NCBI RefSeq assembly: GCF_028291745.1
Contig: NZ_JAQGNQ010000099.1
Coordinates: 1 to 64,000 of the forward strand
Direction: 5' to 3'
Origin: Ramlibacter sp.
GTDB taxonomy: Bacteria > Pseudomonadota > Gammaproteobacteria > Burkholderiales > Burkholderiaceae_C
Length of the DNA stretch: 64,000 nt
The notes under the pieces were generated by a model. It was not told the origin of the DNA. It did not search any database and saw only the letters and a program-made list of their open reading frames with translations. Below are positions 1 through 64,000 of the stretch, piece after piece; within the stretch, counting starts at the first letter, position 1; every line of letters begins with the position of its first letter. A program made the translations under genes and the position numbers.

Positions 1-823
1 CGGCGGGCGAATTCGGCGGGTGCGATCCAGTCTAGCGCGGAGTGGGGGCGGCTCTCGTTGTAGTCGCTGCGCCAGGCGTCGATCTTGGCCCTGGCGTCCT
101 CCAGGGACAAGAACCAGTGGGTGTTCAGACACTCCTGGCGCAGTCGGCCGTTGAAGCTTTCCACACGGGCGTTGTCGGTCGGTTTGCCAGGCCGACTGAA
201 GTCAAGCTCCACGCCGTGCTCGTACGCCCACTTGTCCATTGCCTTGGAGATGAACTCGCTGCCGTTGTCTGTCTTGATCGTGGCCGGCAAGCCCCGGGCG
301 GCGCAAATGCGACCGAGGGTGGCGACCACGTCTTCTCCCTTTAAGCTTTGGCCGACATCAATGGCCAAGCATTCGCGCGTGAAACAGTCGACGACGGTCA
401 GCATGCGCAGCTTTCGCCCATCGAACAGCGCATCGGCGACGAAGTCCATGCTCCACAGCTCATTGATGCCCGAGCAGATCTGCTTGGGCTGGCGCCACTT
501 GGCGGCTTTGTTGCGCCGCGGGCGCTTCAGCCGCAGGGACAGACCCGCCTCACGATAGAGGCGATAAACGCGCTTGACGTTGTCGGGGTGGCCTTCGCGG
601 CGAAGCAGGACGTGCACGCGGCGATAGCCGTAATGCACGCGCGTGTCGGTGATCTCCTTGATGCGCTTCTTGAGTGCCGTCGCGTCCCTGGCCACCGACC
701 GATACAGATAGGTCGAGGCCGACATCTGCACGACCCGCAGCGCATTGCGCTGGCTGCATCCAAACCGCTGCATCAACTCGGGCACCAGCTGCCTGCGCTG
801 CGAAGGCCTCAAAGCTTTTTTGC
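1..823 (-). CDS. IS3-family transposase OrfB (DDE integrase core), partial
   Basis: This is the catalytic half of the transposase, made as an OrfAB fusion by -1 frameshifting at 815-821. Read in the shifted frame it begins ALRPSQRRQLVPEL and runs open to the window edge. It shows the HTH_21-like region, then the rve integrase core: WSMDF with the first Asp, TDNGSEF with the second Asp, and VESFNGRLRQECLN with the catalytic Glu. All three DDE residues are intact. The C-terminus (ends at the window edge after the DWIAPAEFA region) is nearly complete for the family. The orf is not intrinsically started, so the coordinate given is the frameshift point. Confidence 0.8.
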
Positions 824-1075
824 GACCACCGCCTGCAGCATGGCCTTGTCCAGGCTCAGATCGGCCACGATCTGCTTTAGCTTGCGATTCTCTTCCTCCA
901 GCTGCCGCAATCGGCGCAGCTCAGAGGGACCCACGCCGCCGTACTTCTTGCGCCAGACATAAAAGGTCGCATCGCTGATGCCCATCTTGCGACAGACCTC
1001 CTCGACGCTGATGCCCAGCTCCGCCTGCTTGAGCGCGAACGCGATCTGATCGTCTGTGAACTTGCTCTTTCTCAC
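809..1075 (-). CDS. IS3-family transposase OrfA (HTH protein)
   Basis: An 88-residue DNA-binding protein that recognises the element ends. Residues about 1-45 form the HTH_Tnp_1 fold (RKSKFTDDQIAFALKQAE, then VEEVCRKMGISDATFYVWRK), followed by a leucine-zipper-like helix (LRRLRQLEEENRKLKQIVADL) used for multimerisation. Its last codons (Ala-Lys-Lys-Leu-stop) contain the slippery heptamer that feeds ribosomes into orfB. Length and architecture are normal, and there is no disruption, so the element may be active if its missing end is intact. Confidence 0.85.
   Translation of the reverse strand: MRKSKFTDDQIAFALKQAELGISVEEVCRKMGISDATFYVWRKKYGGVGPSELRRLRQLEEENRKLKQIVADLSLDKAMLQAVVAKKL
815..821 (-). 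promoter_or_regulatory. Programmed -1 ribosomal frameshift site (A AAA AAG) of the IS
   Basis: On the minus strand the orfA reading frame passes GCA AAA AAG CTT TGA. The heptamer A AAA AAG is the classic IS3-family -1 slip site; one base back from AAG the frame reads GCT TTG AGG and continues as orfB. The stop of orfA lies only two codons downstream. Confidence 0.8.
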
Positions 1076-1240
1076 GACATGCCTCCTGGCCCTCTCGGGC
1101 CTTCATCATGCCGGGCGGTTTCTGTTACCGAGCGGTACTGAATCCTGGGACAGGGTCACGGGCGCCGTGCGCGCCGCCAGGGACGCCGCTGCTGGTTCGG
1201 CGCAAGTTCGGCAAGTTCGTTCCACTGCCACCGCGTTGGC

Positions 1241-1387
1241 GGTCCATCGAACTACCTTGCAATCTTCGCTTCCGAGTACGGCAAGCTGTTGGATTTAAGG
1301 CGCCAGTCCCTCTACGCTTGGGAGCGGGCAGAACGCATCCACGTGAATCTCAGTCGCAGGCCTCGCGGCTGTAAGCGGGCTGAGTAA
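1241..1387 (+). pseudogene. Truncated helix-turn-helix protein remnant
   Basis: On the plus strand, a frame with no start reads ASEYGKLLDLRRQSLYAWER and ends at a TAA at 1385-1387. The pattern YGKLL..xxxSLYxWERxx resembles the C-terminal XRE/HTH helix pair of small proteobacterial regulators (compare the common YGKLVGVSxxxIYxWExG). Upstream codons make no sense in this frame, and the IS end lies about 100 bp away. I read this as the tail of a regulator gene broken by the IS and then decayed. The identification rests on a short motif only. Confidence 0.3.
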
Positions 1388-1612
1388 GCGCAAGGGCGCG
1401 AGGTTGACAGGCGAGGCTCGAGTTCTCGTTACGCCGAGCGCGCATCGCGACGCATCCGGACTGGGGCGGCGCCGGACTCAGGGAGGCATTCCGTCAGCCT
1501 TATCCGGAGGAAAGAAAAGGGTTGTCTGCTGAAGTGTTCGGCGGCGGATAGCGCAGTGTTCCTCCGATTGAACATTTCCACTGCGCCGGCGGCACGAGTT
1601 GGATAGCGAACC
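1388..1612. other. Lower-GC stretch without a recognisable gene
   Basis: No reading frame here resembles a known family, and base composition is visibly less GC-rich than the flanking genes. Together with the HTH remnant and the IS it looks like degraded accessory DNA. I see no tRNA, terminator or direct repeat that would mark an integration boundary. Confidence 0.4.
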
Positions 1613-1945
1613 TTACGCTTCTCTACTGGCGGCTGGATGCCCGAAAACTTCGTCGAACGCGGCTTCAGCAATCTTGCGAACAGCTTGTGAACTCCCCTTC
1701 ATTGGATGAGCGATCACCAGCCACTGGCACTGCGAATACGGCTGCTTCGCGACGTCTATCCCACTTGGTCCCCCGGACTCCAGCTTTAAGCAGTGCGGCC
1801 ATACGGCTTTATAGAACTGCCGTCCCTGATTCTTTTCGTGCCGGAGGTACTCGGCCGCCCTGTTCTCATGAAGCAGGCGATACGCAGGGTTTGCGAGATG
1901 ACTCATGACCCTAAGGCGGATCTCCGCACACTCGCCGCGGTACAC
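1613..1945 (-). CDS. Hypothetical protein (uncertain)
   Basis: A 110-residue reading frame starting at a GTG, with an internal ATG at residue 14. Composition is protein-like (SHLANPAYRLLHENRAAEY, then QCQWLVIAHPMKGSS) rather than a GC-skewed shadow, and nothing on the other strand explains it. It begins 52 bp downstream of the hybrid kinase stop, on the same strand. I do not recognise the family, no signal peptide or membrane segment is visible, and it lies in the lower-GC region. It could be a real small gene or the remnant of one. Confidence 0.3.
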   Translation of the reverse strand: MYRGECAEIRLRVMSHLANPAYRLLHENRAAEYLRHEKNQGRQFYKAVWPHCLKLESGGPSGIDVAKQPYSQCQWLVIAHPMKGSSQAVRKIAEAAFDEVFGHPAASREA

Positions 1946-1996
1946 AGCGTGAAGCTCCCCACAGATCAGTCGGCACGTGTTGCCCTTCAGGCCCCC

Positions 1997-3943
1997 TCAA
2001 GAAGCCGCCAGCAACTCCATGATCCGCACCCCGTCCAGCGGCTTGACGAAGTGGTGGTCGAAGCCGGCGGCGCGGGAGAGGGCGATGTCGTCGGGCTGGC
2101 CGTAGCCGGTCAGGGCGATGAAGACGGCGCCGCGGCCGGCGGGGGTGTCCTTCAGGCGGCGCGCCAGTTCGTAGCCGTCCATGCCGGGCAGGCCGATGTC
2201 CAGCACGAAGACTTCGGGCGGCCGCGCGGCCGCTGCGCGCAATGCGTCGTGCGGGCTGGCTTCGACCATCACGTCATGCCCCGCCGCATGCAGCAAGGCG
2301 GCCAGCGTCTGCGCCGCGTCGAGGTTGTCGTCGACCACCAGCACGCGCCGCGGCCGGCCGTGGACTGCCGCCTTGCCGCCGGTTTGCGACGGCGCCTGCG
2401 CCACCGGTGCCGTCTCGCACAGCGGCAGGGTCAGGGTGAAGGTGCTGCCCATCGCCAGCCCGCGGCTGGCGGCCGTGACCGCGCCGCCGTGCAGCGTGAC
2501 CAGGCTGCGCACCAGCGCCAGGCCGAGGCCGAGGCCGCCCTGGGCGCGGTCGCGCGAGCGCTCGCCCTGCGAGAACAGCTCGAACACGTGCGGCAGGAAG
2601 GCCGCATCGATGCCGCTGCCGTTGTCGCTGATCTCGATCACCGCCTGCTGCTCGCGCACGGCCAGCGTCAGGGCGATGCGGCCTTCAGTGGGCGTGTACT
2701 TGGCGGCATTGGTCAGCAGGTTGGAAAGCACCTGCACGAGCCGCGTGCGGTCGCCCATCACATGGGCGCGCGCGACGCTCAGGCGCGTGACCAGCGAGTG
2801 GCGCCTGGCCTCCAGCAGCGGGCGCGCCTGCTCGATGGCGTCGCCCACCACGGCCTGCAGGTCCACCGGCGCCATCTCCAGTTCGACCACGCCACGCGTG
2901 ACGCGCGAGACGTCCAGCAGTTCGTCGACCAGGTCCGTCATGTGCCGCACCTGGCGGCCGATGATCTCGCTGCACTTGGCCACGCGCAGCGGGTCGTCGC
3001 CGGCCACCCGCAGCAATTGCGCGGCATTGCCGATCGGCGCCAGCGGGTTGCGCAGTTCGTGCGCCAGCATGGCCAGGAAGTCGTCCTTCCGCCGGTCGGC
3101 CGCGCGCAGTTCCTCCTCGGCGGCCTTGCGCAGTGTGATGTCGAAGACCAGGGCCAGCACGTTCGATTCGCCGGTCTCGCCCTCGGGGCGCACCAGGCTG
3201 ACCGCCACGTGGGCCCAGACCGGCGTGCCGTCGCCGCGCAGGTAGCGCTTTTCCAGCGCGAAGTTCTCGCCGCCGGCGCGCAGCTCGTGCGCGCGCGAGC
3301 GGCTGGTCGGCCGGTCCTCGGGATGGGTCAGGTCGGACATGCGCGCGCCCAGCAGCTGCTCGCGCGGGCGGCCCAGGATCGCGCAGAAGCGATCGTTCAC
3401 CGCCAGCACGACGCCGTGGGCGTCGGCCAGCGCCACGCCGGCCGCACCCTGGTTGAACAAGGCAGTGGCGCGCGCCTCGCTGCGGCGCAGTTCCGTCTCC
3501 ACGCGGTGCTGCTGTTCGCGCGCCTCGTGCAGGCTTTGCTCCATGCGCTTGAAGTCGTCGATAGCGCGCAGCAGCGTGACCGCGAAACGCGGCTGCCCGT
3601 CGTCGTCGCGCAGGGCGGAAGCGGACACCGACACCCACAGCTCGCGGCCGCCGCGCGTGAGATGGCGCTTTTCCATCGCGTAGGAGCCGGGCTGGCCGCG
3701 CAGCAGGGCGGCGAGGGCCGTGGCGTCGCGTGCGCGATCGTCTGGGTGCGTGATCTCGGAGACGGGCATGCCGACCAGCTCGCCGGCCTGGTACTCGAGC
3801 AGCGCGCAACAGGCGCTGTTGACGCCCGCGATGGAGCCATCGGGGGCGACGATGCAGAGGGCGGCCGGCAACTGCTCGTACGCGTCCAGGCAACGCTGGA
3901 GCAGCGGGTCGACGGCGGGCGGGCTGCCAAGGACTGCTGGCAT
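1997..3943 (-). CDS. PAS-PAS hybrid sensor histidine kinase with C-terminal receiver
   Basis: A 648-residue soluble two-component kinase that should sense a cytoplasmic ligand or redox state and pass phosphate through its own receiver. Order: PAS/PAC 1 (about 18-135), short coiled coil, PAS/PAC 2 (about 158-275), HisKA with the H-box HELRNPLAP (His about 295), HATPase_c ending with the G2 box GGLGLGLALV, and a receiver (about 530-648) with acidic pair VVDD and phospho-acceptor VLDIGLPGMDG. No membrane segment is visible. A GTG 39 codons upstream (4060) also opens the frame, but a promoter-like sequence at 3991-4019 lies inside that extension, so I prefer the ATG at 3943. No output regulator is adjacent. 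Confidence 0.85.
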   Translation of the reverse strand: MPAVLGSPPAVDPLLQRCLDAYEQLPAALCIVAPDGSIAGVNSACCALLEYQAGELVGMPVSEITHPDDRARDATALAALLRGQPGSYAMEKRHLTRGGRELWVSVSASALRDDDGQPRFAVTLLRAIDDFKRMEQSLHEAREQQHRVETELRRSEARATALFNQGAAGVALADAHGVVLAVNDRFCAILGRPREQLLGARMSDLTHPEDRPTSRSRAHELRAGGENFALEKRYLRGDGTPVWAHVAVSLVRPEGETGESNVLALVFDITLRKAAEEELRAADRRKDDFLAMLAHELRNPLAPIGNAAQLLRVAGDDPLRVAKCSEIIGRQVRHMTDLVDELLDVSRVTRGVVELEMAPVDLQAVVGDAIEQARPLLEARRHSLVTRLSVARAHVMGDRTRLVQVLSNLLTNAAKYTPTEGRIALTLAVREQQAVIEISDNGSGIDAAFLPHVFELFSQGERSRDRAQGGLGLGLALVRSLVTLHGGAVTAASRGLAMGSTFTLTLPLCETAPVAQAPSQTGGKAAVHGRPRRVLVVDDNLDAAQTLAALLHAAGHDVMVEASPHDALRAAAARPPEVFVLDIGLPGMDGYELARRLKDTPAGRGAVFIALTGYGQPDDIALSRAAGFDHHFVKPLDGVRIMELLAAS

Positions 3944-3990
3944 GTTTGCTGCGGGCTGGTTGCTACGGATTGGGCAGTTTGCCGGCCCAT

Positions 3991-4019
3991 CGTATACACA
4001 AGTCGAGCCGGTGTGCCAG
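3991..4019 (-). promoter_or_regulatory. Possible sigma70-type promoter for the PAS hybrid kinase
   Basis: On the minus strand CTGGCA (-35-like, 4014-4019) is separated by exactly 17 bp from TATACG (-10-like, 3991-3996), 48 bp upstream of the ATG at 3943. Each hexamer matches 4 of 6 consensus bases. This is a visual match only. Confidence 0.3.
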
Positions 4020-4091
4020 CCCGCCCGTGTCGCCGGCCCCACAGCCGCCCGAAGCGTCACTGAAATTCCGCCGCACGAGGGGTGGCGGCAT

Positions 4092-5108
4092 TCAGCGGCT
4101 ATGGTATGCCGCGACCCGCTCGACTTCGTTCTTCGAACCGAGGATCACCGACACGCGCTCGTGCAACTTCGCCGGCTCGATGTCGAGGATGCGCTGGCGG
4201 CCGGTGCTGGCCGCGCCGCCGGCCTGTTCCACCAGCCAGGCCATGGGATTGGCCTCGTACATCAGGCGCAGCTTGCCCGGCTTGTCCGGCTCGCGCTTGT
4301 CCCAGGGGTAGAGGAAGATGCCGCCGCGGGTGAGGATGCGGTGCACGTCGGCCACCATGGAGGCCACCCAGCGCATGTTGAAGTCCTTGCCGCGCGGGCC
4401 TTCCTGGCCGGCCAGGCATTCGTCGACGTAGCGGCGCACGGGGGCGTCCCAGTGGCGCATGTTCGACATGTTGATGGCGAACTCCTTCGTGTCCTCGGGG
4501 ATGCGCACGTTCTCCTGCGTCAGCACGAAGGAACCCTGTTCCCGGTCCAGCGTGAACATCGCCACGCCGTCGCCCACGGTCAGCACCAGCGTGGTCTGCG
4601 GGCCGTAGACGCAGTAGCCGGCGGCCACCTGCCGGGCGCCGCACTGCAGGAAGTCCTGCTCGCTCACCGCCGGCGCCGAACCCTCGGGCTTGCGCAGCAC
4701 GCTGAAGATCGTGCCGATGCTCACGTTGACGTCGATGTTGGACGAGCCATCCAGCGGATCGAACAGCAGCAGGTACTCGCCCTGCGGATAGCGGTTGGGC
4801 ACGACGTGGATGCTGTCCATCTCCTCGCTGGCCATGGCCGCCAGGTGGCCGCCCCATTCGTTGGCTTCGATCAAAACGTCGTTGGCGATGATGTCCAGCT
4901 GCTTTTGCACCTCGCCCTGCACGTTCTCGCTGCCGGCGGTGCCCAGCACGCCGCCAAGCGCACCCTTGTTCACGGCGTGGCTGATGCTCTTGCAGGCGCG
5001 CGCCACCACTTCCAGCAGCAATCGGAGGTCAGAGGGAATGCGGCCGTCGACGCGCTGCTGCTCGACGAGATAACGGGTGAGGGAGATCTTGGGGCTTTGT
5101 GCGGTCAT
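4092..5108 (-). CDS. fbp: Fructose-1,6-bisphosphatase, class I
   Basis: Hydrolyses fructose-1,6-bisphosphate to fructose-6-phosphate in gluconeogenesis. At 338 residues it has the usual class I length. The metal-binding signature [15 protein letters not shown] (about 122-136) is intact, with the upstream Glu-rich metal site ([17 protein letters not shown]) and the sugar-phosphate site near the C-terminus ([20 protein letters not shown]). It follows the PPi-phosphofructokinase gene by 24 bp on the same strand, so the two enzymes of the F6P/FBP step are probably co-transcribed. The ATG at 5108 has only a weak ribosome-binding site. Confidence 0.95.
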
Positions 5109-5132
5109 TCTGGATGGAAGCGAGCTCGGGTC

Positions 5133-6392
5133 TCAGCGCAGCGCGAAGGCCGGCAACTTGGGGGGAACGGCAAGATTCTTCAGCGTCGCGTAGACCGGCA
5201 GGCCATCGCGGAACTGCGGAGGGTCCTCGCCCTGGATCAGCGGGCGCAGGTAGCGCTTGCAGGCCTCGGTGATGCCGAAGCCGTCGTCGGTGATGAAGTC
5301 GCGCGGCATGAACTTCTCGACGTTCGCCACTTCGGACAGTGGCGCCATGCCGATGCGGTATTGGTAGGGCGCGTCGCTCACGCGCTCGATCGTCGGCATC
5401 ACGGCGTTGTGGCCGGCCAGCGCAAGCCGGACGGCCGCCGCACCGACTTCGTAGGCCTGCTGCACGTCGGTGCGCGAGGCGATGTGCCGCGCGGCGCGCT
5501 GCAGGTAGTCGGCCACCGCCCAATGGAACTTGTAGCCCAGCGCGCGCTTGACGATGCCGGCCACCACCGGCGCCGCGCCACCGAGCTGCGCATGGCCGAA
5601 GGCATCCTTGCTGCCTTGCTCCGCGAGGAAGGTGCCGTCCGGATGATGGCAACCCTCGGAGACGACGACCGTGCAATAGCCATGCTGCTTGACCAGCGCA
5701 TCGACGCGCGCGATGAACTTCTGCTCGTCGAACGGCACCTCGGGGAACAGCACGACCACCGGGATGCCCTGGTCCTCGATCAGCCCGCCCGCCGCGGCGA
5801 TCCAGCCGGCGTGCCGGCCCATCACCTCCAGCACGAAGACCTTGGTGGAGGTGCGCGCCATCGAGCGCACGTCGAACGAAGCCTCCAGCGCCGAGACGGC
5901 GACGTACTTGGCCACGGAGCCGAAGCCCGGGCAGCAGTCGGTGATCGGCAAGTCGTTGTCCACGGTCTTGGGCACGTGGATCGCCTGGATCGGATAGCCC
6001 ATGCTCTGCGCCAACTGGCTCACCTTGAAGCAGGTGTCGGCCGAATCGCCGCCGCCGTTGTAGAAGAAGTAGCCGATGTCATGCGCCTTGAACACTGCGA
6101 TCAGGCGCTCGTACTCCTGCCGGTTGGCGTCGAGCGACTTGAGCTTGTAGCGGCACGAGCCGAAAGCACCCGCGGGCGTCGAGCGCAGCAGCGCGATGGC
6201 TTCCGCACTCTCCTGGCTGGTGTCGATCAGCTCCTCGGTCAGCGCGCCGATGATGCCGTTGCGACCGGCGTAGACCTTGCCGATCTGCTCCGTGTGCGCG
6301 CGTGCGGTTTCGATCACCCCGCAGGCGCTGGCATTGATCACGGCGGTGACACCGCCCGACTGGGCGTAGAACGCGTTCTTCGCGGCAGCCAT
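5133..6392 (-). CDS. pfp: Pyrophosphate-dependent 6-phosphofructokinase
   Basis: A 419-residue member of the PFK family that interconverts fructose-6-phosphate and fructose-1,6-bisphosphate. The substrate loop reads PKTVDNDLPITD: Lys in place of the Gly of ATP-dependent enzymes (PGTIDND) marks a PPi user, and the donor loop reads YNGGGDSADT, close to the GGNDS form of methylotroph-type PPi-PFKs. This makes the reaction near-equilibrium and reversible, an inference from family knowledge. The ATG at 6392 is preceded by GGAGG at good spacing. It lies 25 bp after pepN and 24 bp before fbp. Confidence 0.85.
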   Translation of the reverse strand: MAAAKNAFYAQSGGVTAVINASACGVIETARAHTEQIGKVYAGRNGIIGALTEELIDTSQESAEAIALLRSTPAGAFGSCRYKLKSLDANRQEYERLIAVFKAHDIGYFFYNGGGDSADTCFKVSQLAQSMGYPIQAIHVPKTVDNDLPITDCCPGFGSVAKYVAVSALEASFDVRSMARTSTKVFVLEVMGRHAGWIAAAGGLIEDQGIPVVVLFPEVPFDEQKFIARVDALVKQHGYCTVVVSEGCHHPDGTFLAEQGSKDAFGHAQLGGAAPVVAGIVKRALGYKFHWAVADYLQRAARHIASRTDVQQAYEVGAAAVRLALAGHNAVMPTIERVSDAPYQYRIGMAPLSEVANVEKFMPRDFITDDGFGITEACKRYLRPLIQGEDPPQFRDGLPVYATLKNLAVPPKLPAFALR

Positions 6393-6417
6393 GATCGCCT
6401 CCTTGGGTTGCGGGTTC

Positions 6418-9060
6418 TCAGTCGGCCAGCGCGCGCGAGACCACCTCGCGCACGTCGTTGCTCAGGTCGGGTTTGGCCGCGACGCGGGCGATCGCCTCGC
6501 GGGCCGCGCCGCGCAGCGGCTCGGCCAGCTTCTTCCAGCGATCGAGCGCGCGGGCCAGCCGCGCGGCCACCTGCGGGTTGATGCCATCGAGCTCGATGAC
6601 GCGGTCGCTCCAGTACACGTAGCCGGCCGCATCGGGGCGATGGAAGCCGCCCGGGTTGGCGCTGCAGTAGCTGAAGATCACGCTGCGCGCGCGATTGGGA
6701 TTGCGGATGTTGAAGTCCGGATGCTGCATCAGCTGCCTGACGGTCGGCAGGATGTTGCCGCCGCGATCCGGCGCCCCGGCCTGCAGCGCAAACCACTTGT
6801 CCAGCACCAGCGCTTCGTCCTTGAACATCGCGTGGAAGCGGGGCAGGGCCTGGGCCGCGAGTTCGTGTCCGGTCGTGACCAGCGCGGCCAGCGCGTTGAA
6901 GCGGTCGGTCATGTTGGACGCGTCCTTGAACGCCTGGAAGGCCTTGCCGGGCCACACCGTGTCGCGCGAGGAACGCGCGGCCAGGCACAGGTGCGTCAGT
7001 GCCATGCCGGCCAGGGCGCGGCGGCCGCTGGAAACGGGGTCGGGGCTGTAGGCGCCGTTGTCCTTGTGCGCTTCGTAGGCCCATTCCCAATCGGCGAACA
7101 GCGCTCGCGCGAGCTGCTCGCGCATGCTTTCCCGCACGGCGTGCACGCGCTGCGGATCGACCGTCTCGAGCTGTTCGGCGATGTAGGTTTCGCCGGGCAG
7201 CGTCAGCACCAGTTCCTTGAAGGCCGCGTCGAGGTCCGGGTGCCGCAGCACGCTGCGCATGGCCTCGACATAAGGGGCATCCAGCTGCACCGGCTGCTCG
7301 CCGCGGATGGCCGCCAGTGCGCGCCCCGTGGCCAGGCGCTGCGCGGCCTCCCAGCGGTTGAACGGGTCGGTGTCGTGGGCCAGCAGCGTGAGCAGCTGCT
7401 GCTCGCTGTAGTCGTAGTCCAGCACCACCGGTGCACTGAAGCCGCGCAGGATCGAGGGCACCGGCTCGGCGGAGTAGCCGGGGAAGGTCAGGGTCTCGCT
7501 GGCCTCCGTCAGCACGTGCATGCCGCTCGTGAGCTCGCGCCCGTCGGCATCCAGCAGGCCCAGGGCCACGGGGATCACGAAGGGTTGCTTGTCGGGCTGG
7601 CCGGGCGTGGGGGCGCACGATTGCGACAGCGTCATCGAGTAGATGCCGGACACCGGATCGAACTGCGTCTGCGCGCGCACGCGCGGCGTGCCCGCCTGGC
7701 TGTACCAGCGCTTGAACTGGTCCAGGCGCTGGGCGAGCTGCGACTCGGGATTGGCATCGGCGATCGCCTGCGTGAAGTCGTCGCAGGTGACCGCGTGGCC
7801 GTCATGGCGCTCGAAGTACAGCTTCAGCCCGCGCTCGAAGCCTTCGCGGCCCACCAGCGTCTGCTGCATGCGCACGACTTCGGCCCCCTTCTCGTACACC
7901 GTGACGGTGTAGAAGTTGTTGATCTCCAGGTACTGGTCGGGCCGCACCGGGTGGGCCATCGGGCCGGCGTCCTCGGGGAACTGCGCCGTGCGCAGCACGC
8001 GCACGTCCTCGATCCGCTTGACTGCTCTTGCCGAGGCGCCGCCGGAGAGGTCCTGGCTGAATTCCTGGTCGCGAAAGACCGTGAGGCCTTCCTTGAGCGA
8101 GAGCTGGAACCAGTCGCGGCAGGTGACGCGATTGCCGGTCCAGTTGTGGAAGTACTCGTGGCCGACGACCGATTCGATGTTCGAGTAATCGGTGTCGGTG
8201 GCGGTGGCCTGGCTGGCCAGAACGTACTTCGTGTTGAAGATGTTCAGGCCCTTGTTCTCCATCGCGCCCATGTTGAAGTCGCTGGTGGCGACGATCATGA
8301 AGCGCTCCAGGTCCAGCGGCAGGCCGAAGCGCGCCTCGTCCCAGGCCACCGAGGCCATCAGCGAATTCATCGCGTGCTCGGTCTTGTCCAGGTCGCCCGG
8401 GCGCACGAACACCTGCAGCAGGTGGTCCTTGCCGCCGCGCGAGGCGATGCGCTGCTCGCGGCACACGAGCTGGCCGGCGACCAGCGCAAACAGGTAGCTG
8501 GGTTTGCGGAACGGGTCGACCCACTTGGCGAAGTGGCGGCCGTCTTCCAGGTTGCCGTGTTCCACCAGGTTGCCGTTGGACAGCAGCACGGGATACTTCT
8601 TCTTGTCCGCGCGCAGGGTCACCGTATAGCTGGCCATCACGTCGGGACGGTCCAGGAAGTAGGTGATGCGCCGGAACCCTTCTGCTTCACACTGCGTGAA
8701 GAAGGAATCGTTGCTGACGTACAGGCCCATCAGCTTGGTGTTCCTGGCCGGCGCGCAGGTGGTGAAGATCTCCAGGTCGAAGGGCTCGTTGCCCTCCGGC
8801 AGGTTCTCCAGCACCAGCTGGCCTTCCTCCATCTTGAAGCTCGTGCCCTGGCCGCGCACCAGGACGCGGGCCAGGTTCAGCTCCTCGCCATCGAGCCGCA
8901 GCGGCTGCGGCACGACCTCGGGGTTGCGGCGCACCTTCATGCGATTGAGCACGCGCGTCTTGGCGGGGTCGAGGTCGAAGCAGAGTTCGACGGTGTCGAT
9001 CCAGAAGGCCGGCGGCTGGTAGTCCGCCCGGTGGATCACCTTGGAAGTTCCTTCACGCAT
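6418..9060 (-). CDS. pepN: Aminopeptidase N (M1 zinc metallopeptidase)
   Basis: A cytoplasmic 880-residue broad-specificity aminopeptidase of the bacterial PepN subfamily. The exopeptidase motif GAMENKGLNIF is at about 265-275. The zinc site is HEYFHNW (His301, Glu302, His305), with the third ligand Glu324 in SLKEGLTVFRDQEFSQD, giving the HExxH-x18-E signature. The C-terminal half is the PepN-type helical domain (NPGGFHRPD). Length matches E. coli PepN (870). The ATG overlaps the end of the upstream HAD gene by 8 bp, implying translational coupling. Confidence 0.95.
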   Translation of the reverse strand: MREGTSKVIHRADYQPPAFWIDTVELCFDLDPAKTRVLNRMKVRRNPEVVPQPLRLDGEELNLARVLVRGQGTSFKMEEGQLVLENLPEGNEPFDLEIFTTCAPARNTKLMGLYVSNDSFFTQCEAEGFRRITYFLDRPDVMASYTVTLRADKKKYPVLLSNGNLVEHGNLEDGRHFAKWVDPFRKPSYLFALVAGQLVCREQRIASRGGKDHLLQVFVRPGDLDKTEHAMNSLMASVAWDEARFGLPLDLERFMIVATSDFNMGAMENKGLNIFNTKYVLASQATATDTDYSNIESVVGHEYFHNWTGNRVTCRDWFQLSLKEGLTVFRDQEFSQDLSGGASARAVKRIEDVRVLRTAQFPEDAGPMAHPVRPDQYLEINNFYTVTVYEKGAEVVRMQQTLVGREGFERGLKLYFERHDGHAVTCDDFTQAIADANPESQLAQRLDQFKRWYSQAGTPRVRAQTQFDPVSGIYSMTLSQSCAPTPGQPDKQPFVIPVALGLLDADGRELTSGMHVLTEASETLTFPGYSAEPVPSILRGFSAPVVLDYDYSEQQLLTLLAHDTDPFNRWEAAQRLATGRALAAIRGEQPVQLDAPYVEAMRSVLRHPDLDAAFKELVLTLPGETYIAEQLETVDPQRVHAVRESMREQLARALFADWEWAYEAHKDNGAYSPDPVSSGRRALAGMALTHLCLAARSSRDTVWPGKAFQAFKDASNMTDRFNALAALVTTGHELAAQALPRFHAMFKDEALVLDKWFALQAGAPDRGGNILPTVRQLMQHPDFNIRNPNRARSVIFSYCSANPGGFHRPDAAGYVYWSDRVIELDGINPQVAARLARALDRWKKLAEPLRGAAREAIARVAAKPDLSNDVREVVSRALAD

Positions 9061-9718
9061 GGAGGCTCTCCAGAAAATTCTTGTTCATCAGTTCTTCGTA
9101 ATCGCGCACGCTGGCGAGCACATGCGGACCCGCGAGCTCCGGTGCCGAATGGGTGCTGCAGATCGCCACCGCGCGCATCCCGGCGCGCTTGGCCGCCTCG
9201 ATGCCGAAGGGCGCATCTTCGAACACGATGCATTCGGCGGGCGGCGCGCCCAGGCTCTGCGCCGCCTTCCGGAAGATGTCCGGCGCGGGCTTGCCCGGCA
9301 GGCCCTGGTCGCCCCGCACTTGCGCATCGGGGCGGCGCGCCAGGTCGAGGCGAGCGAGCACGAACTCGAGGTTGTTCCTGTCGCCGGCAGTGGCGACCGC
9401 GATCTTCAGGCCGCGGTCTTGCGCGGTGCGCGCGAAGCGCGAGAAACCCGTCACCTCGCGAAACTCGCGCGCGAAGATCTCGCGGTAATCCGCTTCCTTG
9501 CGGTTGATGTATTCCTGCGCCTTGTCATCGGGCACGTCGTCGCCCAGCAACTCGCGCACGCATTCGATGCCATTGCGTCCGGTCGTGCGATTGAGGATTT
9601 CATCGACCGACAGCTGCAGGTGGTGCCGCTCGCGAAACAGGTCCCACGACCTGGCATGAGCCGGCATGGAATCCACCATGGTGCCGTCCATGTCGAAGAT
9701 GAGGGCGGTGGTTGTCAT
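9053..9718 (-). CDS. HAD-superfamily phosphatase (beta-phosphoglucomutase-like)
   Basis: A 221-residue HAD subfamily IA hydrolase. Motif I FDMDGTMVDS (nucleophile Asp9, acid Asp11), a helical cap (about 18-90), motif II region VATAGDRNN, motif III Lys in GKPAPDIF, and motif IV FEDAPFGIEAAKRAG are all present. This subgroup acts on sugar phosphates, 2-deoxyglucose-6-phosphate or phosphoglycolate; the substrate cannot be told from sequence. It overlaps pepN by 8 bp. The gap to prfB upstream holds two REP-like hairpins. Confidence 0.85.
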   Translation of the reverse strand: MTTTALIFDMDGTMVDSMPAHARSWDLFRERHHLQLSVDEILNRTTGRNGIECVRELLGDDVPDDKAQEYINRKEADYREIFAREFREVTGFSRFARTAQDRGLKIAVATAGDRNNLEFVLARLDLARRPDAQVRGDQGLPGKPAPDIFRKAAQSLGAPPAECIVFEDAPFGIEAAKRAGMRAVAICSTHSAPELAGPHVLASVRDYEELMNKNFLESLHA

Positions 9719-9737
9719 GATGGGAGCTGGCCTTCCA

Positions 9738-9834
9738 GGATGTCATTGCGGGCTCGACCCGCAATCCAGCGCGAAGCGCCGACGGCGTGGCAAAGGCCGC
9801 GTGGATCCCGGGTCAGGCCCGGGATGACATCCTT
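9738..9834. repeat. Pair of opposed REP-like hairpin repeats
   Basis: Two copies of one palindromic unit lie head to head between prfB and the HAD gene. Hairpin 1: ATTGCGGG (9745-9752), loop CTCGA, CCCGCAAT (9758-9765). Hairpin 2: ATCCCGGG (9805-9812), loop TCAGG, CCCGGGAT (9818-9825). Both are flanked by GATGACATCC-type sequence: minus strand for copy 1, plus strand for copy 2. The consensus is GGATnnCGGGTCnnGCCCGnnATGACATCC. This is BIME-like organisation. It could terminate transcription or stabilise the prfB mRNA 3' end. Confidence 0.65.
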
Positions 9835-9851
9835 CGAGACATGTCCCCGCC

Positions 9852-10956
9852 TCATACGCCCTGCTTCAACGAAGCCTCGATGAACGCATCCAGGTCGCCA
9901 TCCAGCACCTTCTGCGTCGCGGAGACTTCCACGCCGGTGCGCAGGTCCTTGATGCGGCTGTTGTCCAGCACGTAGCTGCGGATCTGGTGGCCCCAGCCGA
10001 CGTCCGTCTTGTTGTCTTCCAGCTTCTGCTGCGCTTCCTGGCGCTTGCGCATCTCGTGGTCGTACAGGCGCGAACGCAGGCGCTTCCAGGCGACGTCGCG
10101 GTTGCTGTGCTGGCTGCGGCTGTCCTGGCACTGCACCACGATGTTGGTGGGAATGTGCGTCAGGCGCACGGCCGAATCGGTCTTGTTGATGTGCTGGCCG
10201 CCGGCGCCCGAGGCGCGATAGGTGTCGACGCGCACGTCGGACGGGTTGAGGTCGATCTCGATCGAGTCGTCGATCTCCGGATACACGAAGACGCTGGCGA
10301 AGCTGGTGTGCCGGCCACCCGAGGAGTCGAACGGCGACTTGCGCACGAGGCGGTGCACGCCGGTCTCGGTGCGCAGCAGGCCGAAGGCGTAGTCGCCCTC
10401 GATCTTGAGCGTGGCCCCCTTGATGCCCGCCGTGTCGCCGGGCGTCTCGTCTTCCACCGTGGCCTTGAAGCCCTTGCGCTCGGCGTACTTCAGGTACTGC
10501 CGCATCAGCATGCTGGCCCAGTCGCACGCCTCCGTGCCGCCGGCGCCGGCCTGCAGGTCGAGGAAGCAGTTGCTGGGGTCCGCCGGCTGGTTGAACATGC
10601 GGCGGAATTCGAGGTCCTTGACGATGGCTTCGAGCTTGCCGGTGTCGGCCTCGATGCTGGCCAGGCCCGCGTCGTCGCCTTCCTCCTTGCTCATTTCAAA
10701 GAGCTCGAGGCTGTCGGACAGTTCGCGATCGAGGTTCTGGATGGTCAGCACCACGCCATCGAGCTGCTTCTTTTCCCTGCCCAGTTCCTGGGCCTTCTTC
10801 GGGTCGTTCCAGACCGTGGGGTCTTCCAGGGCGGCGATGACCGTCCTCAGGCGTTCCGACTTGGCATCGAAGTCAAAGATACCTCCGGAGATCTCCGGTA
10901 CGCGCCTGCAGGTCTGCAAGGGTCGTACCGATCAGGTTGATGCGTTCTGCGTCCAT
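9852..10956 (-). CDS. prfB: Peptide chain release factor 2 (programmed +1 frameshift)
   Basis: Releases the nascent chain at UGA and UAA codons. The reading frame begins at ATG 10956 ([10 protein letters not shown]...), runs 27 codons to an in-frame UGA at 10873-10875, and resumes in the +1 frame as [10 protein letters not shown] to the stop at 9852. The catalytic GGQ loop reads [12 protein letters not shown] and the stop-codon recognition tripeptide SPF is in [10 protein letters not shown]. Total length (about 367 residues) is normal only if the frameshift is included; a plain ORF caller would start wrongly at 10919. The gene ends in QGV, followed by the REP-like repeats. Confidence 0.95.
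10873..10887 (-). promoter_or_regulatory. prfB autoregulatory +1 frameshift signal
   Basis: On the minus strand the message reads CGGAGG TAT CTT TGA C: an internal Shine-Dalgarno-like hexamer (10882-10887), a three-base spacer, the slippery CTT (10876-10878) and UGA followed by C. This is the conserved bacterial prfB recoding site. When RF2 is scarce the ribosome slips +1 and makes the full protein, so the factor controls its own level. Confidence 0.92.
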
Positions 10957-10990
10957 TTGATTGAAGTCCTTCGCTGAACCCGCCATTTTC

Positions 10991-12142
10991 TCACGCGGGC
11001 CCTGCCAGCGCGGGAACGGGCAGCACGAGGATGAACTCCGCCCCTTCGCCCGGGGCGCTGCGCACCTCCAGCCGACCCTGGTGCGCCTGCGCGATCTGGC
11101 GCGCGATGTACAGGCCGAGCCCCAGGCCGGCGATCTGCGCCGCGCCCTCGGTGCGCTCGAACTGCTCGAAGATGCGTTCCTGGTCGGCGCTTGCGATGCC
11201 CATGCCCTGGTCGCGCACCGACACGAAGACCTCGTCCGCGTGCTCGCGCCTTCCCACAGCCACAGCGACCGGCTTGCCCTGCCCGTAGCGCAGGGCGTTG
11301 GTCAGCAGGTTGGTGATCACCTGCTCGATGCGGAATTCGTCCCCCAGCATGGGCAGGGTCTCGGGCGCGGCCAGCGTCACCGAGACGCCCTGGGCCTGCG
11401 CCTGCGCCTGCGCGCGGATCGCCTCGACCACCGCCGTGGTGGAGGCGGCCAGGTCGAAGGCCGCCGGCACGACGCCCAGATGGCCCGTACGGGCTCGCGA
11501 GACGTCGAGCATGTCGTCGAGCAGGCGCACCATGCTGCGGATCTGGCGCTCGTCCCGCTCCACCATCTTGAGCATGGCCTGCGGATCGGGCGGCCTCGCC
11601 GCGCCCAGCATCTTGCGCCGCAGCTGCGCCTGCAGGTACACCGAGTTGAGCGGGTTGCGCAGCTCGTGGGCGATCATCGACATGAAGTCGTCGCGCATGC
11701 TCACCGCGCGCTGCAGCTGCGCCTGCGCCGCCTGCAGTTCCTCGCGCTGGCGGAACAGGTCCACGAAGACGTTGACCTTGCTGCGCACCGCGTGCGGGTC
11801 GAGCGGCTTGTAGAGGAAGTCCACCGCGCCCGACTCGTAGCCGCGGAAGGCGTAATTGAGCTCGCGGCCGCCGGCGCTGACGAAGACGATGGGGATGCCG
11901 CGGGTGCGCTCGGTGCCACGCATCAGTTCGGCCAGTTCGAAGCCGTTCATGGACGGCATCTGCACGTCGAGGATGGCCAGGGCGAAGGCGTGCTCCAGCA
12001 TCAGCGACAGCGCCTCCTCGCCCGAGCGGGCGGTGAAGATGCGGCGCCCCGGCTGGCGGATCAGGGCCTCCAGCGCGACCAGGTTTTCCTGCAGGTCGTC
12101 GACCAGCAGCACGTTGACAGCGAAGGACGGTTCGGAGGTCAT
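10991..12142 (-). CDS. Receiver-histidine kinase (response regulator fused to HisKA/HATPase)
   Basis: 383 residues: receiver first (about 9-125; LLVDD, phospho-acceptor Asp59 in AILDVQMPSMNG, Lys112 in YKPLDP), then a linker helix, HisKA with HELRNPLNS (His159), and HATPase_c (G2 box GLGLGLYIARQIA). No sensory or membrane domain is present, so input must come by phosphotransfer to the receiver, probably from the large hybrid kinase three genes upstream. The ATG overlaps the cheB stop by one base (TGATG). Confidence 0.88.
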   Translation of the reverse strand: MTSEPSFAVNVLLVDDLQENLVALEALIRQPGRRIFTARSGEEALSLMLEHAFALAILDVQMPSMNGFELAELMRGTERTRGIPIVFVSAGGRELNYAFRGYESGAVDFLYKPLDPHAVRSKVNVFVDLFRQREELQAAQAQLQRAVSMRDDFMSMIAHELRNPLNSVYLQAQLRRKMLGAARPPDPQAMLKMVERDERQIRSMVRLLDDMLDVSRARTGHLGVVPAAFDLAASTTAVVEAIRAQAQAQAQGVSVTLAAPETLPMLGDEFRIEQVITNLLTNALRYGQGKPVAVAVGRREHADEVFVSVRDQGMGIASADQERIFEQFERTEGAAQIAGLGLGLYIARQIAQAHQGRLEVRSAPGEGAEFILVLPVPALAGPA

Positions 12143-12735
12143 CAGGAAACGACAGTTTGCAGCAGGCTGCGCAGCCCGGCCAGCGGCAACACGTAATCGG
12201 GGCCGGCAGCGCGGATAGCGGCCAGCGGCATCGCGCTATGAGCCGCCTCGGCCGGGTCCTGCACGGCGGTGAGGCCACCGAGCGCGGCAATGCGTGCCAG
12301 GCCGCGGGCGCCGTCCTCGTTGGCGCCGGTCAGCACGATGCCCAGCAGGCGCTCGCGGTAGGCCTCGGCGCAGCTCTCCAGCAGCACGTCGATCGAGGGA
12401 CGCGAGAACAGTACCGGCGGCTCGCAACTGAGCGAGAAGCTGTGGTCCGCCTCGACCAGCAGGTGGTAGCCGGGCGGGGCGAAGTACAGGGTGCCGGCGG
12501 CCAGCGGCGCATGCGGCTGCGCCTCCTCCACCCGAACGCGCAGCCGGCTGGCGAACACCTGCACCAGCCGGCTCTCATGCTGCTCGGGCAGGTGCAGCAC
12601 GATGACGATGGAAGCCCGCATGGCCGCTGGCAAGTCCTCGAGCATCGTGAACAGCGCGTCGATGCCGCCGGCCGAGGCGCCGATCGCGACCGCATCGGCG
12701 GCAAAGGCAAAGCCCTCGGGCACGCGGGTCTTCAT
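12142..12735 (-). CDS. cheB: CheB-type protein-glutamate methylesterase (catalytic domain only)
   Basis: 197 residues corresponding to the CheB effector domain without the usual N-terminal receiver. The Ser-His-Asp triad is visible: Ser21 in GASAGG, His48 in IVLHLPEQH, Asp141 in LTGANEDGA. The family demethylates or deamidates chemoreceptor glutamates. With no receiver, its activity cannot be switched by direct phosphorylation, and no chemoreceptor gene is nearby. The ATG overlaps cheR by 4 bp (ATGA). Confidence 0.88.
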   Translation of the reverse strand: MKTRVPEGFAFAADAVAIGASAGGIDALFTMLEDLPAAMRASIVIVLHLPEQHESRLVQVFASRLRVRVEEAQPHAPLAAGTLYFAPPGYHLLVEADHSFSLSCEPPVLFSRPSIDVLLESCAEAYRERLLGIVLTGANEDGARGLARIAALGGLTAVQDPAEAAHSAMPLAAIRAAGPDYVLPLAGLRSLLQTVVS

Positions 12736-13558
12736 GCGCGCCCCGGCAGCTTGCGATAGATGCGGTCCGGCCGGCTCACGCTCTCGAAGCGATCGGCATA
12801 GGCCGAGAAGTCCAGCGTCTCCTTGGAGCCCATCCCGAGGAAGCCGCGGTACGCCAGCGATTCGTGGAACAGGCCCAGCGCCCGGTCCTGCAGCCCGCGG
12901 TTGAAGTAGATCAGCACGTTGCGGCAGGAGACGAGGTGCGTCTCCGAGAACACCGCGTCGGTGGCCAGGCTGTGGTCGGCAAAGGTGATGGCGTCGCGCA
13001 GCCGCTTGTCGAACACGGCCCCGCCGTAGGCCGCGGTGTAGTAGTCACTGAAGCTGCCGGCGCCGCCGGCGCGCTGGTAGTTGCGCGTGAAGCCCTGCAT
13101 CGCCTCGAGGTTGAAGATGCCGGCCCGCGCCTTCTCGAGCGAGGCGTGGTTGATGTCGGTGGCGTAGAGGATGGTGCGTTCCAGCAGGCCCTCTTCGAGC
13201 AGCAGGATCGCCAGCGAGTAGGGCTCCTCGCCGGTGCTGCAGCCGGCCACCCACACCTTCAGCGAAGGATAGGTGCGCAGCACCGGTACGACGTGCCGCC
13301 GCAGCGCGAGGAAATAGGCCGGGTCGCGGAACATCTCGCTGACCGGCACCGTGAGGTACTGCAGCAGTTGCGCGAACTGGCCGGGGTCGTGCAGCACGCG
13401 CTCCTGCAGCGCACTGATGGAGGCCGCGTCCATGCGCAGCTGCGCCTGCAGCACGCGCCGGCGCAGCGAGGCCTGCGCATAGTCGCGAAAGTCGTGCCCA
13501 TAGCGCAGGAAGATCGCCTCGATCAGAAGACGGATCTCGATGTCGTGGACATCAAGGG

Positions 13559-13562
<4 letters not shown>
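12732..13562 (-). CDS. cheR: CheR-type protein-glutamate O-methyltransferase
   Basis: A SAM-dependent methyltransferase of the chemoreceptor family, 276 residues from the GTG at 13562. That GTG overlaps the preceding kinase stop as GTGA; the frame is open 34 codons further upstream, but that part lies inside the kinase gene. The N-terminal helical domain (about 6-80) is followed by the SAM site WVAGCSTGEEPYSLAI and the conserved CRNVLIYFNR. It probably works with the adjacent CheB on a non-canonical target. Confidence 0.88.
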
Positions 13563-17038
<3,476 letters not shown>

Positions 17039-17109
17039 GGCAGCGCCAGGAAAAAGGCAGCCGGCCAGTGTGCCGCAAGCGCGCTCGGCCGTGGGCCGGC
17101 CCCAACGCG

Positions 17110-17131
17110 AAGCGGGGCCGTGGCCCCGCTT
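17110..17131 (-). terminator. GC-rich hairpin downstream of the DUF2927 gene
   Basis: AAGCGGGGCC (17110-17119) and GGCCCCGCTT (17122-17131) form a near-perfect palindrome 19 bp past the stop of the upstream gene on the minus strand. No clear U-tract follows, so intrinsic termination is uncertain. Confidence 0.35.
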
Positions 17132-17149
17132 TGCTGGAACAGAGAAGTG

Positions 17150-18079
17150 TCAGCGCGCCGTAGCGGCGCCCAGGCGGGCGGCAGCGGTGCGGCTGCCCAG
17201 GTTGGCTGCGCGTTGCAGCCAACGCACGGCCTGATTGGAATCCTGCGGCACGGTCACGCCTTCGAGGTAGGCAACGCCCAGGAAGTAGCTCATCTCCATG
17301 CGGCCGAAGCGGATGCCTTCTTCGGTGGATTTGCCTGAGCGCTTGACGATCATCGGCACGTCGCCCTTGCCGTCGGCGAAGGCCTGCATCTGGTCGACCG
17401 TGGTGCGGAAGAAGCGGTCGCGCGATGCCGCCGCCTTGTCCTTGTCCGGCATGCTGGCCACCAGTTCGTCGGCCAGCACGGGCAGCACCTCGAAGGGCGT
17501 CATGCCGCCGCGCATGTGTGCGGAGTACCAGCCGTGCAGCATCACCTTGTCCAGGGGCAGCAGGCCGTCGACCTTGGTTGGGAAATAGCTCAGGACGGTC
17601 TTGCCGGCGGGATGGCCGCGCACGCCCATCACGTGCATGGCTTCGTGATAGGCACAGCGCCACGCGTCGCGGTTGCGCATCTGCATGGCGGCCGAGTCGA
17701 TCTTCGTCTCGGTCTGGAAATTCAGGTAGGTGACGCAGGGCTGGTTTTCTTCCAGCATGTTGTCGGGCGTGATCTCGACGCTGACGTTGGCGATCTGGGC
17801 CGCGTCCGGGCGATCGCTGACATCGGTGATCTTGACGCCGGCTTCGGCCGCGACATCCTTCAGCGCCTGCAGGGTGTGCTGCTTGTGGGCAGCCAGGTTG
17901 ACGCCGAAGATGCGGACCTTGATGTCCTGTTCCCAGCGGACCAGCCGGGTGGGCGTGCCGCTCTGGTGCCAGAGCACTTCCCACATCGTCCCCATGCCCT
18001 GATCGAACTCATCGGTCTGGGCAAAGGACGGACTGATCACTGTAGCCGCCAGCAGGGCGGTCACACCCGACTTCCACAT
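17150..18079 (-). CDS. DUF2927 metallopeptidase-like protein with Sel1 repeat
   Basis: A 309-residue secreted protein. The start at 18079 (MWKSGVTALLAATVISPSFA) gives a good signal peptide cleaved after SFA and is preceded by GGGGA, so I prefer it to the ATG 19 codons upstream. The centre has CAYHEAMHVMGVRGHP, an HExxH zinc-peptidase motif with a following Gly, as in DUF2927. The last 50 residues match a Sel1/TPR repeat (YFLGVAYLEGVTVPQD, then AVRWLQRAANLGS). Substrate unknown; a periplasmic metalloprotease is an inference. Confidence 0.65.
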   Translation of the reverse strand: MWKSGVTALLAATVISPSFAQTDEFDQGMGTMWEVLWHQSGTPTRLVRWEQDIKVRIFGVNLAAHKQHTLQALKDVAAEAGVKITDVSDRPDAAQIANVSVEITPDNMLEENQPCVTYLNFQTETKIDSAAMQMRNRDAWRCAYHEAMHVMGVRGHPAGKTVLSYFPTKVDGLLPLDKVMLHGWYSAHMRGGMTPFEVLPVLADELVASMPDKDKAAASRDRFFRTTVDQMQAFADGKGDVPMIVKRSGKSTEEGIRFGRMEMSYFLGVAYLEGVTVPQDSNQAVRWLQRAANLGSRTAAARLGAATAR

Positions 18080-18184
18080 GAGAGCGTCCCCTTGTCGATG
18101 AATTCCGACAATAGGGTAGGACGGCGCTGACAGCAAGCGGAGTTACGAACATGTGGTTGCACGCTCTACCAGAGCCATAAAATT

Positions 18185-19138
18185 TCACGAATTTGGCCCC
18201 TGCTGGGCCCCACCACCCCCGTTTACGGGGTAGTCCTTTTGCAGGAAGTCCTCGATGAGACGGGCCACCTCGACGGGCTGGTCGTGATGGAGCATGTGGC
18301 CGGCGTCCTCGACCCGACTCAGCCGGACGTCGGACACCGCCTTCAGACGTTCGTGGTACTCGGCCAGGGTATAGCGGCCCTGCCACCACTGGCCCAGGCT
18401 GTCGTCGCCGGCCTCCACGCAAAGCACCGGCGCCCGGATGGCGCGATAGATCTCCAGCACCTCGTCGACCCGGAACAGGTTGGCATTGACGATCTTGTGG
18501 GCCGCATCGCCGAGGATCGCCCACTGCCCGTCGGGCTGCCGGGCCGCCCAATGCCCGGCCAGCCAGTCGGCGCGGTCCTGGCTCAGCCGGCGGTTGGTTT
18601 TCCGCAGCCGGGCCGCGACGCCGGTGAGGCTGCCGTAGGTCTTCAGCGCCAGCTCGCCGCGGCGCAGGGACTTGAGCTCGGAAATCCACTTGCCGTAGCG
18701 GCCGGGCGCCTGCGAAGGGAGGGTCGCGGGCATGCCGAAGCCTTCGAGATTGACCAGGCGGCGGATGCGCTCGGGCCGCACGCCCGCGTACAGCATTGCG
18801 ATGTTGCCGCCCATGCTGTGGCCCACCAGGTCGACCGGCTGGTCGCCGGCATGGTGATCGAGCAGGAAGTCGAGGTCCGCCAGGTAATCGGGGAACCAGT
18901 AGTTGTCGCAGGGCGGCCCTTCGGTCAGCCCGAAGCCGCGCCAGTCCGGCGCGATGACCTGCCGCTCCTGCGCGAACGCATCGACCACGAACTGCCACGA
19001 AGCGGCCACGTCCATCCAGCCATGCACCAGCACCAGCGGCGGCACGCCGGGGCGCGGCTCGCCCCACACGCGCACGTGATAGCGCAGCTTGCGCACGGCG
19101 ACAAACTCGCTGCGGGAGAGGCGTTGGGGGTTGTACAT
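18185..19138 (-). CDS. Alpha/beta hydrolase
   Basis: A 317-residue cytoplasmic alpha/beta-fold hydrolase. The oxyanion region LVLVHGWMDVAASW is at about 35-48, the nucleophile elbow GHSMGGN (Ser about 108), the acid in VEAGDDSLGQ and the His in DAGHMLHHDQP. The family covers esterases, lipases and epoxide or haloalkane hydrolases; substrate cannot be assigned. It lies 105 bp upstream of the DUF2927 gene on the same strand, and the next gene is divergent. Confidence 0.85.
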   Translation of the reverse strand: MYNPQRLSRSEFVAVRKLRYHVRVWGEPRPGVPPLVLVHGWMDVAASWQFVVDAFAQERQVIAPDWRGFGLTEGPPCDNYWFPDYLADLDFLLDHHAGDQPVDLVGHSMGGNIAMLYAGVRPERIRRLVNLEGFGMPATLPSQAPGRYGKWISELKSLRRGELALKTYGSLTGVAARLRKTNRRLSQDRADWLAGHWAARQPDGQWAILGDAAHKIVNANLFRVDEVLEIYRAIRAPVLCVEAGDDSLGQWWQGRYTLAEYHERLKAVSDVRLSRVEDAGHMLHHDQPVEVARLIEDFLQKDYPVNGGGGAQQGPNS

Positions 19139-19294
19139 CCGGCGGATGATAGGAGGCGCACCCAGGTCCGGCAGTCAAGGCAGGGACAAGGACCGGTGCT
19201 TGGCGCAGGCTCCCGGCCAACGTAGGAAGGGTCTGGCCGCGCGATGCCCCTGCGTCCCGCCTGCGCAGCACGGCGCGCCAGCTAAGTTCCTTGC

Positions 19295-20611
19295 ATGGCA
19301 ACGACTTGGCGCACGGGTGGCTTGTTCGCCGCGGGGCTCCTGGTGGGTGTCGCGGTGGGTGGTTGGGCGGTGATCCAGGCCCACAACCGCGCCGTCTGGC
19401 AGGACAACGGGCCGACCCGTGCCATGGGCAATGCAACGGTGGCGGCGCCGGCACCGGAACCGGCACCGGCACCGGCGGTCGCCAGCATGCAGCCCGTGCC
19501 GGCGCCGGCGCAGGTAATGGCGGCGGTCACGCCCGGCGTGCCGGCGACGGTTGCGGCGCAGTCCTGCGATGACACGGCGATCGTGCCGCCGGGACGAGGC
19601 GACGGGCAGCAGAGCCTGCAGCCGGCGCCGTCGGTGGCCAGCGCCAGCGAGGTCGCCGCGCTGCTCCTCACCGGCAAGGAAGCGGCCGCATCCGGCCACA
19701 TGCGCGATGCCGAGATCGTCTTCCTCAATGCCTGCCGCGATGCGCGCGTCGTGCCAGGCAAGGAAGCCGCGGTGACGCTGGCCGACGCCATGTACCAGCT
19801 CGGGCGGCATTACGCCACCGTGGCGCAGGCCAACACTTTCCGCAGGGGCGAGCTGCTTGCGCGCTCGCAGCGCCTGTACCAGGCGGCGCTGCAGGCGTAC
19901 GAGCTGCGCTATGGCGCGAAGGGCGAGAAGACGCGCTTCGCGCAGCAGGGCCTGGCCACGGTGGCGCGGCTGGCCGGTGGTGCCACCCTGCCATCTGCTC
20001 CGGCAGTGGCGCAGGTGCCGGGGGCGGCCCCTGTGCGCACGCCGGTCGCGAAGGGATCGGCGAGGGAGGAGGCCGCCAAGCTGCGGGCGGCCGCTGCGAT
20101 GGCCTCGGAAAAGCCGGCCAAGCCGCAGGCAGCGACGCCGGCGCCGGCGCAGACCGCGGCCGCCAGGCACGACGCTGCTTCGCAAGCCGCGGCAAGCGTC
20201 CAGGCACGCGATGTGCCGGACGGCCCGAAGCCGCCGGCCGTGGTGCATGCCGCGCCGACGGCGCGCGACGAGTCCTCCGCCGCCTCCGCCTCGCCGCAGC
20301 GAGCCAGGCCGGCACCGCCCGCCCAATCGGATTCCGCCAAGGTCAGCCCGGATCCCGCTTCGGAGCCGCGCTCGCATCCGGCACCGCGTGAGCCGGCGCG
20401 CCCGTCCCTCGCCGAGGGATCCGACAGCCCCGGGGCGCACGCCAACGCGGACCGTGCGCCGCCCGTGACCGACAGTCGCCCGCCCGCCCCGGCACGCGAA
20501 GAAGTCCGTCGCGCACCGCGGTCGGAGGACAGTGCGGGTGAGGACGCACCCGTGGCGTCGCATCCGACCGCCAGCGGTTCAGCGGGGGACACGGACGACG
20601 ATTCGCACTGA
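19295..20611 (+). CDS. Membrane-anchored Ala/Pro-rich protein with TPR-like segment
   Basis: 438 residues, not recognised as a family. One N-terminal transmembrane helix (about 9-27; GLFAAGLLVGVAVGGW) anchors it. A low-complexity Ala/Pro linker follows, then a helical segment (about 115-225) with TPR-like spacing (GKEAAASGHMRDAEIVFLNA, then RSQRLYQAALQAYELRYG). The last 200 residues are Ala/Pro/Ser-rich and probably disordered. Long open frames on the other strand are GC-skew shadows. A periplasmic or envelope role is an inference. Confidence 0.65.
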   Translation: MATTWRTGGLFAAGLLVGVAVGGWAVIQAHNRAVWQDNGPTRAMGNATVAAPAPEPAPAPAVASMQPVPAPAQVMAAVTPGVPATVAAQSCDDTAIVPPGRGDGQQSLQPAPSVASASEVAALLLTGKEAAASGHMRDAEIVFLNACRDARVVPGKEAAVTLADAMYQLGRHYATVAQANTFRRGELLARSQRLYQAALQAYELRYGAKGEKTRFAQQGLATVARLAGGATLPSAPAVAQVPGAAPVRTPVAKGSAREEAAKLRAAAAMASEKPAKPQAATPAPAQTAAARHDAASQAAASVQARDVPDGPKPPAVVHAAPTARDESSAASASPQRARPAPPAQSDSAKVSPDPASEPRSHPAPREPARPSLAEGSDSPGAHANADRAPPVTDSRPPAPAREEVRRAPRSEDSAGEDAPVASHPTASGSAGDTDDDSH

Positions 20612-21189
20612 GCCCCCCACGGATGAGGTATAGTTTTTTCCGCGTGGGGCCAGGGTGCTTGCCGAAGACACCCCTATCGTTCGGACGAGCGATGCTGGCG
20701 CGGGCCCTGCCGCAACCACCTTGCAGCGACCGATCCGGCTGCGATTCCGGCGGGCCTTGCATGGTTTCGAAAATAGTTAAATGCGCGTTTTCCCTCGCGC
20801 AACGCCGCACATGCAAGCGGTTCTCATTCGTGCTCCGCTTCTCGTTGCGTTTAGCTTTCCGCTCACATACGCACCGTACTGCGCGTTCTTCCGCATCCGC
20901 ACCAAGGGATAACGCCGCTCCGAAGGTTGGGGCTTTCTAGCCGCGACTGATAGCGATTCCAATTCTCATCGTCCCCAGCCGTGGGGACGCGCACCCCTTT
21001 TCCGGGTGAAATTCCCCCTCCTGTCGACCCTGTCCCCCAGTTTATTCCGGCACCTTGGTGCCGATTCGAAGATACCTTCTTCGCTCTAGGAAGGCACCGA
21101 AAGTTGCACTGCGACGGCACTTCGGCATGCTTTCTGCTGCCGGCTCCTCCGCGTGCAACTTTGCGCGTCAAACCTGAGGAGAGGACCAA
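20612..21189. other. 578-bp leader region upstream of the multicopper oxidase
   Basis: No gene is supported here. The middle (about 20765-20900) is less GC-rich and holds two similar pyrimidine-rich motifs, TTCTCATTCG and CTTCTCGTTG, 10-15 bp apart. A ribosome-binding site, GAGGAGAGG, lies just before the ATG at 21190. The length suggests a regulated promoter with a long 5' leader, but I cannot place the -10/-35 or a known riboswitch. Confidence 0.4.
20949..20970 (+). promoter_or_regulatory. Possible operator (imperfect inverted repeat, weakly Fur-like)
   Basis: GATAGCGAT and ATTCTCATC form an imperfect dyad separated by 4 bp. Both halves resemble Fur-box half sites (GATAATGAT), but the spacing is wrong for the classical 9-1-9 site. 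It lies 220 bp upstream of the oxidase gene. Suggestive only. Confidence 0.15.
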
Positions 21190-23016
21190 ATGATTGCAAG
21201 AAGACAGTTCCTCGGCATGAGTGGCAGTGCGGCCGCCGCTCTGCTGGTTCCCATGTCCCTGCTCCCGCGCCTGGCCCGCGCGCAGAGCGTTCCGCTGCTC
21301 GATCCGCTGTCGCAGCCGCGGTTCGTGAACCCCCTGCCCAACCCGCTGGCGCCGAACTACATCTACCAGCCGACCGGGATCGACCCGGTCACGCGGCAGC
21401 CGCTGTTCGACATCGGCGTGCAGCAGATCCGGCACGACGCGGGCCTGATCGACCCGGCCACGGGCCGTCGCCTGAGCCACACCGCGTGGGCCTATGGCAC
21501 CGCCGCCCAGCCGGCGATCTATCCCGGCTACTCGTTCAACCTGTGGCAGGGCCAGGGCGTGAAGGTGCGCTACTCGAATCAGTTGAACGGGATCATGTAC
21601 CCGACCGACGTGCCGGTGGACCAGACCCTGCACTGGGCCGACCCGCAGAACAGCGGCAACCTGCCCAACGCGCCTTACACCGGCCCGGTGCCGCTGGCGG
21701 CGCACCAGCACGGCGGCGACACGGCATACCTGAGCGATGGCCTGCCCGACGCCTGGGCCACTCCGGACAACGGCATCACCGGACGCCTGTTCAATCCGCT
21801 GTACGCGTACGACAACCGGCAGGAAGCGACGCAGCTCTGGTACCACGACCACACCGTGGGCGCGACCCGCCTGAACGTGTACATGGGCCTGGCCGGCAAC
21901 TACTTCATCCGCGATGCCAACGAAATGGCGCTGCAGCTGCCCAAGTATCCGTACGAAGTGCCCCTGTTGATCCAGGACCGCACTTTCCTTTCGAATGGCG
22001 AGCTGTACTACGCCTACGTCGACCCCGATACGCCCGGCGCGCCCATTCCCACCCACCTGCCCGAGAACTTCGGCGACACCATCCTGGTCAACGGCGTGGC
22101 CTGGCCGGTGCTGGACGTGGAGCCGCGCAAGTACCGCTTCCGCGTCCTGAACGGATCCGACGCGCGCTTCTACAACATGCAGCTGTCCAACAATGCGCCC
22201 TTCGTGCAGATCGGCTCGGACCTCGGCCTGTTGAACGCACCGGTGTCGATGTCCGTCTTGAGCATGGGCCCCGGCGAGCGCTGCGACGTCGTCATCGACT
22301 TCAGCCGCATGGGCGGGCAGACCGTCATCCTCAATAACGACGCGAACGCGCCGTACCCGAGCGGCGATGCGGCGAATCCCGCGACCACCGGCCAGGTGAT
22401 GGCTTTCCGCGTCTCCAAGCCGCTGTCCGGGGTGCCGGATCGGCCGATTCCGCGCGACCTGCGGCCCTTGCTCGGCCCCGTGCCCGTGCTGTCGCAGGCG
22501 GAGCGCACGCGCAAGATCCTGCTGTTCGAAGGCACCGACTCGATCGGCCGCCTGCAGACCATGGGTGGCATCGTCGATGCCTCGCGTCCGAACCTGAACG
22601 GCACGCTGAACTTCGTCGACCCGATCACCGAGAACCCACAGGTGGGCGACACGGAGATCTGGGAGTTCTACAACACCACCGGGGATGCGCATCCGATCCA
22701 CATGCACCTGGTGGACTTCCGCGTGCTGGGTCGGCAGAAGTTCAGCGGCACGATCACGGACAAGACCAACAGCGACGGTTCGCTGGGCGGGGTGCTGGAT
22801 GAGAGCAGCGTCAAGTTGCTGGGAAAGGTCCGCAAGCCCGCCGCCGAGGAGGCCGGCAAGAAGGACACCGCCAAGATGTTCCCCGGCGAGGTGACGCGCG
22901 TCATCGCCAAGTTCAATCGCCCGGGCGAATACCTGTACCACTGCCACATCCTCTCGCACGAGGACCACGAGATGATGCGCCCCTACTACGTCGGTCGGAT
23001 TCCCCAGGGGCGCTGA
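21190..23016 (+). CDS. Tat-exported multicopper oxidase
   Basis: 608 residues with a twin-arginine signal (RRQFLGMSG at 4-12, hydrophobic stretch, cleavage near ARA-QS at 31), as expected for a periplasmic oxidase that folds with copper before export. All four copper-binding segments are present: HQHGGD, WYHDHTVG, HPIHMHLVDF and YHCHILSHEDHEMM, the last with the type 1 Cys, His and Met. The spacing is nearer to CotA/bilirubin-oxidase/phenoxazinone-synthase proteins than to CueO, because no Met-rich insert is visible. Substrate unknown. Next come a SCO chaperone and a c-type cytochrome, suggesting copper supply and electron transfer partners. Confidence 0.9.
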   Translation: MIARRQFLGMSGSAAAALLVPMSLLPRLARAQSVPLLDPLSQPRFVNPLPNPLAPNYIYQPTGIDPVTRQPLFDIGVQQIRHDAGLIDPATGRRLSHTAWAYGTAAQPAIYPGYSFNLWQGQGVKVRYSNQLNGIMYPTDVPVDQTLHWADPQNSGNLPNAPYTGPVPLAAHQHGGDTAYLSDGLPDAWATPDNGITGRLFNPLYAYDNRQEATQLWYHDHTVGATRLNVYMGLAGNYFIRDANEMALQLPKYPYEVPLLIQDRTFLSNGELYYAYVDPDTPGAPIPTHLPENFGDTILVNGVAWPVLDVEPRKYRFRVLNGSDARFYNMQLSNNAPFVQIGSDLGLLNAPVSMSVLSMGPGERCDVVIDFSRMGGQTVILNNDANAPYPSGDAANPATTGQVMAFRVSKPLSGVPDRPIPRDLRPLLGPVPVLSQAERTRKILLFEGTDSIGRLQTMGGIVDASRPNLNGTLNFVDPITENPQVGDTEIWEFYNTTGDAHPIHMHLVDFRVLGRQKFSGTITDKTNSDGSLGGVLDESSVKLLGKVRKPAAEEAGKKDTAKMFPGEVTRVIAKFNRPGEYLYHCHILSHEDHEMMRPYYVGRIPQGR

Positions 23017-23043
23017 AGCGCACGGTTCGGTTTCATGAATTCA

Positions 23044-23073
23044 GGAAGGGCGCCCCGGGGCCCTTCCCTTTTT
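23044..23073 (+). terminator. Rho-independent terminator between oxidase and SCO genes
   Basis: GGAAGGGC (23044-23051), an 8-base loop and GCCCTTCC (23060-23067) are followed by CTTTTT. It sits 27 bp after the oxidase stop and just before the SCO start, so it may attenuate rather than fully stop transcription into the downstream genes. Confidence 0.75.
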
Positions 23074-23089
23074 CGCCCAGGAGACGACC

Positions 23090-23710
23090 TTGTCCAGCCT
23101 TCGCATGCTTTCCTCGCTTGCGGCCGCCCTGGCCGCACTTGCCATGATCGCGACGCCCGGCGTCGCCCACGAACAGCACGAGCCGCGGCACCCCGCCGAG
23201 GCCGCACCCGGTTACGCGCGGCAGGTGGCCAACTACCGCCTGCCCCAGCTCGCGCTGCAGCGCACCGACGGCACCGCCGTCAAGTTTCCGCAGGAGCTCG
23301 ATGACGGCCGCCCGGTCATGTTGAACTTCATCTACACCACCTGCACCGCGATCTGCCCCATCCTCAGCCAGACCTTTGCCGAAGTGCAGCGCCGCCTGGG
23401 CCCGGAGCGCGCACAGGTGCACATGGTGTCGATCACGATCGACCCCGAGGAGGACACCGCCCAGGAGATGGCCGCTTACGCGAAGCGGCTCGACGCCGGC
23501 AAGCAATGGGGCTTCTACACCGGAACGCTGGACGCCAGCGTGAGCCTGCAGAAAGCCTTTCAGGCGTACTTCGGCGACAAGATGCACCACCGCCCGGTCA
23601 CCTTCCTGCGCGCCGCCCCGGGCCAGCCATGGGTGCGGCTCGAGGGCTTCGCGTCCCCCGACGAAGTGCTCGCGGAATACCACCAGCTGCTCGCACGCCA
23701 GCAGCACTGA
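23090..23710 (+). CDS. SCO1/SenC family copper chaperone
   Basis: A 206-residue thioredoxin-fold periplasmic protein that delivers copper and reduces Cys pairs in copper proteins such as cytochrome oxidase CuA. The signal peptide ends near PGVAHEQ. The copper site is CTAIC (Cys85, Cys89 in IYTTCTAICPILS), with the conserved His probably in KMHHRPVTFL. The TTG at 23090 has AGGAG six bases upstream; an ATG five codons later lacks that spacing, so TTG is preferred. It lies between the multicopper oxidase and the cytochrome gene. Confidence 0.88.
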   Translation: MSSLRMLSSLAAALAALAMIATPGVAHEQHEPRHPAEAAPGYARQVANYRLPQLALQRTDGTAVKFPQELDDGRPVMLNFIYTTCTAICPILSQTFAEVQRRLGPERAQVHMVSITIDPEEDTAQEMAAYAKRLDAGKQWGFYTGTLDASVSLQKAFQAYFGDKMHHRPVTFLRAAPGQPWVRLEGFASPDEVLAEYHQLLARQQH

Positions 23711-23721
23711 GGCAGCGCGTC

Positions 23722-25320
23722 ATGGCCACCCCACTGCTTGCCGCATTCCTGTTCCTGTTTGCCTGTTGCGGTCTGGCCCGGGCGGCCGCTGACGCTGGCA
23801 CCGACCTGCTGGCTGAAGGCCGTGCCCTGTACCTCGAAGGCCGCCGCACCGACGGCCAGCCGCTGGCCGCCGGCCGGGCCGGCGGCCTGGCGATGGCGGG
23901 CGCGCAGTCAGCCTGCGTGAACTGCCACCGCCGCAGCGGCATCGGCGGCTCCGAGGGCCGCAACTACATTCCGCCGATCACCGCGGCCTCGCTGTTCCAG
24001 GTGATGCCCACCGGCAAGGGCGCATCGCCCGAAGGCGACGGCCGGCCGGCTTATACGCAAGCGTCCCTCGCGCACGCGCTGCGCGATGGCGTCGACCCCT
24101 CCGGTCGCGCGCTCGATTACCTGATGCCGCGCTATCGCCTCACGGACCACGAGGTGCAGGCGCTCGCCGCCTACCTGCGGCAGTTGCCCGCCGGCGCCGC
24201 GCCGCCTGCCGATGCGAGCCCGCTGGACTTCGCGACGGTGATTGCGCCGGGCGTCGCCCCCGAGCGCGGCCGCGCGATGGTCGACGTGCTGCAGGCCTGC
24301 TTCGCCGAGCACAACGCAGGTCCGCAGCCCGAGCGCGGCCGCAAGAAGCTGGCGCCCGGAATGAGCCAGCACGAGGAACGTCCCTGGCGCCTGCACGTGT
24401 GGACGCTCGAAGGACCGCAGGGCACCTGGTCGGCGCAGCTCGCGCAGCATGCGCAGTCGCAACCGGTGTTTGCCGTGGTGGGCGGTGTGGGCAAGGGCGA
24501 GTGGCAGCCGGTGCATCGCTTCTGCGAGCGCGAGTCGCTGCCCTGCCTGTTCCCGCACGTCGACGTGCCCGTCGCCGATGCGCAGGCTTTCTATCCGCTC
24601 TACCTCGGCAAGGGCGTGCTGCTGGAAGCAGGCTTGATCGCGCGGCAGGTCCACGAGCAAAGTCCGGGCCGGCGCGTGGTGCAAGTGCTGCGCGAGGAGG
24701 ACGAGGCAGCGCGCGCAGGTGCCGATGCCCTGCAAGCCGCACTGGCTGCGCACGGCGGCGCCACCCAGCGCATCGCGTTGCACGGGACGCTCGCTGCCGG
24801 CGCCTTCGCGGGCGTTGCCGCGAACGACCTGCTCGTGCTCTGGCTGCGTCCCGCCGACCTGCAGCGGCTCGAAGGCATCGCGCCTGCGGCTGGCCAGGCT
24901 TATGTCTCCGCGACGCTGGCCGAAAGCGACGCGGTGCCGCTCCCCACGAGCTGGAAGGCGCACGCCCTGATGGCCTATCCTTTCGAGCTGCCGCAGCAGC
25001 GCGCCCTGCGCACGTTGCCGGTTCGCCATTGGCTGCAGGCGCACGCGGTGCCCGCGGGCGACGAACGTATCCAGGCCGATGCCTATGTGGCCTGCAGCGC
25101 GTTGCGCAAGGCGATGCACGATGCGCAGGACCACCTGGGCCGCGACTACCTCGTGGAGCGGCTGGAAATGGACATGGAGCGCACCACCGTCACCGGACTC
25201 TATCCGCGGCTTGCGCTGGGCATCGGCCAGCGCTTCGCCTCGAAGGCGGGCTACCTGGTGCGCTTCGATGCTGCGGCGCCGGGCGGGCTGGTGCCGCTCG
25301 GGGAGCGAGTGGCGCCTTAG
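23722..25320 (+). CDS. c-type cytochrome fused to a periplasmic-binding-like domain
   Basis: 532 residues with a signal peptide (FLFLFACCGLARAAA). A monohaem cytochrome c domain follows (CVNCH at 65-69, probable distal Met135 in DYLMPRYRLT). The remaining 350 residues look like a type 1 periplasmic-binding fold: QPVFAVVGGVGKGEWQPVHR, RRVVQVLREEDEAARAGADA, LLVLWLRPADLQRLEG and a C-terminal ALRKAMHDAQDHLGRDYL segment. It lies 11 bp after the SCO gene. The frame is open upstream inside the SCO gene, but the ATG at 23722 starts the signal peptide. The fusion suggests electron transfer coupled to ligand sensing or to the copper oxidase. Function inferred only. Confidence 0.7.
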   Translation: MATPLLAAFLFLFACCGLARAAADAGTDLLAEGRALYLEGRRTDGQPLAAGRAGGLAMAGAQSACVNCHRRSGIGGSEGRNYIPPITAASLFQVMPTGKGASPEGDGRPAYTQASLAHALRDGVDPSGRALDYLMPRYRLTDHEVQALAAYLRQLPAGAAPPADASPLDFATVIAPGVAPERGRAMVDVLQACFAEHNAGPQPERGRKKLAPGMSQHEERPWRLHVWTLEGPQGTWSAQLAQHAQSQPVFAVVGGVGKGEWQPVHRFCERESLPCLFPHVDVPVADAQAFYPLYLGKGVLLEAGLIARQVHEQSPGRRVVQVLREEDEAARAGADALQAALAAHGGATQRIALHGTLAAGAFAGVAANDLLVLWLRPADLQRLEGIAPAAGQAYVSATLAESDAVPLPTSWKAHALMAYPFELPQQRALRTLPVRHWLQAHAVPAGDERIQADAYVACSALRKAMHDAQDHLGRDYLVERLEMDMERTTVTGLYPRLALGIGQRFASKAGYLVRFDAAAPGGLVPLGERVAP

Positions 25321-26067
25321 CTAGGCTTCGGGGCCGTACCGGAGCTGGCAGTTCTCGCAGAAGAAGCTGCGCCTGTGCGTCCTGCCCAGGTGCGCCTTCA
25401 CGAAGGGGATGTGGCAGCGCGGGCAGGTGCGCTTCGTGTGCGCCAGCCAGTGCTTCTTCAGCACGAACTGCTTCTTCCACTCCAGGAAGTCGAAGCTGTA
25501 GTTGCGCGCCTCGGCGACCAGCTCGCGCAATTTGCTCGCGGGCAGGGCGCCCACGGTGGAGAGCGGATGCACGCGGATGCGGAACAGCACCTCGTTCTTG
25601 ATGATGTTGCCCACCCCCGCGAACAGGTCCTGGTCCAGGAGCGCATCGCACACCAGCGTGTCCGGTTGCGCGCGCAACCGTTTCAGCGCCAGCTGCGGAT
25701 CCCAGTGCTCCGACATCACGTCGGCCCACCAGTCGTACACCAGGTCGATGGGCTCCTCGATGAAGCGCACCGAGCAGGCGTAGAAATTGATGACCTGCTC
25801 GTCGTCGAAGCCCAGCGACAGGCGCGGCACCGCCCAGCTCTTGTCCTCGTTGATGCGGTAGCTGCCGAACAGCATGAAGTGCACCTTCAGGCTGAAGTCC
25901 GGCAGTTCGATGAGGAAGTGCTTGCCCCAGCTGCGGAAGGACTCGATGCGCTGGTCCGCCAGCCGCTCCTTCTCGATGGTGGTGTTGCCGCTCACGCGCC
26001 GGATGGTCTTGCCGAGAAAAGGGGTGACCTGATCCCTGAGGATGACGATGGAAGGGCCTTCGGGCAT
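25321..26067 (-). CDS. nei: Endonuclease VIII-like DNA glycosylase (Fpg/Nei family)
   Basis: Excises oxidised bases and cleaves the abasic strand. The 248-residue protein starts MPEGPS, so the catalytic Pro2 (Schiff base) and Glu3 are present once the initiator Met is removed; this fixes the start at 26067 rather than 26145. The H2TH region contains DQDLFAGVGNIIKNEVLF, and the C-terminal zinc finger has CPRC and CENC. Nei rather than Fpg is suggested by PEGPS and overall divergence, but this is not certain. The stop abuts that of the cytochrome gene (convergent). The start is 49 bp from the divergent tas gene. Confidence 0.85.
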   Translation of the reverse strand: MPEGPSIVILRDQVTPFLGKTIRRVSGNTTIEKERLADQRIESFRSWGKHFLIELPDFSLKVHFMLFGSYRINEDKSWAVPRLSLGFDDEQVINFYACSVRFIEEPIDLVYDWWADVMSEHWDPQLALKRLRAQPDTLVCDALLDQDLFAGVGNIIKNEVLFRIRVHPLSTVGALPASKLRELVAEARNYSFDFLEWKKQFVLKKHWLAHTKRTCPRCHIPFVKAHLGRTHRRSFFCENCQLRYGPEA

Positions 26068-26116
26068 TTGGGTACTATGCTCGACCGCTTTTCTCCATAG
26101 CCAACGCTGTAACGCC

Positions 26117-27178
26117 ATGCAAACCATCCAGCTCGGCCAGAGCAACCTTCAAGTCACCCCCATCTGCCTGGGCACCATGACCTTCGGCGAGCAGGTGAAC
26201 GAGCGCGACGCCCACGCGATCATGGACCGCGCGCTCGAACGCGGCATCAACTTCCTCGACACCGCGGAGATGTACTCGGTACCCGCCCGCAAGGAGACCT
26301 TCGGCGCCACCGAAACCATCATCGGCCGCTGGCTCGCCGCGCGGCCCGGCGTGCGCCAGAAGATCGTGCTGGCCTCGAAGGTCGCCGGCCCGTCCCGCGG
26401 CATGCCGTGGGTGCGCGCGGGCGGCGGCATGACGCCGGCAGACATCGTCGCCTCGTGCGAGGGCTCGCTGCGGCGCCTGCAGACCGAGGCGATCGACCTG
26501 TATCAGATCCACTGGCCCGAACGCAATGTGCCGGCCTTCGGCCAGATCTACTACGACCCGGCCAAGGAGCGCACCCAGACCTCGATCCACGAGCAGTTGC
26601 AGGCACTCGACCAGCTCGTGCGGCAAGGAAAGGTGCGCGCGATCGGCCTCTCGAACGAAAGCCCGTACGGCGTCCACGAGTTCGTGCGGCTCGCCGAGCA
26701 GCATGGCCTGGCGCGCGTCGCCACCGTGCAGAACCCGTATTGCCTGGTGAGCCGCGGCGTCGACAACGGCCTGGATGAAACCATGCACCGGCTGGGCGTG
26801 TCGCTGCTTGCTTATTCGCCGCTGGCCTTCGGCCTCCTGACCGGCAAGTACGACGAGAGCGGCACCACGGGCGCCGGCGCGCCGAGCGACGGACGCATCG
26901 CCAGGTTCGAGAGCGTGCGCGCGCAGCGCTGGGGGCGGGCGGAAGCGCTGGCCGCCGCGCGCCGCTACAACGCACTGGCGCGTGAGCACGGCCTGAGCCC
27001 CACGCGCATGGCGCTGGCCTGGTGCTATCGCAACTGGCGGGTGGCCAGCACGATCATCGGCGTGACTTCGGTGGCGCAACTCGAGGAGGACCTGGACGCC
27101 TGGAACACGGAGCTGTCGCCGCAGCTGCTGTCCGCCATCGACCAGATCCGCTGGGAGCTGCGCGACCCCGCCGCCTGA
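26117..27178 (+). CDS. tas: NADP(H)-dependent aldo-keto reductase (Tas-like)
   Basis: 353 residues, (beta/alpha)8 barrel. It starts MQTIQLGQSNLQVTPICLGT and keeps the catalytic tetrad: Asp and Tyr in FLDTAEMYSVP, Lys in VLASKVAGPS, His in YQIHWPERN. The NADP-binding end is IIGVTSVAQLEEDL. Length and motifs match E. coli Tas (346). The physiological substrate is unknown. The ATG at 26117 follows a short intergenic region shared with the divergent nei gene; the frame opens earlier, inside nei. Confidence 0.88.
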   Translation: MQTIQLGQSNLQVTPICLGTMTFGEQVNERDAHAIMDRALERGINFLDTAEMYSVPARKETFGATETIIGRWLAARPGVRQKIVLASKVAGPSRGMPWVRAGGGMTPADIVASCEGSLRRLQTEAIDLYQIHWPERNVPAFGQIYYDPAKERTQTSIHEQLQALDQLVRQGKVRAIGLSNESPYGVHEFVRLAEQHGLARVATVQNPYCLVSRGVDNGLDETMHRLGVSLLAYSPLAFGLLTGKYDESGTTGAGAPSDGRIARFESVRAQRWGRAEALAAARRYNALAREHGLSPTRMALAWCYRNWRVASTIIGVTSVAQLEEDLDAWNTELSPQLLSAIDQIRWELRDPAA

Positions 27179-27188
27179 GAGCGCTCGC

Positions 27189-27683
27189 ATGGCCCGGAAG
27201 GTCCACGTCAGCGAGACTCCGGCGACCGCCTTTCTCAAGGCGAACGGGGTCGCCTTCACCGAGCACCCCTACGAGTACCTGGAACACGGGGGCGCGCAGC
27301 ACAGCGCGCAGGTGCTCGGTCTCGATCCCTTCACCGTGGTCAAAACCTTGATCATGGAGGACGAGAAGGCACGGCCGCTGGTGGTGCTGATGCACGGCAA
27401 CCGCAAGGTATCGACCAGGAACCTGGCGCGCCAGATCGGCGCCAGGTCCGTGGAGCCGTGCAAGCCCGAAGTGGCCAACCGGCACAGCGGCTATCTCGTG
27501 GGCGGCACGTCGCCTTTCGCAACGCGCAAGCAGATGCCCGTGTATGTGGAAGAGAGCATCCTGGCCTTGCCCCGCATCGTGCTCAATGGCGGCCGCCGCG
27601 GCTACCTGGTGGGAATCGAGCCGATGGAATGCGTCCGGCTGCTGGCAGCGAAGCCGGTGAATTGCGCATTGGCGGACGAATGA
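27189..27683 (+). CDS. ybaK: Cys-tRNA(Pro)/Cys-tRNA(Cys) deacylase YbaK
   Basis: A 164-residue YbaK/EbsC protein that hydrolyses mischarged Cys-tRNA(Pro). Seen: the N-terminal ATAFLKANGVAFTEHPYEY, the conserved Lys in FTVVKTLIM, SGYLVGGTSPFATRKQMPVY, and the C-terminal RIVLNGGRRGYLVGIEP. Length is typical. It follows tas by 10 bp and is probably co-transcribed. Confidence 0.92.
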   Translation: MARKVHVSETPATAFLKANGVAFTEHPYEYLEHGGAQHSAQVLGLDPFTVVKTLIMEDEKARPLVVLMHGNRKVSTRNLARQIGARSVEPCKPEVANRHSGYLVGGTSPFATRKQMPVYVEESILALPRIVLNGGRRGYLVGIEPMECVRLLAAKPVNCALADE

Positions 27684-27764
27684 AAACCCACTGACAGTTT
27701 TCCGTCAGTATTGCTATAAATGGCGGCTTCCCCGCAAGAAGAGCGATACGGAAGGAGACAAGCG

Positions 27765-29423
27765 ATGTGGCAACAGGTCTACGACCCCATGGGCAGCATG
27801 GTGCTTTCGACCGCGCTGGCTGCGATTCCCGTGGTGGTGATGCTGGTCGGACTTGGCTTCCTGCACATGAAGGCGCACTTCGCGGCGCTGGCAGGCCTGG
27901 TGGCGGCAATCGCCATCGCGATCGTCGCGTTCGGCATGCCGGCGGGCATGGCGGGCCGTGCGGCCTGGCTGGGCGCCCTCACCGGTCTGCTGCCGATCGG
28001 CTGGATCGTGTTGAACATCATCTTCCTGCACCAGCTGACCGAGCGTAACGGCTCCTTCAAGGTCCTGCAGGATTCCATCGCGGGCGTCACCGCGGACCGA
28101 CGGCTGCAACTGCTGCTGATCGCCTTCTCGTTCGGTGCCTTCTTCGAGGGCGCGGCGGGCTTCGGCACCCCGGTGGCGGTGACCGCGGCCATGCTGATCG
28201 GACTGGGCTTCTCGCCGCTGGCAGCCTCGGGCCTGTCGCTGATCGCGAACACGGCGCCGGTGGCCTTCGGCGCGCTCGGCACGCCGATCATCACGCTGGC
28301 CAAGGTGCACAACTACGACGTGACCGCGATCTCCGCGATGGTCGGGCGGCAACTGCCGTTCTTCTCGCTGCTGGTGCCCTTCTGGTTGATCTGGGCGTTC
28401 GCGGGCTTTCGCGGAATGCTGCAGATCTGGCCGGCGATCCTGGTCACCGGCGTGTTCTTCGCCGTGCCGCAGTACCTGGTCTCCAACCACTTCGGGCCGG
28501 AGCTGGTCGACGTGATCTCCGCCGCCGTCTCGATGTTCGCCCTCGCGATGTTCCTGCGTATGTGGAAGCCCGCCGAGATCTGGACCTCGGTCGTGCCGCG
28601 CGGCCACGAGGCGGACGCGGGAAGCGCCGTCGCGGCCCAGCCGCGCACCGTGCATCCGTCGGGCGCCGTGATGCGGGCGTGGATGCCCTGGGTGCTGCTG
28701 GCGGTGTTCGTCTTCATCTGGGGGCTGCCACCGGTGAAGAGCTGGCTCAATGGCCTGTTCGCGCCCAACTACCCGATCGGCGGCCTGCACAACCTGATCG
28801 AGCGCGTGCCGCCCGTGGTGCCCACGAACACCAAGGAAGGCGCCGTCTACGCGTTCACGCTGCTGTCCGCGACCGGCACGGCCATCCTGCTGGCGGCGAT
28901 CGTCGGCGGAGTGCTTGCGAAATACAACCCGGTGGAGATCGCGCGCATCTACGGCGCCACCTTCTGGAAGGTGCGCTTCTCGCTGATGACGATCGCGCTG
29001 ATGCTGGCGCTGGGCACGGTCACGCGCTACTCCGGCCTGGACACGACCCTGGGCCTGGCCTTCGCGGCCACCGGCCCGCTGTATCCCTTCTTCGGCACGC
29101 TCATGGGTTGGCTGGGCGTGGCGCTCACCGGCTCGGACACCGCGTCCAACGTGTTGTTCGGCGGCATGCAGAAGGTGGCCGCGGGCCAGCTCGGGCTGCC
29201 GATCAACCTGATGGGGGCGGCCAACAGCTCCGGCGGCGTCATGGGCAAGATGATCGATGCGCAATCGATCGTCGTGGCCTCCACCGCCACCGGCTGGTTG
29301 AACAAGGAGGGCGAGATCCTGCGCTACGTGTTCTTCCACTCGATCGCCCTGGCGGCCCTGGTGGGTATCCTGGTCACGCTGCAGGCTTACGTGCCGCCGT
29401 TCACCAGCATGGTGGTGCCTTAG
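27765..29423 (+). CDS. lctP: L-lactate permease
   Basis: A 552-residue LctP-family proton/lactate symporter of the inner membrane with about 12-14 hydrophobic segments. The family signatures GAFFEGAAGFGTPVAVTAAM and TGSDTASNVLFGGMQ are present, with the C-terminal SSGGVMGKMIDAQSIVVA. AAGGAGA at proper spacing sets the ATG at 27765 (MWQQVYDPMG); the frame opens 15 codons earlier without a ribosome-binding site. No lactate dehydrogenase gene is adjacent. Confidence 0.93.
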   Translation: MWQQVYDPMGSMVLSTALAAIPVVVMLVGLGFLHMKAHFAALAGLVAAIAIAIVAFGMPAGMAGRAAWLGALTGLLPIGWIVLNIIFLHQLTERNGSFKVLQDSIAGVTADRRLQLLLIAFSFGAFFEGAAGFGTPVAVTAAMLIGLGFSPLAASGLSLIANTAPVAFGALGTPIITLAKVHNYDVTAISAMVGRQLPFFSLLVPFWLIWAFAGFRGMLQIWPAILVTGVFFAVPQYLVSNHFGPELVDVISAAVSMFALAMFLRMWKPAEIWTSVVPRGHEADAGSAVAAQPRTVHPSGAVMRAWMPWVLLAVFVFIWGLPPVKSWLNGLFAPNYPIGGLHNLIERVPPVVPTNTKEGAVYAFTLLSATGTAILLAAIVGGVLAKYNPVEIARIYGATFWKVRFSLMTIALMLALGTVTRYSGLDTTLGLAFAATGPLYPFFGTLMGWLGVALTGSDTASNVLFGGMQKVAAGQLGLPINLMGAANSSGGVMGKMIDAQSIVVASTATGWLNKEGEILRYVFFHSIALAALVGILVTLQAYVPPFTSMVVP

Positions 29424-29495
29424 CAGGCTGCTGGGAACCCGGGCTCTGGCGGCTGGCAGAATACGAGTCCTCTCGCAGAACAAGAGGAGCCGGAA

Positions 29496-30149
29496 GTGCA
29501 AGCGCTGTATTCCCTGGCCGCCGTCGTCGCGGCCTACCTGCTTGGCTCGCTGGCATTCGCGGTGATCGTGAGCCGCGTCATGGGACTGTCCGATCCGCGC
29601 ACGTTCGGCAGCAAGAATCCCGGCGCCACCAACGTGCTGCGCTCCGGCAGCAAGGCCGCCGCCGTCGTCACGCTGCTGTTCGATGCGCTGAAGGGTTTCC
29701 TTCCCGTGCTGCTGGTGAGGCTCCTTGGACCGCGCTACGGCTTGCAGGACGGCACGCTGGCGATGGTGGGGCTCGCCGCTTTCCTCGGCCACCTGTACCC
29801 CGTGTTCTTCCGCTTCCAGGGCGGCAAGGGCGTGGCCACCTTCATCGGCGTGGTGTTCGGCGTGCACTGGATCCTCGGCCTGGCCACCGGGGCGACGTGG
29901 CTGATCATCGCCTTCTTCTTTCGCTACTCCTCGCTGGCCTCGCTGCTCTCCGCGGTATTCGCGCCCGTGTATTACCTGCTGGGGGACCACGTGACCTGGT
30001 ATGCGGAAGCCCCGGTGACGATGGCACTGTTCGCGATGGCGTTGCTGCTTGCGTGGCGGCACCGCGCCAACATCCAGCGCCTGCTGCAAGGCAAGGAGTC
30101 GCGGCTGGGGGGCGGCAAGAAGGCCGCGGCGGCGGCGCGTCACGGCTGA
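29496..30149 (+). CDS. plsY: Glycerol-3-phosphate acyltransferase PlsY
   Basis: A 217-residue inner-membrane enzyme that transfers an acyl group from acyl-phosphate to glycerol-3-phosphate, the first step of phospholipid synthesis. Motif 1 (GSLAFAVIVSR), motif 2 (GSKNPGATNVLR) and motif 3 (FQGGKGVATFIGV) are intact; about five transmembrane helices. GTG start at 29496 with GAGGAG upstream. The Lys/Ala-rich tail is ordinary. Confidence 0.93.
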   Translation: MQALYSLAAVVAAYLLGSLAFAVIVSRVMGLSDPRTFGSKNPGATNVLRSGSKAAAVVTLLFDALKGFLPVLLVRLLGPRYGLQDGTLAMVGLAAFLGHLYPVFFRFQGGKGVATFIGVVFGVHWILGLATGATWLIIAFFFRYSSLASLLSAVFAPVYYLLGDHVTWYAEAPVTMALFAMALLLAWRHRANIQRLLQGKESRLGGGKKAAAAARHG

Positions 30150-30158
30150 CGCCACAAG

Positions 30159-30187
30159 AAAAAGAGGCGGCCTTTCAGGGCCGCCTC
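30159..30187 (-). terminator. Intrinsic terminator for the minus-strand protease gene
   Basis: GAGGCGGCC (30164-30172), loop TTTCAG, GGCCGCCTC (30179-30187). Read on the minus strand the stem is followed by TCTTTTTCTTG. It lies between the convergent plsY and protease genes and may act weakly in both directions. Confidence 0.7.
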
Positions 30188-30383
30188 AACCACACTAGAG
30201 GGTCCCTGCCCCAACCCCCGAAGTGCCGGATCCACTGGATCTTGGTAGCAACGAGAGTTACGAACTGAAACCTCTAGCGCCCATTATTAACAGTTTTTCT
30301 GGCAATTGCAAACATATTCGTGTGAGCAAGTACACCGGATATGGTACCGGCGGGGAGCCGATGCTCCTGCTTGCGTCGCATTC

Positions 30384-31022
30384 TCAGTACCGGCGCTCCA
30401 GCACCAGCTGGTCGTTCATGCGCGTCATCTGAAAGCGGGTGAGAAAGCTGTTGCCCAGGAGAATGCGCGGCATCGCCACCGGCAGCACGGCGGCATCGAC
30501 TTCGTAGACCTCGACGTCGCCGATGCGCACCGAGGACAACTTCACCAGGTAAGTCGCGACCACGCCATTGGCCGTGCTGCTGCGCGCCAGCTGCCCCTTC
30601 GTGTAGTCGATGCCCAGGCGCTCCGCATCCGCCGTGCCCATGGCCACGGTGGTCGCGCCCGTGTCCACCAGGAACTGCACCGCGCGGCCATTGATCGTGC
30701 CCTGCGTCAGGAAGTGGTCGCCCGTGCTCGCGGTCAGCACGATGCGATTGCCGCGGGCCGCCGGTCCGCTGCCGCCGACGCTGGCCGGCGCCTCGCCCAC
30801 GTGCAGCGTCTGCTGGCGGCCACCCACTTCCAGCACCGCCTGGTCCCCCTGCGTCGACAGCACCTTGACGCCCTTGTAGCTTTCCCCGGGCGCCACGCTC
30901 TTCGGCGCGCCGCCGTCGACGATCAGCAGGGCCTTGTTGCCCAGCATGCCTTGCAGCGTGACCGACTGCGCGGCGGCCATGCCGCCTGCGAGTGACAGGG
31001 CGAGCGCCAGGAGGGCCCGCAC
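30384..31022 (-). CDS. Retropepsin-like aspartic protease (TIGR02281 type)
   Basis: A 212-residue secreted or periplasm-facing clan AA protease. The GTG at 31022 begins a signal peptide (VRALLALALSLAGGMAAAQS) two bases after the yajQ stop; a longer ORF upstream merely runs through yajQ in another frame. The catalytic motif is FLVDTGATTVAMG (single DTG, so it should dimerise), and the second conserved segment is RILLGNSFLTRF. The N-terminal 90 residues are a small beta domain found in these proteins. Confidence 0.82.
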   Translation of the reverse strand: MRALLALALSLAGGMAAAQSVTLQGMLGNKALLIVDGGAPKSVAPGESYKGVKVLSTQGDQAVLEVGGRQQTLHVGEAPASVGGSGPAARGNRIVLTASTGDHFLTQGTINGRAVQFLVDTGATTVAMGTADAERLGIDYTKGQLARSSTANGVVATYLVKLSSVRIGDVEVYEVDAAVLPVAMPRILLGNSFLTRFQMTRMNDQLVLERRY

Positions 31023-31024
31023 GG

Positions 31025-31510
31025 TCAGTCGCGGAAGTTGTTGAAGGACAGCGGCAGGTCCGCCATCTCCTTGCGCACCAGGGCCATGGTGGCCTGCAGG
31101 TCGTCCTTCTTGGTCCCGGTGACGCGCAGGGCGTCGCCCTGGATGGCGGCCTGCACCTTCACCTTGCTCTCCTTGATGAGCTTCTGGATCTTCTTGGCCT
31201 GCTCGGTCTCGATGCCGCTGCGCACCTTGAGCACCTGCTTGACCTTGTCGCCGCCCATCTTCTGCACGTCGCCCTTGTCCAGGAAGCGCGGGTCGACCTC
31301 CTGCTTGGACAGCTTGCCCATGAGGATGTCCGTCACCTGCTGCAACTGGAACTCGGCGTCGCCGATCAGCGTGATGTCCTTGTCCTTGATCTCGATGGCC
31401 GCGGCGGTCCCCTTGAAGTCGAAGCGCGTGCCGACCTCCTTGCCCGAATTCTCCACGGCGTTCTTCACCTTCACCATGTTCGGCTCGCACACGATATCGA
31501 ATGACGGCAT
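31025..31510 (-). CDS. yajQ: YajQ family nucleotide/c-di-GMP-binding protein
   Basis: 161 residues beginning [20 protein letters not shown], with tandem ferredoxin-like halves and the conserved [17 protein letters not shown] and [16 protein letters not shown]. Homologues bind RNA, and in Xanthomonas cyclic di-GMP. GGAGGA upstream sets the start at 31510. It is divergent from murB by 52 bp and followed at once by the protease gene. Confidence 0.92.
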
Positions 31511-31562
31511 ATTGGCTTTCCTCCTGCACCAGCGGTACGGCTGCCTGGTCCACAATTCTCAC

Positions 31563-32603
31563 ATGATCGTAGAGTCCAATGCCTCGCTGCAGCCGTACAA
31601 CACCTTTGGCATTGTCGCCCGTGCGAAGACCCTGGTGCGGGTGAAGGGGCCGGAGGACGTGCATGCCGTGCTGGCTCGGCCGGAACTGGCGGACGAACCC
31701 AAGTTCGTGCTGGGCGGCGGCAGCAACATCGTGCTGACGGGGGACGTGAAGACGCTGGTGCTCAAGGTCGAAGTGGCCGGCCGCAAGGTGCTGGAAGACG
31801 GGCCGCGCGCCACCCTCATCGAATTCGGGGCCGGCGAGAACTGGCACGAGGCCGTCACCTGGACCATCGAGCAGGGCCTGGGCGGCCTGGAGAACCTGGC
31901 GCTGATCCCCGGCACGGTGGGTGCCTCGCCGGTGCAGAACATCGGCGCCTACGGCATCGAACTGCAGGACCGCTTCGATTCGCTGGATGCGATCGACCTG
32001 GTCACCGGCCGCGAATTCACGCTGGATGCGACGCAGTGCGCCTTCGGCTACCGCGACTCGGTGTTCAAGCACTCGCCGGCGCGCGACAGCGACTTCGGGC
32101 TGGCCGGCCGCGCGGTGATCCTGCGCGTGCGCCTGCGCCTGCCGAAGCCCTGGAAGCCGGTGCTCGGCTACGTCGATCTGCAGCGCAAGATGACCGAGAG
32201 CGGCATCGCCCACCCGGACGCCCGCCAGATCTACGACTGGGTCTGTGCGATCCGCGGTGCCAAGCTGCCCGACCCGCGCGTGATCGGCAACGCCGGCAGC
32301 TTCTTCAAGAATCCGACGGTGACCCCGGAGCAGTGCCAGGACATCATCGCGCGCGACCCGGGCATCGTGCATTACCCGATGCCGGACGGCACGATCAAGC
32401 TGGCCGCCGGCTGGCTGATCGACGCCTGCGGCTGGAAGGGCAAGTCGGTCGGCCAGGCGGGGGTCTACGAGAAGCAGGCGCTGGTCCTGGTGAATCGCGG
32501 CGGCGCCACCGGCGGCGAGGTGGTCACGCTGGCGCGGGCGATCCAGACCAGCGTGTATGAGCGCTTCGGGATCCGGCTGGAGCCCGAACCGGTCGTGGTC
32601 TAG
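31563..32603 (+). CDS. murB: UDP-N-acetylenolpyruvoylglucosamine reductase
   Basis: A FAD enzyme that reduces UDP-GlcNAc-enolpyruvate to UDP-MurNAc for peptidoglycan. 346 residues from ATG 31563 (MIVESNASLQPYNTFGI). FAD-binding LGGGSNIVLTGD, IPGTVGASPVQNIGAYG, the catalytic Ser in IGNAGSFFKNP, and the final Glu in the ERFGIRLEPEP segment match E. coli-type (type I) MurB. No clear ribosome-binding site. Its TAG stop shares CTAG with the convergent ABC permease stop. Confidence 0.94.
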   Translation: MIVESNASLQPYNTFGIVARAKTLVRVKGPEDVHAVLARPELADEPKFVLGGGSNIVLTGDVKTLVLKVEVAGRKVLEDGPRATLIEFGAGENWHEAVTWTIEQGLGGLENLALIPGTVGASPVQNIGAYGIELQDRFDSLDAIDLVTGREFTLDATQCAFGYRDSVFKHSPARDSDFGLAGRAVILRVRLRLPKPWKPVLGYVDLQRKMTESGIAHPDARQIYDWVCAIRGAKLPDPRVIGNAGSFFKNPTVTPEQCQDIIARDPGIVHYPMPDGTIKLAAGWLIDACGWKGKSVGQAGVYEKQALVLVNRGGATGGEVVTLARAIQTSVYERFGIRLEPEPVVV

Positions 32604-33808
32604 TTGGCCGGCCGCCGCAGCAGCCAGCCGCTTCCCAGCAGGCAGGCCAGCGCAAACGCGAACAGGAGTCCGGCGCGCGGCAGGATCTCGCCGGCGCTGG
32701 GCGTGCCGAGGAACACCGACTGCATTCCGTCGAGCGCCCATCCCATCGGCGACCAGGCGGAAAACGTCTGCATCGCGGGCGGCATCAACACCCGCGGGAC
32801 CATCACGCCCGCAATCGCACCAAGGACCACGTTGAGCCCGCCGCCCAGCGCCGCCGCGTGCTCGAAGTTGCGCGTGCCACTGGCGATCAGCAAGGCCAGC
32901 CCCACCGCCGCGGTGCTGGTGGCCAGCACCATCAGCAGGAACCAGCCGGGGGCGATCGCCAAGCTCAAGGCATCGCCCCCCAGCCATGGCACCAGCCAGC
33001 GACCCACCAGCAGCATGAAGCCCAGCTGCACCCAATTGAGCACGATGAAGGCCAGCAACTTGCCGCCCAGGATGGCGAAGGACGAAACCTGCTGCGTCGC
33101 CAGGCGGGCCAGCGTGCCCTCGTTGCGTTCCTGGATCAGCACACCGGCGATCGGGATCACGACGAAGAACATGCCGAAGATCAGCCAGGCGGGAACGCTT
33201 TGCTGCACGGCGGTCATGCGCCGCCCGGACTCGATCTCGTACAGGTAGCGCACGGCGACACCGCTGTCGGCCGCGAGCAGGTCGCCGCCCGAGGCGCTAT
33301 CGAGCAGCACGCCAGCGAAGGGCCCGGCCTCCGCCGCCGCCCGCTTCATCTGGGCCTGCAGCAACGAGAAGCTCAATTCGGCCCGCAGCCGCGCGGCGGC
33401 GGCCGGTGCGACGCGGTTGCCCAGCCACATTTCCAGCTGGCGGCTGTCGGGGCGGCCGCTGGCCGGGTCCAGCAGCGGTGCGCGCACGACGACGCCGGCT
33501 TCCACCTGGCGCGTCGCCAGCGCCTGCTGCAAGGCCTGCCTGCTGGCGAAGCGAGGACCGGGATGCCGCGCCTGCCACTCGCGCGCCCATTGCGTGGCGA
33601 AGGGCGTCGTGTCTTCCTGCACCCAGCCGGCCACCGGCAAGTCCACCTTCGCGGTGAGCGTGTTCTTCAGGGTGAAGGACATCACCAGCACGAAGATCGC
33701 CGGCATCAGGAACAGGGCCGACAGGCCGTGCAGGTTGCGCGAGAGCAGGCGCCACTCCTTGCAGGCGACGGCAAGGATCTGCGCGCGGATGGCGGAGCAA
33801 GGGAACAT
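32600..33808 (-). CDS. ABC-2 type transporter permease
   Basis: 402 residues with the ABC2_membrane_3 layout: one N-terminal helix (about 27-47), a large extracytoplasmic domain (about 50-180), then five to six helices in the C-terminal half. It contains LIQERNEGTLARLATQQVSS, the coupling-helix-like segment of this family (compare YhhJ/NatB). The ATG at 33808 is 4 bp past the ATPase stop. As the last gene of the polyene-like operon it probably forms the exporter with the ATPase; cargo unknown. The stop overlaps that of murB on the opposite strand. Confidence 0.82.
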   Translation of the reverse strand: MFPCSAIRAQILAVACKEWRLLSRNLHGLSALFLMPAIFVLVMSFTLKNTLTAKVDLPVAGWVQEDTTPFATQWAREWQARHPGPRFASRQALQQALATRQVEAGVVVRAPLLDPASGRPDSRQLEMWLGNRVAPAAAARLRAELSFSLLQAQMKRAAAEAGPFAGVLLDSASGGDLLAADSGVAVRYLYEIESGRRMTAVQQSVPAWLIFGMFFVVIPIAGVLIQERNEGTLARLATQQVSSFAILGGKLLAFIVLNWVQLGFMLLVGRWLVPWLGGDALSLAIAPGWFLLMVLATSTAAVGLALLIASGTRNFEHAAALGGGLNVVLGAIAGVMVPRVLMPPAMQTFSAWSPMGWALDGMQSVFLGTPSAGEILPRAGLLFAFALACLLGSGWLLRRPAN

Positions 33809-33812
33809 CACG

Positions 33813-34553
33813 CTAGTCGCGCAGGGAGCGGTGGGTGTAGTGCATGAACAGATCTTCGAGATTCGCGTGCGGCGGCCTTTCGCCGTTGCCGCGCAGCAGC
33901 GTGGCGAGGTCGCCCACCGCCAGCACCTGGCCATGATCCAGCAGGACGATGTCCGAGCAGACGGCGCTCACTTCCTCCATGTAGTGCGTGGCATACAGCA
34001 CCGCAGTGCCGCCCGCTACCAGTTCCCGCACGCGATCGAGCAGGAAGGCACGCGACTGCGGATCCACGCCCACCGTCGGCTCGTCGAGCAGCAGCACCTG
34101 CGGCTGCTGCAGCAGGGCGATGGCCAGGTTCAGGCGGCGGCGCACGCCACCCGAGCAATGGCGCGCCGGTCGCTGCGCGAATTCGCCGAGCTGGCAACTC
34201 GCGATGGCGCCGGCTACGCGCCGCGCCGATTCGGCGCGCGGCGTGTCGAGCATCGCGGCGAAGAAGGCCAGGTTCTCGCGGCAGCTCAGGTCGGGATAGA
34301 ACGCCGCTTCCTGCGGCACCCAGGCCACGCGGCGGCGGTCGGCAGCGGCGATCTCGATGTGGCCTTGCTGCGGCTGGCGCAGTCCGGCCAGCAGGCCGAT
34401 CAAGGTGGACTTGCCCGAGCCGTTCGGTCCCAGCAGGCCCACGGCCTGGCCGGCGCGCAGGCGCAGGTCGACGCCCTGCAGCGCCGCTGCTTCCTGCCGC
34501 GGGTACCGGTACACCAGGCCGGTGGCCAGCACCGCCGGGGGGGCTTCGCTCAT
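33813..34553 (-). CDS. ABC transporter ATP-binding protein
   Basis: 246 residues with Walker A GPNGSGKST, Q-loop VPQEAAFYPDL, signature CSGGVRRRLNLA (SGGVR in place of the usual SGGQ/SGGM), Walker B LLLDEPTVGVD and H-loop ATHYMEE. It is of the drug/lipid exporter subclass (NatA/CcmA-like). The ATG overlaps the glycosyltransferase stop by 4 bp (ATGA), so it is translationally coupled to the polyene-like operon and likely exports its product or a related lipid. Confidence 0.88.
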   Translation of the reverse strand: MSEAPPAVLATGLVYRYPRQEAAALQGVDLRLRAGQAVGLLGPNGSGKSTLIGLLAGLRQPQQGHIEIAAADRRRVAWVPQEAAFYPDLSCRENLAFFAAMLDTPRAESARRVAGAIASCQLGEFAQRPARHCSGGVRRRLNLAIALLQQPQVLLLDEPTVGVDPQSRAFLLDRVRELVAGGTAVLYATHYMEEVSAVCSDIVLLDHGQVLAVGDLATLLRGNGERPPHANLEDLFMHYTHRSLRD

Positions 34554-35398
34554 TGCAGCGAGGTATCCCTCGCCGGCAGCACGTGGGCCGCTGCGCCGAT
34601 GGCCGAGACGCCCGCCGCCTTGCGCCCGGGCAGCACGGTTGCCGGCTGCAGGCTGCGCCACAGGCCCACGGGCGCCATGCCGCTGCGCAGCAGGCGACCG
34701 CCGACCATCAGCACGATCTTGGTGATGTCCCAAACCGGGCGGAAGTGGCTGCGGCGGGCGTTGGCCGGGTAGCGCCCGGGGATCGCCAGCGCCAGCGTCG
34801 AATGGCCATGCCGGGCCGCCTCGATCAGCACCTCGCTCTCGAAGGTGAAGCGGCTGCCGCGCACCTTGGGCCCGAGCGCGAGTCGCATCACTTCCGCCGG
34901 ATAAGCGCGAAAGCCCGATTGCGAATCGGCGATCGGGTGGCCGGCCGCCCACGAGATCCAGAAGCAGGCAAAGCGGTTGGCACGCCAGCGCGCCAGCGGG
35001 AACTGCGAGCGATCGTGCAGGCGCGAGCCGATCACGATGCGGCGCGGGTTGCGCCGCCAGGCGGCCAGCAGCAACGGCGCATCGGCCGGATCGTGCTGGC
35101 CGTCGCCGTCCATGGCGATCACGCAGGCGGCGTGCTGCGCCAGCGCGTGCGTGAACGCCGTGCGCAGGCTCGCTTCCTTGCCGCGGTTGTGGGCGTGGAC
35201 CAGCAGCGTGACGGGCAGCCCGCTCAGTTGTTCGGCGGTGCCGTCGGTTGAGCCGTCGTCCACGACGATCACGTTGGGCGATTGCGCCAGCGCCTCCTGC
35301 GCGAGGGCGCGAATGGTGGCCGCCTCCTGGTAGGCCGGGATCGCGATCCACACGCCTTGCCAAACCCCTGTCGGGTCGTGTTGTTGTGCGGTTTCCAT
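34550..35398 (-). CDS. Family 2 glycosyltransferase
   Basis: 282 residues with a GT-A fold: IAIPAYQEAATIRALAQEAL, nucleotide-site VVDDGSTDGT, metal-binding IAMDGDGQHDPAD and the acceptor region SQSGFRAYP. It resembles polyprenyl-phosphate mannosyltransferase/GT2 enzymes seen in aryl-polyene clusters, but is a separate protein, not fused to an acyltransferase. No membrane helices at the C-terminus. Start at ATG 35398, 5 bp after the ketoreductase stop. The acceptor is presumably the polyene or its lipid anchor. Confidence 0.82.
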   Translation of the reverse strand: METAQQHDPTGVWQGVWIAIPAYQEAATIRALAQEALAQSPNVIVVDDGSTDGTAEQLSGLPVTLLVHAHNRGKEASLRTAFTHALAQHAACVIAMDGDGQHDPADAPLLLAAWRRNPRRIVIGSRLHDRSQFPLARWRANRFACFWISWAAGHPIADSQSGFRAYPAEVMRLALGPKVRGSRFTFESEVLIEAARHGHSTLALAIPGRYPANARRSHFRPVWDITKIVLMVGGRLLRSGMAPVGLWRSLQPATVLPGRKAAGVSAIGAAAHVLPARDTSLQ

Positions 35399-35403
35399 GG
35401 TGT

Positions 35404-36138
35404 TCAGTACAGCCCTCCGTTGACACCGATCTCCTGGCCGGTGATGTAGCTTGCGGCATCGGACGCCAGGAACGCGACCAGCGCCGCCACCTCCTCCGGC
35501 CGCCCGGCGCGGCCGGCGGGCACCAGCGCCTTGATGCGTTCCGGCGGGAAGGCCTGCTGCGCCATGCCGGTGGCGATCACGCCCGGCGACACCGTGTTGA
35601 CCGTCACGCCGCGGTTCGCCACTTCCTGCGCCAGCGACTTCGCAGCCGCGTGCACGCCCGCCTTGGCGGCCGCGTAATTGGCCTGGCCCCGATTGCCGGC
35701 TTGGCCCGCCACCGAACCGATGTTGACGATGCGCCCCCAGCGCTGGCGCACCATCGGCATCACCAGCGGCTGCGTGACGCGAAAGAAGCCGTTCAGGTTG
35801 GCGTCGATCACACCGAGCCACTGCGCCTGCGGCATCGCCACCAGCAAGGCGTCGTGATGGAAGCCGGCGTTGTTCACCAGCACGTCGATCGCGCCGGCTG
35901 CGAGCAGCGGCTGCAGCGCCGCCTGCACGGCGGCAGCGTCGGCGAGATCGAAAGCCACCGCTTCGGCACTGGCGCCGCTCGCCTGGAACTCGTGCACCAG
36001 CGCTTGGGCGCGCTCGCTGTTGCGGTGCGCGTGAACGATCACGTGCAGCCCCTGCGCACTGAGCGCACGGCAGATCGCCGCGCCGATTTCGCCGCTGCCG
36101 CCGGTGACCAGCGCCCTGCGCTTGCCCGCCGCGTTCAT
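35404..36138 (-). CDS. fabG: 3-oxoacyl-ACP reductase (FabG/ApeQ-type ketoreductase)
   Basis: A 244-residue short-chain dehydrogenase. Cofactor motif TGGSGEIGAAI (about 13-23), NNAG (about 88), catalytic Ser in NIGSVAG, YAAAK (Tyr and Lys), and PGVIATGM. It reduces the beta-keto group on ACP-bound chains. The ATG overlaps the hotdog gene by 4 bp. In this operon it should serve polyene elongation rather than bulk fatty acid synthesis (inference). Confidence 0.9.
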   Translation of the reverse strand: MNAAGKRRALVTGGSGEIGAAICRALSAQGLHVIVHAHRNSERAQALVHEFQASGASAEAVAFDLADAAAVQAALQPLLAAGAIDVLVNNAGFHHDALLVAMPQAQWLGVIDANLNGFFRVTQPLVMPMVRQRWGRIVNIGSVAGQAGNRGQANYAAAKAGVHAAAKSLAQEVANRGVTVNTVSPGVIATGMAQQAFPPERIKALVPAGRAGRPEEVAALVAFLASDAASYITGQEIGVNGGLY

Positions 36139-36566
36139 GGCGCTTGCCCGCCCAGAACGACCACCAGCCGGCCGGAAGCGACCAGCGTGCCACTCGTGCC
36201 GACCTCGAAGCGGTACATGCAGCCGGACTCGGAGCGACCCAGCAACTCGGCGCGAATCGACAGCGCCTCGCCCTCGGACGGAATGGCGACCGCGCCGAGT
36301 TGCACGTCGACCAGCGTGGCCAGCATGCCGGCGCGCGCCTGGCCGGATGCGGCCAGCAGCGCGCCGTGCACCGCCGTCGCCTGCGCCGCGTACTCGGTGG
36401 CGACGATGGCGGGCACGCGCCGGTCGCGCGCCAGCGGATGGTCGGCGCCGGGCAAGGCACTGGTGCAGGCGATGGACGCGGCACTCCATTCGGTCACCGC
36501 ATCGAGCAGGCACATGGCCCCGGCATGCGGCACCAGTCGCTCGATTCCGGCGCGATCGATTCTCAT
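36135..36566 (-). CDS. Hotdog-fold dehydratase/thioesterase-like protein (ApeP-like)
   Basis: 143 residues (MRIDRAGIERLVPHAGAMCL), with PHAGAMCLLDAV near the N-terminus and VPAIVATEYAAQATAVHGAL, typical of the 3-hydroxylacyl-ACP dehydratase-like proteins of aryl-polyene clusters (ApeP) that pair with an ApeI-type partner. Overlaps both neighbours by 4 bp (ATGA). It probably dehydrates beta-hydroxyacyl-ACP together with the dehydratase domain fused to the ligase. Confidence 0.72.
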   Translation of the reverse strand: MRIDRAGIERLVPHAGAMCLLDAVTEWSAASIACTSALPGADHPLARDRRVPAIVATEYAAQATAVHGALLAASGQARAGMLATLVDVQLGAVAIPSEGEALSIRAELLGRSESGCMYRFEVGTSGTLVASGRLVVVLGGQAP

Positions 36567-37378
36567 GCGCTGCCGTCCTCGCGCCACAGGCTCAGGCTCT
36601 GCGAGCCGAAGGAAAAATGCAGCGCGCTGCCGCCGGCGGATTCCAGCAAACCCAGTGCGGCGAGCGCGCGCGCACTGCTGTTGCCGTGCCAGTCGCGCGG
36701 CAGCCAGTCCGGCAGCGGTGACGCCGGCGCTTGCGAAGCCGCTTGCAGCAGCATCCGGAAGCGACCCAGGGCCGGGGCCGACGCATGCGCCTCCCCCGCG
36801 CTGATCACGAAGGCGGCAGCCGTGCCGTGCACCACGGGCAGCACTTCGGCCAGCGGCGCGGTCATGGCCGGATCGCACACCGCCAGCAGCACCGGCCGGC
36901 CGCTGGCCACCGCGTCGGTGACCGCGCACAACAGGCCGCAGGCAAAGCTCTCGAGGCCCAGGCTCACCACCGTGGCCGCCTGCCGGTTCTGCCAGCCGAT
37001 GGAGAAATAGCCCGAGGGGGCGTTGTGGACCGAATTCGTGAACAGCATCGGCGAAAGCTGCCGCGTGGTGGCCAGCGTCTGCAGCATCTGCTGGCACACC
37101 TCGCCGGTGCCTTCGTCGGTGGCGAACACGGACCGCAATTCGGCGGGATCGAACGGCGAGTCTGCAAGAGCCTGGGCGACGCAGGCGAGCGTCAGGCGCA
37201 CGGCCTGGCTGGCGCGGCGCCGTTCGGCCGCCGGCAACTGCGGCGGGGCCGGCAGCGCCAGCGGTGTGTCGGCGGCAATGCACTGCTCGCCGCGGCAGGC
37301 CAGGCGCAGGTCGACCAAGGACGTGAGCCCCGGCGCCAGGACACCGGCAGCGTGCAAGCGGAAGGACAGCGGCTTCAC
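36563..37378 (-). CDS. Beta-ketoacyl synthase-like chain-length factor (ApeC-like)
   Basis: 271 residues of the Ketoacyl-synt_2 (PF13723) type, matching the partner subunit of type II ketosynthases. Seen: LFTNSVHNAPSGYFSIGWQN and VSLGLESFACGLLCAV, with Ala-Cys-Gly in place of a functional active-site context. It should dimerise with the adjacent ketosynthase and set chain length. GTG start at 37378, 2 bp after the KS stop; 4-bp overlap with the next gene. Confidence 0.78.
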   Translation of the reverse strand: MKPLSFRLHAAGVLAPGLTSLVDLRLACRGEQCIAADTPLALPAPPQLPAAERRRASQAVRLTLACVAQALADSPFDPAELRSVFATDEGTGEVCQQMLQTLATTRQLSPMLFTNSVHNAPSGYFSIGWQNRQAATVVSLGLESFACGLLCAVTDAVASGRPVLLAVCDPAMTAPLAEVLPVVHGTAAAFVISAGEAHASAPALGRFRMLLQAASQAPASPLPDWLPRDWHGNSSARALAALGLLESAGGSALHFSFGSQSLSLWREDGSA

Positions 37379-37380
37379 GT

Positions 37381-38592
37381 TCAGGCCCCCGCGCTGAAAA
37401 TGAGCGAACAGTTGCTGCCACCGAAACCGAAGTTGTTGCTCATGGCATGGCGCAGCGCGGCGGGGCGCGCGGTTCGCACCAGGTCGACCGGCAGCGAAAC
37501 GTCCGGCGTGTCCAGGTTGGCGGAGGGCGGCAGGGTCTGGCGCTCGACGGCCGCAGCCGTGATGATCGCCTCGACGATGCCGGCTGCACCCAGCGTGTGG
37601 CCGGTGATGCCCTTGGTGGAGGACACCGGCACGCCGGCAGCGCCGAACACCGCGGCGAGTGCGGCCGCTTCGGAGCGATCGTTGGCCGGCGTCGCGGTGC
37701 CGTGCGCATTGACCCAGCCGATGTCGCCAGCCTGCAGGCCGGCCTCGGCCAGCGCCGCGCGCATCGCATCCTGTGCGCCCAGGCCTTCGGGGTGCGGCGT
37801 CGACATGTGCCAGGCGTCGCTCGACTCGCCACCGCCGCTCACCGAGACCGCGGCAGGAGTCGCTTCGACCAGCATGAAGCCGGCCGCCTCGCCGATCGAA
37901 ATGCCTTTGCGGCCGGCGTCGAACGGCCGGCAGATTTCCGGCGACAGCAGTTGCAGCGCGTGGAATCCGTGCAAGGTGGAGAGGCACAGGCTGTCGACGC
38001 CGCCGACCACTGCCGCGTCGATCACGCCGGCGGCGATCCAGCGTTGCGCCAGCAGGAACACTTTCGCGCTCGAGGAGCAGGCCGTGGAGACCGTCGCCAT
38101 GGGGCCCTGCAGGCCCAGCGTCTCGGCGCTGAAACGGCACAGCGCGTCGACCGCATGCGTGCGCCGATAGTCGAATGCGGCCGGCCATTGGCCGTTCGCG
38201 TGGCGCTGCGCGTACGCGACTTCGGTGCTGCGGATGCCGGACGTGCTGGTGCCCAGGATCACGCCGATGCGATGCGCGCCATGGCGCGTGCGCGCGGTCG
38301 CGACGGCCCGGGCGAAAGCGCTGTCCTGGAGTGCCAGCCAGGCGAGCCGGTGATTGCGGCAGTCCCAGGCGCCGACATGCGCCGCGAGACTGGCGTCATC
38401 GACGCCGGGCGCGGCGCCCGTCCAACAGGGCAGGTCGCACCAGTCCAGATCGTTGGGGCGCAGGCCGCTGCGGCCCTGGGCCACGGCCTCCCAAAGGGCG
38501 GTGACGCCGTGGCCGGCAGGGTGAACGACTGTGGTCGCCGAGATTCCGAGCACGAGTTTGCGTCCGGGGTGATTCAGGCCGCCGGCCGGCAC
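37381..38592 (-). CDS. Beta-ketoacyl-ACP synthase (ApeO-like ketosynthase)
   Basis: 403 residues of the KAS I/II thiolase fold. The nucleophile is in VSTACSSSAKV, with the two His in VNAHGTATPAND and TKGITGHTLGAAG, and the glycine-rich SNNFGFGGSNCS near the C-terminus. All catalytic residues are intact. The GTG at 38592 overlaps the methyltransferase by 19 bp; another GTG 13 codons later (38553) would place the start closer to the family norm. It condenses malonyl-ACP onto the growing chain with the chain-length factor. Confidence 0.88.
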   Translation of the reverse strand: MPAGGLNHPGRKLVLGISATTVVHPAGHGVTALWEAVAQGRSGLRPNDLDWCDLPCWTGAAPGVDDASLAAHVGAWDCRNHRLAWLALQDSAFARAVATARTRHGAHRIGVILGTSTSGIRSTEVAYAQRHANGQWPAAFDYRRTHAVDALCRFSAETLGLQGPMATVSTACSSSAKVFLLAQRWIAAGVIDAAVVGGVDSLCLSTLHGFHALQLLSPEICRPFDAGRKGISIGEAAGFMLVEATPAAVSVSGGGESSDAWHMSTPHPEGLGAQDAMRAALAEAGLQAGDIGWVNAHGTATPANDRSEAAALAAVFGAAGVPVSSTKGITGHTLGAAGIVEAIITAAAVERQTLPPSANLDTPDVSLPVDLVRTARPAALRHAMSNNFGFGGSNCSLIFSAGA

Positions 38593-39644
38593 TCGAGCAG
38601 CGTGTGATAGCCCCCGATGCCGTCAGTCTGGCGGGTGATCGTGAGGCCGGCGCGTTCGACCAGCGCGAGGAACACGGGGGAGTCGTACATCTGGCTGTTG
38701 CCGTTGGCCACGCAGCTGAAATACAGCGAGGTCTGCTGCAGGCTGAAGGCGGCCGCTTCGAAGCGCTGCCGGTCCCAGAACAATTCCAGGATCCAGATGC
38801 GGCCGTCCGGCGCCAGCGCCGCGGCGGCCTTGCGCAGGATGGCGACCACCTGGTCCTCGGAGAAGCAGTCCAGGAACTGGCTCATCCAGATCAGGTCGTA
38901 GCCGGCGGGCAGCGGCGCCTGCTCATCGAGCAGGTCGGTCGGATGCGAACGCACCCGCTGCGCGAAGCCCGCCTGCTCCAGCCGGGCACGGGCGCGCGCA
39001 AGCTGCGGCGGCAGGTCCACCAGGCCCACCTGCAATTGCGGCAGGCGCTCGAGGCAGTACTGCGCCCATTTGCCGGTGTTGCAGCCGACATCGAGCAAGC
39101 GGGTCGGCGCCGTCTGCGCCAACAGCTGGCACACCGCGGGAAAGGCGCGGTCGGAATAGAAATGATCGAAGGCGTGCCAGCTCGTGCGCGCCGGCTCGGG
39201 CATCACCGACAGCCCCTCGTAGAGCGTGGCCCAGGGACCGAGCTCGTGCAGGCCGGCGGGCCGGCCTTCCTGCAGCGAGGCATCGAGGTGGGCGGCCGCC
39301 TGGTAGCAGACGTCGCGCGTGAAATCAAAATTGACGCGCGTCATCTCGTCATCGAGCAGGAAGCGCCCGAGCTTGCCCAGCCGAAAGCGGCCCTCGGCGC
39401 GCCACACGATGTGCAGGCCGAGCCCGGCTTCGAGCAGCACGCGTGCTGCGTACGGTGCGAGGCCGGTGGACTGCTGCACCTCCTCGAGCGTGCAGCCCTC
39501 GGGGCCGCCTTGCGCCAGCGCCGCGAGCACGCCCCGGTCGCGCATGGCGGCCGTTGCCTGGAAGGCGAGCGGCGCGAAAGCCAGCCACTGGGCCGCGCTG
39601 ACGGCCTCCATGGCGGAGAGGGGATCCTTGTCGTACAGGGGCAT
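38574..39644 (-). CDS. SAM-dependent methyltransferase (O-methyltransferase type)
   Basis: 356 residues: an N-terminal winged-helix dimerisation domain (about 20-100; TLEEVQQSTGLAPYAARVLL) and a class I SAM domain with LLDVGCNTGKWAQYCL, QVGLVDLPPQLARAR and YDLIWMSQFLDCFSE. The layout is that of small-molecule O-methyltransferases (Methyltransf_2). In aryl-polyene clusters such enzymes methylate the aryl ring; here the acceptor is unknown. It ends inside the ketosynthase start. Confidence 0.8.
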   Translation of the reverse strand: MPLYDKDPLSAMEAVSAAQWLAFAPLAFQATAAMRDRGVLAALAQGGPEGCTLEEVQQSTGLAPYAARVLLEAGLGLHIVWRAEGRFRLGKLGRFLLDDEMTRVNFDFTRDVCYQAAAHLDASLQEGRPAGLHELGPWATLYEGLSVMPEPARTSWHAFDHFYSDRAFPAVCQLLAQTAPTRLLDVGCNTGKWAQYCLERLPQLQVGLVDLPPQLARARARLEQAGFAQRVRSHPTDLLDEQAPLPAGYDLIWMSQFLDCFSEDQVVAILRKAAAALAPDGRIWILELFWDRQRFEAAAFSLQQTSLYFSCVANGNSQMYDSPVFLALVERAGLTITRQTDGIGGYHTLLECRPAA

Positions 39645-39662
39645 GGCGGGGTATTCGGGATC

Positions 39663-40235
39663 TCAGGGAAGGATGCGGGTGGTGGTGCGTTCGCCCTGAC
39701 GATCGGTGACGATCAGGACGCGTAGCTGGCCGTCGGTGCCTTGCAGCTGCACGGTGTCGATCTGGCGCGAGCCCGCGCTGGCGCGCGGCTGCAATTGCGC
39801 CGACCAGACGTGCTCGTCGCCATTGACGACGATCGTGAAATCGCGTTGCAGGGCGAGGAGGTCGCCGGCGATCGCGCGGCGCGTGGCGTCGGCCAGCGCC
39901 TGCAAGGCAGGGGTCGAGCGAAAGAAGATCTGCTTGCGGCCGGCGCCGCCGGGGCCTTCCCATTCGAGCCGGTCCTCCAGCATGCGCCAGGTTTCCTGCC
40001 GCGGCTCCTCGACGCGCTTTTCCAGCGACTGCGGGGTGACGTGCAGCGTTCCGCGCGTGGTGACCGGCGCCGAGAGCCACGGCGACTCGCGCGTTTCCTC
40101 ATAACGGGCGTCGGGCCTGGGGGCGGCCTGCAGCAAGGCCTGCAACTGCGCCACCGTGAGCGCGTGGGCGAGGCCGGCCACGCCAGCCAGCGCGAGCAAG
40201 CACAGGACGCGCACGCCATGCAGCAGCGGTTTCAT
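39663..40235 (-). CDS. LolA-related outer-membrane carrier protein
   Basis: 190 residues with a signal peptide (VRVLCLLALAGVAGLAHA) and a LolA-like half-barrel (QLQALLQAAPRPDARYEETR, then GTLHVTPQSLEKRVEEPR). The same family (ApeL-like) recurs in aryl-polyene clusters and is thought to carry the lipidic product across the periplasm. The ATG at 40235 overlaps the acyltransferase by 4 bp. Gap to the methyltransferase: 18 bp. Confidence 0.72.
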   Translation of the reverse strand: MKPLLHGVRVLCLLALAGVAGLAHALTVAQLQALLQAAPRPDARYEETRESPWLSAPVTTRGTLHVTPQSLEKRVEEPRQETWRMLEDRLEWEGPGGAGRKQIFFRSTPALQALADATRRAIAGDLLALQRDFTIVVNGDEHVWSAQLQPRASAGSRQIDTVQLQGTDGQLRVLIVTDRQGERTTTRILP

Positions 40236-41119
40236 GCGCGCATCCCTTGTTCCGTCCAGAACGGATAGAAGTTGAACCAGTTGAGCGGATAGCGCCGCGC
40301 GAACGTTTCGAGCAAGCCCGCGTAGCGGTCGATCATCGGCTGCAACGCTGTCCCACGACTGTCGCGCGCGGCAGCCGCACCGAATTCGACGAACTCGATG
40401 CGATAGCGGTTGCGGCCTTCGTGCAGGCCGAAGCACATCACCACGGGGGCCGCGCTGCGCGCCGCCAGCACGTGCGGCGCCACCGGCAGACCAACGAGGC
40501 GGCCGAAGAAGTGGGTGGTCAGCGAAGCCGCCTTGCCGTCGACGCGGTCCGCGAGCAAGCCGAGGATCTCGCCGCGCTCGAGCGCCGCGTGCGCCTTGAG
40601 GTAGCTGTCGGGCCGGCCGATCTCGATCAGGCTTGGACCTTCGGCGATGCCGGCCAGGCGCCGCAGTCGCGCGCGCGGGTCCTGGCGCATCATGATGCTG
40701 ATCGGCCGGCCGTCCATGGAGCGGTGCGCCAGCATCATCAGGTCGAAGCTGCCCAGGTGCGAACCCAGGAGCACGCAACCCTTGCCTTGCGCCAGCAGCC
40801 GGTCGACCATGGGCAGGCCCACGATCTCGACTTCGAAACGGTGGAAGTCGCCGGCCGCCATGTAGACCCGGTCGAGCAAGGTCGTGGCGAAGGTGTAGAT
40901 GTGCCGGAACACCTGCGGCCAACGGGCGGGGCGGCCGTGCACCGCCTGCAGGAAGTCGGCCGAGGCACGCCGGGCGACGCCGTCGGTGAGCACGAAGTAG
41001 AGGGTGATCGGAAACAGCAGGCCGCGGCACACCGTGCGCCCGCAGGTGCGCGCCAGCCAGACGATCAGCGCGATCAGCCAGGGGCTGCCCCGTTCGGCCT
41101 TGGCCGTCCAGGCGCTCAC
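40232..41119 (-). CDS. Lysophospholipid/lipid A-type acyltransferase (HtrB/LpxL family)
   Basis: 295 residues with one N-terminal hydrophobic segment (about 14-45) and a LpxL-type acyltransferase core: CVLLGSHLGSFDLMML (HxxxxD: His-Leu-Gly-Ser-Phe-Asp), DPRARLRRLAG, GEILGLLADRVDGK, FFGRLVGLPVAPHVLA. GTG start at 41119 overlapping the ligase stop as GTGA. It likely acylates the product's lipid anchor at the inner membrane. Confidence 0.78.
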   Translation of the reverse strand: MSAWTAKAERGSPWLIALIVWLARTCGRTVCRGLLFPITLYFVLTDGVARRASADFLQAVHGRPARWPQVFRHIYTFATTLLDRVYMAAGDFHRFEVEIVGLPMVDRLLAQGKGCVLLGSHLGSFDLMMLAHRSMDGRPISIMMRQDPRARLRRLAGIAEGPSLIEIGRPDSYLKAHAALERGEILGLLADRVDGKAASLTTHFFGRLVGLPVAPHVLAARSAAPVVMCFGLHEGRNRYRIEFVEFGAAAARDSRGTALQPMIDRYAGLLETFARRYPLNWFNFYPFWTEQGMRA

Positions 41120-42822
41120 GGCGAAGCCTCCGCCAGCGGCGCCAGCACCACGCTGCCTTCGGCGATCGCCTGGTGCACGCCGTCGCGCAGCGCGCTGACG
41201 CGGAAGGACAGCGATCCCTCGCGTTGCGTGAACTGCACGCGCGCCGACTCCTCGGGCAACAGGGGCGAGGCGAACTTCACGCGCGGCAGGCGCGCCACGT
41301 CGCGGCCGGTGCGCTCCCGCACGCCGGCGAGCACGTGGTCGAGGATCAGCACGCCCGGCACGACCGGCCGGCCGGGAAAGTGCCCGGGCAGCGAAGGATG
41401 GCTGGCCGCGACGCGGAAGTGATGGTCGCTGCAGGCCGCGGGGGCAGCGGCGCCCGTCGTGCGCTGTGCCGCATGGAGCGCCTCCAGCGCCGCGCGTGGC
41501 AGCTTGCCGTTGGCGTCGCGCGGCAGCCGCTCCACCTGCAGCCAGCTGCGCGGCAGGAAGACGACGTCGATGCGCTCGCGCAGCCAGCGTTCGGCGGCGG
41601 CACGATCGAGGTGGCCGGCGTGGATCAGCACCAGTCGCTCGGTCGGCGCGTCCTCGGCCGGCAGGTAGAACACGCCGTCCTCCAGGCCGGGCAGATCCTG
41701 CAGCAGCAGGTTGAGGCCGCTCAGCGAGGCGCGCCGGCCGCCGATCTTCACCATGTCTGCGTGCCGCCCGAGCAGGGTGAAGCGGCCGTCGCCGCCGATT
41801 TCCACCCGGTCGGCCAACGTGTGCGGCGACGGAAAGTGCGTGCCGCGGGCCTGCGTGCCGTCGGCGCCGACTTCGAGACGGACATCGCCGATCGGCTGCC
41901 AGCTCGCTTGCGTGGCAGTGCGGCGCGTGGCGATCACGCCCGTTTCGGTGGAGCCGAAGATCTCCACCACCGGCGCGCTCACCAGCGCCTCGACCTGCGC
42001 GGCCAGGGTGGCTGCGAGCGGCATGGTGGAGACGAGGGCGAGCCGGCAATCCGGCAAGGTTTCGCCGGCACGGGCCAGCGCTCGCAGGTGCAGTGGCGTG
42101 GCGATCCAGGCGGTCGGTCCGCCGCATTGTTCGACGGCCGTGCGCACGTCCAGGGGCAACAGGGGCTTGCGATCCAGCACCGCCAGGCCGGTCGCCAGCG
42201 GCAGCATCACGGAGCTCTCGAAGCCGAACATGTGCTGCGGCGGCACGCTGCAGACCAGGGCCCGCAAGGCGGCGAGGCCACCGTGCACTTCCGTGTCCAG
42301 GCGGGCGGCCAGGGCGCGCGCGCCCTGTGTCAACTGCCCCCAGGTCTTGGCGTGCGGCTGCGGTGCTCCGGTGCTGCCGGACGTGTACAGCCGCACGCAG
42401 GTCTGCCGTGCATCCGGGGTCCACGCCAGCTCGCGCGGCGAGGGCAGGTGGCGTGGCACCTGGGGCAGATAGACGAGACCACCCGTGCGCGCGCCGGAGA
42501 CCGGCTGCAACAGCGTCTCATCGTCCACCACCACCATCGCGCCGGGCGTGCCCCCGAGCAGCGCCACGAGGTCGGCCAGGCCGCCGGAAGGCGGCAGCAG
42601 TTGCAGGCAGCCGCGGCGCAGCGCGGCCAGGGCGGTGATGAGAAAACCCGCGCGAGTGGCGCACAGGTTGCAAACGGGGGTGTCGGGATGCAGGCGGTCC
42701 GCGAGTTCGCGGGCGGCTGCGTGGATCTCGTGCCACGTCCAGTCGTGCGCGCCGCCGATGACGGCGGGGCGGTGCAGGAGCGAGGGGGACAGCAGTGCGG
42801 CCATCGTCTTGGGGTCGCTCAC
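41116..42822 (-). CDS. Acyl-AMP ligase fused to FabA/FabZ-like dehydratase (ApeH-ApeI-like)
   Basis: 568 residues. Residues about 1-445 are an adenylate-forming ligase with a P-loop VRLYTSGSTGAPQ, VEIFGSTETGVIATR and the C-terminal Lys in PRDANGKLPRAAL. The last about 115 residues form a hotdog dehydratase with SHPSLPGHFPGRPVVPGVL, matching FabA/FabZ and ApeI (His in GHFPG). In aryl-polyene clusters these are usually two genes. The ligase would activate an aryl or acyl starter for loading on ACP, and the dehydratase would work with the ApeP-like protein. The GTG overlaps the COG4648 gene (GTGA). Confidence 0.82.
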   Translation of the reverse strand: MSDPKTMAALLSPSLLHRPAVIGGAHDWTWHEIHAAARELADRLHPDTPVCNLCATRAGFLITALAALRRGCLQLLPPSGGLADLVALLGGTPGAMVVVDDETLLQPVSGARTGGLVYLPQVPRHLPSPRELAWTPDARQTCVRLYTSGSTGAPQPHAKTWGQLTQGARALAARLDTEVHGGLAALRALVCSVPPQHMFGFESSVMLPLATGLAVLDRKPLLPLDVRTAVEQCGGPTAWIATPLHLRALARAGETLPDCRLALVSTMPLAATLAAQVEALVSAPVVEIFGSTETGVIATRRTATQASWQPIGDVRLEVGADGTQARGTHFPSPHTLADRVEIGGDGRFTLLGRHADMVKIGGRRASLSGLNLLLQDLPGLEDGVFYLPAEDAPTERLVLIHAGHLDRAAAERWLRERIDVVFLPRSWLQVERLPRDANGKLPRAALEALHAAQRTTGAAAPAACSDHHFRVAASHPSLPGHFPGRPVVPGVLILDHVLAGVRERTGRDVARLPRVKFASPLLPEESARVQFTQREGSLSFRVSALRDGVHQAIAEGSVVLAPLAEASP

Positions 42823-43220
42823 GGGGCCTTGCCTCGTGCGGGTCGCCAGACCTGCAGCGTATCCCTGAACTGCTGCAGCACGCCGGGAAAGCGATGGGCG
42901 GGGAAGAGGTGGGGTCGCAGCCAGTGCTCACCCAGGAAGAGGAGGGCCGTGCCGCTCCAGACCAGCATGCCGGACCACGCAGCCGCGCGTGGCGCGCCCA
43001 GGCCAAGCAGGGCGGCCAGGACGAAGTAGGCGCACCACACCGCGGTGAGGCGACGGGTATACAAAACGAGCTGCGGCGGCAAGCCCGGTTCGCTGACCCG
43101 GGCAATGCGCGTGATCAGGGCTTCGTGCCCCGGCCGCAAGGTGCGGCCGAAGAACAGGGCCAGCCATCCCGTCATCAGGAAGGAAAGCGCGCGCCACGCG
43201 ATGCCGACATCGAACGCCAC
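42819..43220 (-). CDS. COG4648-family membrane protein
   Basis: 133 residues with about three to four hydrophobic stretches and the family segment FGRTLRPGHEALITRIAR. Proteins of this group occur in aryl-polyene and related clusters next to the ACP; function unknown, possibly a membrane scaffold. Start at ATG 43220, 15 bp after the ACP stop. Confidence 0.7.
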   Translation of the reverse strand: MAFDVGIAWRALSFLMTGWLALFFGRTLRPGHEALITRIARVSEPGLPPQLVLYTRRLTAVWCAYFVLAALLGLGAPRAAAWSGMLVWSGTALLFLGEHWLRPHLFPAHRFPGVLQQFRDTLQVWRPARGKAP

Positions 43221-43235
43221 GCGCCATCCCCCCGA

Positions 43236-43523
43236 TCAGCCCTGCGCCCGAGCGGTCCCGAGGTAGGCGGCCAGGCTTTCCAGCGAGCCGAAGATGGCGT
43301 CGTTCTCGGGGTTGTCCGCGGCCAGCTTGACGCCATAACGCTGCTGGATGATCAGCGAGATCTCCAGCAGGTCGAGCGAGTCGAGGTCGAGGCCGCCGCC
43401 GAACAGCGGGGCCTTCAGGTCGACCTGGCTGGCGTCGACGTCTTCGAGGTGGAGTCCCTCGACGAGCAGCACGGCGAGTTCTCTCGCCTCGATCGTCGGG
43501 CGATCGCCGAGGGTGACGCTCAT
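43236..43523 (-). CDS. Acyl carrier protein
   Basis: 95 residues, four-helix ACP with the phosphopantetheine serine in GLDLDSLDLLEIS (Ser49). The N-terminus (SVTLGDRPTIEARELAVLL) is slightly longer than in AcpP. It carries the growing polyene or acyl chain. It is the only ACP in the operon. Its ATG overlaps the lipoprotein stop by 4 bp. Confidence 0.88.
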   Translation of the reverse strand: MSVTLGDRPTIEARELAVLLVEGLHLEDVDASQVDLKAPLFGGGLDLDSLDLLEISLIIQQRYGVKLAADNPENDAIFGSLESLAAYLGTARAQG

Positions 43524-43912
43524 GACGCGGACAACTGCGCGTTGATGCCGCGCGTCAGGTTCTGGATCCAGCCGTTGTAGTTCTTGTGGATCGTGCCGCC
43601 CTTCTCGTCCAGGTTGACGCTGGAGCGGTATTGCACGCTGTACGACTTGGGCGAATAGGGGATCGCGACCACGGCCGTGTGGTTGCGCAGTTGCAGCGTG
43701 CCCAGCAGCATGCCGGGGCCTTCTTCCTTCATCTGCCAGCCGAGCGCGGAGCCGGCGCGGACGATGGCGCCGCGGACTTGTTCGTTGCTCAGGGCCTTGC
43801 CCGAGGCGGTGGCGACGGGGGCTTCGCTGACGTTCATGATCGGCGCGGCGACGCAGCCAGCGAGGGCGGCGGCGGCGAGCACAACGGTGGCCAGCTTGAC
43901 GGACACGGACAT
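43520..43912 (-). CDS. Small lipoprotein, first gene of the polyene-like operon
   Basis: 130 residues. A signal peptide ends in the lipobox LAGC (about 17-20), giving an outer- or inner-membrane lipoprotein. The rest (SNEQVRGAIVRAGSALGWQM, GMLLGTLQLRNHTAVVAIPY, SVQYRSSVNLDEKG) has no family I recognise. AGGAGAA at 8 bp fixes the start at 43912; the frame is open 65 codons further upstream but without lipobox placement. Overlaps the ACP gene by 4 bp, so it belongs to the operon. Confidence 0.75.
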   Translation of the reverse strand: MSVSVKLATVVLAAAALAGCVAAPIMNVSEAPVATASGKALSNEQVRGAIVRAGSALGWQMKEEGPGMLLGTLQLRNHTAVVAIPYSPKSYSVQYRSSVNLDEKGGTIHKNYNGWIQNLTRGINAQLSAS

Positions 43913-44257
43913 GGATCGGTTCTCCTGAAATTTCTCGTTCGACTGTTGTGACGTGCCAGCGCTGCCGGCGCGACGCCCGGGATTCGACGCGGGGCTATCC
44001 TCGGGCGACCGGATTTTGCCCGACCGTAGTAAGGGGAGTTGGCGGGCGCGGCCGATAAACAACAGTCTCCTCACCCTGAAGGGGGACAGGCTGTAATTTT
44101 GTCGCACGCCGCCGGGGCGTTCTGCCCATCAGTTCACCGCGCAGCGCCGGAAGGAAGACGGCAAACGCATCACCCGCCCTCCGGCCTGGTGCCGGACGGC
44201 ATGACCCTGGTCGATGGCGGTACGAGCAGAAGGCCCGCGCCCGCCCTGAGCCACGCG
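43913..44257. other. 345-bp region upstream of the polyene-like operon
   Basis: It should hold the promoter of the minus-strand operon. I find no convincing -35/-10 pair. A short palindromic run around 44090 (CCTGAAGGGGGACAGG) may be an operator or terminator stem. No gene is supported. Confidence 0.4.
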
Positions 44258-44620
44258 CTAGCCGGCCTGTCGGTCCCAACCGGAGGCGAACTCGTCGTCG
44301 GTCGCCAGCACCCACAGGGCGAGGGCGATCACCGTGCTGCCCGTGAGCAGGGCATTCTGCAGCGCCGCGGGATTGCCGTCGAAGCCGAGCACCACCGGCA
44401 ACAGCATCAGCACCACGCCGAGCGCCACGTCGAGCCACTCTTCCCAGGCTTGCGAGACCTGCATCGCCTCGATGCTGGAGGCGATCAGCAGGGCGCCCAG
44501 GGCTGCCGTGCTGACGGCGGCGACGATCACGCCGTGGAAGCCGAGGATCCAGGGGGACACGATCAGCCAGGCCCCGAGGAGGGCGTTGGCCGGGTCCTGC
44601 CAGTGCTTGACGCGCTTCAT
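44258..44620 (-). CDS. SPW-repeat membrane protein
   Basis: 120 residues with four hydrophobic segments and two SPW motifs (PF03779): LGAWLIVSPWILGFHG and the degenerate ALGVVLMLLPVVLGFDG. AAGGAGT precedes the ATG at 44620. Function unknown; proteins of this kind often lie near stress or metabolic genes. Not part of the polyene operon, which starts in the same direction 345 bp further on. Confidence 0.82.
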   Translation of the reverse strand: MKRVKHWQDPANALLGAWLIVSPWILGFHGVIVAAVSTAALGALLIASSIEAMQVSQAWEEWLDVALGVVLMLLPVVLGFDGNPAALQNALLTGSTVIALALWVLATDDEFASGWDRQAG

Positions 44621-44687
44621 GACGGACTCCTTCGGCCGCGCGGGGCGGCCTGTGCGGAGCCATCTTAGTCCCGCGGCGGCTGCCTTG

Positions 44688-45524
44688 TCACTGGCCGGCG
44701 ACGCTGCTGCCGCGGCCGTAGTAGGCCTGCACGGTGTCCCAGGCCACGGTCTGCAGGTGCCGCGCCACGGCGGGCTCGAGGCCGGCGGTGTACGAGGAGC
44801 CCACCGGCGAGCGCTTGAACAGCGACGCATACACCGTGGCCGCGGCCAGGTAGGTGCCGGCGAGGCTGGGATGGCGCTTGTCCGATGCGTAGAGATTCAG
44901 GTCCGGCCGCTGCGCCACCGAGCGGGCGAAGGCCAGGCCGGCGGGGATCACGAAGGCGTCGTTGTTGTTGCCCTCGCGCGTGTACGCCTCGGCGAGTTGC
45001 GCCGTCATCTCCGGCTTGTCCTGGTAGGCCCACGACATGAAGAACACCGGCTTGGCGCCATGGCGCCGGAACGTGTCGGCATTGAGCTTCGCGTTCCTGA
45101 CGAACACCGGCGCGAGCTGCGGATGGATCGGGCACTGGCTGCAGTCCATCACGATCGCCACGTCGAACAGGCGATCGAGCTTGTTGAAGGTGATGTTGTT
45201 GTTGGCGTCGAACGAATAGCTGCCGATCGCATTCGGCCGGAAGTACGACTCCACGTCGTGCCAATCGAAGCCCGAGCCGCTGATGGTCACCGAGGTGCCG
45301 CGATGGCGGAAGCCCGGCATGCCGGCCGCGATGAACTGACCGACGTGGCCGTGCATGCTGTTGTTGTAGTAGAAAAAGCTGTTGCCGATCCAGATGGCGG
45401 AGGCCGGATCGGTGATGCCCGCGTCGGTGAGCTTGGGTCGTGTGGCGGTCTGCGCCTGGACGGCGCCAGCCGCGAGCAGGAGGGATAGGACGAAGCCGGT
45501 GAGAAAACGAGAGAGCTGGGACAT
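44688..45524 (-). CDS. Secreted SGNH-hydrolase-like protein
   Basis: 278 residues with a signal peptide (LSLLLAAGAVQAQ). The GDSL-like block IWIGNSFFYYNNSMHGH and the C-terminal SDKRHPSLAGTYLAA (Asp-x-x-His) suggest an SGNH-type esterase. GAGGAG upstream sets the start at 45524. The substrate is unknown. The upstream gap holds an inverted repeat. Confidence 0.6.
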   Translation of the reverse strand: MSQLSRFLTGFVLSLLLAAGAVQAQTATRPKLTDAGITDPASAIWIGNSFFYYNNSMHGHVGQFIAAGMPGFRHRGTSVTISGSGFDWHDVESYFRPNAIGSYSFDANNNITFNKLDRLFDVAIVMDCSQCPIHPQLAPVFVRNAKLNADTFRRHGAKPVFFMSWAYQDKPEMTAQLAEAYTREGNNNDAFVIPAGLAFARSVAQRPDLNLYASDKRHPSLAGTYLAAATVYASLFKRSPVGSSYTAGLEPAVARHLQTVAWDTVQAYYGRGSSVAGQ

Positions 45525-45631
45525 GGTGTCTCCTCGCAGGGTGCGGGGCGCCAGCATAGCTGCTGCGGGCGCGGCCGCGGTGATCCGGGCTTGGTGCTTC
45601 CCCGCTTGCCATGGCCCGCGCTTCGCGGGTG

Positions 45632-45745
45632 GTGGGGTCGCTACGCGATCCCACCCTACCGAGCGCGCTTGCCATTGTGTGGGGGTCGACGCGATCCCTC
45701 CCGACGCAGCATCAGCCGTAGGGTGGGATCGCGCAGCGACCCCAC
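45632..45745. repeat. 28-bp inverted repeat pair between argG and the SGNH gene
   Basis: GTGGGGTCGC...CCACCCTAC (45632-45659) and its reverse complement with one mismatch (45718-45745) face each other over 58 bp. The loop contains a third, degenerate copy (GGGGGTCGACGCGATCCCTC). This is a dispersed-repeat type common between genes in this group of bacteria (inference) and may form a long hairpin. Confidence 0.7.
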
Positions 45746-45754
45746 CGGACCCCT

Positions 45755-47095
<1,341 letters not shown>

Positions 47096-47413
47096 TCAGC
47101 CGAAGTGGCAGATGTAGTGATAGGGCTCGGCGACGCGGATCTCGAAGCTGGAGTTCGCGGGGATCGCGAACTGCTCGCCCGCGGCGGACTTCTTCCACTC
47201 GCTGCTGCCGGCCAGCTTGTACTCGCAGGCGCCGCCCACGCACTCCATGATTTCCGGCGCGCCGGTGTTGAAGGTGAGGCTGGACTGCAGGATCACGCCC
47301 ACCGACTTCTTCGTGCCGTCGGCGAGCGTGATGCCGTGGCTCACGCACTTGCCGTCGAAGTAGACGTTGGCCTTGGTGGTGACGGCAACGCCGTCGATTC
47401 GCTCGGTGGTCAT
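47096..47413 (-). CDS. ppnP: Pyrimidine/purine nucleoside phosphorylase PpnP
   Basis: A 105-residue cupin (YaiE/PpnP) that phosphorolyses several nucleosides. Seen: VYFDGKCVSHGITLADGTKK, GVILQSSLTFNTGAPEIMEC and the C-terminal FEIRVAEPYHYICHFG. The ATG at 47413 starts MTTERIDGVAV; a longer upstream frame overlaps another gene's region and is a shadow. Lies directly before argG. Confidence 0.9.
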   Translation of the reverse strand: MTTERIDGVAVTTKANVYFDGKCVSHGITLADGTKKSVGVILQSSLTFNTGAPEIMECVGGACEYKLAGSSEWKKSAAGEQFAIPANSSFEIRVAEPYHYICHFG

Positions 47414-47512
47414 GGAGAAGCTTCCGGGGAAACCGCCAATTTTAGGCGAGCGCCGCAGCGCCCTTGCCCGGACCCTCCCCCGGAGGGAAGGGAGCAAAAC
47501 CGGACGCCCAAG

Positions 47513-47536
47513 AAAAAAGCCGCCTCGCGGCGGCTT
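47513..47536 (-). terminator. Intrinsic terminator after the glycine-zipper gene
   Basis: AAGCCGCC (47517-47524), loop TCGC, GGCGGCTT (47529-47536); on the minus strand it is followed by TTTTTTCTT. It lies 20 bp beyond the stop of the upstream gene. Confidence 0.85.
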
Positions 47537-47556
47537 CCCTGCGGGCACCGAAGTGC

Positions 47557-48219
47557 TCAGCGCCAGTGGCGATGGCCACCGCCGAACACGAAGCCCAGCG
47601 ACACGCCCACCGGCGAATACGGCTGGTAGTACGGGTAGTACGCCGGGTAGGCGGGGTAGGCAGGATAGGCGGCGTACGGCTGGTACATGATGGGCGCCGG
47701 GGCGACCATCGTGGCGACACCCTGCATCGGCGGGGCGGTGACCACGCCGCCCTGGGCGACGTTGTTGCCCACGGGCGAGACCTGCAACTGCACGGTACGA
47801 CCCGGGTCGTACGGCATCTGCGTCGTGTACTGGCGACCGGCGTATTCGTAGGTCACGTTGTAGCCGACCGTGCGGTTCTCGTACGTGCTTTCCGTCATGC
47901 AGTTCGGCTGGACGTAGCGGTGGTTGTTGGCTTCCACGTTGTTGCCGACGATGGCGCCCAGAACGGTGCCACCCACGATGGCCGCCGCGTGGCCGGCCCC
48001 GGCGCCCACGGCGCTGCCGATGGCACCACCGGCCAGGGCGCCGAGCAGGCCGCCGCCACCGGAGGTGGGGCCCTGGACGACGCCGCCCGGTGCGCACACC
48101 TGGCGCGGCACGGCGACTTGCTGGATCACGGGCGTGCTGGAGACGACCTGGCCGACTTCCTGCGCAGCGGCGCCAAAGGCAAGCAGGCCAAGCGCGGTGA
48201 AAAGAAAGGTCTGTTTCAT
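47557..48219 (-). CDS. Secreted glycine-zipper protein
   Basis: 220 residues: signal peptide (FLFTALGLLAFGAAAQ), a Gly-zipper 2TM segment (about 55-92; GGGLLGALAGGAIGSAVGAG, then GGTVLGAIVGNNVE), a beta-rich middle (YNVTYEYAGRQYTTQMPYDP) and a Tyr/Pro/Ala repeat tail (YPAYPAYPAYYPYY). Similar proteins sit in the outer membrane or envelope. Role unknown. Its own terminator follows. Confidence 0.75.
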   Translation of the reverse strand: MKQTFLFTALGLLAFGAAAQEVGQVVSSTPVIQQVAVPRQVCAPGGVVQGPTSGGGGLLGALAGGAIGSAVGAGAGHAAAIVGGTVLGAIVGNNVEANNHRYVQPNCMTESTYENRTVGYNVTYEYAGRQYTTQMPYDPGRTVQLQVSPVGNNVAQGGVVTAPPMQGVATMVAPAPIMYQPYAAYPAYPAYPAYYPYYQPYSPVGVSLGFVFGGGHRHWR

Positions 48220-48323
48220 GGCAAGAACTCGTTGAGCTGAGGGACTACGGATGCTGAAAGTCTAGACAGACCCTGCCTCGGCTGCACGTGATGATGGGTA
48301 AAGGCCGCGTAAAAATAGGTCGC

Positions 48324-48680
48324 TCAGGGATTCCTGCGCGCGGCCCAGCCCGCGGAGTCGAAACCCACGGTGACGCTGCCGTCGGGCCATTCGACCACCG
48401 GCCGCTTGATGACGCTGGGCGTCTCCAGCATGAGTCGGCGGGCGCCTTCCGCGTTGCCGCAGCGCAACTGCTGATCGCCGTCGAGCTTGCGCCAGGTCGT
48501 GCCCTGGCGATTGAGCAGCTTCTCCCAGCCCGCCGCGCCCAGCCACGCGTCCAGGCGTTCGGGTGGCACGCCGGCCTTCTTGAAATCGTGGAAGCGGTAC
48601 TCCACGCCCTGGTCGGCCAGCCAGGCGCGTGCCTTCTTCACCGTGTCGCAGTTCGGGATGCCGTAGAGGGTGGGGACCAT
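48324..48680 (-). CDS. yffB: ArsC/Spx-family reductase (YffB-like)
   Basis: 118 residues of the thioredoxin-like ArsC family. The N-terminal Cys is in YGIPNCDTVKKARAWL, and the conserved SVIKRPVVEW with the cis-Pro lies at about 89-98. These proteins reduce arsenate-like or protein disulfides with glutathione; substrate of YffB is unclear. Follows the lipoprotein gene by 13 bp. Confidence 0.85.
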   Translation of the reverse strand: MVPTLYGIPNCDTVKKARAWLADQGVEYRFHDFKKAGVPPERLDAWLGAAGWEKLLNRQGTTWRKLDGDQQLRCGNAEGARRLMLETPSVIKRPVVEWPDGSVTVGFDSAGWAARRNP

Positions 48681-48693
48681 CCGGCGATCATAG

Positions 48694-49347
48694 TCAGGGC
48701 TTCGGGCCTGCCTGCACGGGCGATTTGGGATCCAGCACGGCTGGCGTGGCCGGCTTGGTGGCGGTCTTCACGTCGGTACTGGCCGGCGCCGTGCCGAACT
48801 TCTCGCTGCGGATGGTCATGTCGGCCGCGTGGGCGCCAGTCACCGACGGCTGAGCCGATGCGGCAGCGCCCGTCGCGGCATTGCTGGAGTCGCGGCCTTG
48901 CGCCGCCGCCCGTGCGTGCCATCGCGCGGCCACCGCATCCATCGAAGCCGTCAGTTCCTGCTGCTGTCGTTGCGCATCGGAGAGCGCGGGAGCACTGGCT
49001 GCGCTCGCCGGCGTCAGGGCCGCGCTTGCCGCCTGGCCGGGCGCGGCGGCAGCGGGCGCAGGGCCGGCGGGCTGCTGGCCGGGCGTGGTCGCCGCGGTGG
49101 TGCCGCCCATGGCCGTGCCACCGGTGTTGCCCTCGGCGCCTTTCGGGATGCCCGGCGTGCCGGCCGGGCCGGGCTGCGTCGTCGACGGTTTGCCGGCCGT
49201 TGCCATCACTTCGCCGCTCGTGTGACCGCCCGACGACAGATCGCCGACGAACCGGGTCTGGAGCACGCCGTCCTTCGTGGGTGGCGCGGCGGAGTCGCCG
49301 CAGCCCGCGAGAACGAGCACGCCGGCCGCCAGCAGCAGCGGCTTCAT
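48694..49347 (-). CDS. Lipoprotein, Ala/Thr/Pro-rich
   Basis: 217 residues with a lipobox (VLVLAGCGDS, Cys16). A low-complexity Gly/Thr/Pro/Ala segment (about 55-115) is followed by one helix (LSDAQRQQQELTASMDAVAA) and a short tail. No family recognised. The ATG overlaps the formate dehydrogenase gamma stop by 4 bp (ATGA), so it is made with that operon. Confidence 0.7.
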   Translation of the reverse strand: MKPLLLAAGVLVLAGCGDSAAPPTKDGVLQTRFVGDLSSGGHTSGEVMATAGKPSTTQPGPAGTPGIPKGAEGNTGGTAMGGTTAATTPGQQPAGPAPAAAAPGQAASAALTPASAASAPALSDAQRQQQELTASMDAVAARWHARAAAQGRDSSNAATGAAASAQPSVTGAHAADMTIRSEKFGTAPASTDVKTATKPATPAVLDPKSPVQAGPKP

Positions 49348-50387
49348 GAAAGCTCCCGAGGGTCCGATTGCGCGAGCCGTTCGCGGCCCCGCACCTGCTC
49401 GTACCAGGCACGGTGGTGGGTTCGCGCCCAGCTTTCATCGACCGTGCCGCGCCGCATCGCGGTGTACGCACCGGGCGTGCCGAGCGTGCCCGTGTAGATG
49501 TGACCGAGTGCCGCCGCGATGTAGAAGGTGGCGCCCGCCACGTGCAGGTAGTCCGCCCATTGCAGCAGATAGCGGGTCGCCTGCAGATTAGTGAAGTCCA
49601 GCAACAGGCCGGTCAGCGACATCAACAGTCCGAGCAGCACGACGCCGGCCCAGAACCAGAGCTTTTCGCCGGCATTGAAGTAGCCCGCCGTCACGTGCCC
49701 GCCCCCGGGCGCCCGGCCGAAATGGCGCAGCCACTGCCAGTCGCCGGGGCGGAAGAAGTTGTGGCGCACGAAGCCGAAGAACATCACGACCGAAAGCACC
49801 AGGAACAGCGGCCCCAGCACGTTGTGCAGGTACTTCGAGGCGATCGCCAGCCACGAGAACAGGTCGTGCCCCAGCAGCGGCAGCAGCGCCTTCTTGCCGA
49901 AGAAGATCACCAGCCCGGTGAAGGCCATCAACAGGAAGACGATCGCGACCGTCCAGTGCACAACGCGCATCCAGCGCGGAAAGCGCGTGATCCGCCGGCC
50001 GGTATCGGGCTCGTCGGGCAGCGACGGGCCCACCACCTTGTGGACCACCGCGATCCCCAGCAGCGCGAGCACCAGCACCACGGCGCTGGCGGTCGAAACG
50101 GGCCCGTTGCGCAGCGTGCGCCAGGTATTGCCGCCTCGTTGCAGGATCAGGTCCTGCTCCGCGTCGTTGCGCCCGGGCGGCACCAGGTAGTGCCGGTCCA
50201 TGTGGTGGCGCCCGGAGGCCGGCGAGGTCAGGCCGGGCTCGGGCGAGTCCTTCTCCTGCTGCAGGATGGTCTGCTCCTCGGCGTACGCCGGCACCGCGTC
50301 CCGGTTCGGCACCGCCGCCTGCAGCGCCGGCGTGACGAGCAGCACCAGGGTCACCGCGGCCAGCCAGCGTCTTGCGCGCTCACTCAT
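49344..50387 (-). CDS. fdhC: Formate dehydrogenase gamma subunit (cytochrome b)
   Basis: 347 residues. An N-terminal signal-like segment (ALQAA at about 22-26) and a periplasmic region precede about four helices that carry b-type haems; conserved His are in RWMRVVHWTVAI, ASKYLHNVLG and ADYLHVAGATFYI. This is the FdnI/FdoI-like quinone-reducing subunit. The ATG at 50387 overlaps the small lipoprotein by 8 bp. Confidence 0.88.
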   Translation of the reverse strand: MSERARRWLAAVTLVLLVTPALQAAVPNRDAVPAYAEEQTILQQEKDSPEPGLTSPASGRHHMDRHYLVPPGRNDAEQDLILQRGGNTWRTLRNGPVSTASAVVLVLALLGIAVVHKVVGPSLPDEPDTGRRITRFPRWMRVVHWTVAIVFLLMAFTGLVIFFGKKALLPLLGHDLFSWLAIASKYLHNVLGPLFLVLSVVMFFGFVRHNFFRPGDWQWLRHFGRAPGGGHVTAGYFNAGEKLWFWAGVVLLGLLMSLTGLLLDFTNLQATRYLLQWADYLHVAGATFYIAAALGHIYTGTLGTPGAYTAMRRGTVDESWARTHHRAWYEQVRGRERLAQSDPRELS

Positions 50388-50616
50388 ACGGGGCCCCCTT
50401 GTCGAAGGTGCGCAGATACTCGTCCTGCAGCCAGTTGCGGTCGATGATGGTCGCCGTCCACGCCAGCCGGTCATCGTGGAAGTTGCGCTGCTGCGGCAGG
50501 TTGTCCGGCTTGCCGTTGTACTTGCCCTCGCGCCAGGGCGGGTGCTGTTTCACTTCGAGGCAGCCGGCCAGCAGCGTCGTCGCCGCCAGCAGCACGACGA
50601 TGGGCAAGCGCTTCAT
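50380..50616 (-). CDS. Small lipoprotein within the formate dehydrogenase operon
   Basis: 78 residues with a lipobox (TTLLAGCLEV, Cys19). The mature part (QHPPWREGKYNGKPDNLPQQ, then RNWLQDEYLRTFDKG) is conserved in nature only by inference; I do not know a named family. It overlaps the beta gene by 4 bp and the gamma gene by 8 bp, so it is almost surely real and an accessory of the enzyme. Confidence 0.7.
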   Translation of the reverse strand: MKRLPIVVLLAATTLLAGCLEVKQHPPWREGKYNGKPDNLPQQRNFHDDRLAWTATIIDRNWLQDEYLRTFDKGAPYE

Positions 50617-51293
50617 GACGGCAGCTTCCTCGGATCGTTCTGCGAGACGTTGGGCATCTGGTTGATGCGCGGCCCGTCGCCGGTGACGCCGATCTTGCCG
50701 TGCTTGCCCGCGTCGTAGGCGAGGTCCCAGCCCCACAGCTCGGGGCCGTAGCCGCGGGTCTCGACGCGATGGCGGTAGATTTCGCCGATCAGATTGGCCT
50801 CGCCTCCCAGCAGCGCCTTGGTGGCGCACTGCTCGGCGCACACCGGAAGCTTGCCTTCGCTCAGGCGATTGCGGCCGTACTTCTTGAACTCCGCTTCACT
50901 GTTGTCCGGCTCCGGCCCGCCGTTGCAGAAGGTGCACTTGTCCATCTTGCCGCGGTGATTGAACGCCCCCGACGACGGGAACTGCGGCGCGCCGAACGGG
51001 CAGGCATAGAAGCAGTAGCCGCAGCCTATGCACATGTCCTTGTCATGCAGCACCACGCCGTCCTCGGTGTGATAGAAGCAGTCGACCGGGCACACCGCCA
51101 TGCACGGCGCGTCGGTGCAGTGCATGCATGCGACGGAGATCGAGGCCTCGCCGGGCACGCCGTCGTTGATGGTCACCGTGCGCCGGCGGTTCACGCCCCA
51201 CGGCGTCTCGTTCTCGTTCTTGCAGGCGGTCACGCAGCCGTTGCACTCGATGCAGCGCTCGGTGTCGCAGATGAACTTCATTCTTGCGGCCAT
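50613..51293 (-). CDS. fdhB: Formate dehydrogenase beta subunit (iron-sulfur)
   Basis: A 226-residue electron-transfer subunit with four [4Fe-4S] clusters: CIECNGC region (Cys14, 17, 20, 24), CMHCTDAPCMAVCP, CIGCGYCFYACP and CTFC with CAEQC. It passes electrons from the Mo-subunit to the cytochrome b subunit. Start at ATG 51293, overlapping the alpha stop by one base (TGATG). The frame is open upstream within alpha but is not used. Confidence 0.92.
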   Translation of the reverse strand: MAARMKFICDTERCIECNGCVTACKNENETPWGVNRRRTVTINDGVPGEASISVACMHCTDAPCMAVCPVDCFYHTEDGVVLHDKDMCIGCGYCFYACPFGAPQFPSSGAFNHRGKMDKCTFCNGGPEPDNSEAEFKKYGRNRLSEGKLPVCAEQCATKALLGGEANLIGEIYRHRVETRGYGPELWGWDLAYDAGKHGKIGVTGDGPRINQMPNVSQNDPRKLPS

Positions 51294-54196
51294 CACGCCT
51301 CCTTGTGCTTGCCGAAACCACCGGAATACCGCACCAGCCGGCAGAGCGAGACCTTGGTCTCCTGCATCATGGTCACGGCGTCGTAGCCATAGGTCCAGCC
51401 GCAGTTGGCGGCCTCGCCGAGCACGATGGGCGCCGCGCCTTCGGGGTAGTTCTTGCGCAGGTCCTCGCCCATCCACCAGCCGCCGAAGTGATACGGCATC
51501 CACACCACGCCTTCGGGCACGCGCGGCGTGATGAAGACCATGATCTTCAGCCGCGCCCCCGAAGGCGTCTCGACCCACACGTACTCGTGCGTCTTCACGG
51601 GCAGCTGCAGCGCGTCATGCGGATTGACCTCGATGAACATGGTCTGCTGCAATTCCGCCAGCCACGGGTTCGAGCGCGTCTCGTCGCCGCCGCCCTCGTA
51701 TTCCACCAGCCGGCCCGAGGTCATGATCAGCGGGAACTGGTCGGCGAAGTTCATCGCCTGCACCGACTTGAAGAGCGTGGGCAGGCGCCAGAACGCCTTC
51801 TTGTCGTCATAGGTGGGGTACTGCGTGACCAGGTCGCGGCGCGGGCTCATGAGCGGCTCGCGATGCACCGGCACCGGGTCGGGGAAGTTCCACACGCTCA
51901 CCCGCGCGCGCGCATTGCCGTAGACCGCGCAGCCGTGCGCCATCGTCACGCGGATGATCCCGCCCGAGAGGTCGGTCTTCCAGTTCTTGCCCTCGGCCAG
52001 CGCCTGCTCCTGCGGCGTGAGCTCGCTCCACCATCCGAGCTTCTTCAGCAGGACGTGGTCGAACTCGGGGTAGCCGGTGTCGATCTCGCTGCGAGCGGTG
52101 GTGGAGCCATCCGGCGCGAGCAGGTTGGAGCCCTTGTACTCGACGCCCCAGTTCGCGCGGAAGGGCATGCCGCCTTCCATCACGTGCCTGGACAGGTCGT
52201 ACAGCACCGGCGTGCCGGGGTGCTTGAGCTCCGGCGTTCCCCAGCACGGCCACGGCAGGCCGTAGTAGTCGCCGGCGCACGGGCCGTCCACCGCCTTCAG
52301 CGTGGTGGGGCTGAAGGACTTCTTGTTCTCCATGTGCAGCTTCAGGCGCTCGGGGGAACAGCCCGTGTAGCCGATCGTCCAGCAGGAGCGGTTGATCTCG
52401 CGCAGGATGTCCTCGATCACCGGCTCGTCGCGCACCACCTTGATGTTCTTGCACAGCTGCTCGTGGAAGCCGAACTTCCGCGCGAAGAGATACATGATCT
52501 CGTGGTCGGTCTTGCTGTCGAACAGCGGCTGGATCACGCGCTCGCGCCACTGGATGCTGCGGTTGGAGGCCGTCACCGAGCCCTGCGTCTCGAACTGGCT
52601 GGTGGAGGGCAGCAGGTACACGCCGTCCTGCCGCCCGTGCATCGCGGCGGTCATGGTGGGATACGGATCGATCACCACCAGCAGGTCGAGCTTCTGCATC
52701 GCCGCCTTCTCGTCCGGCATGCGCGTGATGCTGTTGGGCGCGTGGCCCCAGAATAAACATGCGCGCAGCGGGCTCGGCTGGTCGACGTACTCCTTGTGTT
52801 CCAGCACCGCGTCGTACCAGCGCGAGACGGTGGTGCCCGGCTTCTCCATCAGCGCCTTGGAGCCGAAGCGTCCGAGCAGCCACGGATAGTCGACGCCCCA
52901 GACGCTGGCGAAATGCTTCCACGCGCCTTCGGCGACGCCGTAGTAGCCGGGCAGCGAATCCGGGTTGGGGCCGACGTCGGTGGCGCCCTGCACGTTGTCG
53001 TGCCCGCGGTAGATGTTGGCGCCGCCGCCGGCCGTGCCGATGTTGCCCAGCACCAGTTGCAGGATGCACAGCGCGCGCACGTTGGCGGTGCCCACGTGGT
53101 GCTGCGTGATGCCCATGCACCAGACCACCGAAGACGGCTTGTTCTTCGCCAGCATCTCCGCGGCACGTTGCACCACCGTCTCGGGCACGCCGGTGACGTC
53201 GGCGACCCGGTGCGGGTCCCACTTCGCCACTTCCTTGCGCACGTCTTCCATGCCCCAGGTGCGGTCCTCGATGTACTTCTTGTCCTCCCAGCCGTTCTGG
53301 AAGATGTGCCACAGCATGCCCCACACGAAAGCGATGTCGGTGCCGGGGCGGATGCGCACGTAATGGTGGGCGAAGCGCGCCGTGCGGGTGAAGCGCGGAT
53401 CGACCACGATCATCTTGGCGCCCAGCTCCTTGGCATGCAGGAAGTGCAGCATGGAGATGGGATGCGCCTCGGCCGGATTGGAGCCGATGAACAGCACGGC
53501 CTTGCTGAAGTGCAGGTCGTTGAAGGAGTTGGTCATCGCCCCGTAGCCGAAGGTCTGGGCGACGCCGGCAACGGTGGTCGAATGGCAGATGCGCGCCTGG
53601 TGGTCGCAGTTGTTCGAGCCCCACATCGAGACGAACTTGCGCAGCAGGTAGGCCTGCTCGTTGTTGTGCTTGCTGGAACCGATCCAGAAGATCGCGTCGG
53701 GCCCGGCCTGCTGCCGGATCTGCAGCAGCTTGTCGCCGACCTCGTTGATCGCCTGGTCCCAGCTGATGCGCTGGTACTTGCCGTTGACCAGCTTCATGGG
53801 ATACCGCAGGCGGTGTTCGCCGTGGCCGTGCTCGCGCACGGAGGCGCCCTTGGCGCAATGGGCGCCCATGTTGATGGGCGAATCGAAGGCGGTGTCCTGG
53901 CGGACCCAGACGCCGTTCTGCACCACGGCCTCCACCGAACAGCCCACCGAGCAGTGGCTGCAGACGGTGTGCTTGATCTGGAACGGCGTGGAGCCCGGCA
54001 ACGTAGTGACCTGCGCCTGCGCCTCGGCGATCACCTGCGGCGGTCGCTCGCGCACGAGCGCGGCAAGCCCGGCCGCCAGTCCGCCGGCCTGGAGAAAACC
54101 GCGCCGGCCGACCGTGGGCTGCGCCGCCGGACGGGGCAAGGGGCGCCGGGCAGCGGGTGCGGCGCCCGCGGGAGTCTTGCGGGTGAGCAGGGGCAT
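51293..54196 (-). CDS. fdhA: Formate dehydrogenase alpha subunit (molybdopterin, Cys type)
   Basis: 967 residues. Tat signal GRRGFLQAGG (31-36 RRGFLQ) directs it to the periplasm. [4Fe-4S] site Cys79, 82, 86, 114. The metal ligand is Cys204 in HQARICHSTTVAG, where some homologues have selenocysteine. Molybdopterin domains follow (FIGSNPAEAHPISMLHFLHA, NIGTAGGGANIYRGHDNVQG, C-terminal EVNPHDALQLPVKT). Oxidises formate to CO2. The TorD-like chaperone and Tat-target peptide lie upstream, beta and gamma downstream. Confidence 0.94.
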   Translation of the reverse strand: MPLLTRKTPAGAAPAARRPLPRPAAQPTVGRRGFLQAGGLAAGLAALVRERPPQVIAEAQAQVTTLPGSTPFQIKHTVCSHCSVGCSVEAVVQNGVWVRQDTAFDSPINMGAHCAKGASVREHGHGEHRLRYPMKLVNGKYQRISWDQAINEVGDKLLQIRQQAGPDAIFWIGSSKHNNEQAYLLRKFVSMWGSNNCDHQARICHSTTVAGVAQTFGYGAMTNSFNDLHFSKAVLFIGSNPAEAHPISMLHFLHAKELGAKMIVVDPRFTRTARFAHHYVRIRPGTDIAFVWGMLWHIFQNGWEDKKYIEDRTWGMEDVRKEVAKWDPHRVADVTGVPETVVQRAAEMLAKNKPSSVVWCMGITQHHVGTANVRALCILQLVLGNIGTAGGGANIYRGHDNVQGATDVGPNPDSLPGYYGVAEGAWKHFASVWGVDYPWLLGRFGSKALMEKPGTTVSRWYDAVLEHKEYVDQPSPLRACLFWGHAPNSITRMPDEKAAMQKLDLLVVIDPYPTMTAAMHGRQDGVYLLPSTSQFETQGSVTASNRSIQWRERVIQPLFDSKTDHEIMYLFARKFGFHEQLCKNIKVVRDEPVIEDILREINRSCWTIGYTGCSPERLKLHMENKKSFSPTTLKAVDGPCAGDYYGLPWPCWGTPELKHPGTPVLYDLSRHVMEGGMPFRANWGVEYKGSNLLAPDGSTTARSEIDTGYPEFDHVLLKKLGWWSELTPQEQALAEGKNWKTDLSGGIIRVTMAHGCAVYGNARARVSVWNFPDPVPVHREPLMSPRRDLVTQYPTYDDKKAFWRLPTLFKSVQAMNFADQFPLIMTSGRLVEYEGGGDETRSNPWLAELQQTMFIEVNPHDALQLPVKTHEYVWVETPSGARLKIMVFITPRVPEGVVWMPYHFGGWWMGEDLRKNYPEGAAPIVLGEAANCGWTYGYDAVTMMQETKVSLCRLVRYSGGFGKHKEA

Positions 54197-54198
54197 GG

Positions 54199-54414
54199 TC
54201 AGAACCGGGCCAGCTCGTAATACCTGCGAGTGTGTTCGGTCTCGTGATAGCCCCGCGGCCGCTCTTGCGCTTGCGGTGCGGCCGAGGCTGGCGCGCTCAC
54301 TGCGCCGGCCGATGCCGCGGGGCCCAGCACGGCAAGCGCGGCACCCGCGGCCGCGGCGTTGCGCGTGCGCCCCAGCAGGCGACGTCGTTCGGGATCAGGG
54401 ATGGGTCGTGACAT
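54199..54414 (-). CDS. Formate dehydrogenase-region Tat-target peptide
   Basis: 71 residues with a twin-Arg start (PERRRLLGRTRNAAAAGAAL), an Ala-rich hydrophobic stretch and a short tail (GYHETEHTRRYYELARF). It matches the small TIGR02811-type protein found immediately before fdhA. Two bases separate it from fdhA; it overlaps the chaperone gene by 20 bp. Role unknown. Confidence 0.75.
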   Translation of the reverse strand: MSRPIPDPERRRLLGRTRNAAAAGAALAVLGPAASAGAVSAPASAAPQAQERPRGYHETEHTRRYYELARF

Positions 54415-55003
54415 GCATGGCTTCCTGTTCGAAGAAGGTTTGGGCGACGGTGGCGACCGCGCGGTAGAAGTCCGCACCCGGCGCGGTCGCGATGTCCTGC
54501 AGGCAGCGCGCCGACCAGCCGGCGAGATGCCGCTCGAAGAACTCCTGCTGCACCGCTGCGCTGCGGCCGCTGGCGATCAGCACGCGCATGGTTTCGCACA
54601 GGGCGCCGAGGTGGTCTTCGAGTTCGGTGGCGCCCGGCGCCCGTGCCAGGCCCAGCCGGCGCAGGTCGTCACGCAGCGCCGCCAGCGGCTTGTCCATGAG
54701 CCAGCCGGCGAGGTAGTGGCACTGGTAGGGATTGAGCCGCGGCGTGCCGGCGGCGATGAAGAGCGCGTCGTACTCCTGCAGCGCCTGTGGGCCACAGCGC
54801 TGCGCGGCCGCGAGCAGTTCGTTCCACGCGAGTTCGGGTTCGTCCTGGAGCGCCTCGTTGCGCGGCAGCGCCGCCAGCGAGGCGATCAGTTGCGCATCGG
54901 GCCCGAGCAACAGCGCCGCAAGCAGCGCATAGACATCGGCCCTGCCTTGTTCTTCCTGCAACGGCATCAGTTCCGGCACGCAAAGGCTTCCAGATTCCTG
55001 CAA
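54395..55003 (-). CDS. TorD-family molybdoenzyme chaperone
   Basis: A 202-residue all-helical chaperone of the TorD/DmsD type, which binds the Tat signal of a molybdoenzyme and helps insert cofactor. Seen: RADVYALLAALLLGPDAQ, ALQEYDALFIAAGTPRLNPY, and ELEDHLGALCETMRVLI. It heads the formate dehydrogenase operon, so FdhA is the expected client. A second ATG at residue 13 is possible. The 98-bp gap to divergent folC should hold both promoters. Confidence 0.85.
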   Translation of the reverse strand: MQESGSLCVPELMPLQEEQGRADVYALLAALLLGPDAQLIASLAALPRNEALQDEPELAWNELLAAAQRCGPQALQEYDALFIAAGTPRLNPYQCHYLAGWLMDKPLAALRDDLRRLGLARAPGATELEDHLGALCETMRVLIASGRSAAVQQEFFERHLAGWSARCLQDIATAPGADFYRAVATVAQTFFEQEAMHVTTHP

Positions 55004-55101
55004 CGTTCGATTCGCTCGCGTCAGGATATTTATTTCGACTCATCCATGCCAAGTTGCCGGTACTTTTTTTCCGCGGACGCGCGACGCTGGACAATGGAGC
55101 C

Positions 55102-56388
55102 ATGAACACATTGAGCGAGTGGCTGGCGCATTGCGAGCGCCTGCACCCTAAGACGATCGACCTGGGACTGGCGCGCGTGCAGGCCGTGGCGCAGCGCCTG
55201 GACCTGGGCTTCGCCTGCCCGGTGGTCACGGTCGCCGGCACCAACGGCAAGGGGTCCACCTGCGCGATGCTGGAAGCCATCGCCTTGCAGGCCGGCTGGC
55301 GCACGGGCGTCTACGCCTCGCCGCACCTGGTGCACTTCGAGGAACGCTGCCGCATCGGCGGCGAGATCGTCGCCCCGGATGCCCTGGTGCCGCACTTCGC
55401 GCGGGTGGAAGCGGCGCGCCAGGACACCAGCCTGACCTATTTCGAATTCACCACCCTGGCGATCCTGAGCCTGCTGGCCGCCAGCGCGCTGGATGTGGCA
55501 ATCCTCGAGGTCGGACTCGGCGGCCGCCTCGATGCCGTGAATGCCATCGATACCGACTGCGCCATCATCACCAGCATCGACCTGGACCACATGGACTACC
55601 TCGGGCCGGACCGCGAGAGCATCGGTCGCGAGAAGGCCGGCATCCTGCGTGCCGGCAAGCCCGCCATCGTCAGCGATCCCATGCCGCCGCACAGCGTGAT
55701 CCAGTACGCCAACGCGCTGGGCGCCGACTTGTGGCTGGCGGGCCGCGACTTCAACTTCTCGGGCGACCAGCAGCAATGGGCCTGGGCCGGCCGCGGCCGC
55801 CGCTATTCGGGCCTGGCCTATCCGGCGCTGCGCGGCGCCAACCAGTTGCTGAATGCTTCCGGCGTACTGGCCGCGTTCGAGGCCTTGCGGCAGCAGTTGC
55901 CCGTCACCGCGCAGGCGATCCGCAACGGTCTCGCGATGGTCGACCTGCCGGGCCGGTTCCAGATCGTTCCCGGCCAGCCGACATTGGTGCTCGATGTCGC
56001 GCACAACCCGCACGCGGTGGCGGCGCTCGCGGCCAATCTCGACGCGATGGGCTTCTATCCGGCCACGCACGCGGTCTTCGGCGCAATGGGCGACAAGGAC
56101 CTGGGCACGATGCTGGCCAAGCTCGGGCCCATCATCGATCGCTGGTACTTCACCGACCTGCCGACGCCGCGCGCGGCCAGCGCGCAGGCGCTGCTGCTGC
56201 AATGGCAGGCGACGCCCGGCCAGCGCAAGCTGCCGGCCAGTGTCCATGCCAGCCCGCGGGATGCGCTGGCGGCCGCGGTGGCCGCTGCAGAGCCCGCTGA
56301 TAGAATCCTGGTCTTCGGATCGTTCTACACGGTGGGCGGCGTCCTCACGCAAGGCGTGCCCCGTCTGTCCGCCAAGCATCTCGGCTGA
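55102..56388 (+). CDS. folC: Dihydrofolate synthase/folylpolyglutamate synthase
   Basis: 428 residues. Adds glutamate to dihydropteroate and folates. ATP loop VTVAGTNGKGSTCAMLE, SPHLVHFEERCRIGG, the carbamylated-Lys region IGREKAGILRAGKPAIVS, and the C-terminal VLDVAHNPHAVAALA are present. The ATG at 55102 starts MNTLSEWLAHCERLHPKTID. First gene of the folC-dedD-cvpA-purF-metZ-gltX run. Confidence 0.94.
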   Translation: MNTLSEWLAHCERLHPKTIDLGLARVQAVAQRLDLGFACPVVTVAGTNGKGSTCAMLEAIALQAGWRTGVYASPHLVHFEERCRIGGEIVAPDALVPHFARVEAARQDTSLTYFEFTTLAILSLLAASALDVAILEVGLGGRLDAVNAIDTDCAIITSIDLDHMDYLGPDRESIGREKAGILRAGKPAIVSDPMPPHSVIQYANALGADLWLAGRDFNFSGDQQQWAWAGRGRRYSGLAYPALRGANQLLNASGVLAAFEALRQQLPVTAQAIRNGLAMVDLPGRFQIVPGQPTLVLDVAHNPHAVAALAANLDAMGFYPATHAVFGAMGDKDLGTMLAKLGPIIDRWYFTDLPTPRAASAQALLLQWQATPGQRKLPASVHASPRDALAAAVAAAEPADRILVFGSFYTVGGVLTQGVPRLSAKHLG

Positions 56389-56399
56389 CCCTCATCTCC

Positions 56400-57131
56400 A
56401 TGGCCTTGTTCAAGTCGCGCAAGAAAAAGGTCGACGAGCCGGTGATAGCCGCTCCCGCCGAAAGCATCGAAGTGATGCGCCGCCGCGCGCGCCATCGGCT
56501 GATCGGCGCGGTGGTGCTGGTGCTGGTGGCGGTCGTCGGCTTTCCGATCCTGTTCGACACGCAGCCGCGCCCGGTGGCGGTCGACATCCCCATCGAGATC
56601 CCGGACCGCAACAAGGTCAAGCCGCTGCCGCCCGCGCCGCCGGCACCCGCCGCCGTGGCCGCCGGCAAGGTCACTCCGCCCGCCGCACCTGCCGCCCCGG
56701 TGATCACCGAGAGCCGTGCCGAGGCCGAGGCCGCCGTGCCGGTGGCAAAGCCCGCTGCGCCGCCGCGGATCGCCAAGGCCGAGCCCGCGCCGGAGAAAAA
56801 GCCGGAACCCCGGGCCGAAAGCAAACCCGAACCGAAGGTGGCCGACGCGGCCAAGGCGCGCGCGCTGCTGGCGGGCAAGTCCATCGATGCCGCGGCCGAC
56901 GGCGTGCGCTACGTGGTGCAGGTCGGCGCGTTTGCCGAGAAGGACAAGGCCAGGATGGCGCAGCAGAAGCTCGAGCGCGCGGGGCTGAAGAACTACACCA
57001 ACGTCGCCGAGACGAAGAACGGCACCCGCATCCGCGTGCGCGCGGGCCCGTTCGCCTCCAAGGCCGAGGCGGACAAGGCGGCCGAAAAGATCAAGGGGCT
57101 GGATTTGCCCGCCGCCATCCTCACTCTGTAG
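56400..57131 (+). CDS. dedD: SPOR-domain protein (DedD-like)
   Basis: 243 residues. One transmembrane helix (about 37-56; LIGAVVLVLVAVVGFPILF) follows a short cytoplasmic N-terminus; a Pro/Ala/Lys-rich periplasmic linker leads to a C-terminal SPOR domain (about 168-243; YVVQVGAFAEKDKARMAQQK) that binds denuded peptidoglycan at the septum. It shares a base with the cvpA start. Typical neighbour of folC. Confidence 0.88.
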   Translation: MALFKSRKKKVDEPVIAAPAESIEVMRRRARHRLIGAVVLVLVAVVGFPILFDTQPRPVAVDIPIEIPDRNKVKPLPPAPPAPAAVAAGKVTPPAAPAAPVITESRAEAEAAVPVAKPAAPPRIAKAEPAPEKKPEPRAESKPEPKVADAAKARALLAGKSIDAAADGVRYVVQVGAFAEKDKARMAQQKLERAGLKNYTNVAETKNGTRIRVRAGPFASKAEADKAAEKIKGLDLPAAILTL

Positions 57132-57628
57132 TGGCGGTCCTGGACTGGGTGGTGGTGGCCCTGCTGGCAGCGTCGGTGCTGCTGGGATTGTGGCGTGGCC
57201 TCGTGTACGAGGTGCTGTCGGTGCTGAACTGGCTGGCGGCTTTCGTGCTGGCGCAGTGGCTCGCGCCGCGCGCGGCGGCGCTGATGCCGTTCAGCCGCGC
57301 CAGCCCGTCGGTCCAGTACGCTGCGGGCTTCGTGGTGGTGTTCATCGCGGCCCTGTTCGCCGGCGGCCTGGTGGCGTGGCTGACGAAGCAACTGGTCGAA
57401 GCCGTGGGGCTGCGGCCGATCGACCGGGCGCTCGGCGGCGTGTTCGGCCTGGTGCGCGGCCTGCTGGCGGTGCTGGCGCTGGCCGTGGTGGTCCATCTCA
57501 CCGGCCTCAAGAACGGCGTGTGGTGGACGGAATCGATGACGTCCGGGGCCGCGACCGCGGCCCTGCGTGGATTGAAGCCGGTGGTGCCCGAACGCTTCGG
57601 CACCTTCCTGCCGGCCCGGGAACTCTGA
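57131..57628 (+). CDS. cvpA: CvpA family membrane protein
   Basis: 165 residues with four transmembrane segments (VVVALLAASVLLGLWRGL near the start, then FVVVFIAALFAGGLVAWL), matching the CvpA family needed for colicin V production in E. coli and for envelope stability. GTG start at 57131 overlaps the dedD stop by one base. Lies just before purF, the usual order. Confidence 0.88.
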   Translation: MAVLDWVVVALLAASVLLGLWRGLVYEVLSVLNWLAAFVLAQWLAPRAAALMPFSRASPSVQYAAGFVVVFIAALFAGGLVAWLTKQLVEAVGLRPIDRALGGVFGLVRGLLAVLALAVVVHLTGLKNGVWWTESMTSGAATAALRGLKPVVPERFGTFLPAREL

Positions 57629-57660
57629 AAAATCGCGCAGGCGGTTGGAAAGTCGGAACT

Positions 57661-59169
<1,509 letters not shown>

Positions 59170-59170
59170 C

Positions 59171-60382
59171 ATGAAGGCCAAGACCCTTCCCCCCGGTCTG
59201 CACCGCGACACCCTGGCCGTGCGCACCGCGCTGCCCGCCAGCCAGTGGGGTGAAAACTCGGAGGCGCTGTATCTCACCAGCGGCTTCGTGCAGCCCGATG
59301 CCGAAACCTCGGCACGCCGCTTCGCCAACCCGCAGGAAGGCTATACCTACGGCCGCACCTCGAATCCCACGGTCTCCAGCTTCGAGCAGCGGCTGGCCGC
59401 CATGGAGGGCACCGAAGCCGCCATCGCCACCGCCACCGGCATGGCCGCCATCCTGTTGCTGGGAATGGGCTTGCTGAAAGCGGGCGCCCACGTGATCTGC
59501 TCGCGCTCGGTGTTCGGCTCCACGCTCAATCTCTTTGCCAAGGAGTTCGGCAAGTTCGGCGTGGCCAGCACCTTCGTCGCGCAGACCGACCTGCAGGAGT
59601 GGCAGGCGGCCGTGCGGCCGGAGACCCGGCTGCTGTTCGCCGAGACGCCGACCAATCCGCTGACCGACCTGTGCGACATCCGCGCACTGGCCGATGTCGC
59701 GCACAACGCCGGCGCGCTGCTCGCCGTCGACAACTGCTTCTGCTCGCCCGCGCTGCAGCGTCCCACGGAGCTGGGTGCCGATCTCGTGATCCACTCGGGG
59801 ACCAAATACCTCGATGGCCAGGGCCGCGTGATGGCCGGTGCGATCTGCGGCCCGGAAAAGATGATCGCCGACGTGTTCGCGCCCATCGTCCGCACGGCGG
59901 GCATGACACTCGCGCCCTTCAATGCGTGGGTGGTTCTCAAGGGCCTGGAGACGCTGGGCATCCGCATGCGGGCGCAGTGCGCCAACGCGCTGGCGATCGC
60001 GCACTTCCTCGAATCGCATCCTGCCGTCACGCGCGTGTACTACCCCGGCCTCGAGTCGCATCCGCAGCACGCGCTGGCGATGAAGCAGCAGTCCGGCCTG
60101 GGCGGCGCGGTCGTCTCCTTCGACGTGCGCGGCAGCGATCCCGACACGCTGCGGCGCCATGCGTTCAAGGTGATCGACAGCGTCGAAGTGATCAGCATCG
60201 CCACCAACCTCGGCGACACCAAGTCCATCATCAGCCACTCGGCGACCACCTCGCACGGACGCCTGAGCGAGCAGCAGCGGCAGGCCGCCGGCATCGGCCA
60301 GGGCCTGATCCGGCTGGCCGTGGGCCTGGAACACGGCGACGACATCAAGGCCGATCTCGCGCGCGGACTGGACAAGCTGTGA
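59171..60382 (+). CDS. metZ: O-succinylhomoserine sulfhydrylase
   Basis: A 403-residue PLP enzyme of the Cys/Met metabolism family that makes homocysteine from O-succinylhomoserine and sulfide. Seen: [34 protein letters not shown] and the PLP-lysine [12 protein letters not shown]. Homologues of the MetB/MetC group share these motifs, but the gene context and N-terminus support MetZ. Starts one base after the purF stop. Confidence 0.88.
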
Positions 60383-61761
60383 AAGTCAGAACCCGTTTCG
60401 CGCCGTCGCCGACCGGCTTCATCCATCTCGGCAACATCCGTTCGGCGCTGTACCCGTGGGCCTTCGCGCGCTCGCAGGGCGGCACCTTCATCCTGCGCAT
60501 CGAGGACACCGACCTCGAGCGCTCCACGCAGGCGGCGGTCGACGTCATCCTCGAAGGGATGCGCTGGCTGGGGCTGGATCCGGATGAAGGGCCGTTCTAC
60601 CAGATGCAGCGCATGGACCGCTATCGCACGGTGATCGCGCAGATGCAGGAGCAGGGCCTGGTCTATCCCTGCTACATGAGCGTGGCCGACCTCGACACGC
60701 TGCGCGAGCGGCAGATGGCCAACAAGGAGAAGCCGCGCTACGACGGCACCTGGCGCCCCGAGCCGGGCAAGACCTTGCCGGCCGTTCCCGAAGGCATGCA
60801 GCCGGTGTGGCGCTTCCGCAATCCGGTCGGCGGCTCGGTCGTGTGGGACGACAAGGTCAAGGGCCGCATCGAGATCAGCAACGACGAACTTGACGACCTG
60901 GTGATCGCGCGGCCGGACGGCACGCCGACGTACAACTTCTGCGTGGTGGTCGACGACATCGACATGGAGATCACCCATGTGATCCGCGGCGACGACCACG
61001 TGAACAACACGCCGCGCCAGATCAACATCTTCCGGGCCCTGGGCAAGGAGCCGCCGGTGTACGCGCACCTGCCCACCGTGCTGAACGAGCAGGGCGAGAA
61101 GATGTCCAAGCGCAACGGCGCCAAGCCGGTCACGCAGTACCGCGACGAAGGCTTCCTGCCCGAGGCGATGGTCAATTACCTGGCGCGCCTGGGCTGGTCG
61201 CACGGGGATGCCGAGATCTTCAGCCGCGAGCAGTTCCTGCAGTGGTTCAACCTCGACCACCTGGGCCGCAGCGCGGCGCAGTTCGACGAGGCCAAGCTGC
61301 GCTGGGTGAACGCGCAACACATGAAGGCCAGCGCGGACGAGGAGCTCGCGCTGCTCGTCACCGGCTTGCTCAGGCAGCGCGGCATCGCGGCCGATGCCCG
61401 CCTGCCGGCGATCTGCGGCCTGTTGAAGGATCGCTGCGATACCACCGTGCTGCTCGCCGACTGGGCGGCGCGCTTCTACAGCCCCGTCACGCCGGATCCT
61501 GCGGAAGTTGCCAGGCACATCACCGATGGCGTGCGGCCGGCGATCTCGATGCTGGCGCGCATGCTCGCGGCCTGCCCCTGGACGCGCGAGGACATCACCG
61601 AGGCGGTGAAGGAAACGCTGCGCGCCACCGGCCTGAAGATGCCGCAGTTGGCGATGCCCGTGCGCGTGCTCGTGATGGGTACCGCGCAAACGCCTTCGCT
61701 CGACGCGGTGCTGGCACTGAGCCTGCGCGAACGTGTGCTCGAGCAGCTCGGGAAGGCCTGA
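60379..61761 (+). CDS. gltX: Glutamyl-tRNA synthetase
   Basis: 460 residues. Class I synthetase with the HIGH motif as PTGFIHLGN at the N-terminus and KMSKR in [10 protein letters not shown]-terminal helical anticodon-binding domain. GTG start at 60379 ([11 protein letters not shown]), sharing the last 4 bases of metZ (GTGA). A tRNA-Glu gene lies 150 bp downstream. Confidence 0.95.
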
Positions 61762-61794
61762 TTTCAGTGTAGAATTCGAGGCTCGACACCGGCA

Positions 61795-61870
<76 letters not shown>

Positions 61871-61912
61871 CAAGTGTCGAGAGGCCAATCGAAAGATTCG
61901 TCCAAAGGTTTT

Positions 61913-61988
61913 GACCCTATCGTCTAGAGGCCTAGGACATCACCCTTTCACGGTGAGTACCGGGGTTCGAATCCCCGTAGGGTCGCCA
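61913..61988 (+). tRNA. tRNA-Glu (TTC)
   Basis: 76-nt cloverleaf with encoded CCA. Acceptor GACCCTA pairs with TAGGGTC; anticodon arm TCACC-CTTTCAC-GGTGA gives TTC. T-loop TTCGAAT. Confidence 0.95.
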
Positions 61989-62057
61989 AGACAACGCAAG
62001 TTGAACTGGCAACAAGACGGCAGCACTTGGCCCGCGAGGGCAGACGCTGTACCGCGT

Positions 62058-62134
62058 GGAGTGGTAGTTCAGTTGGTTAGAATACCGGCCTGTCACGCCG
62101 GGGGTCGCGGGTTCGAGTCCCGTCCACTCCGCCA
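62058..62134 (+). tRNA. tRNA-Asp (GTC)
   Basis: 77-nt cloverleaf with encoded CCA. Acceptor GGAGTGG pairs with CCACTCC; anticodon arm CCGGC-CTGTCAC-GCCGG gives GTC. T-loop TTCGAGT. Confidence 0.95.
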
Positions 62135-62149
62135 GTCATTCGAAAACGG

Positions 62150-62177
62150 ACACGGGCTTCGGCCCGTGTTTCTTTTA
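62150..62177 (+). terminator. Intrinsic terminator after the first tRNA set
   Basis: ACACGGGC (62150-62157), loop TTCG, GCCCGTGT (62162-62169), then TTCTTTT. A strong hairpin, so the second set may need its own promoter. Confidence 0.85.
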
Positions 62178-62193
62178 GCGAGGACGAAGGCCC

Positions 62194-62269
62194 AGGGGTA
62201 TAGCGCAGCTCGGAGAGCGCTTGCATGGCATGCAAGATGTCAGCGGTTAGCTCCCGCTTACCTCCACCA
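62194..62269 (+). pseudogene. Decayed tRNA-Ala (GGC) copy
   Basis: 76 nt aligning end to end with the tRNA-Ala at 61795. Anticodon arm is identical (GGC), and CCA is kept. Differences: acceptor 5' base is A, mismatching C72; D-stem GCGC no longer matches GAGC; T-loop is TTAGCTC where the functional copy has TTCGATC, losing the conserved C56. Such changes should prevent normal folding and modification, so I call it a pseudogene. Confidence 0.75.
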
Positions 62270-62296
62270 GGTTTTCGTTGAGTTCGTCCAGGTTGT

Positions 62297-62372
62297 GACC
62301 CTATCGTCTAGAGGCCTAGGACATCACCCTTTCACGGTGAGTACCGGGGTTCGAATCCCCGTAGGGTCGCCA
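62297..62372 (+). tRNA. tRNA-Glu (TTC), second copy
   Basis: Same 76-nt sequence as the copy at 61913, with an identical anticodon arm and encoded CCA. Flanking sequence downstream is also similar (ACAACGCAAGTTG), showing segmental duplication. Confidence 0.95.
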
Positions 62373-62440
62373 CACAACGCAAGTTGTACCGGCAGCAAGG
62401 CCGCAGCACTTGGCCCGCAAGGGCAGACGCTGCACCGCGT

Positions 62441-62517
62441 GGAGTGGTAGTTCAGTTGGTTAGAATACCGGCCTGTCACGCCGGGGGTCGCGGGTTCGAG
62501 TCCCGTCCACTCCGCCA
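62441..62517 (+). tRNA. tRNA-Asp (GTC), second copy
   Basis: Same 77-nt sequence as the copy at 62058, with encoded CCA. Preceded by the same spacer type (GCAGCACTTGGCCCGC). Confidence 0.95.
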
Positions 62518-62525
62518 CCCATTCG

Positions 62526-62557
62526 AAGGCCTCGCCGCACAACGGCGAGGCCTTTTT
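62526..62557 (+). terminator. Intrinsic terminator after the second tRNA set
   Basis: AAGGCCTCGCCG (62526-62537), loop CACAA, CGGCGAGGCCTT (62543-62554), then TTT. A strong 12-bp stem. Confidence 0.9.
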
Positions 62558-62708
62558 CCTGGCCCCGCGCAAGGCGGGGGCGCTGGGCAGCGGCGGAACC
62601 GCGTCGATGACAATTTGGCCCCTGTCAATCCGCCAAATTCCCGACGTAGTGCAAAAGGTAAAAAAGTTGGAGCAACGCGGCACTTTCGTGCCGACTTCTG
62701 CTTGCAAA

Positions 62709-62737
62709 TTGCTTATCGCCAGCCGCGCGCCCATAAT
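62709..62737 (+). promoter_or_regulatory. Possible sigma70 promoter for the C-terminal sensor kinase
   Basis: TTGCTT (62709-62714), 17-bp spacer, CATAAT (62732-62737), 77 bp before the GTG at 62815. The surroundings are AT-rich for this genome. Visual match only. Confidence 0.4.
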
Positions 62738-62814
62738 GAAACCGAGCTTACAAATAAAAACGGGCGCGGACTTGGGAGGTCAAGCGACTCGCAAAGAAGA
62801 CAGCAGGAGGAGCC

Positions 62815-64000
62815 GTGAAGCAATTCGCCGGCGTTCTGGGCCGCGGTTTACCGCGCCGTCGTACTTTCGAAAGGCCGAAGGCCGTGCCCCAGGCTGCCAT
62901 GCCAGCGCCTGCGTCCGCTGCCCCGGGCGGCATGGAGGCCGCCGGTGCCAGCAGGGACGCGAGACCCTTCAATCTGCTGCGGTGGTTTTCCATCGCCAGC
63001 CTGGCTGCGCTGTTGCCGGTTGCGGCAGTGACGGGTTCGATCCTTTCGCACTACATCACCCAGGAGGCGCTGCAGCGTGACGCGCTGCTGACGGCGCAGT
63101 TCATCCAGAACTGCCTGGACGTCGAGGCCGCGCAGATCGGCGCCGTCGGCCTGTCGCAGTACCTGGATCCACGCGTCGATCCCGCGCCGGCGGGCCTCAC
63201 CCCGAAGGCGGTGGCGCAGGCGCGCGCCGAGGTCTACGAGCACCTGGAAACGCTGCCCGACGTGCTGCTGACCACGGTCTATGCGCGCGACGGTCGCATC
63301 GTCTGGTCCACCAATCGCGCGCTGATCGGCACGCAGGCGCCGCCCAACGACGAACTCGACGAGGCCTTCGCCTCCAAGGCCGACGTCGCGCGCCATCATT
63401 CCAGCAACATCGGCCAGCGCGAGGAACAGCGCTTCGTGGTGGAGCCCAAGGACTTCTTCATCGAGAACTACGTGCCGCTGCCCAACAGCAAGGGCGAAAT
63501 CGTGGCCGTGGTCGAGGTGTACAAGGAGCCGCGCAACCTGATGGCCGCCATCCAGACCGGGCAGCTGCTGGTGTGGGCCACCACGCTCGCGGGCGGCATC
63601 GTGATCTACCTGGGCCTGTTCAGCATCATCCGCCGCGGCTCGCGCCTGCTCAAGCAGCAGGAGCGGCAGCTCGTGGACGCGCAGTCGCAGATGTTCGCCG
63701 GCGAAATGGCGACGGCGCTGGCGCACAGCCTGCGCAATCCGCTGGCCAGCGTGCGCTCCAGCGCCGAACTGGCGCTGTGCACCGACGACCTGCCGGTGCG
63801 CAAGAACGCGCAGGACATCATCACGCAAGTGGACTTCCTGTCGCAGTGGGTGCGGGAGCTGCTGCTGTATTCGCGCCCACTGACCGGCGAGACCGAGGCG
63901 GTCGACGTGTGCGCGGTGCTGGGCGGCGTGCTTGCTTCGTTCGCGACTTCGCTCGAACGCTCGGGCATCGAGATCCGCTGGGATCGCAAGCAGTGCCCGA
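62815..64000 (+). CDS. Membrane sensor histidine kinase, partial (right edge)
   Basis: GTG start at 62815 with GGAGGA upstream. Open to the window end (about 395 residues). A cytoplasmic Ala/Pro/Arg-rich start, TM1 (about 66-84; IASLAALLPVAAVTGSIL), an extracytoplasmic sensor region (about 88-240), TM2 (about 250-272) and a HisKA domain with LAHSLRNPLASVRSSAEL. The residue after the phospho-His is Ser rather than the usual Glu or Asp. The ATPase domain is beyond the window. A response regulator probably follows. Confidence 0.82.
   Translation, partial: MKQFAGVLGRGLPRRRTFERPKAVPQAAMPAPASAAPGGMEAAGASRDARPFNLLRWFSIASLAALLPVAAVTGSILSHYITQEALQRDALLTAQFIQNCLDVEAAQIGAVGLSQYLDPRVDPAPAGLTPKAVAQARAEVYEHLETLPDVLLTTVYARDGRIVWSTNRALIGTQAPPNDELDEAFASKADVARHHSSNIGQREEQRFVVEPKDFFIENYVPLPNSKGEIVAVVEVYKEPRNLMAAIQTGQLLVWATTLAGGIVIYLGLFSIIRRGSRLLKQQERQLVDAQSQMFAGEMATALAHSLRNPLASVRSSAELALCTDDLPVRKNAQDIITQVDFLSQWVRELLLYSRPLTGETEAVDVCAVLGGVLASFATSLERSGIEIRWDRKQCP

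Follow-up and report, generated by a model that had tools for sequence, protein, structure and literature searches.

A fourteen-gene aryl polyene-type operon in Ramlibacter that lacks an MMPL exporter gene and carries an ABC-2 exporter pair

The window (the whole stretch of 64,000 nucleotides that was analyzed) contains a fourteen-gene operon on the minus strand, which extends from a first start codon at 43912 to a last stop at 32600. All 14 ORFs were found within this span, which confirms the extent proposed by the sequence-only reading. In 5' to 3' direction of the operon, the genes are:

43520..43912, minus strand: g01, ApeA-like lipoprotein of 130 aa, lipobox LAGC (ApeA of E. coli, 36% over 129 aa, 1e-28)
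43236..43523, minus strand: g02, acyl carrier protein (ACP) of the ApeE type, DSL motif (PF00550; PRK09184, 96.7 bits, cut-off 70; ApeE, 39%)
42819..43220, minus strand: g03, small membrane protein, corresponding to the C-terminal part of ApeG/COG4648 (ApeG, 35% over 85 aa, 4e-12)
41116..42822, minus strand: g04, fusion of AMP-ligase and hotdog dehydratase, ApeH-ApeI (PF00501; ApeH 7e-22 and ApeI 3e-7, matching separate halves)
40232..41119, minus strand: g05, LpxL-like acyltransferase, corresponding to the C-terminal half of ApeJ (PF03279; ApeJ residues 248-549, 3e-27)
39663..40235, minus strand (start at 40214 or 40235): g06, LolA-like periplasmic carrier, ApeL (PF19574 LolA_3; ApeL 2e-5)
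38574..39644, minus strand: g07, methyltransferase of the ApeB/FlxJ type (ApeB, 47% over 351 aa, full length)
37381..38553, minus strand: g08, ketosynthase (KS), ApeO (PRK09185, 485 bits, cut-off 407; ApeO 4e-79)
36563..37378, minus strand: g09, chain-length factor (CLF), ApeC (PF13723; ApeC 6e-10)
36135..36566, minus strand: g10, second hotdog dehydratase of the ApeP type, the weakest assignment (PDB 6qsr_B, 3e-4; located between CLF and ketoreductase)
35404..36138, minus strand: g11, ketoreductase (KR) of the ApeQ type (ApeQ, 42%, 3e-59)
34550..35398, minus strand: g12, GT2 glycosyltransferase, corresponding to the N-terminal half of ApeJ (PF00535; ApeJ residues 9-226, 2e-20)
33813..34553, minus strand: g13, ATPase of an ABC-2 exporter, akin to its counterpart in dialkylresorcinol (DAR) clusters (PF00005; trees and neighbourhoods)
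32600..33808, minus strand: g14, permease of an ABC-2 exporter, with relatives among the ABC permeases of DAR clusters (PF12698/PF01061)

Seven of the 13 junctions are 4-bp overlaps, in line with the proposal of such overlaps at most junctions, and 2-20 bp separate the genes at the remaining six. The overlap between g05 and g06 exists only when g06 starts at the ATG at 40235. Gene order is complete in five further genomes (loci L082-L086) and is retained in the covered parts of three others; in the GC-rich comparison loci, genes were found by homology to stop-to-stop ORFs. Compared with the orthologs from genome G040, the 14 genes have dN/dS values of 0.09-0.59. With its order kept in other genomes and these dN/dS values, the operon is not a chance array.

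Twelve of the 14 genes have counterparts in the aryl polyene (APE) gene set: 11 were assigned by BLASTP against the 18 ape proteins of E. coli CFT073, and g10 by a weak PDB match and its position. The two genes beyond this set encode the ABC-2 ATPase and permease. The sequence-only reading had named twelve functions, which correspond to 11 genes, since the ligase and one of the dehydratases are fused; it had omitted the ApeA-like lipoprotein at the start of the operon and the ABC-2 pair at its end. The named functions agree with Pfam, NCBIfam and the E. coli comparison, but g10 has neither a Pfam match nor a BLASTP match to E. coli ApeP.

Several assignments are supported by motifs. The lipobox pattern of g01 occurs in three of the seven sequences checked (including that from the window), the DSL motif of g02 in 8 of 8 and the EYAAQ motif of g10 in 9 of 9. 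In the window, g04 has the motifs YTSGSTGAP, LPRDANGK and GHFPGRP. Its ligase part is related to ApeH and also, below the cut-off, to a 4-coumarate ligase family. A motif check found the Cys-His-His triad of g08 intact. The best PDB matches of g08 are 7f28_B and 6qsp_A, while g09 matches only chains 6qsp_B and 7f28_A; we take both entries to be APE KS-CLF complexes. The structure matched by g10 (6qsr_B) is presumably ApeP. Searches of g03 against Pfam, NCBIfam and PDB gave no match. The reductase g11 scores 262.5 bits against FlxB, under the cut-off of 340. Compared with FabG from its own genome, its lid is shorter by 2 residues net, and it has Arg instead of Pro at the Arg148 position; the features compared were drawn from PMC8041823.

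The methyltransferase g07 scores 450.6 bits against the FlxJ family, under the cut-off of 560. Its best PDB matches are 3dp7 and SibL, the latter presumably being a ring C-methyltransferase. At 1e-60, this methyltransferase was found in 15 of 399 genomes of the order; in the 14 besides the window genome, it is likewise surrounded by canonical ape genes.

Taken together, the operon has a KS-CLF pair of the ApeO/ApeC kind, an ACP, an ApeH-type ligase, two hotdog dehydratases (the link of g10 to ApeP being weak), an ApeQ-type reductase, a LolA-like carrier, a GT2 enzyme and an acyltransferase. The gene-by-gene comparison with E. coli ape, NCBIfam and PDB thus supports the earlier assignment to an APE-type pathway. 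In a 65-row KS tree, g08 is sister to clusters of gammaproteobacterial thiotrophs with a support of 96/83. We do not claim this sister relation, because the same grouping has a support of 88/41 in a 39-row tree and an AU test (p 0.345) does not rule out that it belongs with the Burkholderiales rows.

The operon was compared with known systems. The APE cluster of E. coli CFT073 (apeA-R; PMC8253772) shares with it the counterparts of ApeA, B, C, E, G, H, I, J (split), L, O, P (weak) and Q, and both are devoid of an ammonia-lyase gene. BLASTP with the CFT073 proteins found no separate counterparts of ApeD, F, K, M (RND/MMPL), N and R in the operon, which differs further in that ApeH and ApeI are fused, ApeJ is split into two genes and an ABC-2 pair is added. 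Betaproteobacterial xanthomonadin-like clusters (arcM-V from Azoarcus, and Variovorax; PMC3949708) and the MMPL-type clusters of the genus have ACP, membrane protein, ligase, dehydratase, acyltransferase and LolA in the same order, and likewise KS, CLF, dehydratase and KR. In these clusters, LolA is followed by an exporter, a polysaccharide deacetylase and, in most cases, a different methyltransferase, whereas the operon has the ApeB/FlxJ-type methyltransferase at that position and the ABC pair at its end. DAR clusters (darA-K) contain relatives of the ABC ATPase and permease (34-40% identity for the permease), but DarA, DarB, DarG and DarH have no match in the operon loci. As to flexirubin clusters, the FlxJ family is the nearest NCBI model for the methyltransferase, and FlxB is among the best models for the reductase, both below cut-off.

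The sequence-only reading listed an ammonia-lyase, a second ACP, a KASIII-like ApeR, an MMPL exporter and a DUF3261 lipoprotein as missing, and proposed that starter unit and product may therefore differ from those of classical aryl polyenes. This was mostly not borne out, as comparable APE clusters share most of these absences. Among the 18 genes of the E. coli cluster there is none for an ammonia-lyase, and the cluster is predicted to draw on 4-hydroxybenzoate (PMC8253772). In the 12 MMPL-type loci of the genus, at most one ACP was matched, and ApeR is absent. An E. coli ApeN query (DUF3261) gave no match in the operon and none in these 12 loci. Related Burkholderiales clusters have one ACP and are mostly devoid of ApeR, which was matched in 3 of the 56 loci of a ligase scan. 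ApeR itself is of the KAS II type rather than KASIII-like, since the scores of the E. coli protein are 779 bits for PRK09116 and 355 for FabF.

A search of the rest of the genome, proposed earlier, found no ammonia-lyase in the window genome (G000), and thus no tyrosine ammonia-lyase. Each of five other genomes with the operon has a single lyase, HutH, located beside HutU in the four for which its neighbors were inspected. UbiC was not detected in the family of the window genome. A chorismatase of the FkbO/Hyg5 type (TIGR04444) had no match in this one genome at E 1e-3, in a search with uncalibrated sensitivity for XanB2; no XanB2 turned up beside other APE clusters, where the ORFs either belonged to different genes or matched nothing, so that this search had no local positive control. 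The papers found on APE lipid structure and 4-hydroxybenzoate sources (among them PMC5069965) settle neither anchor nor starter. The methyltransferase, being of the ApeB/FlxJ type, speaks in favor of a classical hydroxyaryl head group rather than against one, and together with the ligase it indirectly backs an aromatic starter.

A dedicated RND/MMPL exporter, an APE-class feature, is absent from all nine loci of this operon type. In 9 of 9 genomes with the operon, the interval between acyltransferase and KS contains the methyltransferase and no MMPL gene; g07 thus occupies the position of MMPL in other clusters. In the other loci of the genus having that interval, MMPL is present in 12 of 12. 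This count leaves out L168 (the second locus of G032, which contains KS and CLF, while 20 kb gave no match for acyltransferase, LolA or MMPL) and L171 (the contig begins inside the KS gene). The ABC pair closes the operon at its 3' end wherever that end is covered (7 of 7, the 3' part from G040 being L157), not counting L087, where the contig ends within the ATPase gene, and L088 and L089, where the contigs stop earlier. MMPL and this ABC pair were never found together in the genus loci examined. Thus, the earlier notice of a missing MMPL exporter is correct and distinctive for the operon, but the absence is accompanied by an ABC-2 pair that had not been mentioned. As an exporter is not a core assembly feature, the missing MMPL marks a variant.

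Relative to the G040 orthologs, dN/dS is 0.10 for the permease and 0.20 for the ATPase. The next relatives of the permease (1e-30, 299 genomes of the family) are all within DAR clusters (8 of 8). A PDB profile search with the permease gave no match. Its structure model has moderate confidence (pLDDT 65.7), and Foldseek returned weak matches, an insect ABCH-9C followed by ABCG exporters, with poor superposition of the best fold matches. No description of an exporter swap in an APE operon was found in the open-licence literature, seen mostly not as full text, on the ABC arrangement or on APE in Ramlibacter. For the exit of APE lipids from the inner membrane, PMC8253772 offers a proposal only.

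We consider it probable that the operon directs synthesis of a ring-methylated hydroxyaryl polyene on a lipid in an APE-type pathway, with the ABC pair as exporter followed by LolA. The ligase half of g04 would charge g02, the only ACP, with a hydroxyaryl acid, which g08/g09 would extend with malonyl units. The KR (g11) and the two dehydratases (the C-terminal half of g04, and g10) would generate the conjugated polyene, while g07 may C-methylate the ring. The acyltransferase g05 and the GT2 enzyme g12, together equivalent to ApeJ, are predicted to attach the polyene to a lipid anchor. Transfer across the inner membrane would then be due to g13/g14 rather than an MMPL/RND pump, and g06 would carry the lipid to the outer membrane. 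We infer which substrates are used, how the late steps are ordered and that the ABC pair acts in transport; homology, motifs, conserved synteny and the separate occurrence of MMPL and ABC pair in the genus loci seen are direct observations. The more specific proposal, that in Ramlibacter and its kin an ATP-driven, DAR-related ABC-2 exporter replaces MMPL/RND for an APE-type lipid while the LolA hand-off is kept, is tentative, with close to an even chance of being correct.

It is less likely, yet to be taken seriously, that an APE is made while the ABC pair does other work, such as anchor flipping or self-protection, and export of the product falls to an unlinked MMPL. The genome search proposed for MMPL genes did yield 16 MMPL-family matches elsewhere in the window genome, and APE MMPLs are hard to tell apart with the Pfam model (that from the APE cluster of G064 scores only 31 bits). 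The clusters with DAR genes (L036, L042 and L093) carry both an MMPL and a related ABC pair, so that the pair there need not export the polyene. In this operon type, however, LolA was kept while MMPL is gone from every locus, and the ABC pair is under strong constraint and present wherever its position is covered. A product built on a non-aromatic starter, whether a polyene or an unusual fatty acid, is improbable. It would fit the lack of any detected enzyme making an aryl acid, and the KR gate residue, which is Val in g11 and Leu in ApeQ. This Leu is also found in the non-aryl ishigamide KR (PMC8041823), so that the gate residue is no proof of an aryl substrate. The full-length ring methyltransferase of the ApeB/FlxJ type and the relationships of the ligase to ApeH and, below cut-off, to 4-coumarate ligases argue against such a product.

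That the cluster is silent or decaying is very unlikely, given that all 14 frames are open in the window, that catalytic motifs are present and that the dN/dS values are as stated above. What speaks for it is the strain Caenimonas aquaedulcis DR4-4T, which forms white colonies despite an antiSMASH arylpolyene call (PMC9628874) and which we infer to be operon genome G005. Least probable is a flexirubin- or arcuflavin-like ester of polyene and DAR, for which the DAR genes would be at another place in the genome. In its favor, the ABC pair is similar to the one in DAR clusters, and arcuflavin genes are at unlinked loci in Azoarcus (PMC3949708), but StlD/DarB scored over cut-off in 0 of 6 operon genomes and, in the same search, in 3 of 3 DAR-bearing genomes. 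We rejected a flexirubin-like hybrid on this absence of DarB; also unlike flexirubin clusters, no tyrosine ammonia-lyase was found in six operon genomes (none in G000, only HutH in the five others). Counted against the APE-type reading with ABC export were both pumps in DAR-bearing clusters, the lack of an aryl-acid enzyme, the Val at the KR gate, the unlinked MMPL-family genes, the white inferred carrier and the modest permease model.

The earlier interpretation is thus partly supported. Two cautions follow. An APE operon without ammonia-lyase, second ACP or ApeR is normal, and an antiSMASH arylpolyene call need not imply a yellow colony. With LolA kept, an ABC-2 pair present and no MMPL in the operon, the locus offers a natural test of how APE lipids exit the inner membrane. 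If the proposal is true, one exporter has been exchanged for another in nature, which would separate the roles of ApeM and ApeL.

The operon of interest has a 4-bp overlap at 7 of its 13 junctions and gaps of 2-20 bp at the others. It is listed here with two further features of the window.

43912 down to 32600, minus strand: 14 genes, in the order ApeA-like lipoprotein, ACP, ApeG-like membrane protein, ligase-dehydratase fusion, acyltransferase, LolA, methyltransferase, ketosynthase (KS), chain-length factor (CLF), hotdog dehydratase (g10), ketoreductase (KR), GT2, ABC ATPase and ABC-2 permease
44691-45524: a gene lying upstream of the operon; it resembles DUF4886 weakly, scoring under that family's cut-off
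61795-62517: a group of five tRNA genes in which a Glu(ttc)/Asp(gtc) pair occurs twice in tandem, as if it had been duplicated

This is a genuine aryl polyene (APE)-type operon. The span, gene number and functions listed in the sequence-only reading were borne out by ORFs, family models and comparison with the E. coli ape genes; the lipoprotein and the ABC pair, absent from that list, also belong to the operon. The reference for the gene-by-gene comparison was the 18-gene cluster of E. coli CFT073, with gene functions taken from PMC8253772. Eleven window genes have BLASTP counterparts, all at 2e-5 or better (ApeA, E, G, H+I, J (two halves), L, B, O, C and Q). In the window operon, J is represented by two separate genes, whereas H and I are one gene. 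Separate counterparts of ape D, F, K, M, N and R were not found in the window operon, and its ABC pair is without a counterpart in the E. coli cluster. BLASTP gave no match between g10 and E. coli ApeP; g10 is encoded between CLF and KR, retains EYAAQ in 9/9 sequences and matches PDB entry 6qsr_B (3e-4), which we take to be ApeP. KS scores above the PRK09185 cut-off and has 7f28_B and 6qsp_A as its best PDB matches, while CLF matches only the partner chains of these two entries, presumably the ApeO/ApeC complexes of Acinetobacter and Xenorhabdus.

The ACP serine, the KS Cys-His-His triad, the ligase motifs, the dehydratase GHFP and the KR Tyr-Lys are all present in the window. ApeQ has been described as differing from FabG by a lid shorter by 2-3 residues, by Leu185 where FabG has Phe, and by an arginine patch that includes Arg148 (PMC8041823). 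By alignment with the genome's own FabG, the window KR has a lid shorter by a net 2 residues (a gap of 3 residues and a small insertion); the same count gives 1 residue for E. coli ApeQ. The window KR has Arg at the position of a Pro, and Val at the position of the Phe, in FabG. Compared with the nearest relative (G040, loci L089 and L157), dN/dS over the 14 genes is 0.09-0.59, the lipoprotein being highest. The constraint on the ABC genes (ATPase 0.20, permease 0.10) is as strong as that on the core enzymes.

The methyltransferase was found at 1e-60 in 15 of 399 genomes of the order. The 14 genes other than that of the window (38-49% identity) all lie amid canonical ape genes, and thus the methyltransferase belongs with APE synthesis. 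ApeQ or ApeR was matched beside 13 of the 14; neither gene of the ABC pair was matched in the stretches fetched around them. Because the enzyme is 47% identical to ApeB and its PDB relatives are headed by 3dp7 and SibL, our best guess is that it would C-methylate the ring of a hydroxyaryl head.

The sequence-only reading had also reported several APE genes as missing and had suggested a different starter unit and product. Ammonia-lyase and ApeR are indeed absent, but this is ordinary, since the E. coli cluster also lacks an ammonia-lyase, being predicted to draw 4-hydroxybenzoate from UbiC (PMC8253772), and ApeR was matched in only 3 of 56 loci fetched by ligase, several of which are short. 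The window's genome (G000) has no member of the ammonia-lyase family PF00221 and no FkbO/Hyg5 chorismatase. The PF00221 search also covered five of the eight other operon genomes; these have one such protein each, all HutH by NCBIfam above cut-off, with HutU as the upstream ORF in 4/4 HutH loci scanned for it (L113 was outside that scan). The lack of any gene of the aromatic/histidine ammonia-lyase family in G000 reflects either loss or a gap in the draft assembly. Seven genomes of the family to which the window belongs gave no UbiC (PF04345) match at 1e-3. With E relaxed to 10, there was still none in four of them (the operon genomes G000, G005, G050 and G105) or in four Polaromonas genomes; the same search found UbiC in Cupriavidus and Paraburkholderia. 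Ubiquinone also needs 4-hydroxybenzoate.

The absence of an MMPL exporter, in contrast, is unusual, and here the earlier observation stands. An APE-type KS was detected at 1e-85 in 21 of 60 genus genomes, with at least 71% identity in 8 and 51-58% in 13. The latter 13 yielded 14 loci, and MMPL lies between acyltransferase and KS in all 12 that have this stretch (L158-L167, L169, L170; in pieces in L162 and L164); LolA was matched in 10 of the 12. Left out were L171, cut by a contig end, and L168 (G032:C34:6500-26499). The KS-CLF pair of L168 is the second of APE type in its genome, where a full MMPL-type cluster is also present; near this second pair, acyltransferase, LolA and MMPL had no match. 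The window's operon type has the methyltransferase, and no MMPL, in this interval in 9/9 genomes (eight from the genus, plus G105 from another genus), and both ABC genes at the 3' end in 7/7 loci covered there. Its KS clade has a support of 100/100. In this lineage, the operon encodes an ABC-2 pair and no MMPL exporter. Members of the type differ in the ligase-dehydratase fusion, with the halves in separate reading frames in L082, L084, L086 and L087. Locus L014 (betaproteobacterial MAG, 8240-19342) has the window's gene order from lipoprotein to GT2, except that MMPL takes the place of the methyltransferase; the 2 kb after GT2 gave no ABC match. This is apparently an intermediate arrangement.

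As to carriers and pigment, the nearest named ligase match is from a Ramlibacter MAG (79%). The orange R. aurantiacus AW1T has an arylpolyene call, for a cluster of either type (PMC9731981). Caenimonas aquaedulcis has an antiSMASH arylpolyene cluster, yet forms white colonies on R2A (PMC9628874); as a putative carrier of the operon, it argues against strong pigment on this medium.

The permease was searched at 1e-30 in 299 family genomes, with 11 matches: its own, G050 (72%), G105 (66%) and eight at 34-40%. All eight sit in a dialkylresorcinol (DAR) cluster, DarA-DarB-DarG-DarH-ABC-ABC-ACP-KS (named by NCBIfam models on L093); the Azoarcus dar cluster, too, encodes an ABC ATPase (darF) and a permease (darI) (PMC3949708, Table 1). 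The trees place the operon's ATPase and permease in long-branched clades of their own, separate from the DAR proteins; both are therefore relatives of these rather than recent copies. DarB above cut-off is absent from G000, G005, G020, G023, G050 and G105; the same search found it in G064, G341 and G269. The AlphaFold model of the permease is of moderate confidence (pLDDT 65.7); Foldseek placed insect ABCH-9C (solved with ceramide) on top, followed by ABCG exporters, with poor superposition. One fetched locus, L036 (1-17651, Piscirickettsiaceae MAG), holds an ABC pair, DarA/B/G/H, an ApeB/FlxJ methyltransferase, an ApeA lipoprotein, GT2 and an APE core with MMPL, and is likely a polyene-DAR hybrid cluster. 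Since MMPL and a DAR-type ABC pair coexist in one stretch in L036, L042 and L093, the ABC pair may serve another cargo there, which counts against a simple exporter swap. Such a swap is testable.
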